Shown here: positions 1 through 64,000 of the stretch, piece after piece
Layout: the number at the start of each line of letters is the position of its first letter
How positions within the stretch are numbered: position 1 is the first letter of the stretch
Notes under the pieces: generated by a model
Told to the model about the DNA's origin: nothing
Database searches by the model: none
The model's input: only the letters and a program-made list of their open reading frames with translations
Source of the DNA: Heliocidaris erythrogramma
Lineage: Eukaryota > Echinodermata > Echinoidea > Camarodonta > Echinometridae
NCBI GenBank assembly: GCA_025617745.1
Contig: CM046861.1
Location: forward strand, 15,280,563-15,344,562
Direction: 5' to 3'
DNA: 64,000 nucleotides
Translations under genes and position numbers: made by a program

Positions 1-56
1 CATAATAAAGCCATGCAACCCATGACAGGCTTTGCTGTCCAATTCAACAAAAATAG
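1..56 (+). CDS. AP1B1: AP beta subunit, coding exon (partial, 5' end off window)
   Basis: Encodes '..NKAMQPMTGFAVQFNKN' in frame from base 1 and ends in AG before the donor GTGAGT at 57, splitting a serine codon completed by the next exon. The upstream acceptor is outside the window. Confidence 0.85.
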
Positions 57-3000
57 GTGAGTAGTTTGTGAGCTTATATGTTCCATGTGTGACAATATAT
101 GAATAATCCTTGGATCTGTATTTAGTCAAATGAAAATTATATTCCTTCATTTATGTGTCACATTATAACCATACTTCAAAATCTGTCTTTGTCATTCAGA
201 GATGTTTTCATTGTAAAAAGAGAATGCAATATGCAATTTTACAGTTTTACTTATAGGCTTTGGACATTTTTCGATTGAACCATTTTAAATATACAATTGA
301 TAAATAACTTGAAGGAAAAAAAAAGCTTTCAGCATTTCTATGAAATTTAGTTTATATGATATTTGGATCACAAATCTAATCTAATAGATATTGAGAATAT
401 CTTAAAATACATTCTGGTATGGACATCACTTTCCAAACTAAGTGTCACAACCCAGCATACTTTTTTTTTTAATCATAAAAAAAATGAAAGTACAACAACA
501 TTGATTAAAATAAGATAGTTTTATGAAAGAAAGAGAATTGATGCCTAAGTAATATAAGTAATATCCCCATTTGAAATTATTTGAATGCATAATATTTTCT
601 TTTCTATAGCTTTGGACTGTCCCCCTTGACAGCCCTCACCATCCCAAGTCCACTGAGTCCTAACCAGTCCATTGATACCAGCCTACCCCTGAACACCAGC
701 GGAGCCATCCAGCGAATGAACCCTCTCATGAACCTCCAGGTGGCTGTCAAGAACTGCATCGATGTCTTCTACTTCAGCGCCACCGTCCCTATCAACGTCC
801 TCTTTGTCGAGGATGGACAGATGGGTAAGCTACAAGTCTATCATATATCTTCTATTGCCCTTCTGGCTCTCAACCGATGATATATAGGCTGCCTTAGGGA
901 GACAAAAAATGTGGTCTTTATAGACAGGTGATGTTTATGGACAGCTCATTTTTATACAGGTTTCAATGAGAAACAGTGTTCAATGGAAACTTTAAGTACA
1001 CTTTTTTAATAGACAGGTGATCTTTATGTAGAGGTGCTTGAATACAGATTGTAATTAGACACACTGTAGGGGATGAAAAATGTGATCTTTATGGACAGAT
1101 GGTCTTTCTATACAGGTGGTCGCTTAAGCAGGTTTCACTGCATTGTAGAGGAAGTGTTGAAAAATGTAGTGATTTTGGAGCGTCTTGAGCACACGTTGTG
1201 GGGTAGATACGAGTGCTATACAAGATCAGGGCCCTTTCCATAAAGCTTGTTATTAACTAACAACTGCTTCATTTCTCTGACAAATTTGCTCGCAGCCAAT
1301 CAGATGCAACGATTGCATTAGCTTATAACAATTATCGTAACTTGTAATTGATAACAAGTTTGATGAAACAGGGCCCAGAAGCCAGTGATCTTATGAAAGA
1401 GATGTTAGTTCTCAGGCAAAACTGCAGGCCCAATCAATGTATTGTTAAGCCATACTTCAGGCTTTTTCTTGGTACAAACTAAATAATTGTAAGATGTTTT
1501 TCAGGCCCACTCATTAAATCTAACCGGTAACCCTGTTATTATTGTTAGATTATTGAAGATTTACGCGTATTCCGTCATGGAAATTAGACCTATCTGGATT
1601 GTTTGTTCCTACAGATCGCAAGGTGTTCCTAGCCACATGGAAGGACATCCCTCCAACCAATGAAGTTCAGTCTCAAATCACTAACTCCAATATGACATCA
1701 GGTGAGAAATCTTCAGATCCAATGTCTTCTCCCATAGATGGGAAGCTGGGGCAGCCCTCCAAATACAGTCATGAGGGTGGCAGGTTCTCTTGGGGAAAAT
1801 CACATTATCTGCTGATCACTTCTGATAATGAGTGTAACAAATATCAGGAATGCTATTTGGTACGCATAGAGAAATTCTAAAATGTATGGCACATAATAAC
1901 TGCTACAAGATGATCTTTAATGCTTGAATCCTGTCCCCTTCTGAATATAAATATTCAGTAACGTACCCATTGAGAAAGACCTATTACAGGAACATTTTTG
2001 TAATAATTTTGGCGTAAATATCCGGAATTAAATGATAAGGGATATTAATACTTATCTTTAACCAGTTTGGTAATCACCATTATCTGTATGTGTGCACTAT
2101 TGTGTGCGCTCTGGCGGTCACTTTTCTCAACGGATTTTGTTCAAATTTTGCATGAAGGTGTCTCTTGGTGTAATCTAAAAATCTGTAGTTTTTGGTGATG
2201 CTGCCACCAGTGTCCCATCTTTTATAGGGTCAAATGTCATACTTCAGGGGATGGCGTGAATGCACTCTGCAGGCCACATTTCTTGATGGATTTCTTTCAA
2301 ATTTTGTATGGAGATGTATCTTGGTATAATCTACACATCTTTACTTTTGGTGATGCTGCCCTCATTGTTCCGTCCTTCATAGGGTCAAAGGTCATTTGTC
2401 CATTTTGTGCACTCTTATTTCTGCATTTCTTGACAGGTTTCGTCCCAATTTTGCATGAAGGTGTCTCTTAGTGTAATCTAAAACCTATAGTTTTTGGTGA
2501 TGCTGCCACCAGTGTCCCGTCTTTTATAGGGTCAAAGGTCATACTTCAGGGGATGGCGTGAGTGCACTCTGCAGGCCACATTTCTTGATGGATTTCTTTC
2601 AAATTTTCCATGGAGATGTAACTAGGCATAATCTACACATCTTTAGTGTTTGCTGATGCTGCCTCCAGTGTTCCACTTTTTATAGGGTCAAATGTCATAT
2701 TTTGGTTGCATGCATTCTGGAGGACACATTTGTTGACTGATTTCTTTCAGATTTTCTATAGAGATGCTATATACTCTAATCTACACACATTGTAGATTAG
2801 GGGAGGTTCTTTGTCCCTCCTTTGAATTGCTGCCATTTGCCTCGGGATACATTCGCATCTCGCGGCAATGGACTTTTCTAGTTTAAAATTATTCTTATTC
2901 ATGAACGGCACAATGTACTACATGAGAAATGGACTCTAAGTTATATGTGATTTTGCTCTTTCTGCTCATGTATAATATGTAATTCATAGCAGTCTGGTAA

Positions 3001-5255
3001 AAAATAATGCAATATAATGTCACTAAAAAGTGCCATTAAATTTGCTATTGGTTAATTAGTGACAACAAGATAACTATGAATTATTCTTGTGACATGTAGA
3101 GTTCTCATCAATTGGCCATGTGCATTTCTTGGTTCCTTTACAGACCAAGCCACCAACAGACTACATCAGAACAACATCTTCACGGTAGCCAAGCGGACAG
3201 TGGACGGTCAAGACATGCTCTACCAATCTCTCAAGCTGACCAATGGCATCTGGGTCCTCTCTGAGCTGAAGATGGTTCCAGGCAACCCCATAATCCAAGT
3301 AAGCTTTCCAATCATTTTGTCAGATTTCTTTGAATTTAGACAACAGATAGCAGGATAATTATACTTACGCCGACATTATGATGTGTATCATTTGGTTTAT
3401 AAAATGTAGGAGTGGATCCTTGTCGTTTGATAAATCACCCTCATCTCAAGCAGAATCATAACCATTTGAGTTCTGTACAACGCGAAATATACTTAAAGGG
3501 ATTCAGCAACTTTGTGGAGTCTTGATTTAATAAATTATTGAATTTTGATATCTGTCTTGTGTAATGATGTTCAGAAGGAAAAATAATAAAAATAAAATCA
3601 AATATATAATGATATTGTGTCATAAATAAATTTATTCAATTTGTCTCCAACGGCCCACAAGGGGGTGACACACGCTACTGCTGTGTGATAGGTTGCCCGG
3701 GTGCTGTGAAAAAAATCACAGGCGGAACCGGGCGGGATTCGAATCCCGCCCGGTTCCGCCTGTGATTTTTTTCACAGCACCCGGGCAACCTATCACACAG
3801 CAGTAGCGTGTGTCACCCCCTTGTGGGCCGTTGGAGACAAATTGAATAAATTTATTTATGACATTATATCACCCGACGGATTAATTCAATACCTTTGACT
3901 TGATAGTCCCCATATTGGGATAGTTTGAACCTGATCACTCAGGGCACTCCGGTGGTCTAGTGGTTATGACACTGGTCTAGTAATCCAGAGGTCGCGGGTT
4001 CGAATCCCGCCCGGTTCCGCCTGTGATTTTTTTCACAGCACCCGGGCAACCTATCACACAGCAGTAGCGTGTGTCACCCCCTTGTGGGCCGTTGGAGACA
4101 AATTGAATAAATTTATTTATGACATTATAATGATATTATTAAGATATCTATGACTGAATACTCCCATTTACGAAAGCGTATGGCCATATGCTTTAGTCTA
4201 ACACCGAGTCTATGGGGGAAAATGAGTCTGGCATTTCCGGTCACTTACATATGTTTTAATACTTTTGTGAAGATATGATTTTGAAGTGCTTTTTTTCCCC
4301 CTGGGTTTAATTTATACACCATATTACATGCACTGATAGCATGTAAGGCCAGGCAGCTCATATTTTATCAAGCCTCTACAAAGACTCCATTTACAGTGCA
4401 GGGCCGGGCCAAGGCCCGGCCGTAATTGCGGTACTCAGCCCCTCAAGTTTGTGCGTTTACAGTAGCGGTCTCGGGCCGGCCTAAATTATAACCTGTTGTA
4501 GTGGCGCTCTGCATGTAAACAAACATTTATTTTGGTGGGCGCGCGCGCGGTTAAACGTAACAGTGTGGCGTGGGTTATTTGTACCGATGAACAATGAAAT
4601 TTGAATTAAAAACATTAGTATCTCAACTTTTATTTATACGGACAAACTTTGGAAATCTCAGCAGAAAAGACAACGAATCAACATCGAAGATAGTCGGCCT
4701 TACAACCGCAGGATCATGACATCATATCGCATTTGGTACCGCATTTGGGTCCCTGTGCATTACAGTGAAAGAAAGCCAGGCCGAGGCCGGGCTGAGACTA
4801 CCTCCAGAGCTGGTCCAAATGCAAGGCCCCTTTTGGTACCGCATTTGGCCTTTTGAGCGTTTACAGTGAAGTTTAGGCCGGCCTAACTTTCACTGTAAAC
4901 GGGGTCAAATTACCAAATCAAGCAACGGCAAGTCTGAGTGCGCGCATTGTAAATCCCATGAAGCAAGAATGTGCGGTGATGTACGCTTGTTAATGCGCCC
5001 GGTATTACATAAAGTGACTTGTGACCAGTCATTGTACTAATGACCGGTCAGCAGCAAAGTTTGGGGTTAGGCAAAATGAATGCCTGGTCAATTGTAGGCT
5101 ATAAACCAATCATACGATTTGGATCTACTTCACCATTTTACAATTGCAACTAAATCATCTTGCATCCTTCTCCATTGCAGCTGTCCATCAAGACGCGAGC
5201 CATGGATGTGGTACAGGACGTCCAGCAAGCTTACACAGATATCGTGCAGAACTAG
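1..5255 (+). CDS. AP1B1: AP-1/AP-2 adaptor complex beta subunit, C-terminal part (5 exons, 5' end outside window)
   Basis: Large beta subunit of the clathrin adaptor AP-1 (trans-Golgi/endosome) or AP-2 (plasma membrane); many invertebrates use one beta for both, so AP1B1 versus AP2B1 is not settled. Five exons (1-56, 610-824, 1615-1701, 3144-3298, 5181-5255) join with GT-AG introns and matching phases into 195 residues ending at TAG. The translation is the C-terminal appendage (ear) domain: 'LQVAVKNCIDVFYFSATVP', 'VFLATWKDIP' and 'GQDMLYQSLKLTNGIWVL' are typical of the beta appendage platform that binds accessory endocytic proteins and clathrin. The N-terminal HEAT trunk and hinge lie to the left of the window. 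The frame is uninterrupted. Introns hold repeats described separately. Identification is firm; the isoform name is not. Confidence 0.93.
57..609 (+). other. AP beta intron, nothing recognised
   Basis: AT-rich intron bounded by GTGAGT and TATAG. I see no repeat family or hidden exon in it. Confidence 0.6.
610..824 (+). CDS. AP1B1: AP beta subunit, coding exon
   Basis: Preceded by acceptor TTTCTATAG and followed by donor GTAAGC. Encodes the appendage stretch from FGLSPLTALTIP to LFVEDGQM. Phase fits both neighbours. Confidence 0.93.
1229..1376. mobile_element. MITE family G, copy 1 (GGGCCC...GGGCCC)
   Basis: About 148 bp with inverted ends resembling GGGCCCTGTTTCATAAA and an internal CCAATCAGATGCAA segment. 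Two relatives occur at 27432-27569 and about 60465-60595, sharing both ends and core. It lies in an AP beta intron. Target duplication not clear. Confidence 0.6.
1615..1701 (+). CDS. AP1B1: AP beta subunit, coding exon
   Basis: Acceptor TTCCTACAG, donor GTGAGA. Encodes DRKVFLATWKDIPP through SNMTS; strongly like the beta appendage. Confidence 0.92.
2098..2880 (+). repeat. Degenerate ~150-bp tandem repeats with DR1-like sites, array I
   Basis: Four or five diverged units with spacing 148-154 bp, judged by the recurring 'GGTGATGCTGCC' motif near 2195, 2349, 2497 and 2651. Each unit carries 'TATAGGGTCAAAGGTCAT' or a one-base variant. The array ends with a 'GGGATACATTCGCATCTCGCGGCAATGG' type segment (about 2845-2875) that also borders array II at 17565-18712 in inverted orientation. 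Short ORFs through it are chance frames of the repeat. Confidence 0.7.
3144..3298 (+). CDS. AP1B1: AP beta subunit, coding exon
   Basis: Acceptor TCCTTTACAG, donor GTAAGC. Encodes the conserved IFTVAKRTVDGQDMLYQSLK segment and ends after a complete Gln codon. Confidence 0.93.
3618..3863. repeat. Perfect 246-bp palindrome of a SINE 3' half
   Basis: Arms of 123 bp are exact reverse complements with no spacer; the centre is GATTC|GAATC, the self-complementary part of the pol III B box. Each arm is the SINE from the B box to the tail (…GAATAAATTTATTTATGACA), so it is a head-to-head dimer lacking the 5' A-box part. Confidence 0.92.
3942..4125 (+). mobile_element. tRNA-derived SINE
   Basis: Pol III promoter-like A box TGGTCTAGTGG at 3953 and B box GGTTCGAATCC at 3997-4007, about 34 bp apart, as in tRNA-derived SINEs. 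An AT-rich tail follows. Other partial copies are at 3618-3863 and 16251-16398. Confidence 0.75.
4383..4906. mobile_element. MITE-like element with TTTACAGTG ends
   Basis: Inverted ends GACTCCATTTACAGTG (4383) and CACTGTAAACGGGGTC (to 4906), with internal GGCCGGGCC/GGCCGGCC motifs repeated near both ends. Located in the last AP beta intron. No clear target duplication, so superfamily is open. Confidence 0.55.
5181..5255 (+). CDS. AP1B1: AP beta subunit, last coding exon
   Basis: Acceptor CTTCTCCATTGCAG at 5180. Encodes 24 residues (LSIKTRAMDVVQDV..TDIVQN) then TAG, matching the short C-terminal helix of beta adaptins. Confidence 0.9.
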   Translation: MSIKTRAMDVVQDVQQAYTDIVQN

Positions 5256-5855
5256 ACCTTCGAATCCAAGCTCCTGTCATGTCTCCTATCACCTCTCCTA
5301 TCAGTTGTTTGTTCAGTGTTATACTGAAGTACTGATCATTTCGTAGCATTTCATTTAAATCGTATTGAAAGGTTGTGGTATTACTGTGAGCAAATACCCT
5401 TTTTATTCAGGCTTGTGGTACACAGCAAAATTTCAGTGTTAAATGTTTTGTTTGCCTGCATGTACAGTATATGTCCAGTGGCTAAGTGGCAGTTCTGTGG
5501 CAGCCAAAGGTCAGTGTCACTTTCATTACCCCCCCCCCCCCCCCACACACACACACATACACACTCCCAATCCAAAGAAATTATAGCCAGACAAACCTGT
5601 CTTTGCTGGTACATAGCACGAACCCTACTTTCTGATTCTGGGAAAGCTCTTCTGTTTGTAATATTAGTGTCCTGTGAGTAACACAATTCTTTCTGATCAT
5701 TGTTCATTTTGATTTATAATCATGTCTTTATTCTGTTGTCATTGTTATTTATCACATTTTTGAATTTGAACAATTATGTTGTATATTTATTACTATAATT
5801 GTTTGTAAATTTGTTATTTGATTTGACAATAAATGCAGAAACTCCTGCCAAAAAA
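5256..5855 (+). other. AP beta subunit 3' UTR with polyadenylation signal
   Basis: No further coding is seen. AATAAA at 5828-5833 is the best poly(A) signal, so the 3' UTR is probably about 0.6 kb. A C-run followed by CA repeats lies at 5530-5566. The 3' limit is inferred. Confidence 0.45.
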
Positions 5856-7444
5856 AATAAATGGATTACAGTTTTTCCTTTTCTACCAGCATTTTTCAGT
5901 TAATCAATAACTTTGTCACATGTATGGTATTTGTAAGGCATTTTCCCACAAATTCCCTTAATGGTATTAATTACCCCTTGTCAAATTATCGCTGGTATCA
6001 AATTAGTATTGTGATAATGTAATATGAATCCTGAAAACTATGTCAAGAAATCCTTCTTGTAGATTCTGTACTGCCATCATGATAGATGATAAGATGAATT
6101 TTAACAACAAGGTGTTAATTTATTTTATGGCTACCAGCAAAGATTAGTTTTCGCTGGCATTTGGTTCTGTACCTGTACGGTATGGGATCTCTGGAATGGA
6201 TCATTTCTCCATAATACAAACAAAATGTGTCTATTCTGCCTTCTCCTGTTATTATGCTGTCATCAGTTGTAAGGTTTAGCAGTCCAACTTCCCTTAATCA
6301 ATTATCATGCATGTGAATTGGAATGAAAAGAGGTTGAAAAGAATATGTTTAGTCAGCACTCATCGTTACATTGTAGCTATTAAAGCGTGTCGCCTGAAAC
6401 TCACATGGGGTTGTCTTATGAAGATACATGCATGAATATCCATCTTTAGCCCAACCAAATTTAGGGATGAGAACTAGTTTTGTGGCATCGTCATACTCAT
6501 GGCTCCTTGTATTAGCCCGTCATCAGTATATTAATTCAACAGTCAAGATCCTCAAGTATAAAGCCTTGCATATTACATTTATAGTAGTACATGTAGCTAA
6601 CACTGGTGCATGCGGTCAGTTTTTTGTTGCAGAACAGTGGTACAAGCAATTAGCATACTAACGGTTATGTCTTATTTCTCACAGTGATGAATATTGTTGT
6701 ATGAAAGTTTGTTTATTATAGAATCTTCAACTATTCTTATTAAAATATCCCATAATTATCCTAATACATGAGCTAGTATATTATATTAAGAATATTATAT
6801 TATGATTTTAAAATCGGCTTACTCTTTGTTTCTGTCAAGTTCAAATTATGTTGTATGGATTAAGCATGAAATGGTTCAAAAGAAAAAATTTTGTGATACT
6901 AGTAATAAATTCAATGTACTAATGTACTCCTGTACACCATAATTCATGTGTTGTGTTTTCATGAAGTCTTCCAAAAACCCTTTTCTGCATTTTATATTAT
7001 CCTTATATCATGTCTTTTCTTCTTTTTTGAATTCTGTTCCTTTTTTTCCAAATCACCTTGATTATTATTTGAGTTCACTATTCTCTTATGATGGATTGTT
7101 CAGTGTACCATAAATTACCAGTCTAGGCGAGAGAGAGAGAGGGGGAGAAAAAGAGATAGATAATTATGGAAAGAGCTGTGCGAGTAAACAAACTGGAGAA
7201 GTTGAGATTCAAAGCTTTATTTATTAAACCAAATTTGTCATGTTTTGTATAAGTTGATGAAAGCAGGGAGTGCCAATTGAACATGGTCAACATTTGAAAG
7301 CTTAACAATAGATTTTTCCTCTAAAAACAATGTTTAACCCAGGAAAACATAACACAACTTTTCCCTAACGTTCATTTCTTACGCACTGCACATATAACAT
7401 CCCATTAGAAAAAAGAAAGGAAAAAAAAGATTTCTAATGGTGTA
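5856..7444. other. Intergenic, nothing recognised
   Basis: AT-rich sequence with a short GA tract near 7128. I see no exon, TIR pair or RNA gene. Confidence 0.5.
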
Positions 7445-7455
7445 GGACTAGGTAT

Positions 7456-7948
7456 TTCTAATGGAGTAGGAAACAAGCTCCGAATCTTTAATTCCAATGT
7501 AAAGTCAGTGTTGCTTTAATGGATGTGAAACCTGGAGGACGACAAAGAAGACCCAGAGAAAGATCCAAACATTCTTCAACATTTGTTTGAGACGCATCTA
7601 TAACATTCATTGGCCCGAGAAGATAAGAAATGAATGTCTGTGGGAGCGAGCAAAGCAAGAACCATTGGACATACAGATCTTGCGCAGGAAGTGGGGCTGG
7701 ATAGGACACGCCCTCAGAAAGCCAGCATCTAGCACCACACGCATGGCCCTGACTTGGAACCCTCAGGGGAAAAGGAAAAGAGGCCGCCCTCGAAATAGCT
7801 GGAGGAGAGACACTGAGGCAGAAATGAGGACGCAAAGAACCAACTGAACAGAGGCGGCGAAACTAGCCCAGAACAGAAGGGGATGGCGTCTTGTTGTTGA
7901 TGGCCTATGCTGTACTGAGAATGGCGGAAGGCCTAAGTAAGTAAGTAA
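7456..7948 (+). pseudogene. 5'-truncated LINE fragment encoding the C-terminus of a non-LTR reverse transcriptase
   Basis: Encodes 'LRIFNSNVKSVLL', then after a one-base insertion near 7520 'RRIYNIHWPEKIRNE', 'RRKWGWIGHALRK' and 'PQGKRKRGRPRNSW', the usual C-terminal region of RTE/CR1-like non-LTR reverse transcriptases. It ends in short (TAAG)n repeats. Flanked by GGACTAGGTAT at 7445-7455 and 7949-7959, an 11-bp target duplication. The catalytic RT and endonuclease are missing and the frame is broken, so it is a dead copy. Confidence 0.8.
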
Positions 7949-8139
7949 GGACTAGGTATGGAAGTAGCAGTCGAATGCCCTTTGTTGTCAATATGCCTAA
8001 AAAGTTGGCAAGACCCCGAGAAAGTACTGAATCAAGCCGTCAAAACGTAAGGAAAATTTGGCCCCTAAGACCACTTTCTCCCTATGGTTGATTTTTTACG
8101 CACTATTATTCCCCCAATCTAGAGATCGCAAATAGGTAC

Positions 8140-8150
<11 letters not shown>

Positions 8151-8198
<48 letters not shown>

Positions 8199-8307
8199 CA
8201 ATGAATGAATTCCAGAGAAGACATTGGTAATGCATTGAATTCCACCTTTTTTATTTTAACCAAATTTTCGATCCTCACGGATCTTCCTCAGAGTAATGAA
8301 CAAAGTG

Positions 8308-8342
<35 letters not shown>

Positions 8343-8369
8343 GTAATATATATATATATATATATATAT
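8151..8369. repeat. (GA)n and (TA)n microsatellites
   Basis: (GA)n at 8151-8195 and (TA)n with small interruptions at 8308-8369. ORFs across them are artefacts. Confidence 0.95.
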
Positions 8370-8786
8370 CCCTATCTAACTCTCTCTCTCGCTCGCTCTT
8401 TCATCATCATCATCCAACTCAATTTACGTCCTTTATCATTCGCCCTGTCTTTCCCTATCTGTCTCCATCTGTCTCTCTTCCCGACTTCAAATTTTCCGAT
8501 CCGTCTCTTTGTTTTCCTAAACAAATTATTTACGCCTACGCCCCTTTTTCGCTTCTCAAGAGTGAAATGCAAATAAAGCATTCTGTGTGACGATAAAACG
8601 AATGGCAAATACATTAATACCAACCCCCTAAATAGAAAATGTACAAAAATGCCTTTTGACCAAAAGACCAATACCGTTTATTTAGCACCACAAACGTCTC
8701 AAGGAAAATTTAACGTTGTAGGAGTATTGTTGCTCTGCTCAAAAGACCATTATCACAAATGTATTCAAAATTATGGACGCTTTTAA

Positions 8787-8809
8787 CCCCCCCCCCCCCC
8801 CCCCCCCCC
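8787..8809. repeat. Poly(C) tract
   Basis: Uninterrupted C-run of about 23 bases; length may be unreliable in assembly. Confidence 0.9.
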
Positions 8810-9523
8810 AACCCTAGCCAGTTACAAGATATCGTATTCACTTATAGCGTTACAAGTAAATATGTATTTTTAAAAAATGTAAAAATGCGGGTCGCAGAAT
8901 ATCAAATGTTCCCATGTCGGGCAAGGCTTTTACGATTTTAGTCCCGGTCTCATTCCCTGCAACAATAACTAATGTCATCTATAAATTAAAATCTTAATTA
9001 ACTACATTCTTTTATTTAAACGTGAGTGTAATTAAATAACTGTAAATTATTCTATTTTCAAACTGCTTTATTTAGGCGTACTGTGTTAAAAGAGATATTT
9101 GCCTCGATTGTATTTCTTGTTTTTCCGAGCTGGTTTCCTACACATGTAAAAGAAAGGATGTATTTCCTGTATAATGAGATAATGACAGTCTTATGAACCT
9201 GACGACCCTGACATGTACAAAGAAAATACCGCTCCCTAATCTGATCGACCTTCAGGCTGACAAAACCACTAGATACATGTTGTCATGCACGTGCAAGTAG
9301 GAGTTAAGAGTATACTAGGTGGATGCATGAACAGGGGGGGGGGGCAGAGTTTGTTTCTTAAGGGGCACGGGTTTCAGAAATCCCCGACAAGCAACAAAAT
9401 AGTGGAAACGATTTCACACTTTTCTGAAACATTGTGCGTTTTGATATTTTTATCCAATAGTGCAAAATCGCAGGGTATGTGCAAAATTATCGTCCTCACC
9501 TACCCCTTCTCCTAGTAATATTA

Positions 9524-10095
9524 GCAGTAGTAATGGCAACAGCATGCAACAGCAGCAGCAGCAGTAGTAGTAGTAGTAGCAGTAGTAGTAGTAGTAGTAG
9601 TAGCAGCAGCAGCAGTAGTGGTAGTAGTATAGTCAGTGGTGGATCTACATAGGGGGGAAACTGGCCCGTCCCCCCCCCCCTTGAAACCCAACTGGCATAC
9701 CTGAAGCTTAGTATACAATAAAAAAAATATTGCCCCCTTTCATACTGTGTACATTTACGGCACTGTGCCCCCTCTCTTACAAAATCCTGAATCCGCTTGA
9801 ATTTGCTAGAAGTAGTAGAAGTGTAGTAGTAGTAGTGTAGTAGGGCCTAGTAGTGTAGTAGTTGTAGTAATAGTAGTAGTAGTAGTAGTAGCAGCAGCAG
9901 CAGTAGTAGTAGTAGTGGAGTAGTAGTAGGAGTAGTAGTGTAGTAGTAGTAGCAGCAGCAGTAGTAGTAGTAGTGGAGTAGTAGTAGTAGTAGTAGTGTA
10001 GTAGTAGTAGTAGTGGAGTAGTAGTAGGAGTAGTAGTGTAGTAGTAGTAGCAGCAGCAGTAGTAGTAGTAGTGGAGTAGTAGTAGTAGTGGTATT
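9524..10095. repeat. (TAG/CAG)n trinucleotide microsatellites
   Basis: Two long imperfect arrays of TAG with interspersed CAG, at about 9524-9630 and 9810-10095, separated by unique sequence. The Leu/Tyr/Thr-run ORFs on the - strand come from this repeat. Confidence 0.95.
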
Positions 10096-10745
10096 GTATT
10101 GTATTGTATTGTATTTATTTGTCTTTCTGTAGAAATTCCTGCTTTCACAACGTTCGTGACATTGGTAATTGCAATACAAACATACTTCATAAATATTACA
10201 GAGGTATCATAATTCAAGAATATTCTTCAGAAAGACGAGGTAGCCTGGTAGAAGCATGGCTTGTTGTATCAGGCTCCTCATAAAATAGCAAAACTAGACA
10301 ATAAGAACACAAACTTCATACATTGTGATATATGGTGTAGATACGTGAGAAACATAATATGACAATATTTACAATGAAACATGGAATCTAATCTAGGAAG
10401 AACACAGAAAGAGAAAGACAGGACGAGACGACACGAATACATAAACAAAACAAGAACAAGATAACAGACAAAAATCACAAGACTATTTAACAACACATGG
10501 GAGATAAATCGTTACGCTTTCACAATTGGAGTTGTACATATTCTAGCATATTGTAGGTGTAGAGAGTAGCACACGAATTAAACTTTTTATAATCCAACAC
10601 AGTAAAGTTCCAAAAGGGACTCTTTCAATTTTCGCTTAAATACAGGCAGACTAGCTGCCCCGGTAAGGCCTTTATCAAGCGAGTTCCAATATTTAGGGCC
10701 AGCGTAAATCAAAGTCCTTTGTGAAAATTTGCTTCTAAGAAATGG
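10095..10745 (-). pseudogene. LINE 3' end, - strand
   Basis: Read on the - strand, about 10745-10590 encodes 'TLIYAGPKYWNSLDKG' and 'SLPVFKRKLKESLLE', a common C-terminal sequence of non-LTR reverse transcriptases, followed by about 500 bp of 3' UTR and a (TACAA)n tail seen as (GTATT)n at 10095-10115. It is 5'-truncated; clade not assigned. Confidence 0.65.
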
Positions 10746-10757
10746 TAAATGATAGTG

Positions 10758-10799
<42 letters not shown>

Positions 10800-10835
10800 G
10801 GAAGTAGTAGTAGTAATAGTAAGTAGTAGTAGTTA

Positions 10836-10891
<56 letters not shown>

Positions 10892-10931
10892 AGTAGTAGT
10901 AGTAGTGTAGTAGTAGTAGTAGTAGTCGTAC

Positions 10932-10962
<31 letters not shown>

Positions 10963-11009
10963 AGTAGTGTTGTAGTAGTAGTAGTAGTAGTAGAAGTAGG
11001 AGTAGTATT

Positions 11010-11081
<72 letters not shown>

Positions 11082-11110
11082 AGTAGTAGACCTAGTAGTA
11101 GCAGTAGTGA
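10758..11110. repeat. (TAG)n microsatellite
   Basis: Long imperfect TAG array with TCG and AAG interruptions, directly following the LINE fragment. Confidence 0.95.
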
Positions 11111-11608
11111 AACAGTAACAGTGGTTTCAGTTAGCGGCATCGCGCCGCCGCTAACCGACGCGTGGGTCTATCTTAAATTTAGGATCAGGGGACAAAGTAA
11201 CGCTTTCTTTGCAAGAAAAGCTCGGTATATCATATTTATTATGCACCATGTAGATAATTACTGGGGGAAGTGGGGGCAACCGCCCCATGCCGCCCCCACC
11301 CCGGATCGACGCCTGTGTAATATGAACCTGCCCCCCACAATCGCCCGCCTGCTAAACATCTTGTTTATAGTAATGTGAATATACTAGCTAATGCAACCTG
11401 CCTGCACAGCAACCGAAAGTTGAGCTCACATCCGGGTGTAAGTTCGAGAAGAATTATATACTCAAGTTATTTTTTTTTGTCGTCACGGTCCGTACATTAT
11501 TGCGACACTTGGCCATGTTGGTATACCGCTTCCATGTTGCTCTGAGAAATCTTATTGGTTGGCAACAGGCTGTCAATGCACGACTCCATAATTATAATTT
11601 CATCCACA
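11111..11608 (+). other. Upstream region of the TLR gene
   Basis: No coding or repeat family recognised, and no clear TATA box. It must hold the promoter or an intron of the TLR gene if the coding region is a single exon. Confidence 0.4.
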
Positions 11609-14317
11609 ATGGCGATTAAATGTTTGATGCTTGTCATTTTCTTTTCCGTTGTCGTACGATCCTTCGACTACCACCAAAGTCCGCACGATGCGGATGATGA
11701 GCCAGACAATGACTACGATGGGTCACTGATCTACTGGCCAACATCATCGCCGTCGTCGACGCCCATGGACGCCCCCGTCGTCTGTGACTTCCAAAAATGG
11801 CGGAAACTTGTCAATTGCACTCAACGAAATCTCACAGCAGTTCCTCAGAATATTCCAACGGACACTGAAATTCTATATGTTGGCATTAATCTGCTTTTTC
11901 GTCTGCGAAATGAAAGTTTCGCTAATCTTACAGATTTGCGGGAGTTGTACGTCGATTTGTCGGAGCTTACTAACATCGAAAGTGCGGTATTTGAGAATCT
12001 AGGTAATTTGGAGATCCTGGACTTACACGGTAACTCACTCTCCTATCTACCCGATAATCTCTTCGTCAGAAATACCATCTTGACTGAACTCAACTTGGGT
12101 GGCAACCGCTTTAATGCCATTCCGTGTAAAGCCCTTTTGCCCCTCAAACATCTCAGCAAAATTTTGCTCTTTTTGAACGATATTTCGTCGCCCAACTGCG
12201 AACGTTTTCCTAATCTTACGAATGGTGCCGTCGTCAGCTTAAGTAGGAACAACATGCGGGTCATGAGGCAAGGGTCCTTTATATTTCTGGAAAATAGTAC
12301 ACTATCTAGCTTGTTTCTTGGTGGAAATAGAATTGAATTAGTCGATTATAGAGCTGTGGCCTTTTTAAAAGCTCACTCGCTGGATATTAGCTCCAATCCA
12401 CTGAATGAGATTGGAATTGCAAGCTTATTATACGGTGCGCGGATGAATGATATGCTGCGATCAATCGAACTTCGTGCGTCCTTAATTAATTTAAAAGACC
12501 CTACAACTTTCATATTTCTCAAAAATAAAACGATGGATTATCTCGGTGTATCCGCTAACAGTTTCACGTCCATACCCGTCTGGACAACGTTTCTTAATGG
12601 TGTGAGGAACATGTCTCTGGCGGACAATTCGATTTATTACATTGGCACCACAGCGTTTCGCGAAATGACTGCTTTGGAGGAGGTTAATTTGGAAAACAAT
12701 CAGTTATTGAAGCTTAACCCTTTGACTCTCGGGAATGTAACTCGACTAAGCACTCTCAAATTGGCGAAGAACCGTTTGGATAATATTCCAGCGAACGTAT
12801 TTCTTGGACTGGAGAATTTAACGATCCTTGACCTGCATTCAAACCCAATCACATATTTAAACATCAAGGCATTAAATGGTCTGTATAGGCTTGAGATATT
12901 AGATCTGTCTGAAACAAAAGTGAGCAGCATTGTGGATGGAACATTTCAATTTGCCCCAAATATAAGGAGCCTTAATATCAGGAATGCAAATCTACTTCAA
13001 GCATTGCCTCGTGACTTCCTGATTGATCTTAGAAAACTGGAGAAAATCGATCTGTCCGGAAATAACATTCAGTCATCAGACCTGTGGAATGAGTATTATC
13101 AAGTTTCTATTTTCTCTCAGAATACGCATCTGAGAGAAATTCGGCTGGACGACAATCCACAACTAATCGATATTCCCGAAAGAACATTTGAGAATTTAAC
13201 ATCTCTGTCATTTCTATCTTGCAATGCTTGTGGATTAAAGTCAATCAAAGCGGACCTTTTCAATGATTTAGTCAATTTATCCTCGCTGGCCTTCGACGTG
13301 AATAGTATTCCTGATTTACCTCCAAAACTTTTACGGAATCTTGGACATTTGGAAACGTTTTCCGCAGCTGGGAATTCACTTACATCAATAAGTACTGCAA
13401 TTTTCGAAAACACATTATCGCTTCGGTATATCACCCTTCCGAACAACGCTATAACATTTATTGCAGGCGACTCCGTATCTCATCTTTCCGAGCTTAGAAC
13501 TTTTGATCTCCATGGAAACCCGATAGCCTGCACTTGCGCGTTAGAGCCTTTCTCTGATTGGCTGAAAGTCACCAATGCCTCCTTGATCGACGAAAGGCAC
13601 ACGCTATGTTCGCCTGCTTCGTTTAAAGATGTCGTCGGAGAACCCATTGTCGATTTCGTACCGGCCTCCTTCTGTGGACCAAACATTGCTCTCATCGTGA
13701 GCATTCCCGCTCTCGTCGTCGTGATCGTGGTTTGTATTGGTTTGTCGTATCACTACAGATACTGGATCCGATATCGCTTATTCCTGCTAAAGCTCTCGCT
13801 GATCGGGTACAAGGTCTACAAAGCACGCGATGCCGATGAGTATGAGTATCACATTAACGTCATGTTCGCCAATGACGACCAGCAGTGGGTCGACGACTAC
13901 CTCAAGCCCGTCATTGCGAACCATTTCCCGGAAAAAGATATCCACGCCGACATGGTTTTCGGAGATGAGGATTTGATCCCCGGCATGTACTATTTGGACG
14001 CGGTCCACTACTCCGTTGTTGGCAGTTACAAGACGGTTCTTCTTCTCAGCAACGCGTCCATTCGCGACGAGTGGTTTACGACCAAGTTCCGAATGGCTCT
14101 CGAACACGTGAACGAAACGCAGATCGAGAAGGTAATCATTATCTTCTTGGAACATATTGAAGATGCGGACCTTCCGTTTCTTGTGCGAGTGTTTTTAAGT
14201 AAGAACAAACCTTATTTGAGATGGACGGATGACGAAGCAGGGCGGGAATATTTTAAAGAACAGCTCCTAAAATCTCTAGAGGTCAATGTACGTTGTGATA
14301 ACACGATTCCAGTGTAA
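11609..14317 (+). CDS. Toll-like receptor, single coding exon
   Basis: Type I membrane pattern-recognition receptor of innate immunity, 902 residues from ATG 11609 (A at -3, G at +4; an in-frame ATG at 11576 is the alternative). Signal peptide MAIKCLMLVIFFSVVVRS; a cysteine-bearing N-cap; about 20 leucine-rich repeats (LxxLxLxxNxL with many N-glycosylation sites); an LRR C-cap with NPIACTC...C...C; a transmembrane helix at about 693-716; and a cytoplasmic TIR domain from about 745 to the end. The TIR shows box 1 HINVMFANDDQQWV, a BB loop DEDLIPG with the signalling proline, and box 3-like YLRW. Absence of introns and this TIR style resemble the expanded sea urchin TLR family, where copies are lineage-specific, so no orthologue name is given. 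Ligand unknown. Frame intact. Confidence 0.96.
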   Translation: MAIKCLMLVIFFSVVVRSFDYHQSPHDADDEPDNDYDGSLIYWPTSSPSSTPMDAPVVCDFQKWRKLVNCTQRNLTAVPQNIPTDTEILYVGINLLFRLRNESFANLTDLRELYVDLSELTNIESAVFENLGNLEILDLHGNSLSYLPDNLFVRNTILTELNLGGNRFNAIPCKALLPLKHLSKILLFLNDISSPNCERFPNLTNGAVVSLSRNNMRVMRQGSFIFLENSTLSSLFLGGNRIELVDYRAVAFLKAHSLDISSNPLNEIGIASLLYGARMNDMLRSIELRASLINLKDPTTFIFLKNKTMDYLGVSANSFTSIPVWTTFLNGVRNMSLADNSIYYIGTTAFREMTALEEVNLENNQLLKLNPLTLGNVTRLSTLKLAKNRLDNIPANVFLGLENLTILDLHSNPITYLNIKALNGLYRLEILDLSETKVSSIVDGTFQFAPNIRSLNIRNANLLQALPRDFLIDLRKLEKIDLSGNNIQSSDLWNEYYQVSIFSQNTHLREIRLDDNPQLIDIPERTFENLTSLSFLSCNACGLKSIKADLFNDLVNLSSLAFDVNSIPDLPPKLLRNLGHLETFSAAGNSLTSISTAIFENTLSLRYITLPNNAITFIAGDSVSHLSELRTFDLHGNPIACTCALEPFSDWLKVTNASLIDERHTLCSPASFKDVVGEPIVDFVPASFCGPNIALIVSIPALVVVIVVCIGLSYHYRYWIRYRLFLLKLSLIGYKVYKARDADEYEYHINVMFANDDQQWVDDYLKPVIANHFPEKDIHADMVFGDEDLIPGMYYLDAVHYSVVGSYKTVLLLSNASIRDEWFTTKFRMALEHVNETQIEKVIIIFLEHIEDADLPFLVRVFLSKNKPYLRWTDDEAGREYFKEQLLKSLEVNVRCDNTIPV

Positions 14318-16179
14318 CTCATACAAGAGGCCAACATCAAGTATAAGAATAGAATACAGAACAATGCGGTAAAGATTTTGTATAATATATATATATATAT
14401 GTATATATATACAGACTTTCAAAAAATTATATGTGTTATTCTGCTCCACTTTGCTTACTTAAAAAGGAAACACTACTTTTGTTTTAATCTTATTTGGGTC
14501 GTGGCAGGATGTTTGTTTGTGTGTGGTGAAAGAAGATAACATTTACTTTCAAGTGGAAACATCTGTTATTTTGGATGACCAGCGCTTTAAAAAAAAAATT
14601 GTCAAAATATTTTGTCAAGTTTTTGATCGTTGCACAATGCATATGTATGTGACAAAAGCTACCGTGCATTTGATTAGTGATTCTAGAAATCAATGCGGTA
14701 GTTTTTAAGTGCATTTCAAGTCTGGAAACAATTTCTGAAAATCATACGAGTGTACGGATACCTCAAATGTTTCTTCTTTCTATACATAATGCGTTCCTGA
14801 AATATTTGGGATCAGGAGCAGAAGTCTGAAAATCCCTGTAAAACTGTTTTATTAACCTATTTTAGTTGTTTCTTTTGATATTTTTTAGCAAATGAATTTC
14901 AGACTGATCTATAAGAATACATCTTATAAAGAGTTCAGATGTAAAAGTGTATATGTAGTGTGTGTGGGGTGTGTGTGTGTGTGTGTGTGTTACATATTAT
15001 GCCTTTTGACTATTATACTCTGTACAGTGCCTTCTATTGTACAAGCGTTGTGCTTCTCTTGAAAGTATCCCTTCATCTATTGTTTGTTGTTGTTGTGTTT
15101 TGTGTTGTTTTTGCGTATGCTATATGCAATAATGTTTTTAGACATGATGGACGATATATAAAGTAGAATTGAATTGAAAAATTTAATTCTCTAAAGGAAA
15201 AGTTAATATGGCGGAAAGTATAGCAATACATTTTATTGTAACAAAAATGCTCCTGCCAATAAACATTCAAAAGGTGCTTTCTCCTGATGATGATGATGTA
15301 ACAAAGTCAATAATATTTTCGACATCACTGCAAATATGACAAAGAGGAATTTGAGATAATTTTTGCAAATTAGAGATATTAGTAAGGTATCACTGGAATT
15401 CAGGAATGTATCATATTCTTTATTATTTATCATATCGTTAAGAGCCTCACTGGAAAGCATTATATTTTTTTACCATATACAATCAAATCGTTAACAGCCG
15501 ATGCGATTGTAGGTTTCATTCTACATCAAAGTTTTATATACTTTGGGGGACACACTTTAAGCTGTATGGCTGGCGTTCTATAGACTCATCAACTTTATAC
15601 ATCGTGTTTAATCCAAACGGTAACAGTATACATAAATTCGTCTTTTGGAAACAGAATGGCGTTAACTCCGCAGGAAAGATGTGAGATAACTCCTTCTGGC
15701 TCCAAACAGATGAAATGTTTCGTCTCATTCGGTTTGTATTTTATATTCAATAGGTGAATCATACATATATATGAGAAGGAAAAAAAATATAGTCATCCAT
15801 AATCCTTGTGTGCCATGGCTGCACTAAAAATATGTGTTTTTAATTATCTTCTAGACAATGCAGTGATTGGTAGGTAACTTGGCTCATGCAGAGTGACGGA
15901 AATTCCAATAAGTTTTTGAATCATTTGTCTGAATTCTGAGAAAATAGAACAATTCAGATTCTTTAACATAAAACGTTTATGACGCTTTTGTCCTATTCTG
16001 TATTTCATTTGCAAATTGAATTCATGTATTAATCACTACTGCATGCAATAGAGTTTAATACCAAAGAACAATTTTAATTTGTATTCAATATTATTAAGCA
16101 TTTGAAAAAAAATATGTAATGATTTCAAACATCTTCCCATTTCTAAATACAAAAGTGTTCAATATTTAAGTACTCGTTT

Positions 16180-16181
<2 letters not shown>
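14318..16181. other. TLR 3' flank and intergenic DNA
   Basis: AT-rich, with a short (TA)n at 14384-14410 and (GT)n at 14958-14990. A segment near 15140-15180 ending 'GAATTGAATTGAA' resembles the tail of a retroposon but is too short to classify. No exon seen. Confidence 0.4.

Positions 16182-16250
<69 letters not shown>
16182..16250. repeat. (AT)n microsatellite
   Basis: Uninterrupted AT run of about 69 bases. A further (AT)n lies at 16424-16442, so the SINE palindrome between them entered an AT-rich microsatellite. Confidence 0.95.
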
Positions 16251-16253
<3 letters not shown>

Positions 16254-16398
16254 CATACATAAATTTATTCAATTTGTCTCCAACGGCCCACAAGGGGGTG
16301 ACACACGCTACTGCTGTGTGATAAGGTTGCCCGGGTGCTGTGAAAAAAAAATCACAGGCGGGCCGTTGGAGACAAATTGAATAAATTTATTTATGACA
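16251..16398. mobile_element. Second SINE fold-back (shortened palindrome)
   Basis: The left arm matches the - strand arm of the 3618 palindrome from TGTCAT to CACAGGCGG. The right arm is shortened, resuming at GCCGTTGG and ending TTATGACA. It is followed by ATTATCACCCGACGGATTAA, the same linker found after the palindrome at 3864, so this is a recurring structure. Confidence 0.75.
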
Positions 16399-16449
16399 TT
16401 ATCACCCGACGGATTAATTCAATATATATATATATATATATAATTATAT

Positions 16450-17440
16450 ATACGATGTTTATAATATATTTTAAAAGGGGGCTATTTCATTTCTTGAGGG
16501 GGCTTATGACTAATCCCTCCAATGCGATGACTGTTTAATTATTCTGTTGATATATTATTTTCTATTTCATGCATGGAAAAATAAAATCAATCTATCAAAC
16601 CATATTGTATTGCGTTTAAGTTTCAGAGCGAGTCGGAAAGTTGTTATATTTACAATATTACTTTTGTCCCCCTTATGAATCAAACATCCTACGTTTGTAT
16701 GAATAGCAAGAGACTGCATAAGGCACGTTTATATTATTTAAAGGGAGCGACAAGTCGCAATCTATGGGCGCTTTTACAGTTGGCTGCTCCTTTCTCTGGA
16801 TCAAAGTTCAAAGCGACTTCAATTTATCGTGCGCAGCTAATAAAAGTTCGCACATTGACCCAAATTTGAGTATACAAGATCGCGCGTTCTTTATTCCAGT
16901 ATTTGAATCTCATTGGTCGGTTGCGTATGGAGGGTTCGAGTTAACGATCGCGCGAGGAATCCGGCAATAACATTCCTTCGGTAGCGCACGATTGGACCTG
17001 ATTGTGTCCGAATTTTCCCCCGAGTCAGGCAAACTGGTCAGGCCCATGGATTACGACTTGCCACTCCCTTTAAGATCTAGGCAACAGCAGGTGCACTACA
17101 TGAGGTTGAGAGAACGAACTATCTTTGCGATTGTTCTGAAATTACGGCGTCTAGGTTGCGTCCGGGTTCACCGAGTATATAGTTGATTTCAAGTAATTTG
17201 TCATATACCCGCGTGATAACCTGACGAGTGCAGGTCGAAAAGCTTCGTTATCATGTCTCTTTTTCGTGCCATATTGAAATTTTAGTGTTATGTAATTATT
17301 ATTTAACTCCTTTTTTTACTATTGCAAATTATCAATTTTATGTGCTTGGAATATCGAAATAACTAGTAAATACAAAATTAATGGGCGAAAAATATGTCAA
17401 AAATATGAAATTATAAGGTAATTTTGGTACATATATTATC
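16450..17440. other. Intergenic, nothing recognised
   Basis: Mixed-composition DNA with no convincing exon on either strand; short ORFs show no domain. Confidence 0.4.
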
Positions 17441-17564
17441 TCCCCCCCCCCCCAAAAAAAAAAAAAATAATAAAAATAATAAATAAATAAATAAATAAAT
17501 AGAAATGAAAAATAAAAATAAAAATTAAAAAATTAAATATAAATAAAAAATAAAATAATAAAAT

Positions 17565-18712
17565 AACTAGAAATGTCCATTGCCGCGCAATCCGAATGTA
17601 TCCCTCAGCACTGGCAGCGAATCGAAGGAGGGACAAAGAACCTCCTCTAATCCACAATGTGTGTAGATTCGAGTATAATGCATCTCTATAGAAAATTCGA
17701 AAGAAATCTGTCAAGAAATGTGACCTCAGAGCGCACACAAGATATCCACTAAAATATGACCTTTGACCCTATGAAAGACGGAACACTGGAGGCAGCATCA
17801 CCAAAAACTGTAGAGGTCTAGAGTAATCTATGATGGACCTCCATACGAAATCTGAAAGAAATCAGTCAACAAATGTGTCCTCCAGAATGCATGCAACCAT
17901 AATATGATTTTTGACCCTATAAAAAGTGGAGCACTTGGGGCAGCATTAGCAAACACTAAAGATGTGTAGATTTCACTAAGACACACCTCCATATAAAATC
18001 CGTAAAATCCGAAAGAAATCCGTAAAGAAATGTGGAAGCTAGAGCGCACAAAAGACATATGACCTTTGACCCTATAGAGGATGGAGAACAATGAGGGCAG
18101 CATCACCAAAAAGTAAAGATGTGTAGATTATACCAAGATACATCTCCATACAAAATTTGAAAGAAATCTATCAAGAAATGTGACCGCCATCCCCTGAAGC
18201 ATGACCTTTGGCCCTATAAAAAATGGGACACTGGTGGCAGCATCACCAAAAACTATAGGTTTTTAGATTACGCCAAGAGACAACTTCATGCAAAATTTGA
18301 ATGAAATCCGTTGAGAAATGTGACCGCCAGAGCGCACACAAGAGTGCACACAAGACATCTATCAAAATATGACCTTTGACACTGGAGGCAGCATCACCAA
18401 AATCTATAGGTTTCTAGATTATACCAAGAGACACCTTCATGCAAAATTTGAACAAATTTTGTTGAAAAATGTGACCGCTAGACCGCACACAAACTATCCC
18501 CCAAAATATGGCCTTTTACCGTATAAAAGACGGAACACTGTGGGCAGCATCACCAGAAATTATAGGTGTCCGGATTTTACCAAGATACACCTCCATACAA
18601 AGTTTTAAAGAAATCTGTCGAGAAATGTGACCGCTAGAGCGCACACAAGAATGTGACGCGGTGGCGGAACGCTGCTGAATCCAAAGTATCCTCCGGCATT
18701 CTGCCGGGGGAT
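17565..18712 (-). repeat. Degenerate ~150-bp tandem repeats with DR1-like sites, array II
   Basis: Same family as 2098-2880, inverted. GGCAGCAT motifs near 17791, 17939, 18097, 18236, 18387 and 18543 give a period of about 140-158 bp. 'TGACCTTTGACCC' or close variants occur in most units. The ends carry 'TCCATTGCCGCG' and 'GGGGGATACAATAATAAT', so the whole may be a mobile element with an internal satellite. Preceded by a C/A-rich and (TAAA)n tract at 17443-17560. Confidence 0.7.
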
Positions 18713-18879
18713 ACAATAATAATAATAATAAATAAATATATATCTATTTATGTTTTTGAAGCGGTTTATACTAACGTATACATAATTTAATCACCTTCAT
18801 ATATTTTATTTTAAAAAGTTAAATAGGACATTTAATAACAGGAAGACATTTCTTCTGCCACTGTTTATGCAAATTGTTA

Positions 18880-19145
18880 ATGCACGTTATAATTATGATC
18901 ATCACCATTACCAGCATCATTATAATTATCATCATAATCAAAATAATCATTATAATCATCATAATCATATCATTATAATCATCATTACCCCAATCATCAC
19001 ACCCATCACTATAATCACCATAATCAAAATCACCATTATCATCATATTACCCCCATCATCATCATTATAATCATCATAATCATAGTCATAATCATTATAT
19101 CCATCATCATAATCATCATTATAATCATCATCATAAATGTAATCA
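18880..19145. repeat. (ATCATAATC)n-type simple repeat
   Basis: Irregular ATC/ATA-rich simple sequence; ORFs on both strands are low-complexity artefacts. Confidence 0.9.
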
Positions 19146-21302
19146 TCAACATCATCACCATCTTTCCTTTTTTTAGCCCTATTACATAACACATGCAAGA
19201 TGCTTTATGAAACCATACGCATTAGTCAGCAGCGCCCGTTTTCATCAAAATCGCAAAAAAGCTATTTGTTAAAATGACATACATGAAAGTACATTAGCTG
19301 GCAACTACATGGGGCACCGTGCTATAAACATAATAAACAGTACTGAAGAACAAAGAATGAATGATCAAATGCCATTACTACTTGTACATTTGTTATATAT
19401 CTTTATTTGACTATTGAATTTCCATTGTCTTATTTCAAAAGCTTTTATATATGCATGAACGTTAAAGGTTTTTCAATAAATCTGTTTGACGTATCTCTTC
19501 ATGATGAAAATATCATGCACACAAGAGTCACCCTTACTCCCCCCCCCCCCCCCAAAAAAAAAGAGAAGAGATTCAAGATATCAAATTACATGGCGCACTC
19601 AACTTTAAAAAAACACCACTTTAAACAGATACATGTAATTACGATACAGGTTTCCTATAGTAATTAAACATATAGCTAGACAAATCAATTAACATGGATT
19701 TTTACACATTAACAAAGTCAAATCGATTAAAACAAACTACATGTACATAGGATGGAGAGGAAAAAAATTCATGAATTTTTTAATTCATAAGGATTAATTA
19801 CCCTTTTGAAATAAAATATTCAAGTGGGTGGATCATTCCTTATGATGGGTAATTTGCCAAGGAAATGTGGTTAGGCCAGACTGATGCGGCCGGGTCCGAA
19901 AACCCTCTTGAAGGAGCTGGAAGCTCTGTGGTTCTCAGAGCTTCTCTGGTGCAATCTTAGCCATATTCTGAAGCACTACAAACAAATTTTATGACTAATA
20001 TTTCACAAATAATGTTGATTGAGAATTATTATTCATGAAATTCTAACATGTCGCTGTTAAATGTTAAAACCCCTTCGTGGACCAACCTGCACTGTACATT
20101 CATTACAGCTACCCATCAGAAAAAAAGTTGCCAAGACGACTGTCAAACACGAAACTGGACGATATTTGCAAAAAATTCATGCCACGTATGTTGCTATTTT
20201 GACAAATGACATGCACAACATATGTTTTTTACATTAACTCAATTGTAAAACAGGGGAATTCTCAGAAACATGAAAAAAAGATCTGCTCTCACTTTTCCCC
20301 CTTTTGTCGCTCATCATCAAAAATGGTATTTGGCAATGATACAAGGAGGGTGTGCTGACATTCAGATTTCCTCAAAATCTCAACAAAAAAAATGAGATAC
20401 GGATTAACAAACCACAGTGACACATGTATGTCTTAAGCTTCCTATCAATGGTAAAACACATGTACCAATTTCCTTCCTGTGTAACTCCTACGAAGGAAAC
20501 CGCACACCAACAAAAATTATGCAGACAGATATAGGTAATCATTATCTTTTGCCTTATTATGCTGGCACTACTCCAAAACATATACATGTATTGAGCCTGA
20601 GGATAAATCGAGATCTACCGATACCCTCTTTCTGTATTTAAAGCAAAGTCACGTCTTGTAAAGGAACTGCAACTGATTGATACTGATATCAATAGTAACT
20701 CTGTACATAAGAGATAGGAGACTCTAAGTCTTTGACTGACTGGAGGACTCTTTGAAAGACAGGGTCCAGTACTCTAGAAGATACATCAAGATCCATTCAT
20801 TGATAGTCCCTTTCTGTAGGACAAGGTTATACATAGAAGTAGGTGATTTTTATGCTTATCTTGATTGTTTATCAGATTTATAAGGAAATTATCATCACCC
20901 CACCAATTCAAACTCCATATACCATAAAGCATTGCTCTACTCTAATGAGTATGACCCAGTCAACTTTTACAATGGTCCTTGTTGTTAAGTTAGTGGAGGT
21001 CCTGCGTAAAACAAACACATCAGTAGTCGTCCATCAAGCCAGTTGACATCGATTGTCATATACCCGTGATTTATAGAATGGTCGTAGCTCTCTGTAAATA
21101 TACTGCTTTAATAAATCTAAAAGGAAGTATCAACCATTTGCGTAAATCACCAATGATCATCACATGATGATGACACTGATAGAACAATAACAGATTAGAT
21201 GCAATAGGACTCACAGACCATTCCCTCTATCTTTGTGCGGGTGTGGTATATCCATCTGTTCCAATTCTCAGTTTGAATTTCAGTTCCCTTACCTTTCATG
21301 TC
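19146..21302. other. Intergenic, nothing recognised
   Basis: Contains a C/A homopolymer junction at 19540-19561. No exon, TIR pair or RNA gene that I can support. Confidence 0.4.
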
Positions 21303-21478
21303 CAGTGGAAACACAGTATAAGGAGGTCCTTGGGACCATCAAAATTACCTTGTTATAGCAGGAATCTCGTTATATCAGGTTTAAAAAACAACAGAATGTA
21401 AAGAGCTGGGACCAGAATATTACCTTGTTATATCAGGAACATTGTTATATCAGATCTCTTTATACCGAATTTCCACTG
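21303..21478. mobile_element. Small MITE with CAGTGGAAA ends
   Basis: About 176 bp; left end CAGTGGAAACACAGTATAA, right end reverse complement CAGTGGAAATTCGGTATAA, internal 'ATTACCTTGTTATA' repeated. The terminal form suggests a Tc1/mariner- or pogo-type MITE. Flanking TA is not evident. Confidence 0.55.
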
Positions 21479-22257
21479 TTTATTAATAAAGGCGCATGTT
21501 CTTTTTCCAAATGGTAAAGATTTTCATATGCATAATTTCATCTACGCTTCATGAGATCTTTATAGAGGGTCGGACAGTATAGAATAACCTTCAGCATGGC
21601 TGAAAACAAATTAATTGGTGATATTATAGAATAGTTATCTTTCCTTCGATCTCATAAATTGTTTTCTTGGAGCTTTTATTAGAGATGGCTGCTTTTTGTG
21701 ACTTGAATTTACCGGAACCGCTTTTGGGTTGTCTACAAACGGTTGACACTACCTGTAATATTTTTCAAAATCATAACACAAATACAACTTTTTCGCCTTT
21801 CCACCTATGTTCAAAATGGAGAGATTGAGAGCTGAACAAATGCCCATTCAGCTCAGGCATCCCACAAAAAAGAGTCTTCATCTTTGTGGATAATTGCAAA
21901 AATCTTTACATAACTTAATTCACTACAAGAGCAAAGATTGAAAGCAATAAGAATATATTCATTAAGATGTATGTATAATCCTTAAGTTTTGAATTCAAAA
22001 TTGATACAGCTACAGATAACTAGAATGCCATTGATGTGTGTCTTTCGATGAAGTAGGAAGACATCTATGCAGGGTGAAACAAGTTGATTACCGTCAGATG
22101 TCCATATAGATGTAGATTTTGCTAGTAGGTACAGCATTATGTTCATACCCTGGAGAGAGGAATGAGAGGAATAATAAAATAAAATACAGGTTTACAAAAT
22201 ACACCTTACAATGATAATAACTAGTTATTTTCACGTTTAAATAGTACTTTTTGAGTA

Positions 22258-22413
22258 CAGTTAACTCAAAGTCGCATAAGTCAAACTTTCCCTATCAATC
22301 TTTGTGACCAAACTATGCAAAATATGTGTAATTTACATTTCCTAAGTCGAAGTTTGGATAATTCAAACTATTTTGTGTGATCCCAACAGATTCGACTTAT
22401 GCAAATTTAACTG
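22258..22413. mobile_element. Pogo/Tigger-like MITE with TA target duplication
   Basis: 156 bp bounded by TA at 22256-22257 and 22414-22415. Ends CAGTTAACTCAAAGTCGCAT and, reverse-complemented, CAGTTAAATTTGCATAAGTC are near-matching inverted repeats. Too short to encode a transposase. Confidence 0.7.
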
Positions 22414-22610
22414 TAATTTGAAATATGAAGGATCATACACGTTACACCTGATGCCCCATAACCAGCATCGTTGTTTTCTTAATTCTTCATAAAAATACCA
22501 TGAAAGCTATGACTGTAGGATTTCATACATGTCATTGATATGGTTTATTGTTATGGCTTAATGTTGATCCATGCCAACTCTCATGACCTTTGAAACAGGG
22601 AAACACTCCC

Positions 22611-23010
22611 TTTTAAGATAAAGTCGAGTTCTGGTCATGGGATCACAACGAGAAAGCAAATGTCAGGAAGCAATTTGGAAAGGGTGATTATGCAGTACAT
22701 GAGAACTGGTGTATGCTGTGTGGTTTTGGAATCGTCAAAATGATGAGAAATTGACTCAACCTTGCTGTAATTCACATACACCGCACACAGAAATGTGCAT
22801 ATGGGACTACACACATACACACACATGTGGTTATATAATTTTTGGTCCCGACATTTCAGCTATATCTAGTCATATTTCGAATATGAGGGCAGGTGGAGAG
22901 CAATCCTTTTCAGAGGACATTTCTTCTAAGATAGCCTTCCAAATTGACATAAAAAGAGTGACGGAGCTCACAAATCATTTCCCACCTTTACCAGAACAAA
23001 AACTTCTCTC
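22611..23010 (+). mobile_element. MITE family E, copy 1 (in or just after the DRG1 3' UTR)
   Basis: About 400 bp starting TTTTAAGATAAAGTCGAG and ending with CCAGAACAAAAACTTCTC. It shares several blocks with the copies at 24500, 27967 and 60443, e.g. 'GCACACAGAAATGTG' and 'GAGCAATCCTTTTCAG'. It begins 35 bp downstream of the DRG1 stop codon. Confidence 0.7.
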
Positions 23011-23044
23011 ATACAAGACTTTGACCTCCCCCCTTTCATTCTAC

Positions 23045-23144
23045 TCACTTTTTGACAATCTGAATAACATCTTCGTCCTTCAGTGTATGTTCCCTACCAA
23101 CCTTCTGAGGGTTATGCTTGACAGATGAGCCCCAGACCAGCGCA
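23045..23144 (-). CDS. DRG1: DRG1 exon 11 (last)
   Basis: Encodes [20 protein letters not shown] through [10 protein letters not shown] then TGA; acceptor CTCCCTTAG. Confidence 0.95.
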
Positions 23145-23215
23145 CTAAGGGAGGAAATCACAAACACATCAAATATGACACAATTATACAGAAGGTAATA
23201 ATAATGCACATAAAG

Positions 23216-23252
<37 letters not shown>

Positions 23253-26200
23253 TGTGTGTGTGACAAAGATGATCCCCAGGAAAGTGCAAAAAGGGAGTAA
23301 CTCACAAAAAAACATCTAACATGACACATGTATATAGGAGATAATATCTATAAAGGGGGTTGACAGATAAGCCTTTAAGTGCAGTAAGGCGTTAAATCAC
23401 AAATACACCATGTCATAGATACCATATAACAGCAATTATAGAGGACTGTGTTTGAAAGATGAGCCCCATACCAGCACACTCAGGACGTAAATCACAAATT
23501 GAGCATGTCGAAGATACAACGTAATATCAACAGAGGAGTGAGTTTGACATATGCTCTCGCGACAATTACTTCGGGCTAAATTTCGTTGGGGTTCCAATTC
23601 GGTTTTACCTGTAGGTTACGGTTAGGGTTACGGTTAGGTATAGCGCTTGGTCCAGAGTCAGAGTTTATAATTTGGTTTAATAGTGTAAGACAGTGATGCA
23701 GAGCAATTTTCACCAGAGCATGCGTCATACAACCATGACACACATCTATACAGAAAGTATTTTTTTACATTTATAGAGGAGAAAAGATAAATTATGCAAA
23801 TTAATCATTACCCAAATCCACATCCTGCTTCCGTCACAAGTGATTAAAATCACAGCCATCATTCAAGAGAAGAAAACACCTTCAACAATGTTCTAATTAC
23901 AGTTGGGCCGTAAGCGCAACTAACAATGACTTGGGTGAGAGGTCATAATAAACAGGGATGCCACTTAGAATTGATAAAAAAAGTAGGAAAAATCATCGAG
24001 AATGGGCCCTTGTGTACATATTTTCTATGCCTAAAAATATGTTGAAAAAGTAGGAATTCCTACTTTTGTCTGAAAAGTGGCATCCCTGAATAAAGTAAGT
24101 AATTCTCTTACTATTTGAGTTCCTTGAGGATGCTCTTGTGCAGGTTGTTGCAGAAGTCTTCCACGGAGCAGATGTCATTCTTGAGCACGATAGGGGTCTC
24201 GTAGTCCGGTAGCTGACCTTTAGGTTTGGTGTATCTGATGAAACCAGAGGAAAACATGTTACAGATAGAGATGATCGTCATTGCACTGAAGGTGCATACA
24301 CAAACATATAGGTGCATTGATTGAACATACTTGCTAATGATAATAACAGCAATAATGGTTGTGATTGTAGCTGAACTTTTCATCAGAGTCAAAGTATAAA
24401 AGAAAAATGGAGAAAAAAAATCCATAAAGTTTGAGGAAAAATGATCAACATTGAGGAAGGGGAAAAGCAATGTTGGTTTCTATTCACACTGCAATAAAAT
24501 TAAAGATAAAGCCGAGTTCTGGTCATGTGATTACATTGTGAAAGAAACTGTCTCAAAGCAATTGGGAAAGGTTGATCATGTCTAAATAAGAATTGGTATA
24601 TACTGTGAGGTTCAGGAATCATCAAATGATAATTGACCTAATTTTGATGAAAAGCATTTGCACTGCACACAGAAATGGGTATATGGGACTGCACTGAACA
24701 TTTCAACTATTTCTCGTCGTATTTTGATAATGAGGGCATTTGAAGAGCAATGCTTTCCAACTAACATTTCTTATATGAAGTTCTATCACAGTGACATCAA
24801 AAGAATGAGAAAGCTCACAAATTATTTTTCACCTTTCCCAAAACTCAACCTTCTCTTTTACTCTGCAGTCACAGAGTCACAGATATCATCATGAATAGAG
24901 GAGTCATTCCATACTAATACTACATCCATGTACCTTGTTTCCAATAACCTTGATATGCTGGACTGATGGTAATTAGGAAATTCCACAGTAACCTTCAGAC
25001 AGTTTGCTAACTTCAAACCGTAACTATACAAAATTTATTGTAATGGTACAACATTTCAAACTTCAGAGCTGTAAGATTAGATCAACTGCCTTTGATTTTC
25101 ACAATTTCTTCTGTTGTTGCTTAAGATTAAGGAAATTTGCATATTAATGAGGTTGGTAACTGAAGGACATGAAAATGGACATAGATTTTTGAGCTAATTA
25201 GTTATGATCAAAACTAGGTGGAGTTAGTGATCCTATTTCACAGGTACACATTTCATTCCCTAGAGTTTAATCTATACTCCACTAATTCGCTTAATATTTT
25301 AATTTGCCCATTTAATTTTAATTACAACAAATTATATTCATTAATGTTTGGTAACGGAAGGACAGTTGGCGTGTAATTGCCCTAATGCAACTTACATTCT
25401 GATGAGACTCAAATAGTCCCAGATCTTCTCCAGAAGGTCGTCAAAGTTCCACTTGTGATGGGCAGAGATTGGCACGCAGTGAGGGATCTTGTAGATGATG
25501 TCTAACTCCTGGAGTCGTGCAAAGATTACCAAATCAAAAAGTGAAATTAGTGAGAAAAAAAAATACATGGAGCAGTGAGCAGTTTACCTTTGGGAAGCTC
25601 AAAACAGGCTCTGCTAAAACCTTTAAAATGCACGAAAGCCACTGTGAGAAATTTGCACTTTTAAAAACAACAAAACCCAAAGGTTCTCCAGTCAACAAAG
25701 TAGCATTTTGTACGCTGGAATCAAACAAGAACAATGTGTTTGTCTCATGCTGTTAAACCTTGGAATAACTTTTTCCATCGCCACTAAACATGCCTTCAGA
25801 AAAGATATTTAAGGCTCTCTTAAAATCTATTTAGTTAGTATTTTTTTTTTTTTTAATGTAAATGTTTCATAACTACACTAACATCCTAATTTATTGTACA
25901 TTTGGATGCGTATAAGGTGTGCTTATGAAAATTTTGTTATCTACAATGAACTATATTTGTATAGAAAGCTAATACATGTACGTACATAAATCTAACTTTT
26001 TTTTTTTTTTTTTAAAGCCAACATCTTATCAGTTTAAAGTATAGACTACTTTGGTTAATCAAAGGGGCACAAAACAAAAACAAAACAAAATTAAGTTTAT
26101 AATTTTAAAATTAATTACATTTAATTTTGAATTTTGACAAACAGCTGGTTTGAATAATTGGCTTATTTTATAATTCAAACTATTATTTTTGATTTACAAT

Positions 26201-29200
26201 GTGGAAATTTGCCTGCAGGTACATTCTAAGCTTCTACAAACTAGAATGGGGCATGATGGGAAAACAAGAGGCAACAGACACTTTTCAAATCTGGTTAAAA
26301 GAAAGCGCTATTTAGGAGCTTCAGTTTACTGTCACTTTAAAATTCCTGTCTGGAATGAGAGCAGGCTTACCTCAATTGAGATCTGATCAATCTTGTTGAG
26401 TACATAGATACATGGGATGAACACTCTGTTTCCTTCTATTACATCAATCAGGTCATCAACATTACAATCAGATCTGAATCAAAAGGAAAATTTATTTTTA
26501 GAAACATCACTATAACTCCAGTCACACCAACATGACCAAAACCAAGACTGAACAAAAATTTACATTACCCCCCAATGGCCAGGATTTGGTCGGTTTGGCA
26601 GTGTGACTGGAGTATTACAATATCACCTTAACCAATCAGTCAACAAAAGCAGAAATGTAGTGCAGCTTGTCACACTACTTGCATTAACCCATTGCCCACA
26701 GGAATCGGGTCATCCCTGTATAAACCCTATGGGAAATAGAAAATTCAGAAGTCAATGGGTTAATGGAATCAATGTTGGTGAAAGGTAGTCTTAAATACGA
26801 AGTGAAAACACTGTGGTTGTCTGCAATACAGAAAGAGCAAGACACAATATTGCTGTAGAATACTGTTCATAAATGCATATTGAAAGATTGCGACATATTC
26901 AGGGGAAACAATGACAAAGCATCTAGGTTTACACAATCAAATCTAATCAGACCTACATTAATGTGATATTTGCACTGCGTTTCTTATACTTCAGGTAAAT
27001 TTCTGTGATCTGGTGTTTCGATATTTGCTCCAGCAACATAATAATGGCTTCATTTCTTCAATGATGTAGGGTTAGTTTGGTTCCGAGTTAGGGAAATTTG
27101 ACTGCTCTTGGAAACTGAGAACGGAGAAATCCTCTGCAGAGCATATGCTGAACAATCACAGGTCATGTATGAGTGTAATGTTAACAAGTTAACTCTTTTA
27201 CGTGCCATGCAAATGATCTCCCAGTGTTATCGCCCCTCTGGCTCTCAGCACACGATACCATGTTTTGTCTATGTTTCACATACTGCACGTAAAACCAATG
27301 GAAAGCAAATTTCTGTATTATATATGGACAATAAATCTTGAATCTTGTGCCACGTTGTATTTTTCATGGGGTAGTTATACCCAAGGATTCAAGATTACTT
27401 AACAGTTTCCAGTGTACCGGTAATCTACACAGGGCCCTGTTTCATAAAACTTGTCATCAATGACAAGTTGCAATAACTGTTATAAGCTACTGAAATCCTT
27501 GCATCTGATTGGCTGAGAGCAAATTTGTCAGTAAAAATCACAGACAAGACACTTGATGAAACGCTCCCCAGGCGTTAAAAGAGTAGTCGTGTAGCCAAAA
27601 AATGGGTTATTTTGCAAGCGTTTATGTGTTGCGCAAAGCGATCCTCCTGTTAATTGGTGCCTTAACACTGTGCAACTGGCACATGCAGCAAATGGAGGTT
27701 AAGCATGTTAACTATCAGCTATATCCGAAGCCTACCTTAAAGTGATATCAGCATTGTGTATCTTATACTCAGATAAGACCGTCTTGACAGTGTCAAGGTC
27801 AAGAACCGACTGGGTACAGGTCGAGGTCAGGTTGATTCCACCCTTGTCCTTTCTCTTGTATCCTATGTTTGGTGGCGACTTGTTCAACCTGCAAATGAAA
27901 GATGATGTTGGGCATTGGTCAAGTAATCATGAAAGAAACTGATTTGTTTTGTGTTTTTTCTTCAGGTTAAAGAGAAGGTATAAATTCTGGGAAAGGTGAA
28001 AAATAATTTGAGCTTTCACATTCCTTTCATGTCAGTTTGGAAGGACATCATAGTAGAAATTTCCCCTGAAAAGCATTGCTCTTCAAATGCCCTCAAATTC
28101 GAAATATGATGAGCAATAGCTGAAATGTTCGGGCCAAACATTCATGCCACATGTGTGTACAGTCCCATATACCCATTTCTGTGTGCCAGGCATGTGCTTT
28201 TCAGCGAGATTGGGTCAATTTCATATAATTTGACGATTCCAAAGCCTCATAGTATACACCAAATCTTATGTAGACATGATCAACCTTTTCCTAATTGCAT
28301 TGAGACAGTTTCTTTCAAAAAGTAATCGCATGACCGGAACTCAACTTTATCTTGAAAGTGTACCAATCACTAAAAAAATCATTTTTGTGCAGGTAGCAAG
28401 TATAAAATCATCCCCATAAAAAAATTCACCCGACATTCTATATGTCACCAGTTAAGAAATATGAAGGAAACAAAGAATGACATGAAAATGTGCATGCAGA
28501 ACCAAACTCTGATTTGGGTTTCGGGTGGGCTCTATTCTTCGCGTAAGGATGCCTAGACTTGTCTACTCACAAGTCGCTTTTACTTTTAATATTGCGAGCG
28601 TACTTAAACTTGAAATACCTCCTTACAGATGTAATTTGAAACCCATATTATGAATATACAGTACTAAGGCAATATGGAACCTCTTACAGATCAAAATATT
28701 TATGAGTGCTTTCAAACTTTTGCAGATGACTTTAACTTATTTCTTGTCATATCTGAAATATGAGAGCAGTTCAAGATAAATACTTGTCATTGAATATTAC
28801 TTTTTTGATCCTTCCACATGAGGATGAAAAGAATGTGAAAGCTCATATGAATTATTTTTCACCTTTATCAGAATTCCACTGTCTCTTCAAAATTATTTTT
28901 AACCCGGTTTCTACTGAACCCTGTTGGGTCATGCATTAAGCCCGGGGAAATGTGAGAATTCAGTAATCGATGGGTTAATTAATTCACACTATCTGTGCCT
29001 GATAGGAAAAAGGAAACTTAATTTTGAAGTTCCTCACATTGCCAATTGCCAATCTTGTTGCCAAATTTTGAATAATAATGCTCATTTCTCTCTTGAATAT
29101 CTGGCATCAAATGCCTTGAGGCTCTGCAAAAAAAATGGACAGTTAATGCAGAAATTTTTGCTCTTTCCACTCATGCATCTTGTGTACATTTTCAGAGCTC

Positions 29201-32200
29201 TGAATCAATTATAATTATTGATCCAAACCACAGAATGTGGGCGACAGTCCTCAGTGGGTTTGCACAACAGAGGGAGTGTTCCTCTTTATCTATTCTAACA
29301 AACCTGATGCCGAAGCCTTCCAGTTCATGTTCAATCAGTTTCTTGTGCTTAAGAGGTTTAAGGACATCGAGTACAATCAGGATCAAACTGCAGGTCCTGG
29401 CCACTGGGAATTTTAAAAAAATTACAATTTTTAATTAAAAACTCTCACTACACTTTCAATACATTTAATAATGTACCAAGACAACTACCACTGTGAAAAA
29501 AAAAATACCTCCTATGACAATTTCCTCTGGACTTACTAACCCCTACAATTACACCAGAGAAAAAATACTTCCCACAACAGGTAGGTCTCCATTTGCGAGT
29601 TGTCCAAATAAGGTAGCTTTCTGAGGGGGAAGTTGTTCAGGGGCAAATTAAGTTGTCCTAGGAGAGTATTTGTCACTTATCGGGGGTCAGGGTGGGTAAT
29701 TGTTTTGGGAAACTTGTCCATGCAGGGTAGTTGTCCAGAAGATAGTAGTCCGGTCCTAGAATCATTCAGTACATTTGTTTTTGCTAACGTCGACACAGTT
29801 TAAAGTGGTACAAGTCTGATACTTTACAACAGAGCCTCCCACTAAACATTTTCAAGTTCTCAACATCCAAAATATTGTAATATTATAATCAATTTTTTAT
29901 GCCATACTAATGGAAAGATGGATGAGAAATCATTATGTCATCTAAACATGTTACAAATTAGAAAATTAAAATGAATATCAATAGAATAGGATATGTTACA
30001 CTTATGGAAAGAAAACTGTTGAGACATTGCTACTTCACTCAAACATGCTACAAATACGTTTATAAATCAAATAAATTTCAAAAGAATATAATATTTTACA
30101 CTAATAGGTAGACTGTTGAGAAATTGCTACTTCATTTAAACTTGCTACAAATATAAATCAAAAGAATAAAATATTCACCTGCAATAACCTGTCTTCCTCT
30201 TCCCTTTCCATCTTTAGCTCCTTCGATGATACCAGGTAAATCAAGTAACTGAAACAACAGACAGAGAGTGGATAAACAGAGTATCATTTAACCTGTAGAC
30301 TACTGAATTCTCTCGTTGCCATTGGTTTAGTACAGGGATCACCCGACCACCGTAGGCAATGGGTTTAATAAACAAATCAATATAAGCTACACTCCAAAAT
30401 TTATCAGGTTGAAAATTAATTGAACTGATAAAAAATTTAACAAAATGACCAAAATTAATAAATCAAATCAAGAATGAAAGAAAAAGTTGACACCCTCAAG
30501 CATCAGCTCCTGCTTGGTGGAATGCTCTAATCATAACAATTAGGATTATATCTTCTCTTGCCACGATACTTTTAAGAAAGCTTTGAAGACTGATCCTTTC
30601 CTGTAGTAGTTTTGCATTTTTCATTTGCATTGGCAAACCAAATGTATTTGTAAAGCCCACTGAAAATAAATTATCAATTATTATGTGCTACATAAATTAA
30701 ACATTATCTATTTTATCATTAAGCCTTGTGAAGAGATTGATTATACAAGAAAGGGCAAGCTTATTATTAGACAAATCACCATCCTTGACCCAAAGGCAAC
30801 TTTGCTGAACATCTTACATAGTAGGCCTAGTACATTTGGTATTTTTATTGAGTTTGAATCCTGTCCGAAACGTTGAGTCTTCTCCACTCTCAGCCTTCTC
30901 ATCTGGTTTACAGTCCTTTTCAGGACTTTACACTGTCAAGAAAGATTACTTCTAGACTCTCTGAATTTCTATCTCGCCTCTTCTTTTCTTCTCCTCTCAA
31001 CTTTTCTCCACTTTCTTCTTTAATACTCAACAGTCCTTTTCAGGACTAACCACATGGTGAACCGTAAACCTTCTCCACAAAATCAGTACCTTCATGCAAA
31101 CCTCTACCTTCAAAGGTCATCTGAGTTTGATTTGGTTTTAGGAAAGCCCAGTTTGGTGACTTTCTGACAGGGGGACAACCTACCTGTATCTTAGCTCCCT
31201 TGTATCTGATAACACCAGGTACGGTGGTGAGAGTGGTGAACTCATATGCAGCCACCTCAGAATACACACCAGCCAAGTTACTCAGAAGCGTAGACTTGCC
31301 CACAGAAGGAAACCCTACCAAAACAAAGGGGGGAAATTTCAATAGAAGACTAAGAACATTATGTCTATTCTATTTCTAAAATTTCAAGAGGATTTATAAT
31401 TTATTTCATTTATCAATTCACAGAAGATGCTTGAAATTGGGCAAAATTCACTTAAGATTCCTACTAAGTACCGGTATACATGTATGTACCACAGTGTACA
31501 CAAACAAATGAATTTTAAGTAATAACCATTTTCTAAACTAAAAGTATGATTTTATGACATACTCTATACTCCAGCAGTAATTGATCAGCTGTTAATCTTT
31601 AACGCTAACAAAATGCATAACTTCAACCCTTGACCCATCAATATTATAACTAACCCTAAGCCTAACCCTAAACCTAAACTTGCATCCAACTGTAACCCTA
31701 ACCCTAACCCTGCGTCTTTGATAAAATTTAAGTCTGGAGCTCAATTGTTGTTGAGCATGTTTTGGCTTACGAAAAGTACATGTACTACTCGCGCAGCTGC
31801 AACATGTCTTTTGTCAGTGAGCAATGATTTACAGTTCATCTTACCTACAAAGCCTATTCTAGCATCACCAGTCTTGGCAACATCGAAACCTGTTGAGAGA
31901 AAAAGATTCAGTATCTTTACATGGTGTAACAATGCGATGGAAAATACAATAATCTAATGATGTCACACTACCTTCACTACCCTTTTAAACATAAGAATAT
32001 TTCCATACTCACAATAAACTCTTCACTGAAAAAAACATCTGATAAATCACTTTCAAAGATTCAAAATTAAAGGAGAATTAACCTCAAACAATAAAGACGA
32101 TAGTGTTCAAAGGTGTTATTTATTCCTACTTGTTAGACTATATGGCTTCGCGTCAAAATATACGAGATCGATACGAATCAAGATTTTCTGAGCAAAATTT

Positions 32201-35200
32201 ATCATCTGCTAGCAATATGTATCGTCTGCTAGCAATACATGGGGGCTGCCATTTTTTTATGTGTACAAGAAGATTTTCTTAATCCAAATGCCCAATTGCC
32301 TTTTTCAAAATTAAAAACCCATTTGAGATTAAAAATATAGAATAGATATGTCAATTTATTTTTAAACTGAAGATTTCCTTATATATTTCTGTTGAAAATC
32401 GATATTCGCTTAATATAAATCTATTTTCTACATACTGTGACGCAATGGACGGAGCAAATTAATTCAAATTTTATGGATGCTTCTTCCCTGAGCATCTATA
32501 GCGGCAAACTATGCATTCACCTGCTTTCGGATAATGGGACTTGAAAAGTCAGAATGCATGCTGCATATATTATGTTCTGCTCTGTTTGGCAAACCCAAGA
32601 AAACAGATTTTTGTTAAGCAAAACCAGACAATTTAAAAGTATCATTATAAAGATTTAATTTTTATAAATCATGTAAACACCCACTTTATATTTTTCGTCA
32701 CATATGGGATTTTAGGTAATGAAGAAAATCAATTTAGGTCTTGGATTCAAAATATCTTCCTGACCGGAACATTTCTCAATGGTTCATGTACAAATCCAAA
32801 TCAGCAAGAAAATGGCAGCCCCCATGTAAATGAGTAGGAGACGATACCGGGTGTTGGAATATCTTTATTTATACCCTTTTCTAATATCTTATTAGAAAAT
32901 GATTTAGGCCAATAAGTAGGAATATATTACACCTTTCAATATAAGTAAATTTGTACTCAGGGGTTAATTCTCCTTTAAGAATCAAAAATTCCTATTCAAC
33001 AAGAGTCTGAAACAACTTTCTGTCAATCGTTTCTGTTAATCAATTAAACTGCAGATTACAGAAAAGAGAGCACTTATTTTACTCTAGGAACAACTAAATA
33101 AAACCATTATCAACCAAACCACTTGCAAATGGTGATTTACCATAATAATAATATTATCAGTCTCTTGATGAGTGACTACCTGTATAGAAAACACCACTTG
33201 TCTATAAAGACCGCATCTTCTGTTTCCCTTGCAAAGTGTTTCTTCTTGAAATGTGCATTACAGGAACCTGTCCATAAAAACCACCTGCTCCTAAAGACAA
33301 CTTTTCTGGTCTCCCTCGAGTGGTCTCTATATACAGGTTTCACTGTATACCCACCTTCACCACCCCCTCCTCCTCCACCTCCTTTAGGAGTGATGAGTTC
33401 TCGTCTCAGCTTGGCGAGTTTGGCTTTGAGCATACCCAGATGCCCACTGGTGGCCTTGTTCTTCTGGGTTCGAGCCATCTGAAAATAAAGATAAACCAAT
33501 CTTTGTCATTCAAAGGTTCTACCAAACACCTACAAAGATAGCACGTCTACAGCTAGAATGTGTGGTAGTGTGACCATGTTTCGTGCATGACCAAACTTCG
33601 CGCACAGGGCAATATCTAAAAAACTAAAAAAAGATCTCGAAAATCTGACAGCACCAATGGATACAGGAACATAAAATTACCAGGGGAGAATATTTTCTTT
33701 GAAATTGGGTGAGAAATTATGAAAATATTGGCAAACGATAAACACACTTTGCTACTTTTTCCCATCCGTTCCGAAAATATATGAAGCTACCGACATTAAA
33801 GGGTATAGAAATATTTATTTTGAGAGACGATGTCATCAAAAGTGTAAGTAAAACTTGACACCAAATGATTGTATGATATTTTGCCTTGCAAATGCACTCA
33901 CACATATGCGAGGCTATTGCAGATAACCTCGCAGTCCGTACCCTTGTAATGCACCTATCAATTGTAAGACGCACCCCTCGACCCCCGGGAAAGGTGCGTC
34001 ATGGTTGGGTAATTTACCAACAAATGAATGACGCAGGGTATGGTCATGGAAGCATTTGGTCAGTCACAGCATGGAGAATGGGGTGCGTCATAGTCGGTCA
34101 TTTTACATGGGTGCGTCATAATGCCTCGCTATGTTTACAAACGGGTCTGTCCGCGCAATACTCACCGCGTACCGGGCTTTTAAACATGCAAACTCCTTGA
34201 ATATAAAAAAAAATATATTGACATGGAATCTATACTTTCGCACCGGGCGCCCAAAATCGAGTTTGATGACATCAAATAAAATGGAAACCCCCAAATAATA
34301 ATAATTGATCTCAAATCCTCTCTCATGCTGTCTTCTGTCTGGGTTCTCAAAAAAGGGAAGAAATAAGGTATTTTTCGTTACTTTGTTTATTTTTACCCCG
34401 TTCGTTCCAGCACTGCGTTGGCTGGTTCGGTTCTTGCCGCGATGATCGCGATCGGTAGCATTTGTGCTAGGCTGGATTGAGACATGAATATTCATGTGTT
34501 GACGTCACAAGAATGTCAGCGATTGCACTGTGTGACTTCTGCACATTTTCATATGTCATCGCCGATAATCTTATCTCGAGCTCGGCCTCAATAGCGTGCA
34601 GGATGATAACGTGTGTTTGTGTCTTCAGCTAGCGTTCATGCATGCATGTCGATATCAACAATGCATGCAATACTATACTAGCGCCGCGCCGATGCATAGC
34701 GTGCCACGTGCGCGCGGAGCTTTACCATGACGGGGTGCGTCACAATGGTAAGTCAAAGTCTAGAACTGGTGCGTCATATTTTTTCGTCCAGGCACAGTCA
34801 TTGTAAGAAAAGGTCCGTCATAGTCGAGACACACAGGTGCGTCATGGTATAGGAAAATCCGACTCACATCTGACAAGTGACGCACCATTCCCGGGGGTCG
34901 AGGGGTGCGTCTTACAATTGATAAGTGCATAACGCAAGAACTGCCTCCCATAGCAAGTGCGTGATCTTTAGCACATACATGTATGCGTGCTGGAAAGGAG
35001 CAAGATCGCTGGCCACAAACAGCCTGAAAATTTCACTTGATCAAGATGATTACAGATCCTATTGAAGAATCTGGCATGAAATCAGATATTCTATCATCCT
35101 AAGAAATAAAATGTAGTCCAAAATTTCGCTTTCCGATCTAAGTTAAGTTAAATTAATTAATGTAAAGGGGTAAAGGAGGAAAAATTTGGCCACTAAGACA

Positions 35201-38200
35201 AAATCCCATTTCCCAGCTGATCAAAAGTCCCAGCGGCCCGAGCCGGCGTCTCACGCCGGAGCCCGGCTGCTTAAGACCCGGCCAAAAACTGCTCCCATGG
35301 AATCAGAAACTGAAATCTCAAGACTAACGGAGATATCGCGTGTGCGTCTCAAGCACTGATTTTCTTTTACTGTAACGTGCGATTGGACATTTTTGAGCTT
35401 GCGACATACAAAAAATCCTGATCTAAAACTGAAAATTTCTTGAAATACAGCTCTGTTTTAGGAACCCATTTTCCTTATGGAGACGCGTAATATACGCAAA
35501 TTTTCAGATTAGGGTAGCGGGACCCCCAATTACATTGCTAAAATGTGATATTTATGGATATTTTTTTTATCGCTACTCCGTTTCCCTTGTGTTCACAAAG
35601 AAACTTGGTATCGCGCGCACAAAAAATCAGGACTTTTTCGTGTGCGCGATAGGGACCAAATTTTTAACGACAAAATTCTTTGGGGGAGATGTCAGCGCTC
35701 ACAGCGATCAGGAAATATACACAATAAACTCTGATACCTCGTTTCGCCAGAATCGACAGTAAATCACCGATTTCATATTTGGAATTATCTTTTCCAACAT
35801 GGTGAGGTGAATTTATTGTATTTCAAATCATGCCATTTTCATGGATATGTTGGGGTCGGTTTTTGTGAATGAAATGCCGATTTTGAGTGAATGTTGGTGA
35901 CTTTTGTGCAGTGGTGTTTGAAAAAGTTGAGGTGTATCATGTGTAGGGTCTATGACTGCCTAGATTCTACATACAAAGTATAGTCATGATAGTGAAGTAG
36001 CTATGAGTGAACCAAACCTCCTATGTGAATTCGGGCCTTAGCAGTCAACTGTTACTGTTAGTGTTAGACTCTAGTCTTAAGTGATATTCTAAAAACTCTT
36101 AAGTTAAGACTAAATTTAGTTGTGCTCAGTAATCCGGTAATGGCTGACTGCTGACTTACTGCGGCAGCCTGAACGTGTAGCGTTCGGGCTGCGATCAGCA
36201 GTCCTTTGATAGCTTGGATCCCTCTTAATTCCGAGCTCGTTTGTCAAAATGATACCCATGAAACATGACATTAGTTGATTAAAGGCTACTTTAGGTACTT
36301 ACATTATACTTTCCGCATGACTGTCGTCTTTCTTTTCAGTGAGGATGATACAAAAAAGGCCTATATTTATCTCCAAGAGCCTGTACTAAAAATTTCCGCA
36401 GGCCGGTGTATAGCTTGCATTGCGCTTGCGTCAGCGGCTCCAATGCATGCTATATGGGAGGATTATGAATAATTATGAATATTCATGAGACGAGTGGCAA
36501 TATCAAGCGAGAGATCGAAAGTATTTATGCATATTTATCTAGCCTAATGCATATTCATTATTCCTGTGACGAAAACTATGATGTCATTGTAATAAATATT
36601 CATAGACGCATGCGCAAGTGCCTATTTTCGTTTCTGCTTCAACAACATGGCGAATGGGCATGATGGGACTGGTTTCAAAAATTGAGAGTGAAAAGTGACA
36701 TTCATCGACTCTACACATATGTTAGTAAGAGCTGATTTGCGGAAGGTCTATTTAGGTAAGTGGCATCGTACATATGATACTATATAATTCCCCAAAATAA
36801 TTTGTATGATACAATTTTCAATAGTCATTTGACCATTGTAAATTGTGAGATCCACGGAATGGTAGTGGTCAGTCAGTGGTTTCACTCAGCATGCTCAGGA
36901 CGCTGCCACGAAGGTAGCTAAACCCACAGACGCTAGATGGCGCTATCGCGCAAGTACACCCATAACGAATGCGTGATTCGGCCCGCTATGCATGCACACA
37001 CTTCCGATACCGCCTGTGTTAAGCGAATGACAAGCGAATGAATCTGAGATTTTTTTCTTTCTGTGATTGGTCCCCCTATGTTTATCAATGACGTATTCTG
37101 CATGTCTGTGAGTTCGTCGATCCGGGGATGCCCTTTGCATCCCACCAAACCCAGGATTTTTTCTCTGAAGGAGCTAAGAAGTGGCGGTATGTATGCAATT
37201 TTAGGCATTTTTATCGCTATTTACCTTGTTATTGTATAATTTGAGTAATATATTTTAGTCAAATGTGTCAGAATGTTTGTATTTTATGGCAGTTGAGTTC
37301 GTTATCTATCGACGAGTCATTGAATAACCGTGCCGCAGTGAATCACCTATGCATGTGAGAGGCATAGATATGGGCTTGTCATGCAGTCAGCCTCGATTTT
37401 TGGTGAATTTCTTCCAATTTATTCGTGTGCGCACATGATGATCGTTTTGACTATCGATAGTGCATTCCTTATAGAGCCACGTACGCGCTGCGCCACTCAT
37501 AGCTACATTCCTATACTTCATGTGTATAATGTAGGCAGTCATACACCTCAACTTTTTAAAACACCACTGCACAAAAGTCACAAACATTCACTCAAAATCG
37601 GCATTTAATTTACAAAAACCGACCACTAAATATCCAAGAAATATCCAAGAAATACAATAAATTCAACTCACCGATGTTGGAAAAGATATTTCCAAAAATC
37701 AAATCCGTAATTTACTGTTGATTCTCGCGAAACGAGCTATCGGAGTCATTGTGTACATTTCCTGGTCGCCGCGGGCGCTAACATCTCCCCAAAAGAGTTT
37801 TGTCCTTAAAAATTCGGTCCCTATGTGGCATACACGGAAAGTCCCGATTTTCTGTGTGCGCGATCGTAAAGATCGATGTGCGCTTGCGATCCCGAGTTTC
37901 TTCGTGGACAAAAATTTTATTGGCCGATTTTAGTCTAAGACATCGGCAGTATGTAAACAACACGCGATCGCGGGGATTTCTCCGGTTTTGGACAAGATTT
38001 TGACTTTGGATTTTGCTGAAAATATCAAAAGTTCTTCCTAACGGCCATTTGAGGTAGGAGTGAGATTTTTAAGGGCTGAATTTGAAAGCAAGTATTTAAA
38101 ATATTTATCTTATTTTCCCCCCATCCCTTTACTACACGCGACAGAAAATACCAACTATTTTTGCATTTTGTATTCGTAGTGGTCAATATGACCATGATGA

Positions 38201-41200
38201 CCACTCATAGGTACACGCCATTGCCGACTGTGTAGTAACGCAGCCAACACACATCCCATACCTAAACTGCATCACTGTGCATTTTTGGCTATATTTAATT
38301 GAAACTCATATATTGCAGTTTACTTAAATCCAAATACTTATGTTGAATAATAGATGATTAAAACTTACCAGGTTGTTTTGTGACCTTTGAAGAGGGTTTC
38401 CTGAAATTTTAGGTCCTTTTTGTCGATAACTGCTATCGAGACTGTCCCGTCAGCATCCAGTTTGTATTTTTCACGATTATGATGAAGGGAGCCCTCAGCG
38501 CTCGTAGTAGTACCGGCGCGATCGGTTCGTCGATCTCCTACGAAGACCTGAAAGGGCCAAACTGACGACGTAAAAAAATTAAAAATATTACGTACGTACG
38601 TAATAATTACTACGTACGTACGTAATATTTTTTATTTTTTTACGTCGTCAGTTTGGCCCTTCCAGGTCTTCGTAGAATAGCTTGTGTGCGTAACATTCTG
38701 CGTACGTATCTACGGTGCGTAACCATGTAGAGCGGCCTCACTAGTGCGCAACATATTGAGAGCAGTCGTCATCCGTATGGAGGTGTAGGTAACAAGTACC
38801 AAAAAGAGGGCTGTAAATGTAAGTTTTTATAACTTTCTACATTTTGTATCTTAACGAACTGATAACTTAAAATCTAAAGAATGATACTTAAGTATCAGTT
38901 TGCCCACAAAAACCTCCATTTCAAACAAAATTACATCTGTATCCCCAATACCCAGTATACACACATGTATATGATCCTAATGGTCAATATGACCATTGCT
39001 TGCTGATGTGATGATGACCACTACCGGTATTCGTGGTGTGCGCCACTCATAGGTACACGCCATTGCCGACTGTGTAGGAATGCAGCCAACACACATCATA
39101 TTGACCATTAGGATCATATACATGTGTGTATACTGGGTATTGGGGATACAGATGTAATTTTGTTTGAAATGGAGGTTTTTGTGGGCAAACTGATACTTAA
39201 GTATCATTCTTTAGATTTTAAGTTATCAGTTCGTTAAGATACAAAATGTAGAAAGTTATAAAAACTTACATTTACAGCCCTCTTTTTGGTACTTGTTACC
39301 CACACCTCCATACGGATGACGACTGCTCTCAATATGTTGCGCACTAGTGAGGCCGCTCTACATGGTTACGCACCGTAGATACGTACGCAGAATGTTACGC
39401 ACACAAGCTATTCTACGAAGACCTGGAAGGGCCAAACTGACGACGTAAAAAAATAAAAAATATTATGTACGTACGTAATAATTACTACGTACGTACGTAA
39501 TATTTTTTATTTTTTTACGTCGTCAGTTTGGCCCTTTCAGGTCTTCGTAGGAGATCGACGAACCGATCGCGCCGGTACTACTACGAGCGCTGAGGGCTCC
39601 CTTCATCATAATCGTGAAAAATACAAACTGGATGCTGACGGGACAGTCTCGATAGCAGTTATCGACAAAAAGGACCCAAAATTTCAGGAAACCCTCTTCA
39701 AAGGTCACAAAACAACCTGGTAAGTTTTAATCATCTATTATTCAACATAAGTATATGAATTTAAGTAAACTGCAATATATGAGTTTCAATTAAATATAGC
39801 CAAAAATGCACAGTGATGCAGTTTAGGTATGGGATGTGTGTTGGCTGCGTTACTACACAGTCGGCAATGGCGTGTACCTATGAGCACTCATAGGTACATT
39901 CCTATACTTCGTGTGTATAATGTAGGCAGTCATACACCTCATCTTTTTAAAACACCACTGCACAAAAGTCACCAATATTCACTCAAAATCGGCATTTAAT
40001 TTTCAAAAACCGACCCCAAAATATCCAAGAAATACAATAAATTCAACTCACCAATGTTGGAAAAGATATTTACAAAAATGAAATCCGCAATTTACTGTTG
40101 ATTCTCGCGAAACGAGCTATCGGAGTCATTGTGTACATTTCCTGGTCGCCGCGGGCGCTGACATCTCCCCAAAAGAGTTTTGTCCTCAAAAATTCGGTCC
40201 CTATGGCGTACACGGAAAAGTTCCGATTTTCTGTGTGCGCTATCGTAAAGATCGATGTGCCCTTGCGATCCCGAGTTTCTTCGTGGACAAAAATTATATT
40301 GGCCGATTTTAGTCTAAGACATCGGCAGTTTGTAAACAACACGCGATCGCGAAACAAATCGGCGGGGATTTCTCCGGTTTTGGACAAGATTTTGACTTTG
40401 GATTTTGCTGTAAATATCAAAAGTTCTTCCTAACGGCCATTTGAGGTAGGAGTGAGATTTTTAAGGGCTGAATTTGAAAGCAAGTATTTAAAATATTTAT
40501 CTTATTTTCCCCCCCATACCTTTAGTACATGCAACAGAAAATACCAACTATTTTACAGAAATGTACCCGTGAGTGCCTATGAGTGGGAGTGCCTAACGAG
40601 GGGCTAACCCACATCAGCAAGCAATGGTCATATTGACCATTAGAATCATATACATGTGTGTATACTGGGTATTGGGGATACAGATGTAATTTTGTTTGAA
40701 ATTGATGTTTTTGTGGGCAAACTGATACTTAAGTATCATTCTTTAGATTTTAAGTTATCAGTTCGTTAAGATACAAAATGTAGAAAGTTATAAAAACTTA
40801 CATTTACAGCCCTCTTTTTGGTACTTGTTACCCACATCTCCATACGGATCACGACTGCTCTCAATAATGTTGCGCACTAGTGAGGCCGCTCTACATGGTT
40901 ACGCACCGTAGATACGTACGCAGAATGTTACGCACACAAGCTATTCTACGAAGACCTGCAAGGGCCAAACTGACGACGTAAAAAAATAAAAAATATTACG
41001 TACGTACGTAGTAATTATTAGTTACGTACGTACGTAATATTTTTTCTTTTTTTACGTCGTCAGTTTGGCCCTTTCAGGTCTTCGTAGGAGATCGACGAAC
41101 CCATCGCGCCGGTACTACTACGAGCGCTGAGGGCTCCCTTCATCATAATCGTGAAAAATACAAACTGGATGCTGACGGGACAGTCTCGATAGCAGTTATC

Positions 41201-44200
41201 GACAAAAAGGACCCAAAATTTCAGGAAACCCTCTTCAAAGATCACAAAACAACCTGGTAAGTTTTAATCATCTATTATTCAATATAATTCTTTGGATGTA
41301 AGTAAAATGTAATATATTATATTTAAGCCTGAGTCGAATCGATTGGTTAGCCGGTGTTCGATCAAAGACATCGACTCCCGAATACGTTTTGGCAAATTCG
41401 GTGCATCGATTTGTAGTCCGCCAGATTTTTGACTACCGTAGCCGCCATGAAAAAATCAAATAAAAAAAGAAACTCCGTAACGTACAGCATATATTATACT
41501 AGCAGAGAACGTGAAGGCGACTTCAAAGTTCAAACTGTTGGCTAACTTTCGCTAATTCGCTCGCGGAGGACGTCGCGCTTTACCTGTGCTTTCTCTATGG
41601 AAAAGTCGTTTTGTCGTTACGAACTGAAGTTTACGATAATTTTCGTGCACTCTCTCTGCATTGTCAATTTGACAATTGTATAACTGAACATGATAAATAC
41701 GGGCATGAGTACGAGTGTTCCTACTTAATTCGCAATAACTAATATCACACTCTCATCAAATTGGCAATTACTTCTGAATGATCTCTGAAGCTGAATGAAG
41801 TCGAGTCTATATTGAGCGACGAAAAGTTTATTTCGTATTGTTTTTTTTTTTTGGCATCGAACAAACGTGTTCCATTCAGCTCTCCAAAGACAAAGTAAGA
41901 TTATTAATTCTTTGAATTTGAATCATTGTCGGGTGTGTCGACAATGAGCATCGCTTCGTGCGACACTAGTGACATTTTAGCTAGCCATACGGACTAGAAA
42001 CTTAAGATTTTGGCTCGTCCGCTGTGATTTTTACTAGCCATTGGCTAGCGGGCTATCGTTAATTTCGAGCAGCGAGAGCCCATGCCCGCGATGCCAGCGG
42101 ACCGGTCATCGGTGCATGGTGCATACACTGCGTGCAACTGTGTGCAACTCTGTTTTCACCGCACATCATTTATCGATTAACCGGTATTCGATCGAATCAA
42201 AGCCGTCGAATCCCGGTTTATGAAATATTCGATATGACTCAGGCTTAATTATATTCAATTAAATATAGCCAAAAATGCACAGTGATGCAGTTTAGGTATG
42301 GGATGTGTGTTGGCTGCGGTACTACACAGTCGGCAATGGCGTGTACCTATGAGTGGGCTAACCGCCGACTTACTGCGGCAGCCCGAACACGTAGTGTTCG
42401 GGCTGCGATCAGCAGTCCTTTGATTGCTTGGATCTCTCTTAATTACAAGGTCGTTTGTCAAAATGAAAACCATGAAACATGACATTAATTGATTTTAGGC
42501 TACTTTAGGTACTTACAAAACTTAACGAATGACTGTTGTCTTTCTTTTCAATGAGGATGATACAAAAAAAGGCATATTTATCTCCAAGAAACTGTACTAA
42601 AAATTTCCGTAGGTCGGTGTTTTGCTTGCAATGCGCATGCGTCAGCAGCTCCACGATAATACACAGACAAGAAGGGAGGATTATGAATATTCATTAGACG
42701 AGTGGGCTCGAGAGATCGGCGGATCACGGTGGATATATGAATATTCATTATTCCTGTGACGAAAACTATGGCGTCATTGTAATAAATATTCATAGGCGCA
42801 TGCGCAAGTGCCTATTTTCGTTTCTGCTTCAACAACATGGCGAATGGGACTGATTTCGAAAATTGAGAGTAAAAAGTGACATTCATCGATTCTACACATT
42901 TTTTAGGAAAAGCTGATTTGCGGAAGGTCTGTTTAGGTTAGTGGCATCGTATATATGATACTTTAATTTTAAAAAATAACATATAATGCCATATTTTCAA
43001 TGGTTATTTGAACATTGGTAAATTGTGAGACCCACCGAATCGTACTGGTTTCACTCACTCATAGCTACATTCCTATACTTCGTGTGTATAATGTAGGCAG
43101 TCATACACCTCAACTTTTTAAAACACCACTGCACAAAAGTCACCAACATTCACTCAAAATCGGCATTTAATTTACAAAAACCGACCCCAAAATATTCAAG
43201 AAATACAATAAATTCAACTCACCGATGTTGGAAAATATATTTCAAAAAATGAAATCCGTAATTTACTCTCGATTCTCGCGAAACGAGCTATCGGAGTCAT
43301 TGTGTACATTTCCTTGTCGCCGCGGGCGCTGACATCTCCCCAAAAGAGTTTTGTCCTTAAAAATTCGGTCCCTATATGGCGTACACGGAAAAGTTACGAT
43401 TTTCTGTGTGCGCGATCGTAAAGACCGATGTGCGCTTGCGATCCCCGAGTTTTTCGTGGACAAAAAATTTATTGGCCGATTTTAGTCTAAGACATCGGCA
43501 GTATGTAAACAATACGCGATCGCGAAACAAATCGGCGGGGATTTCTCCGGTTTTGGACAAGATTTTGACTTTGGATTTTGCTGAAAATATCAAAAGTTCT
43601 TCCTAACGGCCATTTGATGTAGGAGTGAGATTTTTAAGGGCTGAATTTGAAAGCAAGGTATTTAAAATATTTATCTTATTTCTCCCCCATACCTTCAGTA
43701 CATGCGACAGAAAATACCAACTATTTTACAGAAATGTACCCGTGAGTGGTTTCAGAAGTCGAGTCTATATTGAGCGACGAAAAGTTTATTTCGTATTGTT
43801 TTTTTTTTTTGGCATCGAACAAACGTGTTCCATTCAGCTCTCCAAAGACAAAGTAAGATTATTAATTCTTTGAATTTGAATCATTGTCGGGTGTGTCGAC
43901 AATGAGCATCGCTTCGTGCGACACTAGTGACATTTTAGCTAGCCATACGGACTAGAAACTTAAGATTTTGGCTCGTCCGCTGTGATTTTTACTAGCCATT
44001 GGCTAGCGGGCTATCGTTAATTTCGAGCAGCGAGAGCCCATGCCCGCGATGCCAGCGGACCGGTCACCGGTGCATGGTGCATACACTGCGTGCAACTGTG
44101 TGCAACTCTGTTTTCACCGCACATCATTTATCGATTAACCGGTATTCGATCGAATCAAAGCCGTCGAATCCCGGTTTATGAAATATTCGATATGACTCAG

Positions 44201-47200
44201 GCTTAATTATATTCAATTAAAGATAGCCAAAAATGCACAGTGATGCAGTTTAGGTATGGGATGTGTGTTGGCTGCGGTACTACACAGTCGGCAATGGCGT
44301 GTACCTATGAGTGGGCTAACCGCCGACTTACTGCGGCAGCCCGAACACGTAGTGTTCGGGCTGCGATCAGCAGTCCTTTGATTGCTTGGATCTCTCTTAA
44401 TTACAAGGTCGTTTGTCAAAATGAAAACCATGAAACATGACATTAATTGATTTTAGGCTACTTTAGGTACTTACAAAACTTAACGATTGACTGTCGTCTT
44501 TCTTTTCAATGAGGATGATACAAAAAAAGGCATATTTATCTCCAAGAAACTGTACTAAAAATTTCCGTAGGTCGGTGTTTTGCTTGCAATGCGCATGCGT
44601 CAGCAGCTCCACGATAATACACAGACAAGAAGGGAGGATTATGAATATTCATTAGACGAGTGGGCTCGAGAGATCGGCGGATCACGGTGGATATATGAAT
44701 ATTCATTATTCCTGTGACGAAAACTATGGCGTCATTGTAATAAATATTCATAGGCGCATGCGCAAGTGCCTATTTTCGTTTCTGCTTCAACAACATGGCG
44801 AATGGGACTGATTTCGAAAATTGAGAGTAAAAAGTGACATTCATCGATTCTACACATTTTTTAGGAAAAGCTGATTTGCGGAAGGTCTGTTTAGGTTAGT
44901 GGCATCGTATATATGATACTTTAATTTAAAAAAATAACATATAATGCCGTATTTTCAATGGTTATTTGAACATTGGTAAATTGTGAGACCCACCGAATCG
45001 TACTGGTTTCACTCACTCATAGCTACATTCCTATACTTCGTGTGTATAATGTAGGCAGTCATACACCTCATCTTTTTAAAACACCACTGCAGTTGACTGC
45101 ACAAAAGTCACCAACATTCACTCAAAATCGGCATTTAATTTACAAAAACCGACCCCAAAATATTCAAGAAATACAATAAATTCAACTCACCGATGTTGGA
45201 AAATATATTTCAAAAAATGAAATCCGTAATTTACTCTCGATTCTCGCGAAACGAGCTATCGGAGTCATTGTGTACATTTCCTTGTCGCCGCGGGCGCTGA
45301 CATCTCCCCAAAAGAGTTTTGTCCTTAAAAATTCGGTCCCTATATGGCGTACACGGAAAAGTTACGATTTTCTGTGTGCGCGATCGTAAAGACCGATGTG
45401 CGCTTGCGATCCCGAGTTTTTCGTGGACAAAAAATTTATTGGCCGATTTTAGTCTAAGACATCGGCAGTATGTAAACAATACGCGATCGCGAAACAAATC
45501 GGCGGGGATTTCTCCGGTTTTGGACAAGATTTTGACTTTGGATTTTGCTGAAAATATCAAAAGTTCTTCCTAACGGCCATTTGATGTAGGAGTGAGATTT
45601 TTAAGGGCTGAATTTGAAAGCAAGGTATTTAAAATATTTATCTTATTTTTCCCCCATACCTTCAGTACATGCGACAGAAAATACCAACTATTTTACAGAA
45701 ATGTACCCGTGAGTGGTTTCACTCAGTCTCAGGACGCTGCCACTTCGTGGCAGCGTCCCGGGGCTAACCGCCGACATGCATACACATGTAGATGTACAAA
45801 GCACTATAGTAAATCTCTACTATTAAAGTACAGACAACTATAGGAAAAGACACAGACCACTTATATAGGAAAAGACGCAGCCAACCCACCGTAATTTACC
45901 GGCACCTAGACGAAGTAGCTTTGGTTACGGCGTAATGCTGAACGGTAGTTTGCTGACTGGTCGTTTCTATATCGGGTCGTGTCTTCATGCGCATATCTCC
46001 CGTGGCCCTCTCTTGTCTATCTATATATAGGTTCTCTGGCGTTCGTGCGTAGGCGCCGCTAATAAGAGACAACCCGCGTGCGCCCAACGCACGTACGTAA
46101 GGACCTGACCACTCTTTCCTATATTCCCCCCAACCATAAAAAATAAGGGAAATATAAAAGGATTAATCATCAATAATTATATAATTAGCCACAAATAATA
46201 TTTCATCAAAATAAATTTTATGGCACAATTTGGCCATTCTGAAATACCAAATAAATTAATTTATTCATCCGCGATCTTCCCAATCCCAAGACTAGAGGGG
46301 GGTCCAAAAGAGGTCAGCTAAGGGACACTCTCCACTTGGGGATGTATAATCTGGTCTAGTTCGGCCCGGTACATTGGGCAAACCTTCTCAGTCCGTCTTT
46401 CCCATAATATAATCCATAAAAAAGTCCCAAATTAAAGCAGGACTCTGTACTACATTATAAGAAAGAAAAACCTTAGACCACTCAGATACATGAAGAGGCC
46501 CCAACTTAATTCCTTTAATTTACCCCCACTAGTGGGAAAGGTCAAATGTTGGAAATAACTATAAATAATAGACTTGAGATTTGGGTTATATATATACAAA
46601 TGTATATTAACATACCATAACCCCAAAAATCTCATGGAAATTACCCGAGGATACCATACAGTTACAGAAAGGACAAAAACATCGATAGTCGCTCCTTCTG
46701 CATGGATAATGCAAATTAATTATCTACACTTACAGAAGGGACAAAAATACTTATCAATGCTCATTCCCTCTGCATGGGTGACCCCTACACATTCACCATG
46801 GAACCATTCGTCGCAACCATCACACTGAATCATGAAGGATCCATCGTCCGGTGCCCTGCAATAGCAGTATTTTTCCTTTCTCCAGTTTGGATTCGGAAGT
46901 TCACTTTGATCAGTGCATCTTTTAAGATGATCATGATTGACAGTAAGGACCTTATTCCTGTATACTACTCTGTATACAAAAGGTGTGTACCTTTTTACAA
47001 TTAGAGCAGGACCCTTCCAGGGAGATTGCAATTTTTTGCATTTTCCCTTGAGGGTCGCCATGTCTAGAAGATACACCCTATCCCCTTCCTTGAACTGACG
47101 TAAGTATACTTTTACGTCATAGTCTCGCTTCATCCATCGCTGCGTCGACCGGAGTGTATCTCTCGCAGCCTCATGGGCTTTACGAATATTCTCAGCCAAC

Positions 47201-50200
47201 TTCGCCGAATATTCGTCGAGAGAACGGTCAGGGACGGATGGGGGAAGAGGAAAAACCAGTTCCGCTGGTTGGTTGGTTTCACGCCCCAACATCAACTGAT
47301 TGGGCGTGAATCCCGTGCTGCGGTTGACAGTGGACCGAATGGCCCCAGCTATTTGAGCAAGGTTGTGATCCCACTGGTTCTGGGACTTCCCTAGGTAACA
47401 TCTTACCGCGTCCATTAACGTTCGATTGAAACGTTCGACTTGACCGTTAGCGGAAGGTCGGTACGGGGTAGTCCTAGCCTTGTGTATATGAAGGATCTTA
47501 CACATGTTCGCAAACAGCTTGCTTTCAAAATTTCTGCCCTGATCAGTAAATATTTGGAAAGGATAACCAAAACGACAGAAAAATTCACTGACTGCCGCGT
47601 GAGCGGTTACCTCAGCTGTCTGAGAGGGCAGGGGGACACATTCAACCCACTTGGTAAACTGGTCCACCATCATCAGGATGTACACATTCCCTTGTGAGGT
47701 TTTGGGTAATGGACCCATGAAGTCTAAATGTACACGCTCCATGGGGGCTCCCGCGTGATAGGTTATCATGGGGTGCTTCCCATACCTCACTGCCTTCTTG
47801 TTTCTGTTACAGGTGGCGCATCTTCTGATGAAGTCTTGAATATCTTTCGACATACCATACCAATAATACTTGGACTTCAGTTTACTCTTAGTGCGATTCA
47901 CCCCAGCATGAGCTGCGGAGGGAAGATCATGATTTAATCTGATCACCTCATTCCGCAGTGACTGTGGCACCACTAGATGGAGATTGTCATCTTCCTTCCT
48001 CCAGATGACACCATCTTTGATGACGAATAGCTCTCGGTTTATCCAGAGGTACTTTCCAGCGGGGTTCCATAAAAGAATGGTGCCCTCATCTGGTTCCTCT
48101 TTACTGACTAACCACCGACGCAAAGGTATCAGTTGATCATCGGCCTCTTGTTCTTTCTGGAGAAAGTCCCTGGAAGTGAGGTCGACGTCAGACTGGGGGT
48201 TGGCATTGTCAGTTGTTACACCATTGACCCTTAAAGAGATGGGACCATCCACTTGATCGATGTCTAAGTGAGTGATTAGGAGGTCCTCACTATCTCTCGG
48301 GGTAAGGGTAACTTCCGAGATCTTATTTTTCTGTGCCAGTTGGTTTACATTGTCTAAAGTATCCGAGAAGGGCGCCCAGTTCTCTCTGGATTTCATGCAG
48401 TATGAACAACCACCACAAGGCAAACTCTCGGGATCAATACCCAATCGGTAGTTTTCACAGGTGAAATCACCGTCGGGTATGCGAGATAATGCATCCGCAT
48501 TCTGGTGTTTTTTGCCGGGTCGGTGTTCAACTGTCATATCATATTGACCCAGTTCTTCGAGCCAGCGAGCGAGCTGCCCTTGAGGTTCTTTGAAGTTCAT
48601 TAACCACGTCAGACTTCCATGGTCCGTACGTACCGTGAAAGGCTTACCCAGGAGGTAATGCCTATACTGACGGGTAAATCTTACCACTGCCAGAAGTTCA
48701 CGTCGGGTAACACAGTAGCGTCGTTGTTCGGGGGCTAAGGAAAAACTGCCATAGGCAATAGTTCGCTCTTGACCCTCCTGAACCTGAGATAGTACAGCAC
48801 CGATAGCAGTGCCAGACGCATCGGTATCCAGAATAAACGGATCCACGGAGTTAGGCAGCGCAAGAACAGGGGCGGTGGTCATTAGTCTCTTGACTTCCTC
48901 AAAAACATTTTGATGCTTATCTTCCCAATGGAAGTCATTCTTACCCGTGAGGCCATATAACGGTCCTACTACTTGGGCATAGTCTTTAAGGAAGACTCGA
49001 TGATAATTAACAAGACCGAGGAACTGTTCCACCTCCTTAGTAGACCTAGGGGTTGGCCAGTCCATTACGGCTTTGATGTGTTCTTCCTTAAGATGCAGAC
49101 CATTTCCATCCACCTCTCTGCCTAGGAACTCTACCTGGCGTTGGAAAAAGGAACATTTCTTGGGCTTGAGTTTAAGTTTATAGTCCCTGAATCTTTCCAA
49201 CACCTGCCTGATATTACTGACATGGTCACTGAAAGAGGTACCAAGCACAACTACATCATCCAAGAAGGCTAAGGCAATGTCCCAATTCAATCCGCGGAGG
49301 ATGAGGTTCATTGCTCTAGAGAATGTAGCAGGGGCATTGCATAAACCAAAGCCCATACGCACAAACTCGTATAGCCCATATTTGGTTATAAATGCGGTCT
49401 TTTCACGGTCTCCTTTTCTGAGATTTATTTGCCAATAGGCAGAATTTGCATCTAGTTTAGAAAACCATGTGTTGCCGGCTAGAGTATCCAAACACTCTTC
49501 GATGCAGGGAAGAGGGTACACGTCCTTCTTTGTAACGGTGTTTAGCTTACGATAGTCTATGCACCATCGGACGCTACCATCTCGTTTCCTGATAAGCACT
49601 GGGGCTGATGCCCATTCTGACATCGAAGGTTGGATTACCCCGGCCGATAACATCTTGTTCAGGTGCGCTCGTTCCTCTTGAAGGAAATTCATAGGTGTGC
49701 GCCGCATCTTCTGTTTGATAGGGGCTGCACTACCTGTATCTATTGAATGGGTAATCTCTGTAAAGTTACCCAAATCGAATTCATCTTTGGCGAAGACGCA
49801 TTCAAACTCCAGTAACAGATCCTTCAGTACTCCTTGTTCTTCAGGAACTAAATGTGCAGAGGACCGCTCCCACAAATCCTGCAAATGAGGGGGGATATTG
49901 TCTTCTGCTAAGTTCACTTGATGGACCTGTACATTATCAGACATATCACTAGGGGAGGGTTGGATAACCGAAACTTCATATGCTTGTCCGATTATCTTAT
50001 CCCGTCTCCAACGTATGTGATTGTCTGTTAGATTTAGAGAATATATCTCAATGAGATCTTCTGGACGGTGCAAGGTCCTCGGAACGAATCCGATCAGACT
50101 CGCATCCGGCTCGACCAGGAACTGTTTTGAGGATGCAAAGGATTTAACTTTGCATATGACCCTTTTCACAGATCTTGGGGGGATAGTGACTGAGTCTGCA

Positions 50201-53200
50201 ACGATCACCTGGGCTGCTGCATCTCCGCCAAACGTCATTGGTATAACTTCACCCTGAATGGATAATGTGGAGCCTGGCATATCGATATGTGCACCTTGTT
50301 TATGGAGAAGATCTGCTCCCAACAACATATCATCATCAATTGGGGCCACATATATAAATTCATTTAACATATGTGTCCCTAGTGTCATTTGTACCGGTCC
50401 CACTATTATACCCTTCATTTTCATATCCCTCCCGGCAGCATTCAAAACAACAGTTTTAATAACTGGGGGAACGGGGTGAAGTGTCTGATAGACTCTATCG
50501 GACATGATAGTTACCTCTGCAGCGGTATCAACTATGGCACGAATCATCGTATCACCAATCGAGATGTTTATGCTAAAGATGGACGGTGAATTCATTCGGC
50601 AAACTACCACATCCGTGTCTAATTGGAAGTTTTTCTGAGGTGGTGGCCAAGGGGGTATCAGCCATGGACTGGGTTCCATTGGTGGCTCGGTCCCATCGGT
50701 ATTACAAGATGGTGAGAAATGTGGGAAGAGTTGCTTCTCACTGGAAGAAATGGTGGGAACCTTCCCCAGCATTCCTAATACACCATTGATGTCCTGACCA
50801 CCACCAGCCTGTTTGGATTCGTTGATGTTAGAGGTAACACAAGAGGAAACACTATCTACTCCAGTTTCCTGGAAAGGTGAATCCCTCTCTGATGCAACAG
50901 GGGAAATACCGGTCATCTCAGTCTCCTGAGAAGGCAAATCCCGTTCCGATGTAGCAGGGGAAACACCGATCATCCCAGTATCCGGGGAAGGTGAATCCTT
51001 TGGACACGTTGCAGCGTTATTTGAATCCAGAACAGGGCCGAGGTCCACATTTAATGGGATCGGGGCCGGACCTCCTCCTCCGATCCTGAGTCGTTTCCCT
51101 GTTCTTCATTGACAAAGGAAACAGTGGGCCTGGGTCCTCTCTCCGGACACTCCCTCTTAAAGTGCCCTGGCTTCCCGCAATGATAGCAGACATCATTCCG
51201 GCTGGGTGAACTGCTCCCTCGGGCAGGGGATACTCTGCTTCTCATGCGGGCCGGAGAAACCGCGAGTTTTTTTACACTCTCGGCTAGGCTTTGAACTGTC
51301 GCCTGCAAGGACCCTAGTGTCTCTAATTGTTTTAGCACTGTGTCCATTTTGCCCTCCAAAGACGAAACCCTCTTTTCCAGTGCATTAGTTGCTGGAGGGG
51401 TTGGGGGCGCACTGACTTTTCGGAACGTTGGGTCCAAGGGAGCCGCATCGGAATATGAAACTTGTTTCACCTCCTTCCTGGGCTTCCCATAAATGGCCCT
51501 ATGTGAATGCTGATACCACTTGACGAGATCAACAGCCTCTTCAACCGTTTTCGGTCTTGAGTTTAAGGCATGTTGACCTGCCTCTCTGTCAGCGGAGCCC
51601 TGACAGAAACGCATAACCACCTGTCGTTGAATGTATTCTTCAGGTAAATCTGGATACGCCTGTGCAGCCAAAGTCATTAGACGAGCAGCCCACTTCGCAC
51701 TGTTTTCGTCGGGGGTCTGCCTGGCGTAGGAGAAGTGCATTTGTGACACTTCTGGTAATTCGCGCAATGTGAAGCGCTTTTCAAGTTTGGCTACAAGAGT
51801 TTCATACGACACTTCGGGTTCGCGTTCCATTAAAGTGGTTAAGTATGTACTAGCTTCGCCCTCGAGGGTAAAACATAGATGAGTCCTCGATTGTCTAGAG
51901 TCCCACCTACTCTCACTGGCAAATAGCTTGAATTTAGTAATAAAAGCGTGCCAGTTTCCAGTCCCATTGAAAGTGATGGACTTGGGAAGAGAAACCAGTT
52001 TGGGTCTCTCCCCTTCCCTGATGCTAACACTCCTGGGTCTGGATGCTGCTGGGTGATGGGAAGCGGACACCGAGTCACGAGCTGATGTTTGAACTGTTCT
52101 GTTCACGGGGGGCGGTGATTCAAACGTCACACGATCGTGGCTTGATCGTCTTAACTCCCCTCTATGATCATACGATCTACGCGGGGATGATCTGCGATAA
52201 TCATCATCCCGCCTGTGATTATATGATCTACGTGGAGATGATCTATGATAATATTCCTCCCGTCTGCGATCATATCTGCGTGGAGAGTCATATCTATAGG
52301 ACATAAATCGTTGATCACACCTATATCGCCGAGGGGAGTCGTAACGTCCTCTAGAATCGCTACGATCTTCCCGATATCGGCGTGGGGAATCATAGTGTCG
52401 ATCCCTACTGTGATCATACCGATCTGTACTAATATATCGGTCTCTCCTATAATTCCGGGGTGAGCGATGGCGACTCTCTGGATGGTCTGACCGGGGGGAG
52501 CCATAGCGGTCCCATCGACGGTCTGATCCACCCCTGATCTCAGAATGATCGCGGTGCTTAGAACGGCTATTCCGCGACCTATTAGGGGGAGAATCCGAGT
52601 CCAAACCGTCACCCTCATGATACTTTGTTTTTCGAGAGACCCTCTGAGAAGAAGATGGAATCTTCCGCGGCGAGGGCCAAGTCACCGCTTTGTCCTTCGG
52701 ATTGGCAGGAGAGTTTTGTTCAGTCAACTTTGACTGCTTTCCTTCTTCTCCCACCACTTTTGACTGCTTACCCTCTTCTCCCACTGCTTTTGCGACATGT
52801 GGTGGTAACGAATCTTTAGGGTATGCATCAAAGGGATATGGAGAGAGGTTGCCTTTGTTGTCCGATGAGGTCCGCGGTAAAGACTCGCTAGCCCCAGCAG
52901 TGGACAGGTCATCAGACATGTCAGATGTACTTAACCTTTGCGTAAATGATGCAAAGTCAAAATACTCAGCCAATTCAGAGGGATTCCTCAAATGGGGAAT
53001 ATCCCTTAATGATTCAGCAGTGATATCGCTGGCCTCCCGAAGGGCTAGGATCCTTTCCGCGGTTGTCCTGCCAATACCAGGGACTGACAATAACTCTTCC
53101 GGCTCACAAAAATTTATCCGTATCTTGGACATAATTGTAAGCCTATAACTTAAGCAAACACCGGTGTGTTAATTAATCTATAAACGCAAGAAGTAAATAT

Positions 53201-56200
53201 ACAAAATAGAAACGAGTATATAAATTGCAAACACGAATATACTGTGTCAGTATACTAAGTATATTTAATACGCGCCAGATACAAAATACTAATTACGTAT
53301 CCCAATGCACAATAGATATGAAGCACGGAGATACGCCTGAAGGGCGTCAAAATATATTACAAATCGACATAGAGAGCGAACAAGCAGAAATTCATACACT
53401 CATACGAAATACAAGTATCGGTATATACTATAATAACTTATTACTAAGTATACTTACTCCCTGCTTGGTATACTTAAAAAAAAACAAAATCAGGACGAAG
53501 AAGAAAATGTTGCTCAACTGAAACCACCTATGAATAAACTATATGAACGACTCGGATCTTACGAGCATATAAAATTAAACAAGTATTATAAGCAAAGAAG
53601 AGAGCGTATATAATTGGCACATGTATAATTTACGCAACAGTTGCTAAGCCAGTAAGCTATTATTGCTCGATGATGCGCCAACAATTACCAGCAACGAGCA
53701 ATGAACAAGCGCAATTGACTATACAGACATCCAAACAAGAATACATTAAAGAATTGATGTCAGTATAAATGAACACAATGTTCACTTTCGCTGATTAGGT
53801 CACGACGTAGCTATTCTGCCACATTCAGACCAAAAACAATCAGCTTGCTTGAATTATATTTCTACAATTTATTAATTCTACACAAAATATAAATATTAAT
53901 GCTCAGAAATACTATCTTGCGCCAATTCTGAATCAATTCGGCTGACTGAAATCAGTCTTCCGAAATATCAATGTCCACGCTAAATATAATTTGGTGAACT
54001 TACACTACGCCTTAATTTTAATTGGTTTAATACCGTTGCTAAATAAAATAAAACTGTATACATAGCACGAAGCGAGAAGCCCAACACTTAAATTTGTAAG
54101 TGGGCCACACCACTATCACAACAATTTCCAAAGCGAAATACAATCAACAACGCATATAAACTAAGAGAGTAAGGCAGAAAATCAACTCAAATATAGAAAC
54201 CAAATAATTCAAACGGCAATAAAATAATTCAAGTAATTAAATGCGGTAACCTGTAAAACGGCAATAAGGAAATTCACTTTTCCAATTCACTCTTCCCTCC
54301 CCACTGACAAATTGGCGCTTCAAAATCGAGACACCAAAAATATATCGGAGGAATAAAATTACATCGCTAAATCACTCAAAATAAATATCAAACTTCAAAA
54401 CGGGTTTATTAATTGAAATAATCGACTTGCCCCTCTTAAATCCGTCACCGAAAGCCAAATTCAGCTAGGCATTTACGATTTGGTAAAAACCAATTAATTT
54501 TCCCGCCAAAATGTGGCTCCAAAATTCCAAGGCGCGGTAACACAAAAGGTTAGGCGCGGCACACAAAAGAACCCAATTTGCAAATAAATAGCGTGTACGG
54601 CACTCATAGGTACATTCCTATACTTCGTGTGTATAATGTAGGCAGTCATACACCTCATCTTTTTAAAACACCACTGCACAAAAGTCACCAATATTCACTC
54701 AAAATCGGCATTTAATTTTCAAAAACCGACCCCAAAATATCCAAGAAATACAATAAATTCAACTCACCAATGTTGGAAAAGATATTTACAAAAATGAAAT
54801 CCGCAATTTACTGTTGATTCTCGCGAAACGAGCTATCGGAGTCATTGTGTACATTTCCTGGTCGCCGCGGGCGCTGACATCTCCCCAAAAGAGTTTTGTC
54901 CTCAAAAATTCGGTCCCTATGGCGTACACGGAAAAGTTCCGATTTTCTGTGTGCGCGATCGTAAAGATCGATGTGCCCTTGCGATCCCGAGTTTCTTCGT
55001 GGACAAAAATTATATTGGCCGATTTTAGTCTAAGACATCGGCAGTTTGTAAACAACACGCGATCGCGAAACAAATCGGCGGGGATTTCTCCGGTTTTGGA
55101 CAAGATTTTGACTTTGGATTTTGCTGTAAATATCAAAAGTTCTTCCTAACGGCCATTTGAGGTAGGAGTGAGATTTTTAAGGGCTGGATTTGAAAGCAAG
55201 TATTTAAAATATTTATCTTATTTTCCCCCCCATACCTTTAGTACATGCCACAGAAAATACCAACTATTTTACAGAAATGTACCCGGGAGTGGTGTACGGC
55301 GTCCCTAGTTCCCGCCACGCCCGAATTCAAATTAGAGCTTTAAAATACCTAAATTACCTAGTAAACTACGGAAAAACTTAATTAAATAGCTTAAATATAC
55401 TGCAAATCTTAAAATACAGACAAAAAATAAACGTTACTCCACTTACAACCCTTCAATCACGTCTCACAGACGCGTCGAGGTTGCCATTCTCGCAACGTTG
55501 CCAGTAAAGTTAATTACAAGTATAATGCTGCAACTTTAAATAACTTAATTACACATAATCAGCGCAGCTTCGAAAAATAGTCGCAGCGCCATTTATAGTA
55601 AATCTCTACTATTAAAGTACAGACAACTATAGGAAAAGACACAGACCACTTATATAGGAAAAGACGCAGCCAACCCACCGTAATTTACCGGCACCTAGAC
55701 GAAGTAGCTTTGGTTACGGCGTAATGCTGAACGGTAGTTTGCTGACTGGTCGTTTCTATATCGGGTCGTGTCTTCATGCGCATATCTCCCGTGGCCCTCT
55801 CTTGTCTATCTATATATAGGTTCTCTGGCGTTCGTGCGTAGGCGCCGCTAATAAGAGACAACCCGCGTGCGCCCAACGCACGTACGTAAGGACCTGACCA
55901 CTCTTTCCTATAGTTCTTTATAAAGAACCTCGCCACTCATACACCAGCATTTCTACATACAATGTGTAATTTTTTTAAATAAAAACACCCTCAGACCTGC
56001 ACACTCGGAAATTCATTGATCTCAACACTTTCAAACACCACTAATCGAGACATAAAAGTGAAGGGATGGGACCAGGCAAAAATGAATGAACAGGGATGAC
56101 ATACCATGACATACGAGCAAAGTTATTGACTATATGACAAAGTTAAATGAATTAAAAAGTTAATTACAAACCTCTGCTTCGATTTCAGCAATCCTCTCTA

Positions 56201-56210
56201 AAATTCCCAT
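23045..56210 (-). CDS. DRG1: Developmentally regulated GTP-binding protein 1 (11 coding exons, complete)
   Basis: OBG-family translation factor GTPase that acts with DFRP1/ZC3H15 on ribosomes. Exons in transcript order: 56172-56210, 33355-33478, 31845-31889, 31184-31314, 30179-30248, 29304-29403, 27736-27888, 26371-26473, 25396-25508, 24112-24234, 23045-23144. All introns are GT-AG with matching phases, giving 366 residues (human protein 367). Visible motifs: N-terminal helical 'MARTQKNKA', a Gly-rich hinge after LITPK, P-loop GFPSVGKS (70-77), switch [12 protein letters not shown] (116-119), NKID (247-250), SAH, and a C-terminal TGS domain (about 291-366) ending [10 protein letters not shown]. 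Residues needed for GTP binding are intact. Exon 1 encodes only 13 residues and is separated by a 22.7-kb intron full of mobile elements. The start is the first ATG of exon 1. Confidence 0.97.
23217..23262. repeat. (TG)n microsatellite in DRG1 intron 10
   Basis: TG run directly upstream of the last exon on the transcribed strand (reads as (CA)n). Confidence 0.9.
23545..23660. mobile_element. MITE family K, copy 1 (telomere-like core)
   Basis: Begins 'ACATATGCTCTCGCGACAATT' and contains GGTTACGGTTAGGGTTACGG. Related to the elements at about 31557-31770 and 58795-59228 by end sequence and CCCTAA/TTAGGG core. Right boundary uncertain. Confidence 0.5.
24112..24234 (-). CDS. DRG1: DRG1 exon 10 (TGS domain)
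   Basis: Encodes [20 protein letters not shown] through ILKELK; acceptor TTTCATCAG, donor GTAAGA. Confidence 0.95.
24500..24860 (+). mobile_element. MITE family E, copy 2
   Basis: Starts TTAAAGATAAAGCCGAG after an AT-rich flank and ends CCCAAAACTCAACCTTCTCT. About 360 bp, in DRG1 intron 9. Confidence 0.7.
25396..25508 (-). CDS. DRG1: DRG1 exon 9
   Basis: Encodes [20 protein letters not shown] through YLSLIR; acceptor CGACTCCAG, donor GTAAGT. Confidence 0.95.
26371..26473 (-). CDS. DRG1: DRG1 exon 8 (NKID)
   Basis: Encodes [20 protein letters not shown] and [14 protein letters not shown]; acceptor GATTCAG, donor GTAAGC. Confidence 0.95.
27432..27569. mobile_element. MITE family G, copy 2
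   Basis: Starts GGGCCCTGTTTCATAAAACT, ends TTGATGAAACGCTCCCC; internal GCATCTGATTGGCTGAGAGC (CCAAT on the other strand). In DRG1 intron 7. Confidence 0.65.
27736..27888 (-). CDS. DRG1: DRG1 exon 7
   Basis: Encodes [20 protein letters not shown] through KIHNADITL; acceptor TTTGCAG, donor GTAGGC. Confidence 0.95.
27967..28354 (-). mobile_element. MITE family E, copy 3 (inverted)
   Basis: Reverse orientation: AGAAGGTATAAATTCTGG at the left and CCGGAACTCAACTTTATCTT at the right. A truncated fourth copy (about 28738-28893) follows in direct orientation. Confidence 0.65.
29304..29403 (-). CDS. DRG1: DRG1 exon 6
   Basis: Encodes [20 protein letters not shown] through EGFGI; acceptor TTCCCAG, donor GTTTGT. 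Confidence 0.95.
29580..29765. repeat. TTGTCC-phrase repeat in DRG1 intron 5
   Basis: Short motifs GTTGTCC, GGGGCAAATTA, GTTGTCCTAGG, CTTGTCC and GTTGTCC recur every 20-40 bp, a degenerate subterminal-repeat style seen in some non-autonomous transposons. Boundaries not defined. Confidence 0.4.
30179..30248 (-). CDS. DRG1: DRG1 exon 5
   Basis: Encodes [20 protein letters not shown] then VIA; DxxG motif present. Acceptor GTTTCAG, donor GTGAAT. Confidence 0.95.
31184..31314 (-). CDS. DRG1: DRG1 exon 4 (P-loop)
   Basis: Encodes [20 protein letters not shown] through YKGAKIQ; acceptor TTTGGTAG, donor GTAGGT. Confidence 0.97.
31557..31770. mobile_element. MITE family K, copy 2 (telomere-like core)
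   Basis: Contains TAACCCTAACCCTAACCCTG and 'CTAACCCTAAGCCTAACCC' between end-like sequences 'ACATACTCTATACTCCAGC' and 'GGAGCTCAATTGTTGTTGAG'. In DRG1 intron 3. Confidence 0.5.
31845..31889 (-). CDS. DRG1: DRG1 exon 3
   Basis: 45-bp exon encoding [14 protein letters not shown] between CTCAACAG and GTAAGA; it leads into the P-loop. Confidence 0.94.
32071..32974. mobile_element. TTAA-flanked MITE, 904 bp
   Basis: TTAA at 32067-32070 and 32975-32978 bounds inverted ends AGGAGAATTAACC and GGTTAATTCTCCT. The inverted match continues in diverged form (AAAGGTGTTATTTATTCC / AAAGGTGTAATATATTCC). A second inner inverted pair GGGGGCTGCCATTTTT is at 32239 and 32812. TTAA duplication is the piggyBac-superfamily hallmark. 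No transposase ORF. In DRG1 intron 2. Confidence 0.7.
33355..33478 (-). CDS. DRG1: DRG1 exon 2
   Basis: Acceptor TTTATTTTCAG; encodes [20 protein letters not shown] onward and the poly-Gly hinge; donor GTGGGT. Confidence 0.95.
33950..34930. mobile_element. TIR transposon (non-autonomous), 981 bp, with subterminal TGCGTCA clusters
   Basis: 41-bp terminal inverted repeats with one mismatch, starting ATGCACCTATCAATTG and ATGCACTTATCAATTG. GGTGCGTCA-type motifs cluster inside both ends (four on the left to about 34115, five on the right from about 34734). The central part (34140-34730) is GC-richer with CpG-containing stretches and a TGACGTCA site. No transposase ORF. In DRG1 intron 1. Confidence 0.8.
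35520..35975 (-). mobile_element. hAT-like MITE C, diverged inverted copy (C1)
   Basis: Reverse-complement relative of the later C copies: 'GATGTCAGCGCTCACAGCGATC', 'AAATGCCGATTTTGAGTGAA' and 'ACTTTTGTGCAGTGGTGTTT' are recognisable with many changes. Ends not clear; an older copy. Confidence 0.6.
36140..36905 (+). mobile_element. Repeat B, diverged copy (B1)
   Basis: Shares order of blocks with 42356-43055 and 44314-45013: 'GACTTACTGCGGCAGCC', a short GAACGTGTAGCGTTC hairpin, 'TGAATATTCAT' motifs, 'GCATGCGCAAGTGCC', 'CAACAACATGGCGAATGG' and 'AGTGGTTTCACTCAG'. Confidence 0.65.
37494..38162 (+). mobile_element. hAT-like MITE C, copy 2 (right end lost)
   Basis: Starts CACTCATAGCTACATTCCT and follows the family consensus until 'AATACCAACTATTTTTGC', where the terminal inverted repeat is missing and element A1 sequence begins shortly after. 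Confidence 0.75.
38538..38675. repeat. 138-bp palindromic module H in element A (copy 1)
   Basis: Runs from CTACGAAGACCTG to CAGGTCTTCGTAG with TACGTACGTACGTAAT in both arms; nearly self-complementary. Sister copies at 39413-39550 and 40946-41087. Confidence 0.85.
39413..39550. repeat. 138-bp palindromic module H (copy 2)
   Basis: As copy 1, in the right arm of the inverted repeat. Confidence 0.85.
39885..40575 (+). mobile_element. hAT-like MITE C, copy 3 (691 bp, intact ends, 8-bp TSD)
   Basis: Ends CACTCATAGGTACATT and, reverse-complemented, CACTCACGGGTACATT. Flanked by CCTATGAG at 39877-39884 and 40576-40583. It inserted into the end of element A2. Encodes no recognisable transposase; open frames in it are shared with C6 but match nothing I know. 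Confidence 0.9.
40605..42355 (+). mobile_element. Element A, copy 3, interrupted by a TTAA element
   Basis: Direct-orientation relative of 39096-39884, beginning near 'CACATCAGCAAGCAATGGTC' and ending GGCGTGTACCTATGAGTG. It carries module H (40946-41087) and is split at 41327-42244 by a separate insertion. Left limit approximate. Confidence 0.75.
41327..42244. mobile_element. TTAA-flanked MITE D, 918 bp, inside element A3
   Basis: TTAA at 41323-41326 and 42245-42248; terminal inverted repeats GCCTGAGTC/GACTCAGGC extend in diverged form (GAATCGATTGGTTAGCCGG versus GATTAACCGGTATTCGATC on the other end). Uninterrupted A copies supply an approximate empty site. TTAA target suggests the piggyBac superfamily. 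No transposase ORF. Confidence 0.8.
42356..43055 (+). mobile_element. Repeat B, copy 2 (in first tandem unit)
   Basis: Begins GGGCTAACCGCCGACTTACT, has a CGAACACGTAGTGTTCG hairpin, GCGCATGCGCA at 42797-42807 and CAACAACATGGCGAATGGG near 42830. Its far end is interrupted by MITE C at GTTTCACT. Confidence 0.65.
43056..43748 (+). mobile_element. hAT-like MITE C, copy 4
   Basis: Left flank GTTTCACT (43048-43055); right flank reads GTTTCA and then hits the tandem-duplication junction. Ends CACTCATAGCTACATT and CGTGAGTG. Confidence 0.88.
44314..45013 (+). mobile_element. Repeat B, copy 3 (in second tandem unit)
   Basis: Near-identical to 42356-43055, same hairpin, GCATGCGC and ATGGCGAATGG blocks; followed by MITE C copy 5 and then the resumed B end (TCAGGACGCTGCCAC, about 45726). 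Confidence 0.65.
45014..45715 (+). mobile_element. hAT-like MITE C, copy 5 (8-bp TSD)
   Basis: Flanked by GTTTCACT at 45006-45013 and 45716-45723. Carries a 10-bp extra segment near 45090 relative to copy 4. Confidence 0.9.
45805..46123 (-). repeat. 3' LTR of the Gypsy element (319 bp)
   Basis: Direct copy of 55594-55912. On the element strand it runs TATAGGAAAG...TTTACTATA and contains CTATATATAG and TATATAAG, possible TATA boxes. The PPT abuts its start. Confidence 0.93.
46124..46131 (-). other. Polypurine tract (PPT)
   Basis: GGGGGGAA on the element strand, directly adjacent to the first base of the 3' LTR, as required for plus-strand priming. Confidence 0.75.
46720..51048 (-). CDS. pol: Gypsy Pol polyprotein: protease, reverse transcriptase, RNase H, integrase, PHD finger
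   Basis: 1442 residues counted from GTG at 51048; the frame is -1 to gag, so translation is expected by frameshift rather than from its own start. Order: N-terminal part with three diverged ~20-residue ETG/SERD repeats (about 20-70); aspartic protease about 155-265 with DTA at 174-176; RT about 440-645 with FLDD at 595-598; RNase H with DTDASG 741-746, E784, D809; integrase zinc site H1040/H1047/C1077/C1080; catalytic D1109, D1169, E1205 (35 residues between the last two); GPY/F-like module about 1340-1378; PHD finger 1394-1441. All catalytic residues are present and there is no stop. A PHD tail in place of the chromodomain known from chromoviruses is the odd point. Confidence 0.96.
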   Translation of the reverse strand: MDLGPVLDSNNAATCPKDSPSPDTGMIGVSPATSERDLPSQETEMTGISPVASERDSPFQETGVDSVSSCVTSNINESKQAGGGQDINGVLGMLGKVPTISSSEKQLFPHFSPSCNTDGTEPPMEPSPWLIPPWPPPQKNFQLDTDVVVCRMNSPSIFSINISIGDTMIRAIVDTAAEVTIMSDRVYQTLHPVPPVIKTVVLNAAGRDMKMKGIIVGPVQMTLGTHMLNEFIYVAPIDDDMLLGADLLHKQGAHIDMPGSTLSIQGEVIPMTFGGDAAAQVIVADSVTIPPRSVKRVICKVKSFASSKQFLVEPDASLIGFVPRTLHRPEDLIEIYSLNLTDNHIRWRRDKIIGQAYEVSVIQPSPSDMSDNVQVHQVNLAEDNIPPHLQDLWERSSAHLVPEEQGVLKDLLLEFECVFAKDEFDLGNFTEITHSIDTGSAAPIKQKMRRTPMNFLQEERAHLNKMLSAGVIQPSMSEWASAPVLIRKRDGSVRWCIDYRKLNTVTKKDVYPLPCIEECLDTLAGNTWFSKLDANSAYWQINLRKGDREKTAFITKYGLYEFVRMGFGLCNAPATFSRAMNLILRGLNWDIALAFLDDVVVLGTSFSDHVSNIRQVLERFRDYKLKLKPKKCSFFQRQVEFLGREVDGNGLHLKEEHIKAVMDWPTPRSTKEVEQFLGLVNYHRVFLKDYAQVVGPLYGLTGKNDFHWEDKHQNVFEEVKRLMTTAPVLALPNSVDPFILDTDASGTAIGAVLSQVQEGQERTIAYGSFSLAPEQRRYCVTRRELLAVVRFTRQYRHYLLGKPFTVRTDHGSLTWLMNFKEPQGQLARWLEELGQYDMTVEHRPGKKHQNADALSRIPDGDFTCENYRLGIDPESLPCGGCSYCMKSRENWAPFSDTLDNVNQLAQKNKISEVTLTPRDSEDLLITHLDIDQVDGPISLRVNGVTTDNANPQSDVDLTSRDFLQKEQEADDQLIPLRRWLVSKEEPDEGTILLWNPAGKYLWINRELFVIKDGVIWRKEDDNLHLVVPQSLRNEVIRLNHDLPSAAHAGVNRTKSKLKSKYYWYGMSKDIQDFIRRCATCNRNKKAVRYGKHPMITYHAGAPMERVHLDFMGPLPKTSQGNVYILMMVDQFTKWVECVPLPSQTAEVTAHAAVSEFFCRFGYPFQIFTDQGRNFESKLFANMCKILHIHKARTTPYRPSANGQVERFNRTLMDAVRCYLGKSQNQWDHNLAQIAGAIRSTVNRSTGFTPNQLMLGRETNQPAELVFPLPPSVPDRSLDEYSAKLAENIRKAHEAARDTLRSTQRWMKRDYDVKVYLRQFKEGDRVYLLDMATLKGKCKKLQSPWKGPALIVKRYTPFVYRVVYRNKVLTVNHDHLKRCTDQSELPNPNWRKEKYCYCRAPDDGSFMIQCDGCDEWFHGECVGVTHAEGMSIDKYFCPFCKCR
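46726..46869 (-). other. PHD-finger coding segment at the integrase C-terminus
   Basis: Residues 1394-1441 of Pol. Cys4-His-Cys3 spacing is complete: C1395-x-C1397, C1409-x2-C1412, H1417-x2-C1420, C1436-x2-C1439. '[19 protein letters not shown]' has the Met and Trp (W1415) positions of H3K4me3-binding aromatic cages, close to the PHDs of PHF8/PHF2 and CFP1. Domain seen; ligand inferred. Confidence 0.92.
51051..53132 (-). CDS. gag: Gypsy Gag with helix-hairpin-helix, RS-like region and CCHC zinc knuckle
   Basis: 693 residues from ATG 53132 to TAA 51051. Residues 5-35 contain '[20 protein letters not shown]', a ComEA/RuvA-type helix-hairpin-helix, an unusual start for Gag. About 183-332 is Arg/Ser/Tyr/Asp-rich with repeated YDSPRRY, like an RS domain. 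About 385-550 is the retrotransposon Gag capsid region ('[20 protein letters not shown]' onward). A predicted coiled coil spans 583-622, and a CX2CX4HX4C nucleic-acid binding knuckle C649-C652-H657-C662. The protein should package element RNA. The frame is intact. Confidence 0.94.
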   Translation of the reverse strand: MSKIRINFCEPEELLSVPGIGRTTAERILALREASDITAESLRDIPHLRNPSELAEYFDFASFTQRLSTSDMSDDLSTAGASESLPRTSSDNKGNLSPYPFDAYPKDSLPPHVAKAVGEEGKQSKVVGEEGKQSKLTEQNSPANPKDKAVTWPSPRKIPSSSQRVSRKTKYHEGDGLDSDSPPNRSRNSRSKHRDHSEIRGGSDRRWDRYGSPRSDHPESRHRSPRNYRRDRYISTDRYDHSRDRHYDSPRRYREDRSDSRGRYDSPRRYRCDQRFMSYRYDSPRRYDRRREEYYHRSSPRRSYNHRRDDDYRRSSPRRSYDHRGELRRSSHDRVTFESPPPVNRTVQTSARDSVSASHHPAASRPRSVSIREGERPKLVSLPKSITFNGTGNWHAFITKFKLFASESRWDSRQSRTHLCFTLEGEASTYLTTLMEREPEVSYETLVAKLEKRFTLRELPEVSQMHFSYARQTPDENSAKWAARLMTLAAQAYPDLPEEYIQRQVVMRFCQGSADREAGQHALNSRPKTVEEAVDLVKWYQHSHRAIYGKPRKEVKQVSYSDAAPLDPTFRKVSAPPTPPATNALEKRVSSLEGKMDTVLKQLETLGSLQATVQSLAESVKKLAVSPARMRSRVSPARGSSSPSRNDVCYHCGKPGHFKRECPERGPRPTVSFVNEEQGNDSGSEEEVRPRSH
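51057..51099 (-). promoter_or_regulatory. -1 ribosomal frameshift signal between gag and pol
   Basis: Slippery heptamer GGGAAAC (51099-51093) sits in the correct gag register (G GGA AAC), followed by a 6-nt spacer and a hairpin with a perfect 7-bp stem GGATCGG/CCGATCC (51086-51057). Pol is open in the -1 frame from just before this site; the stop TGA upstream in that frame fixes the overlap. Matches the retroviral -1 frameshift architecture. Confidence 0.85.
54601..55291 (+). mobile_element. hAT-like MITE C, copy 6, nested in the Gypsy leader (8-bp TSD)
   Basis: 691 bp flanked by GTGTACGG at 54593-54600 and 55292-55299. Nearly identical to copy 3 (39885-40575), including a shared 116-codon - strand frame with identical translation. 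It must have inserted after (or into the parent of) the Gypsy copy, so the MITE family was active recently. Confidence 0.92.
55574..55591 (-). other. Primer binding site (PBS)
   Basis: Starts TGGCGCTGCGAC two bases after the 5' LTR, TGG being complementary to a tRNA 3' CCA. Which tRNA is used is unknown. Confidence 0.65.
55594..55912 (-). repeat. 5' LTR of the Gypsy element (319 bp)
   Basis: Direct copy of 45805-46123 at a constant offset of 9789 bp, so no indels; I saw no substitutions. Confidence 0.93.
56172..56210 (-). CDS. DRG1: DRG1 exon 1 (coding part)
   Basis: Encodes [13 protein letters not shown] and ends at donor GTTTGT with phase 0. It matches the N-terminus of DRG1 proteins. Exon 2 also begins with an ATG codon in frame, so a protein from that start is conceivable. 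Confidence 0.88.
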
Positions 56211-56345
56211 TGTGAAATCTGAGAAATAACTATACTAAATCAGATGTTCTAAAAATAAAGCAGAAACATCAAAGAATGAAATAAACTTCGGCGCTAGTTC
56301 AGTACGGTAGTTGCAACGATTAGTTGCAATGCGTGGCGCGTGAGT
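56211..56345 (-). promoter_or_regulatory. DRG1 5' UTR/promoter region (inferred)
   Basis: Directly upstream of the DRG1 start codon; no in-frame ATG and no obvious TATA box. The transcription start cannot be fixed from sequence alone. Confidence 0.35.
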
Positions 56346-56389
56346 TAGCTTGAGATGGCGCTCTTCATCTTCCTCGACATCTAGATCCT

Positions 56390-56580
56390 CCTCTCTTTTT
56401 TTTTCTTCTTCTCTCCTCCTTCTTCTTCCTCTTCCTCCTCCTCCTTCTTCTTCTTCTTCTTCTTCTTCTCCTCAGTCTCTCTCTTTTCTCTCTTTTCCTA
56501 TCTCACCCTCTCTCTCTCTCTCTCTCTCTTTTTTTTTTTTTTTTTTTTTGGGGGGGGGGGGGGGGGGGAGGGGGGGGGGC
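56390..56580. repeat. (CTT/CT)n, poly(T) and poly(G) low-complexity tract
   Basis: Pyrimidine-rich 56390-56530 then T-run and G-run to 56580, just upstream of DRG1. Further homopolymer tracts at 57100-57120 (C) and 57488-57590 (T/TTTA). Confidence 0.95.
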
Positions 56581-57955
56581 CTAATGCATAGCTAATTTGC
56601 TAATATATATATATATTACTCTATTTGCAGCCTTAGGGGGAAATCCTTTTATCTCAGCCTATTGTTATCATTCCCCTTAACGCCCGTCGAATTTCCCCGC
56701 AACGCCTAATTTCTATTGTGACGGGATAAACCGCATTGTTAGGATTCCCCCTATAGTAGGAAATAGGGATATATAACTACATGCACTGGCATGCAGCTCA
56801 CAAGGGGTGATGCCTCTTGCATAAAATGAAAGTTTCGACATTTTGGAGCCAGTATAGTGAACAAGCAAAAAATACATGCACACTCTACTATGGTCTTTTT
56901 ATAAATGCTATTTTGCCTTAAAAATATCCTATGTATTATCATAATGCAGCACCTCGCGCTGCCCGAAATATGAGAATCATATAGAGCAATATATGACCTT
57001 GGTGGGCTACATGCCCCGACCAGCCTCTCCCCAATACGCCTATGGAACAGAGAGATATAAATAGGCTTACTATACCATAAAAGGGAGTAAAGATAAACGC
57101 CCCCCCCCCCCCCCCCCCCCGCCCCAAATTTTTTAATTAACATTATTCAGGCAGCCCACAACTCATATTCGGGCAGGGATGTGAAATATTCCTAGTGTTT
57201 ATTTGCACATTCATATTTAGTATATGTTGTCACAGTTTGTAGTAAAGTTAATGCCAAACTATTACTATTCAAAATTACACTTTACATACCCTCTCTTTAG
57301 AAATAAATATATTCCCTTATCAACAACAAAAGAATTTTTTTTTTCATAATTCCCTGTACATGAAAAAAATTAATGGAGAGCTGCTTGCAAGGTAAATCAT
57401 ATGGATATTTAAAAATTTGTTTGATTGCTTACAACTGTTAAAATTAATATTTTTCAAACTTTGTTCTGCCTTGTTATTTCTTTCATTTTTTTTTTTTTTT
57501 TTTTTAATTTATTTTATTTTAGTTTTTATTTTTTATTTATTTATTTTTATTTATTTATTTATTTATTTATTTATTTTGTTTTTTGGGGGGGGACCATTCA
57601 CTGATCCGTTTATTCATAGTTTTTATTTCATTGTATTTAAGTTATCTCAATGCCAGGATGGACTTACCCTTTTAACAGCAAAAACAGATTTCTTGCCAAT
57701 GAAACCAAAAGACGTCTTGAAAAACAATGAAAATATAATAAGGGCACTCCAGTTAAATATTAGGTCTGAGTTTTATTCTTTTCACAAGAAAATTTGCTTT
57801 GAGCACACAAATATTATGAAAAGGCAATCAATCGGTTAATTAAAAGTATCATATTCAAATGATGAAATTCAAAAACTAGCACAAGCTATTCAGATTTATC
57901 AAACGCTTAAAAAAAATAAGCAATGTATAAAGTAGATATGAGCCATTGCATATTT
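56581..57955. other. Intergenic, low-complexity, nothing recognised
   Basis: AT-rich with homopolymers; no exon or transposon ends seen. Confidence 0.4.
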
Positions 57956-57957
57956 CA

Positions 57958-58235
57958 TAGGGGGGCACTCGTTTTACGAAGGTTCATTCTTCCGAAGGTT
58001 CATAACTGCGAAGGTACACAATTCTGAAACACAAATTTCCCATCGCAGGGGGTTCATAATTCCGAACATTTGATGCATTACTCGGAAGGTCCATTATTCC
58101 AAAGGTTTGTAATTCCGAAAATGAAAAAGGGTTCATAATTCCGAAAATGCAATAGAGCCCTAGGTACTTTTTTGAATTACGAACCTTTGGAGTAATGATC
58201 CTTCGGAAATAGGAACCTTCAGAATTATTATTCAG
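57958..58235. repeat. GGTTCATAATTCCGAA phrase repeats
   Basis: The phrase 'AAGGTTCATAATTCCGAA' or variants recurs at least eight times, first direct and then inverted (AATTACGAACCTTTGGAGTA onward from about 58175), giving a fold-back structure of subterminal repeats. Confidence 0.65.
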
Positions 58236-58794
58236 AAAAACAACATGTAACCTGTAAAGCTAAGTTGTGCAAAAGACTACATATGAGAATGCATGAATAT
58301 ATTTCAGCAAGGAACATCATACATGTATTTAAACACTGCTATATCATTATCAAGCTTGAGTACACATGTATTAAAATCATCTGTCACAACTAGGGGATCT
58401 TGATTGGCTATTGCAACTTTGTGATTGATCACTGCAAACTTGTGTGGCGGGGCCCTGAACTCTGGTTCTTGTTTTTAAAAATGACAAGTTTATGAATCCC
58501 ACTTAATAAATGAAACTTCACACACATTCTTTGAGAACTTCTTTATGAGCTTGTTCAATAAGGTTTTGAGATAATATCTTCAAAATTGTTAAAGTGACAT
58601 TAAAAAAAAGTCATGCACATAAATGAAAACTCGAAAAATAATAATGAAGTACAGTATGATCAATCATGTCCAATTATTCGATAATATAGAGTTCTAAAAA
58701 AGTAGTCCTATATATTCAAAAGCTTTGCTGACATGGCAGCAGATAGCAAACGCTTGTAATACGATATTAAAGGTGGATCAATTGGTTTTTAGGA

Positions 58795-59228
58795 CATATG
58801 CTCTGGTGACAATTGCTAGTACTCTAACCAAATGGTAAACTTCAACCATTGACTAAATACTATACCTAACACTAACCCTATAACCCTAACCCTATATCCA
58901 TAACCCTATATCCATAACCCTATATCCATAACCCTATATCCATAACCCTATATCCATAACCCTATATCCCTAACCCTATATCCATAACCCTATATCCCTA
59001 ACCCTATATCCATAACCCTATATCCATAACCCTATATCCATAACCCTATATCCCTAACCCTATATCCATAACCCTATATCCATAACCCTATATCCATAAC
59101 CCTATATCCCTAACCCTATATCCATAACCCTATATCCATAACCCTAAACTTAACCTAAAACCTAATCCTCACCCTGTTTCTTTGTTGAAAATAAAGCCCT
59201 GAGAAATTGTCACTGGAGCATATGCCAC
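58795..59228. mobile_element. MITE family K, copy 3, with expanded telomere-like minisatellite
   Basis: Inverted ends ACATATGCTCTGGTGACAATT and (reverse complement) GCATATGCTCCAGTGACAATT. Between them, about 58879-59150 is a tandem array of the 14-mer CCCTATATCCATAA (or CCCTATATCCCTAA), roughly 19 copies, bordered by plain CCCTAA repeats. Confidence 0.75.
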
Positions 59229-60220
59229 AGCACCATATCAACTATCTGATTCTACAGAGAAAGCACCACTCTTTTCTATATTGACAGAGTATTCATGCAA
59301 GAAAATGCAAGAAATTGCAAGGCACAAACATCATGAAAGCTTTCAATCTATAAAGCCTTTGCAAGCATTCCATATATACAGAGTTTAAAATCAAGCGCAC
59401 TTGTGCATTATTAATGACAATACCGTGATAATACTGATGTCTTCATACACATTTATTGTTTACATTGGCTTTTTCCTATTGCAGTTTGAAAATGATAAAC
59501 CTAGAACATCAAGTGGTTTTGTTATTTGGGGGCTTCACACTGAACTCTATGTTCTCTATAACTCTATAACTGGGGCTTCAAGGTGACCAAGGACAGGAAT
59601 TATTTAAGGGCTATTAAAATTGATCACATTTTGTTCTTCAAATTGGCAACAATAATACTTTTCATTTAGTGCTACATGGTTCTTATAAGGTGTAATGTCT
59701 TTGAAAACAATATACATGGGTGGTAATTTTGTCAAAAAGTCAAAAAATTGCAAATTTTGACATAAAACAATGATTTTGAACCTCTCAATTTGCTGCCAAT
59801 TTATGGAGTTTAAAGCTTATTCTCCTTTTTAAAATTCCTGGCATCAAATGAAATATTGTCATGCAACAAAAATGGGCACAGTGTGTGCAAAAGATTTTTC
59901 TCTTTCTATTCATGCATCTGGTATAATTTTTAGGGCTCTGAATCAAAAGTTATTGAGCCAAACCACAAAATGTGGTCAACTGTCTTCAAAGTGTAAGCTC
60001 GAAGTTACCTCTTATACAGGCCTAATTTCATGCAAGTATTTCTCTGTGTAGTCTTGGTATTCACAAGTTGCTTTCCCTTTTTCAAGTAAATTTTGTTTTT
60101 ATACTTGCCTTATATCTATCTAGAAAATATCAAAACCTGACAATTTTAATAGAGAATGCATCATGGAACCCCAAACGTGCAGAACAAACCATGTGATTGG
60201 TCCCCTTTGATATCACTAAA

Positions 60221-60442
60221 GCGCGGCTCACACGAGGCGTCGTTAGTGCCGACGTTTTGGATCTCGTCAGTGACTGGTACGGTCTTCTGCGCGTCACAAA
60301 AGAGTGATATTGTTAAAACTTGATTGCAAAATGAATAGCGCAAACAATACTTTTAATAACTGGCATATGGCTTAGTTGCCTTCACAGGCTCGATTAGCAT
60401 AGGTACTGACACAGTCAAAATAACACCTCGTGTGAGCCAGGG
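60221..60442. mobile_element. MITE F (GGCTCACACGAGG ends)
   Basis: Left GCGCGGCTCACACGAGGCGT; right end reverse-complements to CCCTGGCTCACACGAGGTGT. About 222 bp, abutting the start of MITE E copy 5 at a TTAA. Confidence 0.65.
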
Positions 60443-60960
60443 TTAAAGATAAAGTTGAGTTCTGGGGAGTGTTTCATCAAGCGTCAGTGATTTTTACTGA
60501 CAAATTTGCTCCCAGCCAATCAGATGCAAGGATTTCAGTAGCTTATAACAGTTGTCGGTTAAAATCACTGACAAAACGCTTGATGAAACGGTCCCTAGTC
60601 ATATGAGACTGAATTGTGAAAGAAACTGTCTAAAAACAATTGGGAAAGGTTGATTATACAGCACATAAGAATTGGTGTATCCTGTAAGGTTTTGGAATAA
60701 CCAAATTGATAAAAAATTGACTCAATCCTGTCGCTGAGAGTCACATGCACTGCACACAGAAATGTGTATATGGGACTACACACAAATGTTCGGCTAGAAC
60801 ATTTCAGCTCTTTCTTTTCGTATTTTGAATGTGAGAGCATTTGAAGAGCAATCCTTTTCAGGGGACATATCTACTATCATAATCTTCTAAACTAACATAA
60901 AAAGAATGAGAAAGCTCACAAATTATTTTTCACCTTTCCCAGAACTCAAGCTTCCCTTTA
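60443..60960 (+). mobile_element. MITE family E, copy 5, with MITE G copy 3 nested inside
   Basis: TTAA at 60443 and TTTAA at the right end; ends AGATAAAGTTGAGTTCTGG and, reverse-complemented, AGGGAAGCTTGAGTTCTGG. MITE G (about 60465-60595) interrupts it right after GAGTTCTGG. Short open frames on either strand are not genes. Confidence 0.7.
60465..60595. mobile_element. MITE family G, copy 3 (nested in E)
   Basis: GGAGTGTTTCATCAAGCGTC at the left, ACGCTTGATGAAACGGTCCC at the right, internal GCCAATCAGATGCAAGG as in copies 1 and 2. Confidence 0.65.
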
Positions 60961-62150
60961 AATCATACAGGAACCATCTTCCATGTATCATAAAATTCAA
61001 AAATAACAAAATAACATTTCTGTCTAGCTTCTACTATGCAAAACATTAATTATTGTTTAATCAAGACAAAGATAACGCTGTCCTCCATACCAACCCCAGT
61101 ATTCCTGTATACTTGATGACAATGCCATTGTTACTCACCAAATTACAAGCCTTATGATTTCAATAATAAAAACAGTATCAAAATCTCTACAACCTCCACA
61201 AAAGGTCACTTTGAGTTACAAAATATTATTAAAGAAGATAAAAAGAAAGACATTCATAAAGAAAAACACATTATCAATTACATTTTCTTTTTCCAGTTGC
61301 CATACTGGTACAAAAATGTTGCTCAGATCAAAGTTTCTAAGACATTGAAAGTTATACCACTTATCAAACAAAAATGTACAAATAAATAAGCAAATAACAG
61401 ATCAACTCTATTTCAAAATCTTCCAAAACAAAAAACAATGGTTTTAAGTAATATTGCACATTAAAGGTAATGTTTAGTGTCTGGTGAGCCCTAAAAAACT
61501 TTCCATCAGATTCATTGGATTTTTGTTGATAAATAGCAAGATACTAGCAATACAATTAGATGATGTGCAAGATTTCACGTCCTAAAGTGGCATATTAATC
61601 AATGAGAGGCAAAAAATAATTTAGGAGCCGGGTCAAGGATTGAACTCCCAACTAATTGAACAGTATGCACTATACACAATGCACACGTTCAAAACCTAAA
61701 CACAGTGACACAAATGCTGTCTCTGTGCGATGCCTCAAGATTGTTTGTGCGGGAAGCGGTCGGGGTGGGAAGCTCCTAGCATAGGGCAATATATTGCCAT
61801 GATCTAGCGTTCCTTATGAATATTTTCAGTAAAATTCACAGGAAATCATTAATGCAATACCAAATGATCTCGTATAAACATCTTTTGATTCATGGAAAAC
61901 AACATGAGACTATGTTTAACACGTTTCTTTTCAATTTCCTTTTTGCTACCAAAACTGTACATGAGCTTTAAAAAAAATAGGACAAGGAAAAGATGGGACC
62001 TTGGGTGACAGGCAGTAAACGCAAATATCTTTATACAAAATTTTAAAATTTAAAAAGTGATTTAAAATCTATAAACAAAATTATTAAAGAATCTTAAATT
62101 TTCATGTCATTTAGCATCACATTTATAGGGTCAATATTGTAGAGCTAAAA
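60961..62150. other. Intergenic, nothing recognised
   Basis: No convincing exons or paired transposon ends. 'GGGTCAAGGATTGAACTCCC' near 61630 is B-box-like on the other strand and may be a degraded SINE. Confidence 0.35.
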
Positions 62151-62424
62151 TAAATATGCAAAGCTCTTTAGGTAGCTTAGCTAATTGCAATGGCACGAAA
62201 AGATGCGTTCTTGTAGAGCGCATACCACATGATGATATAACGTCCATATGCCCTTCCAAAGAGCTTTTCAAGGAATACTCCTACCAGGTACCCACTTACC
62301 TCACCTGGGTTGAGTGTGGCAAACACAGATTAATGTCTTACCAAAGGACACTAGTGCAGCTACAGGGATTTGAAGGCGTACCTTGTCATCTGCAGTCCAG
62401 TGACTTAACCACTAGGTTAAAACA
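62150..62424 (-). mobile_element. Probable tRNA-derived SINE (minus strand)
   Basis: On the - strand from about 62424: 'CCTAGTGGTTAAGTCACTGG' (A-box-like) followed by 'CCTTCAAATCCCTG' (weak B box) and a body to an AT-rich tail near 62150. Any + strand ORF over it is a shadow. Confidence 0.45.
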
Positions 62425-62835
62425 GCTCTATAATATGTCTTGAGACAAATTTTTAATCATGGTTCATTTTCAATTGCTGATTTGTCTTTCACATTATCAA
62501 ATTCTACAATTCATTGGCCCTGCCTTGAATTTTAAAGAGAAAGACAAGCTTTTCTTAATACAAAATATCAAATAGAGTATTATAATTTGATAATGTTTTA
62601 AACCATTTAAACAGTTTTTTTAAATGGTTATAACAATCTATGGCACTCTTTTAGCAGAGTTTAATCATCTTAATCTAAAACCACAAATATTTGTGTGCAT
62701 GAAACTTTTGCAAATTTCATATCGTGCCGCAAAATAATCAAATCACAATTGAAACAACATAAAATTACTCCAAATCGTTAAAGTTATTTGCTGCAAAATT
62801 GGCAGTCATTAACAATTCGCAAAAGTTTCTGGTAT

Positions 62836-62958
62836 TTAAAGTACATAATTTTTCAAACATGATGCAGTCAACAGTTGAGGAGCATAAGCTCTCAAGTGCA
62901 GAATGAGCTGTTCATCTTCTCGGTCTGGTATGCAGTCTGGACATACTGCCATCTTGCG
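62836..62958 (-). CDS. Possible terminal coding exon of an unidentified gene
   Basis: On the - strand a good acceptor (TTGTTTTCCTTTCAG) precedes an open frame of 40 residues ending in TAA: starts RKMAVCPDCIPDREDEQLIL and continues HLRAYAPQLL. The charged, cysteine-pair composition looks more protein-like than nearby chance ORFs. I do not recognise the family and see no upstream exon with certainty; it would lie at higher coordinates or beyond the window. Confidence 0.3.
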   Translation of the reverse strand, partial: RKMAVCPDCIPDREDEQLILHLRAYAPQLLTASCLKNYVL

Positions 62959-63439
62959 CTGAAAGGAAAACAACTATATCTCTGCATGACATCTCCTTAT
63001 TTGGCACCATTCTGTCTCCAAAGAGGCAGGCCCCCGGTCTATCAAGTTCTTCCATTATGGTGTACCTGGGCTCACACCTACTCTCTGCCATTGCATTTTA
63101 GTCAGATCACACTTGATCATGACAAAAACTGCACTATTATGTGTGTCCACTTGAGATTTAAATCTTGCCATCAACTTCCTGGGAGCTTGAACTTTCAAAC
63201 CACTTGAGTCTCACGCGTCATTCACATTGGGCGCGGGAAACCAACACGGCAAAATAAGCGTAATGTGTTTCACGTACATTTCCGTATCTTATAACATACA
63301 GACAAGTGAGTTCGCATAGGACCTTCATTGCACACAGATACCCTTGTTCATCTCCACTTGCCATACATTTGCACATGAAAAAAACCTGCCGCATGTGGTA
63401 AACCATCCACACTGATAAATCAAGCCTTACTTTCCATAG

Positions 63440-64000
63440 CTTGTGTCTTTCATATTGTATCAAGATGCACTGTTGCATCTTGAGCTTATCATGACCAGTT
63501 TGAAGTCCACCACGATGCATCAAGCTTTCCAATCCATACAGCCTGGGCTTATTACAGAGTACCTTGCCTTATAGTCAATGTTTTGTCTCTATCACGGTGT
63601 ATCAAGCCATACCATCGCATCTTGAGCTCACAAGGATCACAGTTTGCGTCAACAATGATGTATGAAGCTTCACCATAGCCTGGGCTTATCAAAAAGTAAC
63701 ATGCCTTATAGACAACGTCTTGTTTCTATCATGATGTATCGAGCCAATATGTCCCATCTTGAGCTTATCAGGATCAAGGTTTGCTGTCCAACACAAGGTA
63801 TCAAGCTTTCTAGACCCTAGCTTGGGCTTTAAAGTAACATTGATAGTCAATGTCTTATCTCCAACGTGATGTCCATATATCAAACCTGATTGTCCATATT
63901 ACACTTTATCAGGATCATGGCTTGCAAAATCCACCAGGATACAACAAACTTACTTGTCCATAGCTTGGGCTATCAAGTCTTATAGTAGCATCTTGTGCCT
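63440..64000. repeat. ~138-bp degenerate tandem repeat reaching the window edge
   Basis: Units beginning near 63450, 63589, 63727 and 63861 share 'GTATCAAGC', 'CATCTTGAGCTTATCA..GATCA', 'CCATAGCCTGGGCTTATCA' and 'TATAGTCAATGT' blocks in order. At least four units; the array continues past 64000. Confidence 0.75.

Follow-up and report, generated by a model that had tools for sequence, protein, structure and literature searches.

A Gypsy retrotransposon lineage with a PHD finger on its integrase, a candidate reader of active chromatin

Introduction

What is a PHD finger doing at the end of a retrotransposon integrase, and does it have anything to do with the place where the element landed? The question is posed by a Ty3/Gypsy element in the first intron of DRG1, in a stretch of 64,000 nucleotides from Heliocidaris erythrogramma (hereafter the window, whose positions are used throughout). 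The damage that a retroelement does to its host is set by the choice of integration site. H3K4me3 marks the starts of active genes, and the mark read by chromodomains belongs to silent chromatin; a histone-mark reader carried in the integrase of a whole lineage, if true, would amount to a simple rule opposite to the one that chromodomains follow. According to the available part of one source (PMC3656877), a chromodomain allows a Gypsy integrase to be targeted to histone modifications, as in MAGGY, and Tf1 and Ty3 target promoters. The original prediction for the DRG1 element was that the integrase tail is a PHD finger of the H3K4me3-binding type, and that this finger may tether integration to promoters.

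A young element in DRG1 intron 1

The element occupies 45805–55912 on the minus strand and follows the Ty3/Gypsy order: protease, reverse transcriptase (RT), RNase H and integrase, flanked by a pair of 319-bp LTRs (3′ LTR, 45805–46123; 5′ LTR, 55594–55912) that align without a difference (319/319 bases). The LTR ends, TATA...TATA, were set by sister copies, which ruled out TG..CA ends and also a reading of TATA as the target duplication: the sister copies have separate 4-bp duplications. Just inside the LTRs, and on the same strand, lie a putative polypurine tract, GGGGGGAA (46124–46131), adjoining the 3′ LTR, and a putative primer binding site, TGGCGCTGCGAC... (55574–55591), adjoining the 5′ LTR. 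Gag (693 aa; 51051–53132) has an N-terminal-proximal helix-hairpin-helix and a CCHC knuckle. In Pol (1442 aa; 46720–51048), a Pfam scan finds protease, RT (residues 486–644; 49117–49593), RNase H, the integrase H2C2 and rve domains (the latter the catalytic core; together residues 1027–1198, 47455–47970) and a PHD finger (residues 1394–1439; 46732–46869), to which the final 49 residues of Pol are given over. The Gag helix-hairpin-helix (53043–53120; PF00633, E 1e-6) is a motif that, to our knowledge, is unusual in a Gag; a relative in the protein database (P0034) matches PF12836 in a fused frame. No Rfam family was matched across 34000–58000, and a viral-contig scan confirmed no relatives. The five LTR pairs that were compared are 98.1–100% identical, so the copies are young; the window holds one such young Ty3/Gypsy LTR retrotransposon, a member of an invertebrate lineage.

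DRG1 is transcribed from the same strand as the element. Its first exon (56172–56210) has the ATG at 56210, the second lies at approximately 33380–33481, and further exons follow down to 23048, where the last one was matched; all exons past the first were called by tblastn with a human DRG1 query. Intron 1 is thus bounded at ~22.7 kb, and the 5′ LTR edge (55912) falls 259 bp into it and 298 bp from the ATG. Both distances had been given correctly in the original prediction, which nevertheless drew the feature on to 56210, the ATG of DRG1; the element itself stops at 55912.

Can this one insertion bear witness to targeting? The window copy lacks a target-site duplication: GAAC borders it at one end and GTGC at the other. 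Perfect 4-bp duplications flank six of six further insertions in the family (ACAC, ATAC, GAAC, ATCT, GTAC and ATAC). Loss of the duplication by mutation is unlikely because the LTRs are identical, and the mismatch at the junctions possibly reflects recombination between two copies, an integration that formed a deletion or a fault of assembly. Since its junctions are mismatched and it has also lost an open reading frame that sister copies possess (ORF3, described below), the window copy is a poor single witness.

The surroundings are themselves rich in repeats. Several copies of a ~690-bp repeat fill DRG1 intron 1 (35600–45720), and a further copy, the 691-bp insertion at 54601–55291 (no strand assigned), sits in the leader of the element, between two 8-bp duplications GTGTACGG at 54593–54600 and 55292–55299. 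The insertion is missing in the leaders of four sister copies, which rules it out as a piece of the LTR or of the element. The ends of the repeat are inverted and resemble CACTCATAGGTACATTCC and GGTACATTTC.., another 8-bp duplication, GTTTCACT, surrounds the copy at 45014–45715, and the leader copy is 99.4% identical to 39884–40575. The repeat has hopped into the leader of the element, and its features suggest a non-autonomous hAT-type transposon. Beside the element, the intron also holds a ~1.96-kb unit present twice, head-to-tail and 99% identical (41797–45721). Elsewhere in the window, 3946–4018 matches tRNA-Thr (AGT) and lies within short inverted and direct repeats (3600–4150 and 16190–16430) that are perhaps tRNA-derived.

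The integrase PHD finger

A complete Cys4-His-Cys3 PHD finger at the end of Pol had been predicted, and it is confirmed: residues 1395–1439 match PF00628 (E 1.4e-9), and all eight zinc ligands (C1395, C1397, C1409, C1412, H1417, C1420, C1436 and C1439) are present. There is no chromodomain in Pol (Pfam scan, E 0.01); the PHD is found there instead. In an alignment to PHD fingers from the PDB, Y1394, M1406 and W1415 occupy presumed cage positions, which we take to be the positions that cage H3K4me3, as in CFP1, DIDO and PHF8. The likeness to PHF8 and CFP1 at the Met and Trp positions, also part of the original prediction, extends well beyond this copy: among 47 gap-free PHDs, the Trp is kept in 47/47 and the Met in 46/47, which makes them the top two of 38 non-zinc positions. 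The first cage position is Tyr or Phe in 45 of the 47, and the fourth varies (Asp in 28, Trp in 7, Cys in 4, Tyr in 3 and His in 2). The alignment omits four sequences: P0025, in which the last cysteine pair is altered, P0050, which is one residue longer, P0036, which is partial, and P0066.

What would such a finger bind? The closest PDB sequence is CFP1 (E 1.2e-15), followed by DIDO1, PHF2, BPTF and PHF8. The integrase tail, modeled by AlphaFold from 24 sequences, reaches 10-residue mean pLDDT values of 84–95 from residue 181 onward, the stretch taken up by the PHD. Foldseek superposes this part on the fingers of BPTF, PPS, DIDO, PHF2 and TAF3, several of which were solved with H3K4me3; the tail model is matched to the Ty3 and PFV integrases as well. 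In its nearest relatives, by sequence and by fold, and in its conserved cage, the finger is thus what the label "H3K4me3-type" had claimed; the binding of H3 that the label also implies is putative, and the resemblance suggests that the integrase PHD may bind H3K4me3.

A different ligand is conceivable: unmodified H3, another state of H3 or a non-histone tail. Structures of the PHF2 PHD with the VRK1 N-terminus (7m10 and 8f8y) are among the nearest matches, and plant EBS and SHL, with H3K27me3, are matched too, over long alignments with high rmsd. However, the closest matches, CFP1, DIDO, BPTF and PPS, were solved with H3K4me3, and the Trp and Met of the cage are conserved; another ligand therefore seems to us improbable.

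Spread and descent of the fusion

Is the finger peculiar to this copy, a prospect that the original prediction itself had raised? A private fusion is ruled out on two grounds: (i) PHD and integrase core occur together in 50 of 67 protein-database hits, a set in which PHD bearers are over-represented because the query contained the PHD; and (ii) searched with the 87-residue integrase tail, the host genome (1.06 Gb in 26 contigs) yields at least 150 matches, the scoring having covered 150 of 280 candidates. A 51st protein with PF00628 (P0066) comes without an integrase, and a few of the genomic matches span only part of the PHD. The hits with named sources come from Lytechinus pictus (81% over the tail), Acanthaster planci, Ostrea edulis, Nucella lapillus and Haliotis rufescens; most of the 67 bear no species name. 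The fusion is common to many elements, in a lineage that is present in echinoderms and molluscs.

The protein database already displays this fusion, through Pfam domains computed in advance. In the literature retrieved by PHD terms, covered as titles and the starts of abstracts, no integrase-PHD Gypsy lineage is reported; the available part of the main text of a survey of LTR retroelement markers (PMC2774666) mentions neither PHD nor TatD, and that of PMC2577118 does not mention PHD.

A tree of 65 Pol proteins contains a main PHD clade of 49 members (support 0.91). Two of these members (P0040 and P0052) have no PHD at their ends; P0048 has one. Three distant PHD bearers (P0049–P0051) join PHD-less elements, and because this grouping is weak (support 0.48), a single gain followed by losses and two separate gains both fit.

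Might the PHD be nothing but a fragment of a host gene, carried passively and without function? Some cases would fit: the finger is missing or its ligands are altered in a few relatives (P0025, P0040 and P0052), and of 20 host loci read at the DNA level, 18 have the PHD pattern and two (L007 and L008) lack it in intact form. Yet the PHD is strongly conserved across divergent elements, and in comparisons of four other loci with the window family its pN is low (0.14–0.16) against a saturated pS (0.83–1.02). Conservation and pN/pS largely refute a passive fragment, an origin to which we give hardly any credence.

A TatD-type nuclease as third open reading frame

The lineage holds a second unexpected part, a TatD nuclease on an LTR retrotransposon. 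In four sister copies (C1, C2, C10 and C11a), ~1.2 kb of additional sequence separates the pol stop from the 3′ LTR. It holds ORF3, whose open frames measure 410, 431 and 431 aa in three sister copies (400 aa in one copy when counted from the first ATG); C2 has the frame split in two. ORF3 matches PF01026 in three sister copies (E 9.4e-31, 9.8e-31 and 2.4e-30), a search of the PDB leads to YcfH and TatD, and the metal-site motifs DSHFH, ELGFD, HLRG, HLHSF and ETDSPH are present. There is no env after pol: the frame that sister copies have in that place is TatD, which rules it out as env, and no other long ORF was found on the + strand. A link to human TATDN2 was dropped, as an identity of 26–32% is too weak. 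The window copy has lost ORF3 through a ~1.2-kb deletion, whose junction, located by comparison with sister copies, lies at 46649–46662 on the minus strand.

How widely is TatD associated with the integrase-PHD fusion? Two other host families have it at the same place: locus L011 (E 9.6e-26) and a copy on C12, for which the genome match reaches 1.3e-34 and the piece cut from it, at 1.1e-5, stays under the curated cut-off. Further TatD motifs occur at L060, and one Acanthaster gene model fuses integrase, PHD and TatD. The host genome has at least 149 TatD matches (150 of 207 candidates were scored). In 90 of the 150 listed integrase-PHD tails, a TatD match follows within 4.5 kb downstream on the same strand, against 0.05 expected, and one further pair lies within 5 kb in another arrangement. 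Since pairs with integrase-PHD take up 94 of the 149 listed TatD matches, the TatD gene families found in annotations of invertebrate genomes may be genes of mobile elements. Between families, the TatD part has a pN of 0.40 vs a pS of 0.72 over 195 codons. The third ORF of two loci from related families, L012 and L009, has an N-terminal part that looks C2H2-like by eye; that of L012 matches no Pfam zinc finger.

The association is not universal. Up to 60 of the 150 listed tails have no scored TatD, an upper bound that includes the window copy and a short form of a related family, in which the LTR comes ~0.9 kb after the PHD. Because tails without a scored TatD exist, the window copy among them, ORF3 seems dispensable in cis.

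Insertion sites and targeting

If the PHD favors active promoters, do other copies lie at gene starts? Seven other copies of the family were inspected, with shorter fragments on C2, C9 and C17 left out. Coding segments around them were called by a small codon score that was trained only on DRG1 and the genes of the element, and the sensitivity of these calls is therefore low. The sites are mixed. At C1, a predicted first coding exon, which shares the orientation of the element and has no Pfam match, lies ~1.2 kb downstream of the 3′ LTR edge. The C2 copy is 0.7 kb from an exon that apparently starts at a splice acceptor, the first exon not being found. C11a sits inside an NLR-type locus: a NACHT exon (PF05729, E 1e-16) is 1.5 kb away on one side, and exons that weakly resemble LRRs (E 0.037) lie on the other. 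The C10 copy is inserted within a copy of the ~690-bp repeat, with the 4-bp duplication ATAC (L023/L024; C10:48940295-48951268), and a solo LTR, C11b and C11c have only weak coding segments nearby. At L022 (2528-7144), 2.2 kb from a sister copy, there is also a different Gypsy-type ORF in which, by eye, integrase precedes reverse transcriptase, a Gmr1-like order.

By these low-sensitivity calls, made without random controls, one of the seven copies is near a predicted gene start (~1.2–1.3 kb). Such a count is unremarkable (P about 0.37) if the regions up to 1.25 kb from gene starts make up ~6% of the genome (a hand estimate that assumes 27,000 genes). A promoter-like GC or CpG mark was considered and dropped: in 15 flanks of eight insertion sites, inspected by eye, there is no consistent peak of either. 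The copies are clustered: among 97 of the 150 listed integrase-PHD copies, those on ten contigs of known length, eight pairs lie within 100 kb of each other vs 1.7 expected, a result equaled in one of 1000 shuffles. Clustering fits refuges as well as targets.

Does the finger then serve a different step? It could be a working reader of the H3 tail that acts in nucleosome docking, in nuclear retention or in the activity of new copies, with the DRG1 site a matter of chance. No promoter rule emerges from the sister insertions that were inspected, DRG1 is a single case and copies cluster, all of which would agree with such a role; but the C-terminus of the integrase is where other Gypsy elements have their targeting module (PMC3656877, in its available part), and on balance we find a role confined to another step rather unlikely. 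Of the promoter tether that had been predicted, then, the reader-like PHD stands, and the promoter targeting itself is neither demonstrated nor refuted, with only one of seven other copies near a predicted start. A promoter-only rule is unlikely given the mixed sites; a mild bias may exist, and the position in DRG1 counts as n=1.

The best explanation, for and against which we find the balance even, is a Gypsy lineage whose integrase is tethered to active chromatin by a PHD of the H3K4me3-reader type and which has a TatD ORF3 as an accessory. The PHD would bind the tail of histone H3, with a preference for H3K4me3, and would keep the pre-integration complex on active chromatin in the 5′ parts of genes, as chromodomains do on other marks; ORF3 would process nucleic-acid intermediates of replication, without being strictly required in cis. 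A more far-reaching version is tentative, and we think it possible rather than probable: in this Gypsy lineage of echinoderms and molluscs, an H3K4me3 reader would have replaced the chromodomain, the echinoderm members (those of the host and, by one gene model, of a sea star) would have a TatD of their own, and the cDNA, processed by TatD, would be integrated near active starts, opposite to what chromoviruses do. The papers covered here do not describe such a set of parts.

Comparison with known systems

With chromoviruses such as MAGGY, the element has in common the Ty3/Gypsy order of pol and, putatively, a histone-mark reader at the C-terminus of the integrase (PMC3656877 and PMC2774666, in their available parts); it differs in having a PHD rather than a chromodomain, and in the mark that this reader is predicted to recognize, H3K4me3. 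Tf1 and Ty3 are Gypsy elements as well, and their integration at gene starts (PMC3656877, in its available part) matches what is proposed here; by contrast, a promoter rule in the window family is unlikely to be absolute, and the proposed tether is a reader of a histone mark. A combination of Gypsy-like integrase and PHD is also known from a DNA transposon, Ginger1-9_HM, one of 16 Ginger1 families in the table of the source (PMC2836005, in its available part). Its integrase-related transposase likewise has a C-terminal PHD, but it is a cut-and-paste transposon with Ulp1 and PHD and has neither RT nor LTRs.

The two unusual parts of the lineage have cellular counterparts. The PHD resembles those of CFP1, DIDO1, PHF2, BPTF and PHF8 in zinc ligands, in the Trp and Met of the cage and in fold; unlike them, it is carried on a retrotransposon integrase, its fourth cage position is mostly Asp, and its binding is putative. 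ORF3 of the sister copies resembles YcfH and TatD in a lengthwise match to PF01026 and in the motifs of the metal site, and differs from them in being encoded by an LTR retrotransposon and in its proline- and arginine-rich N-terminal part.
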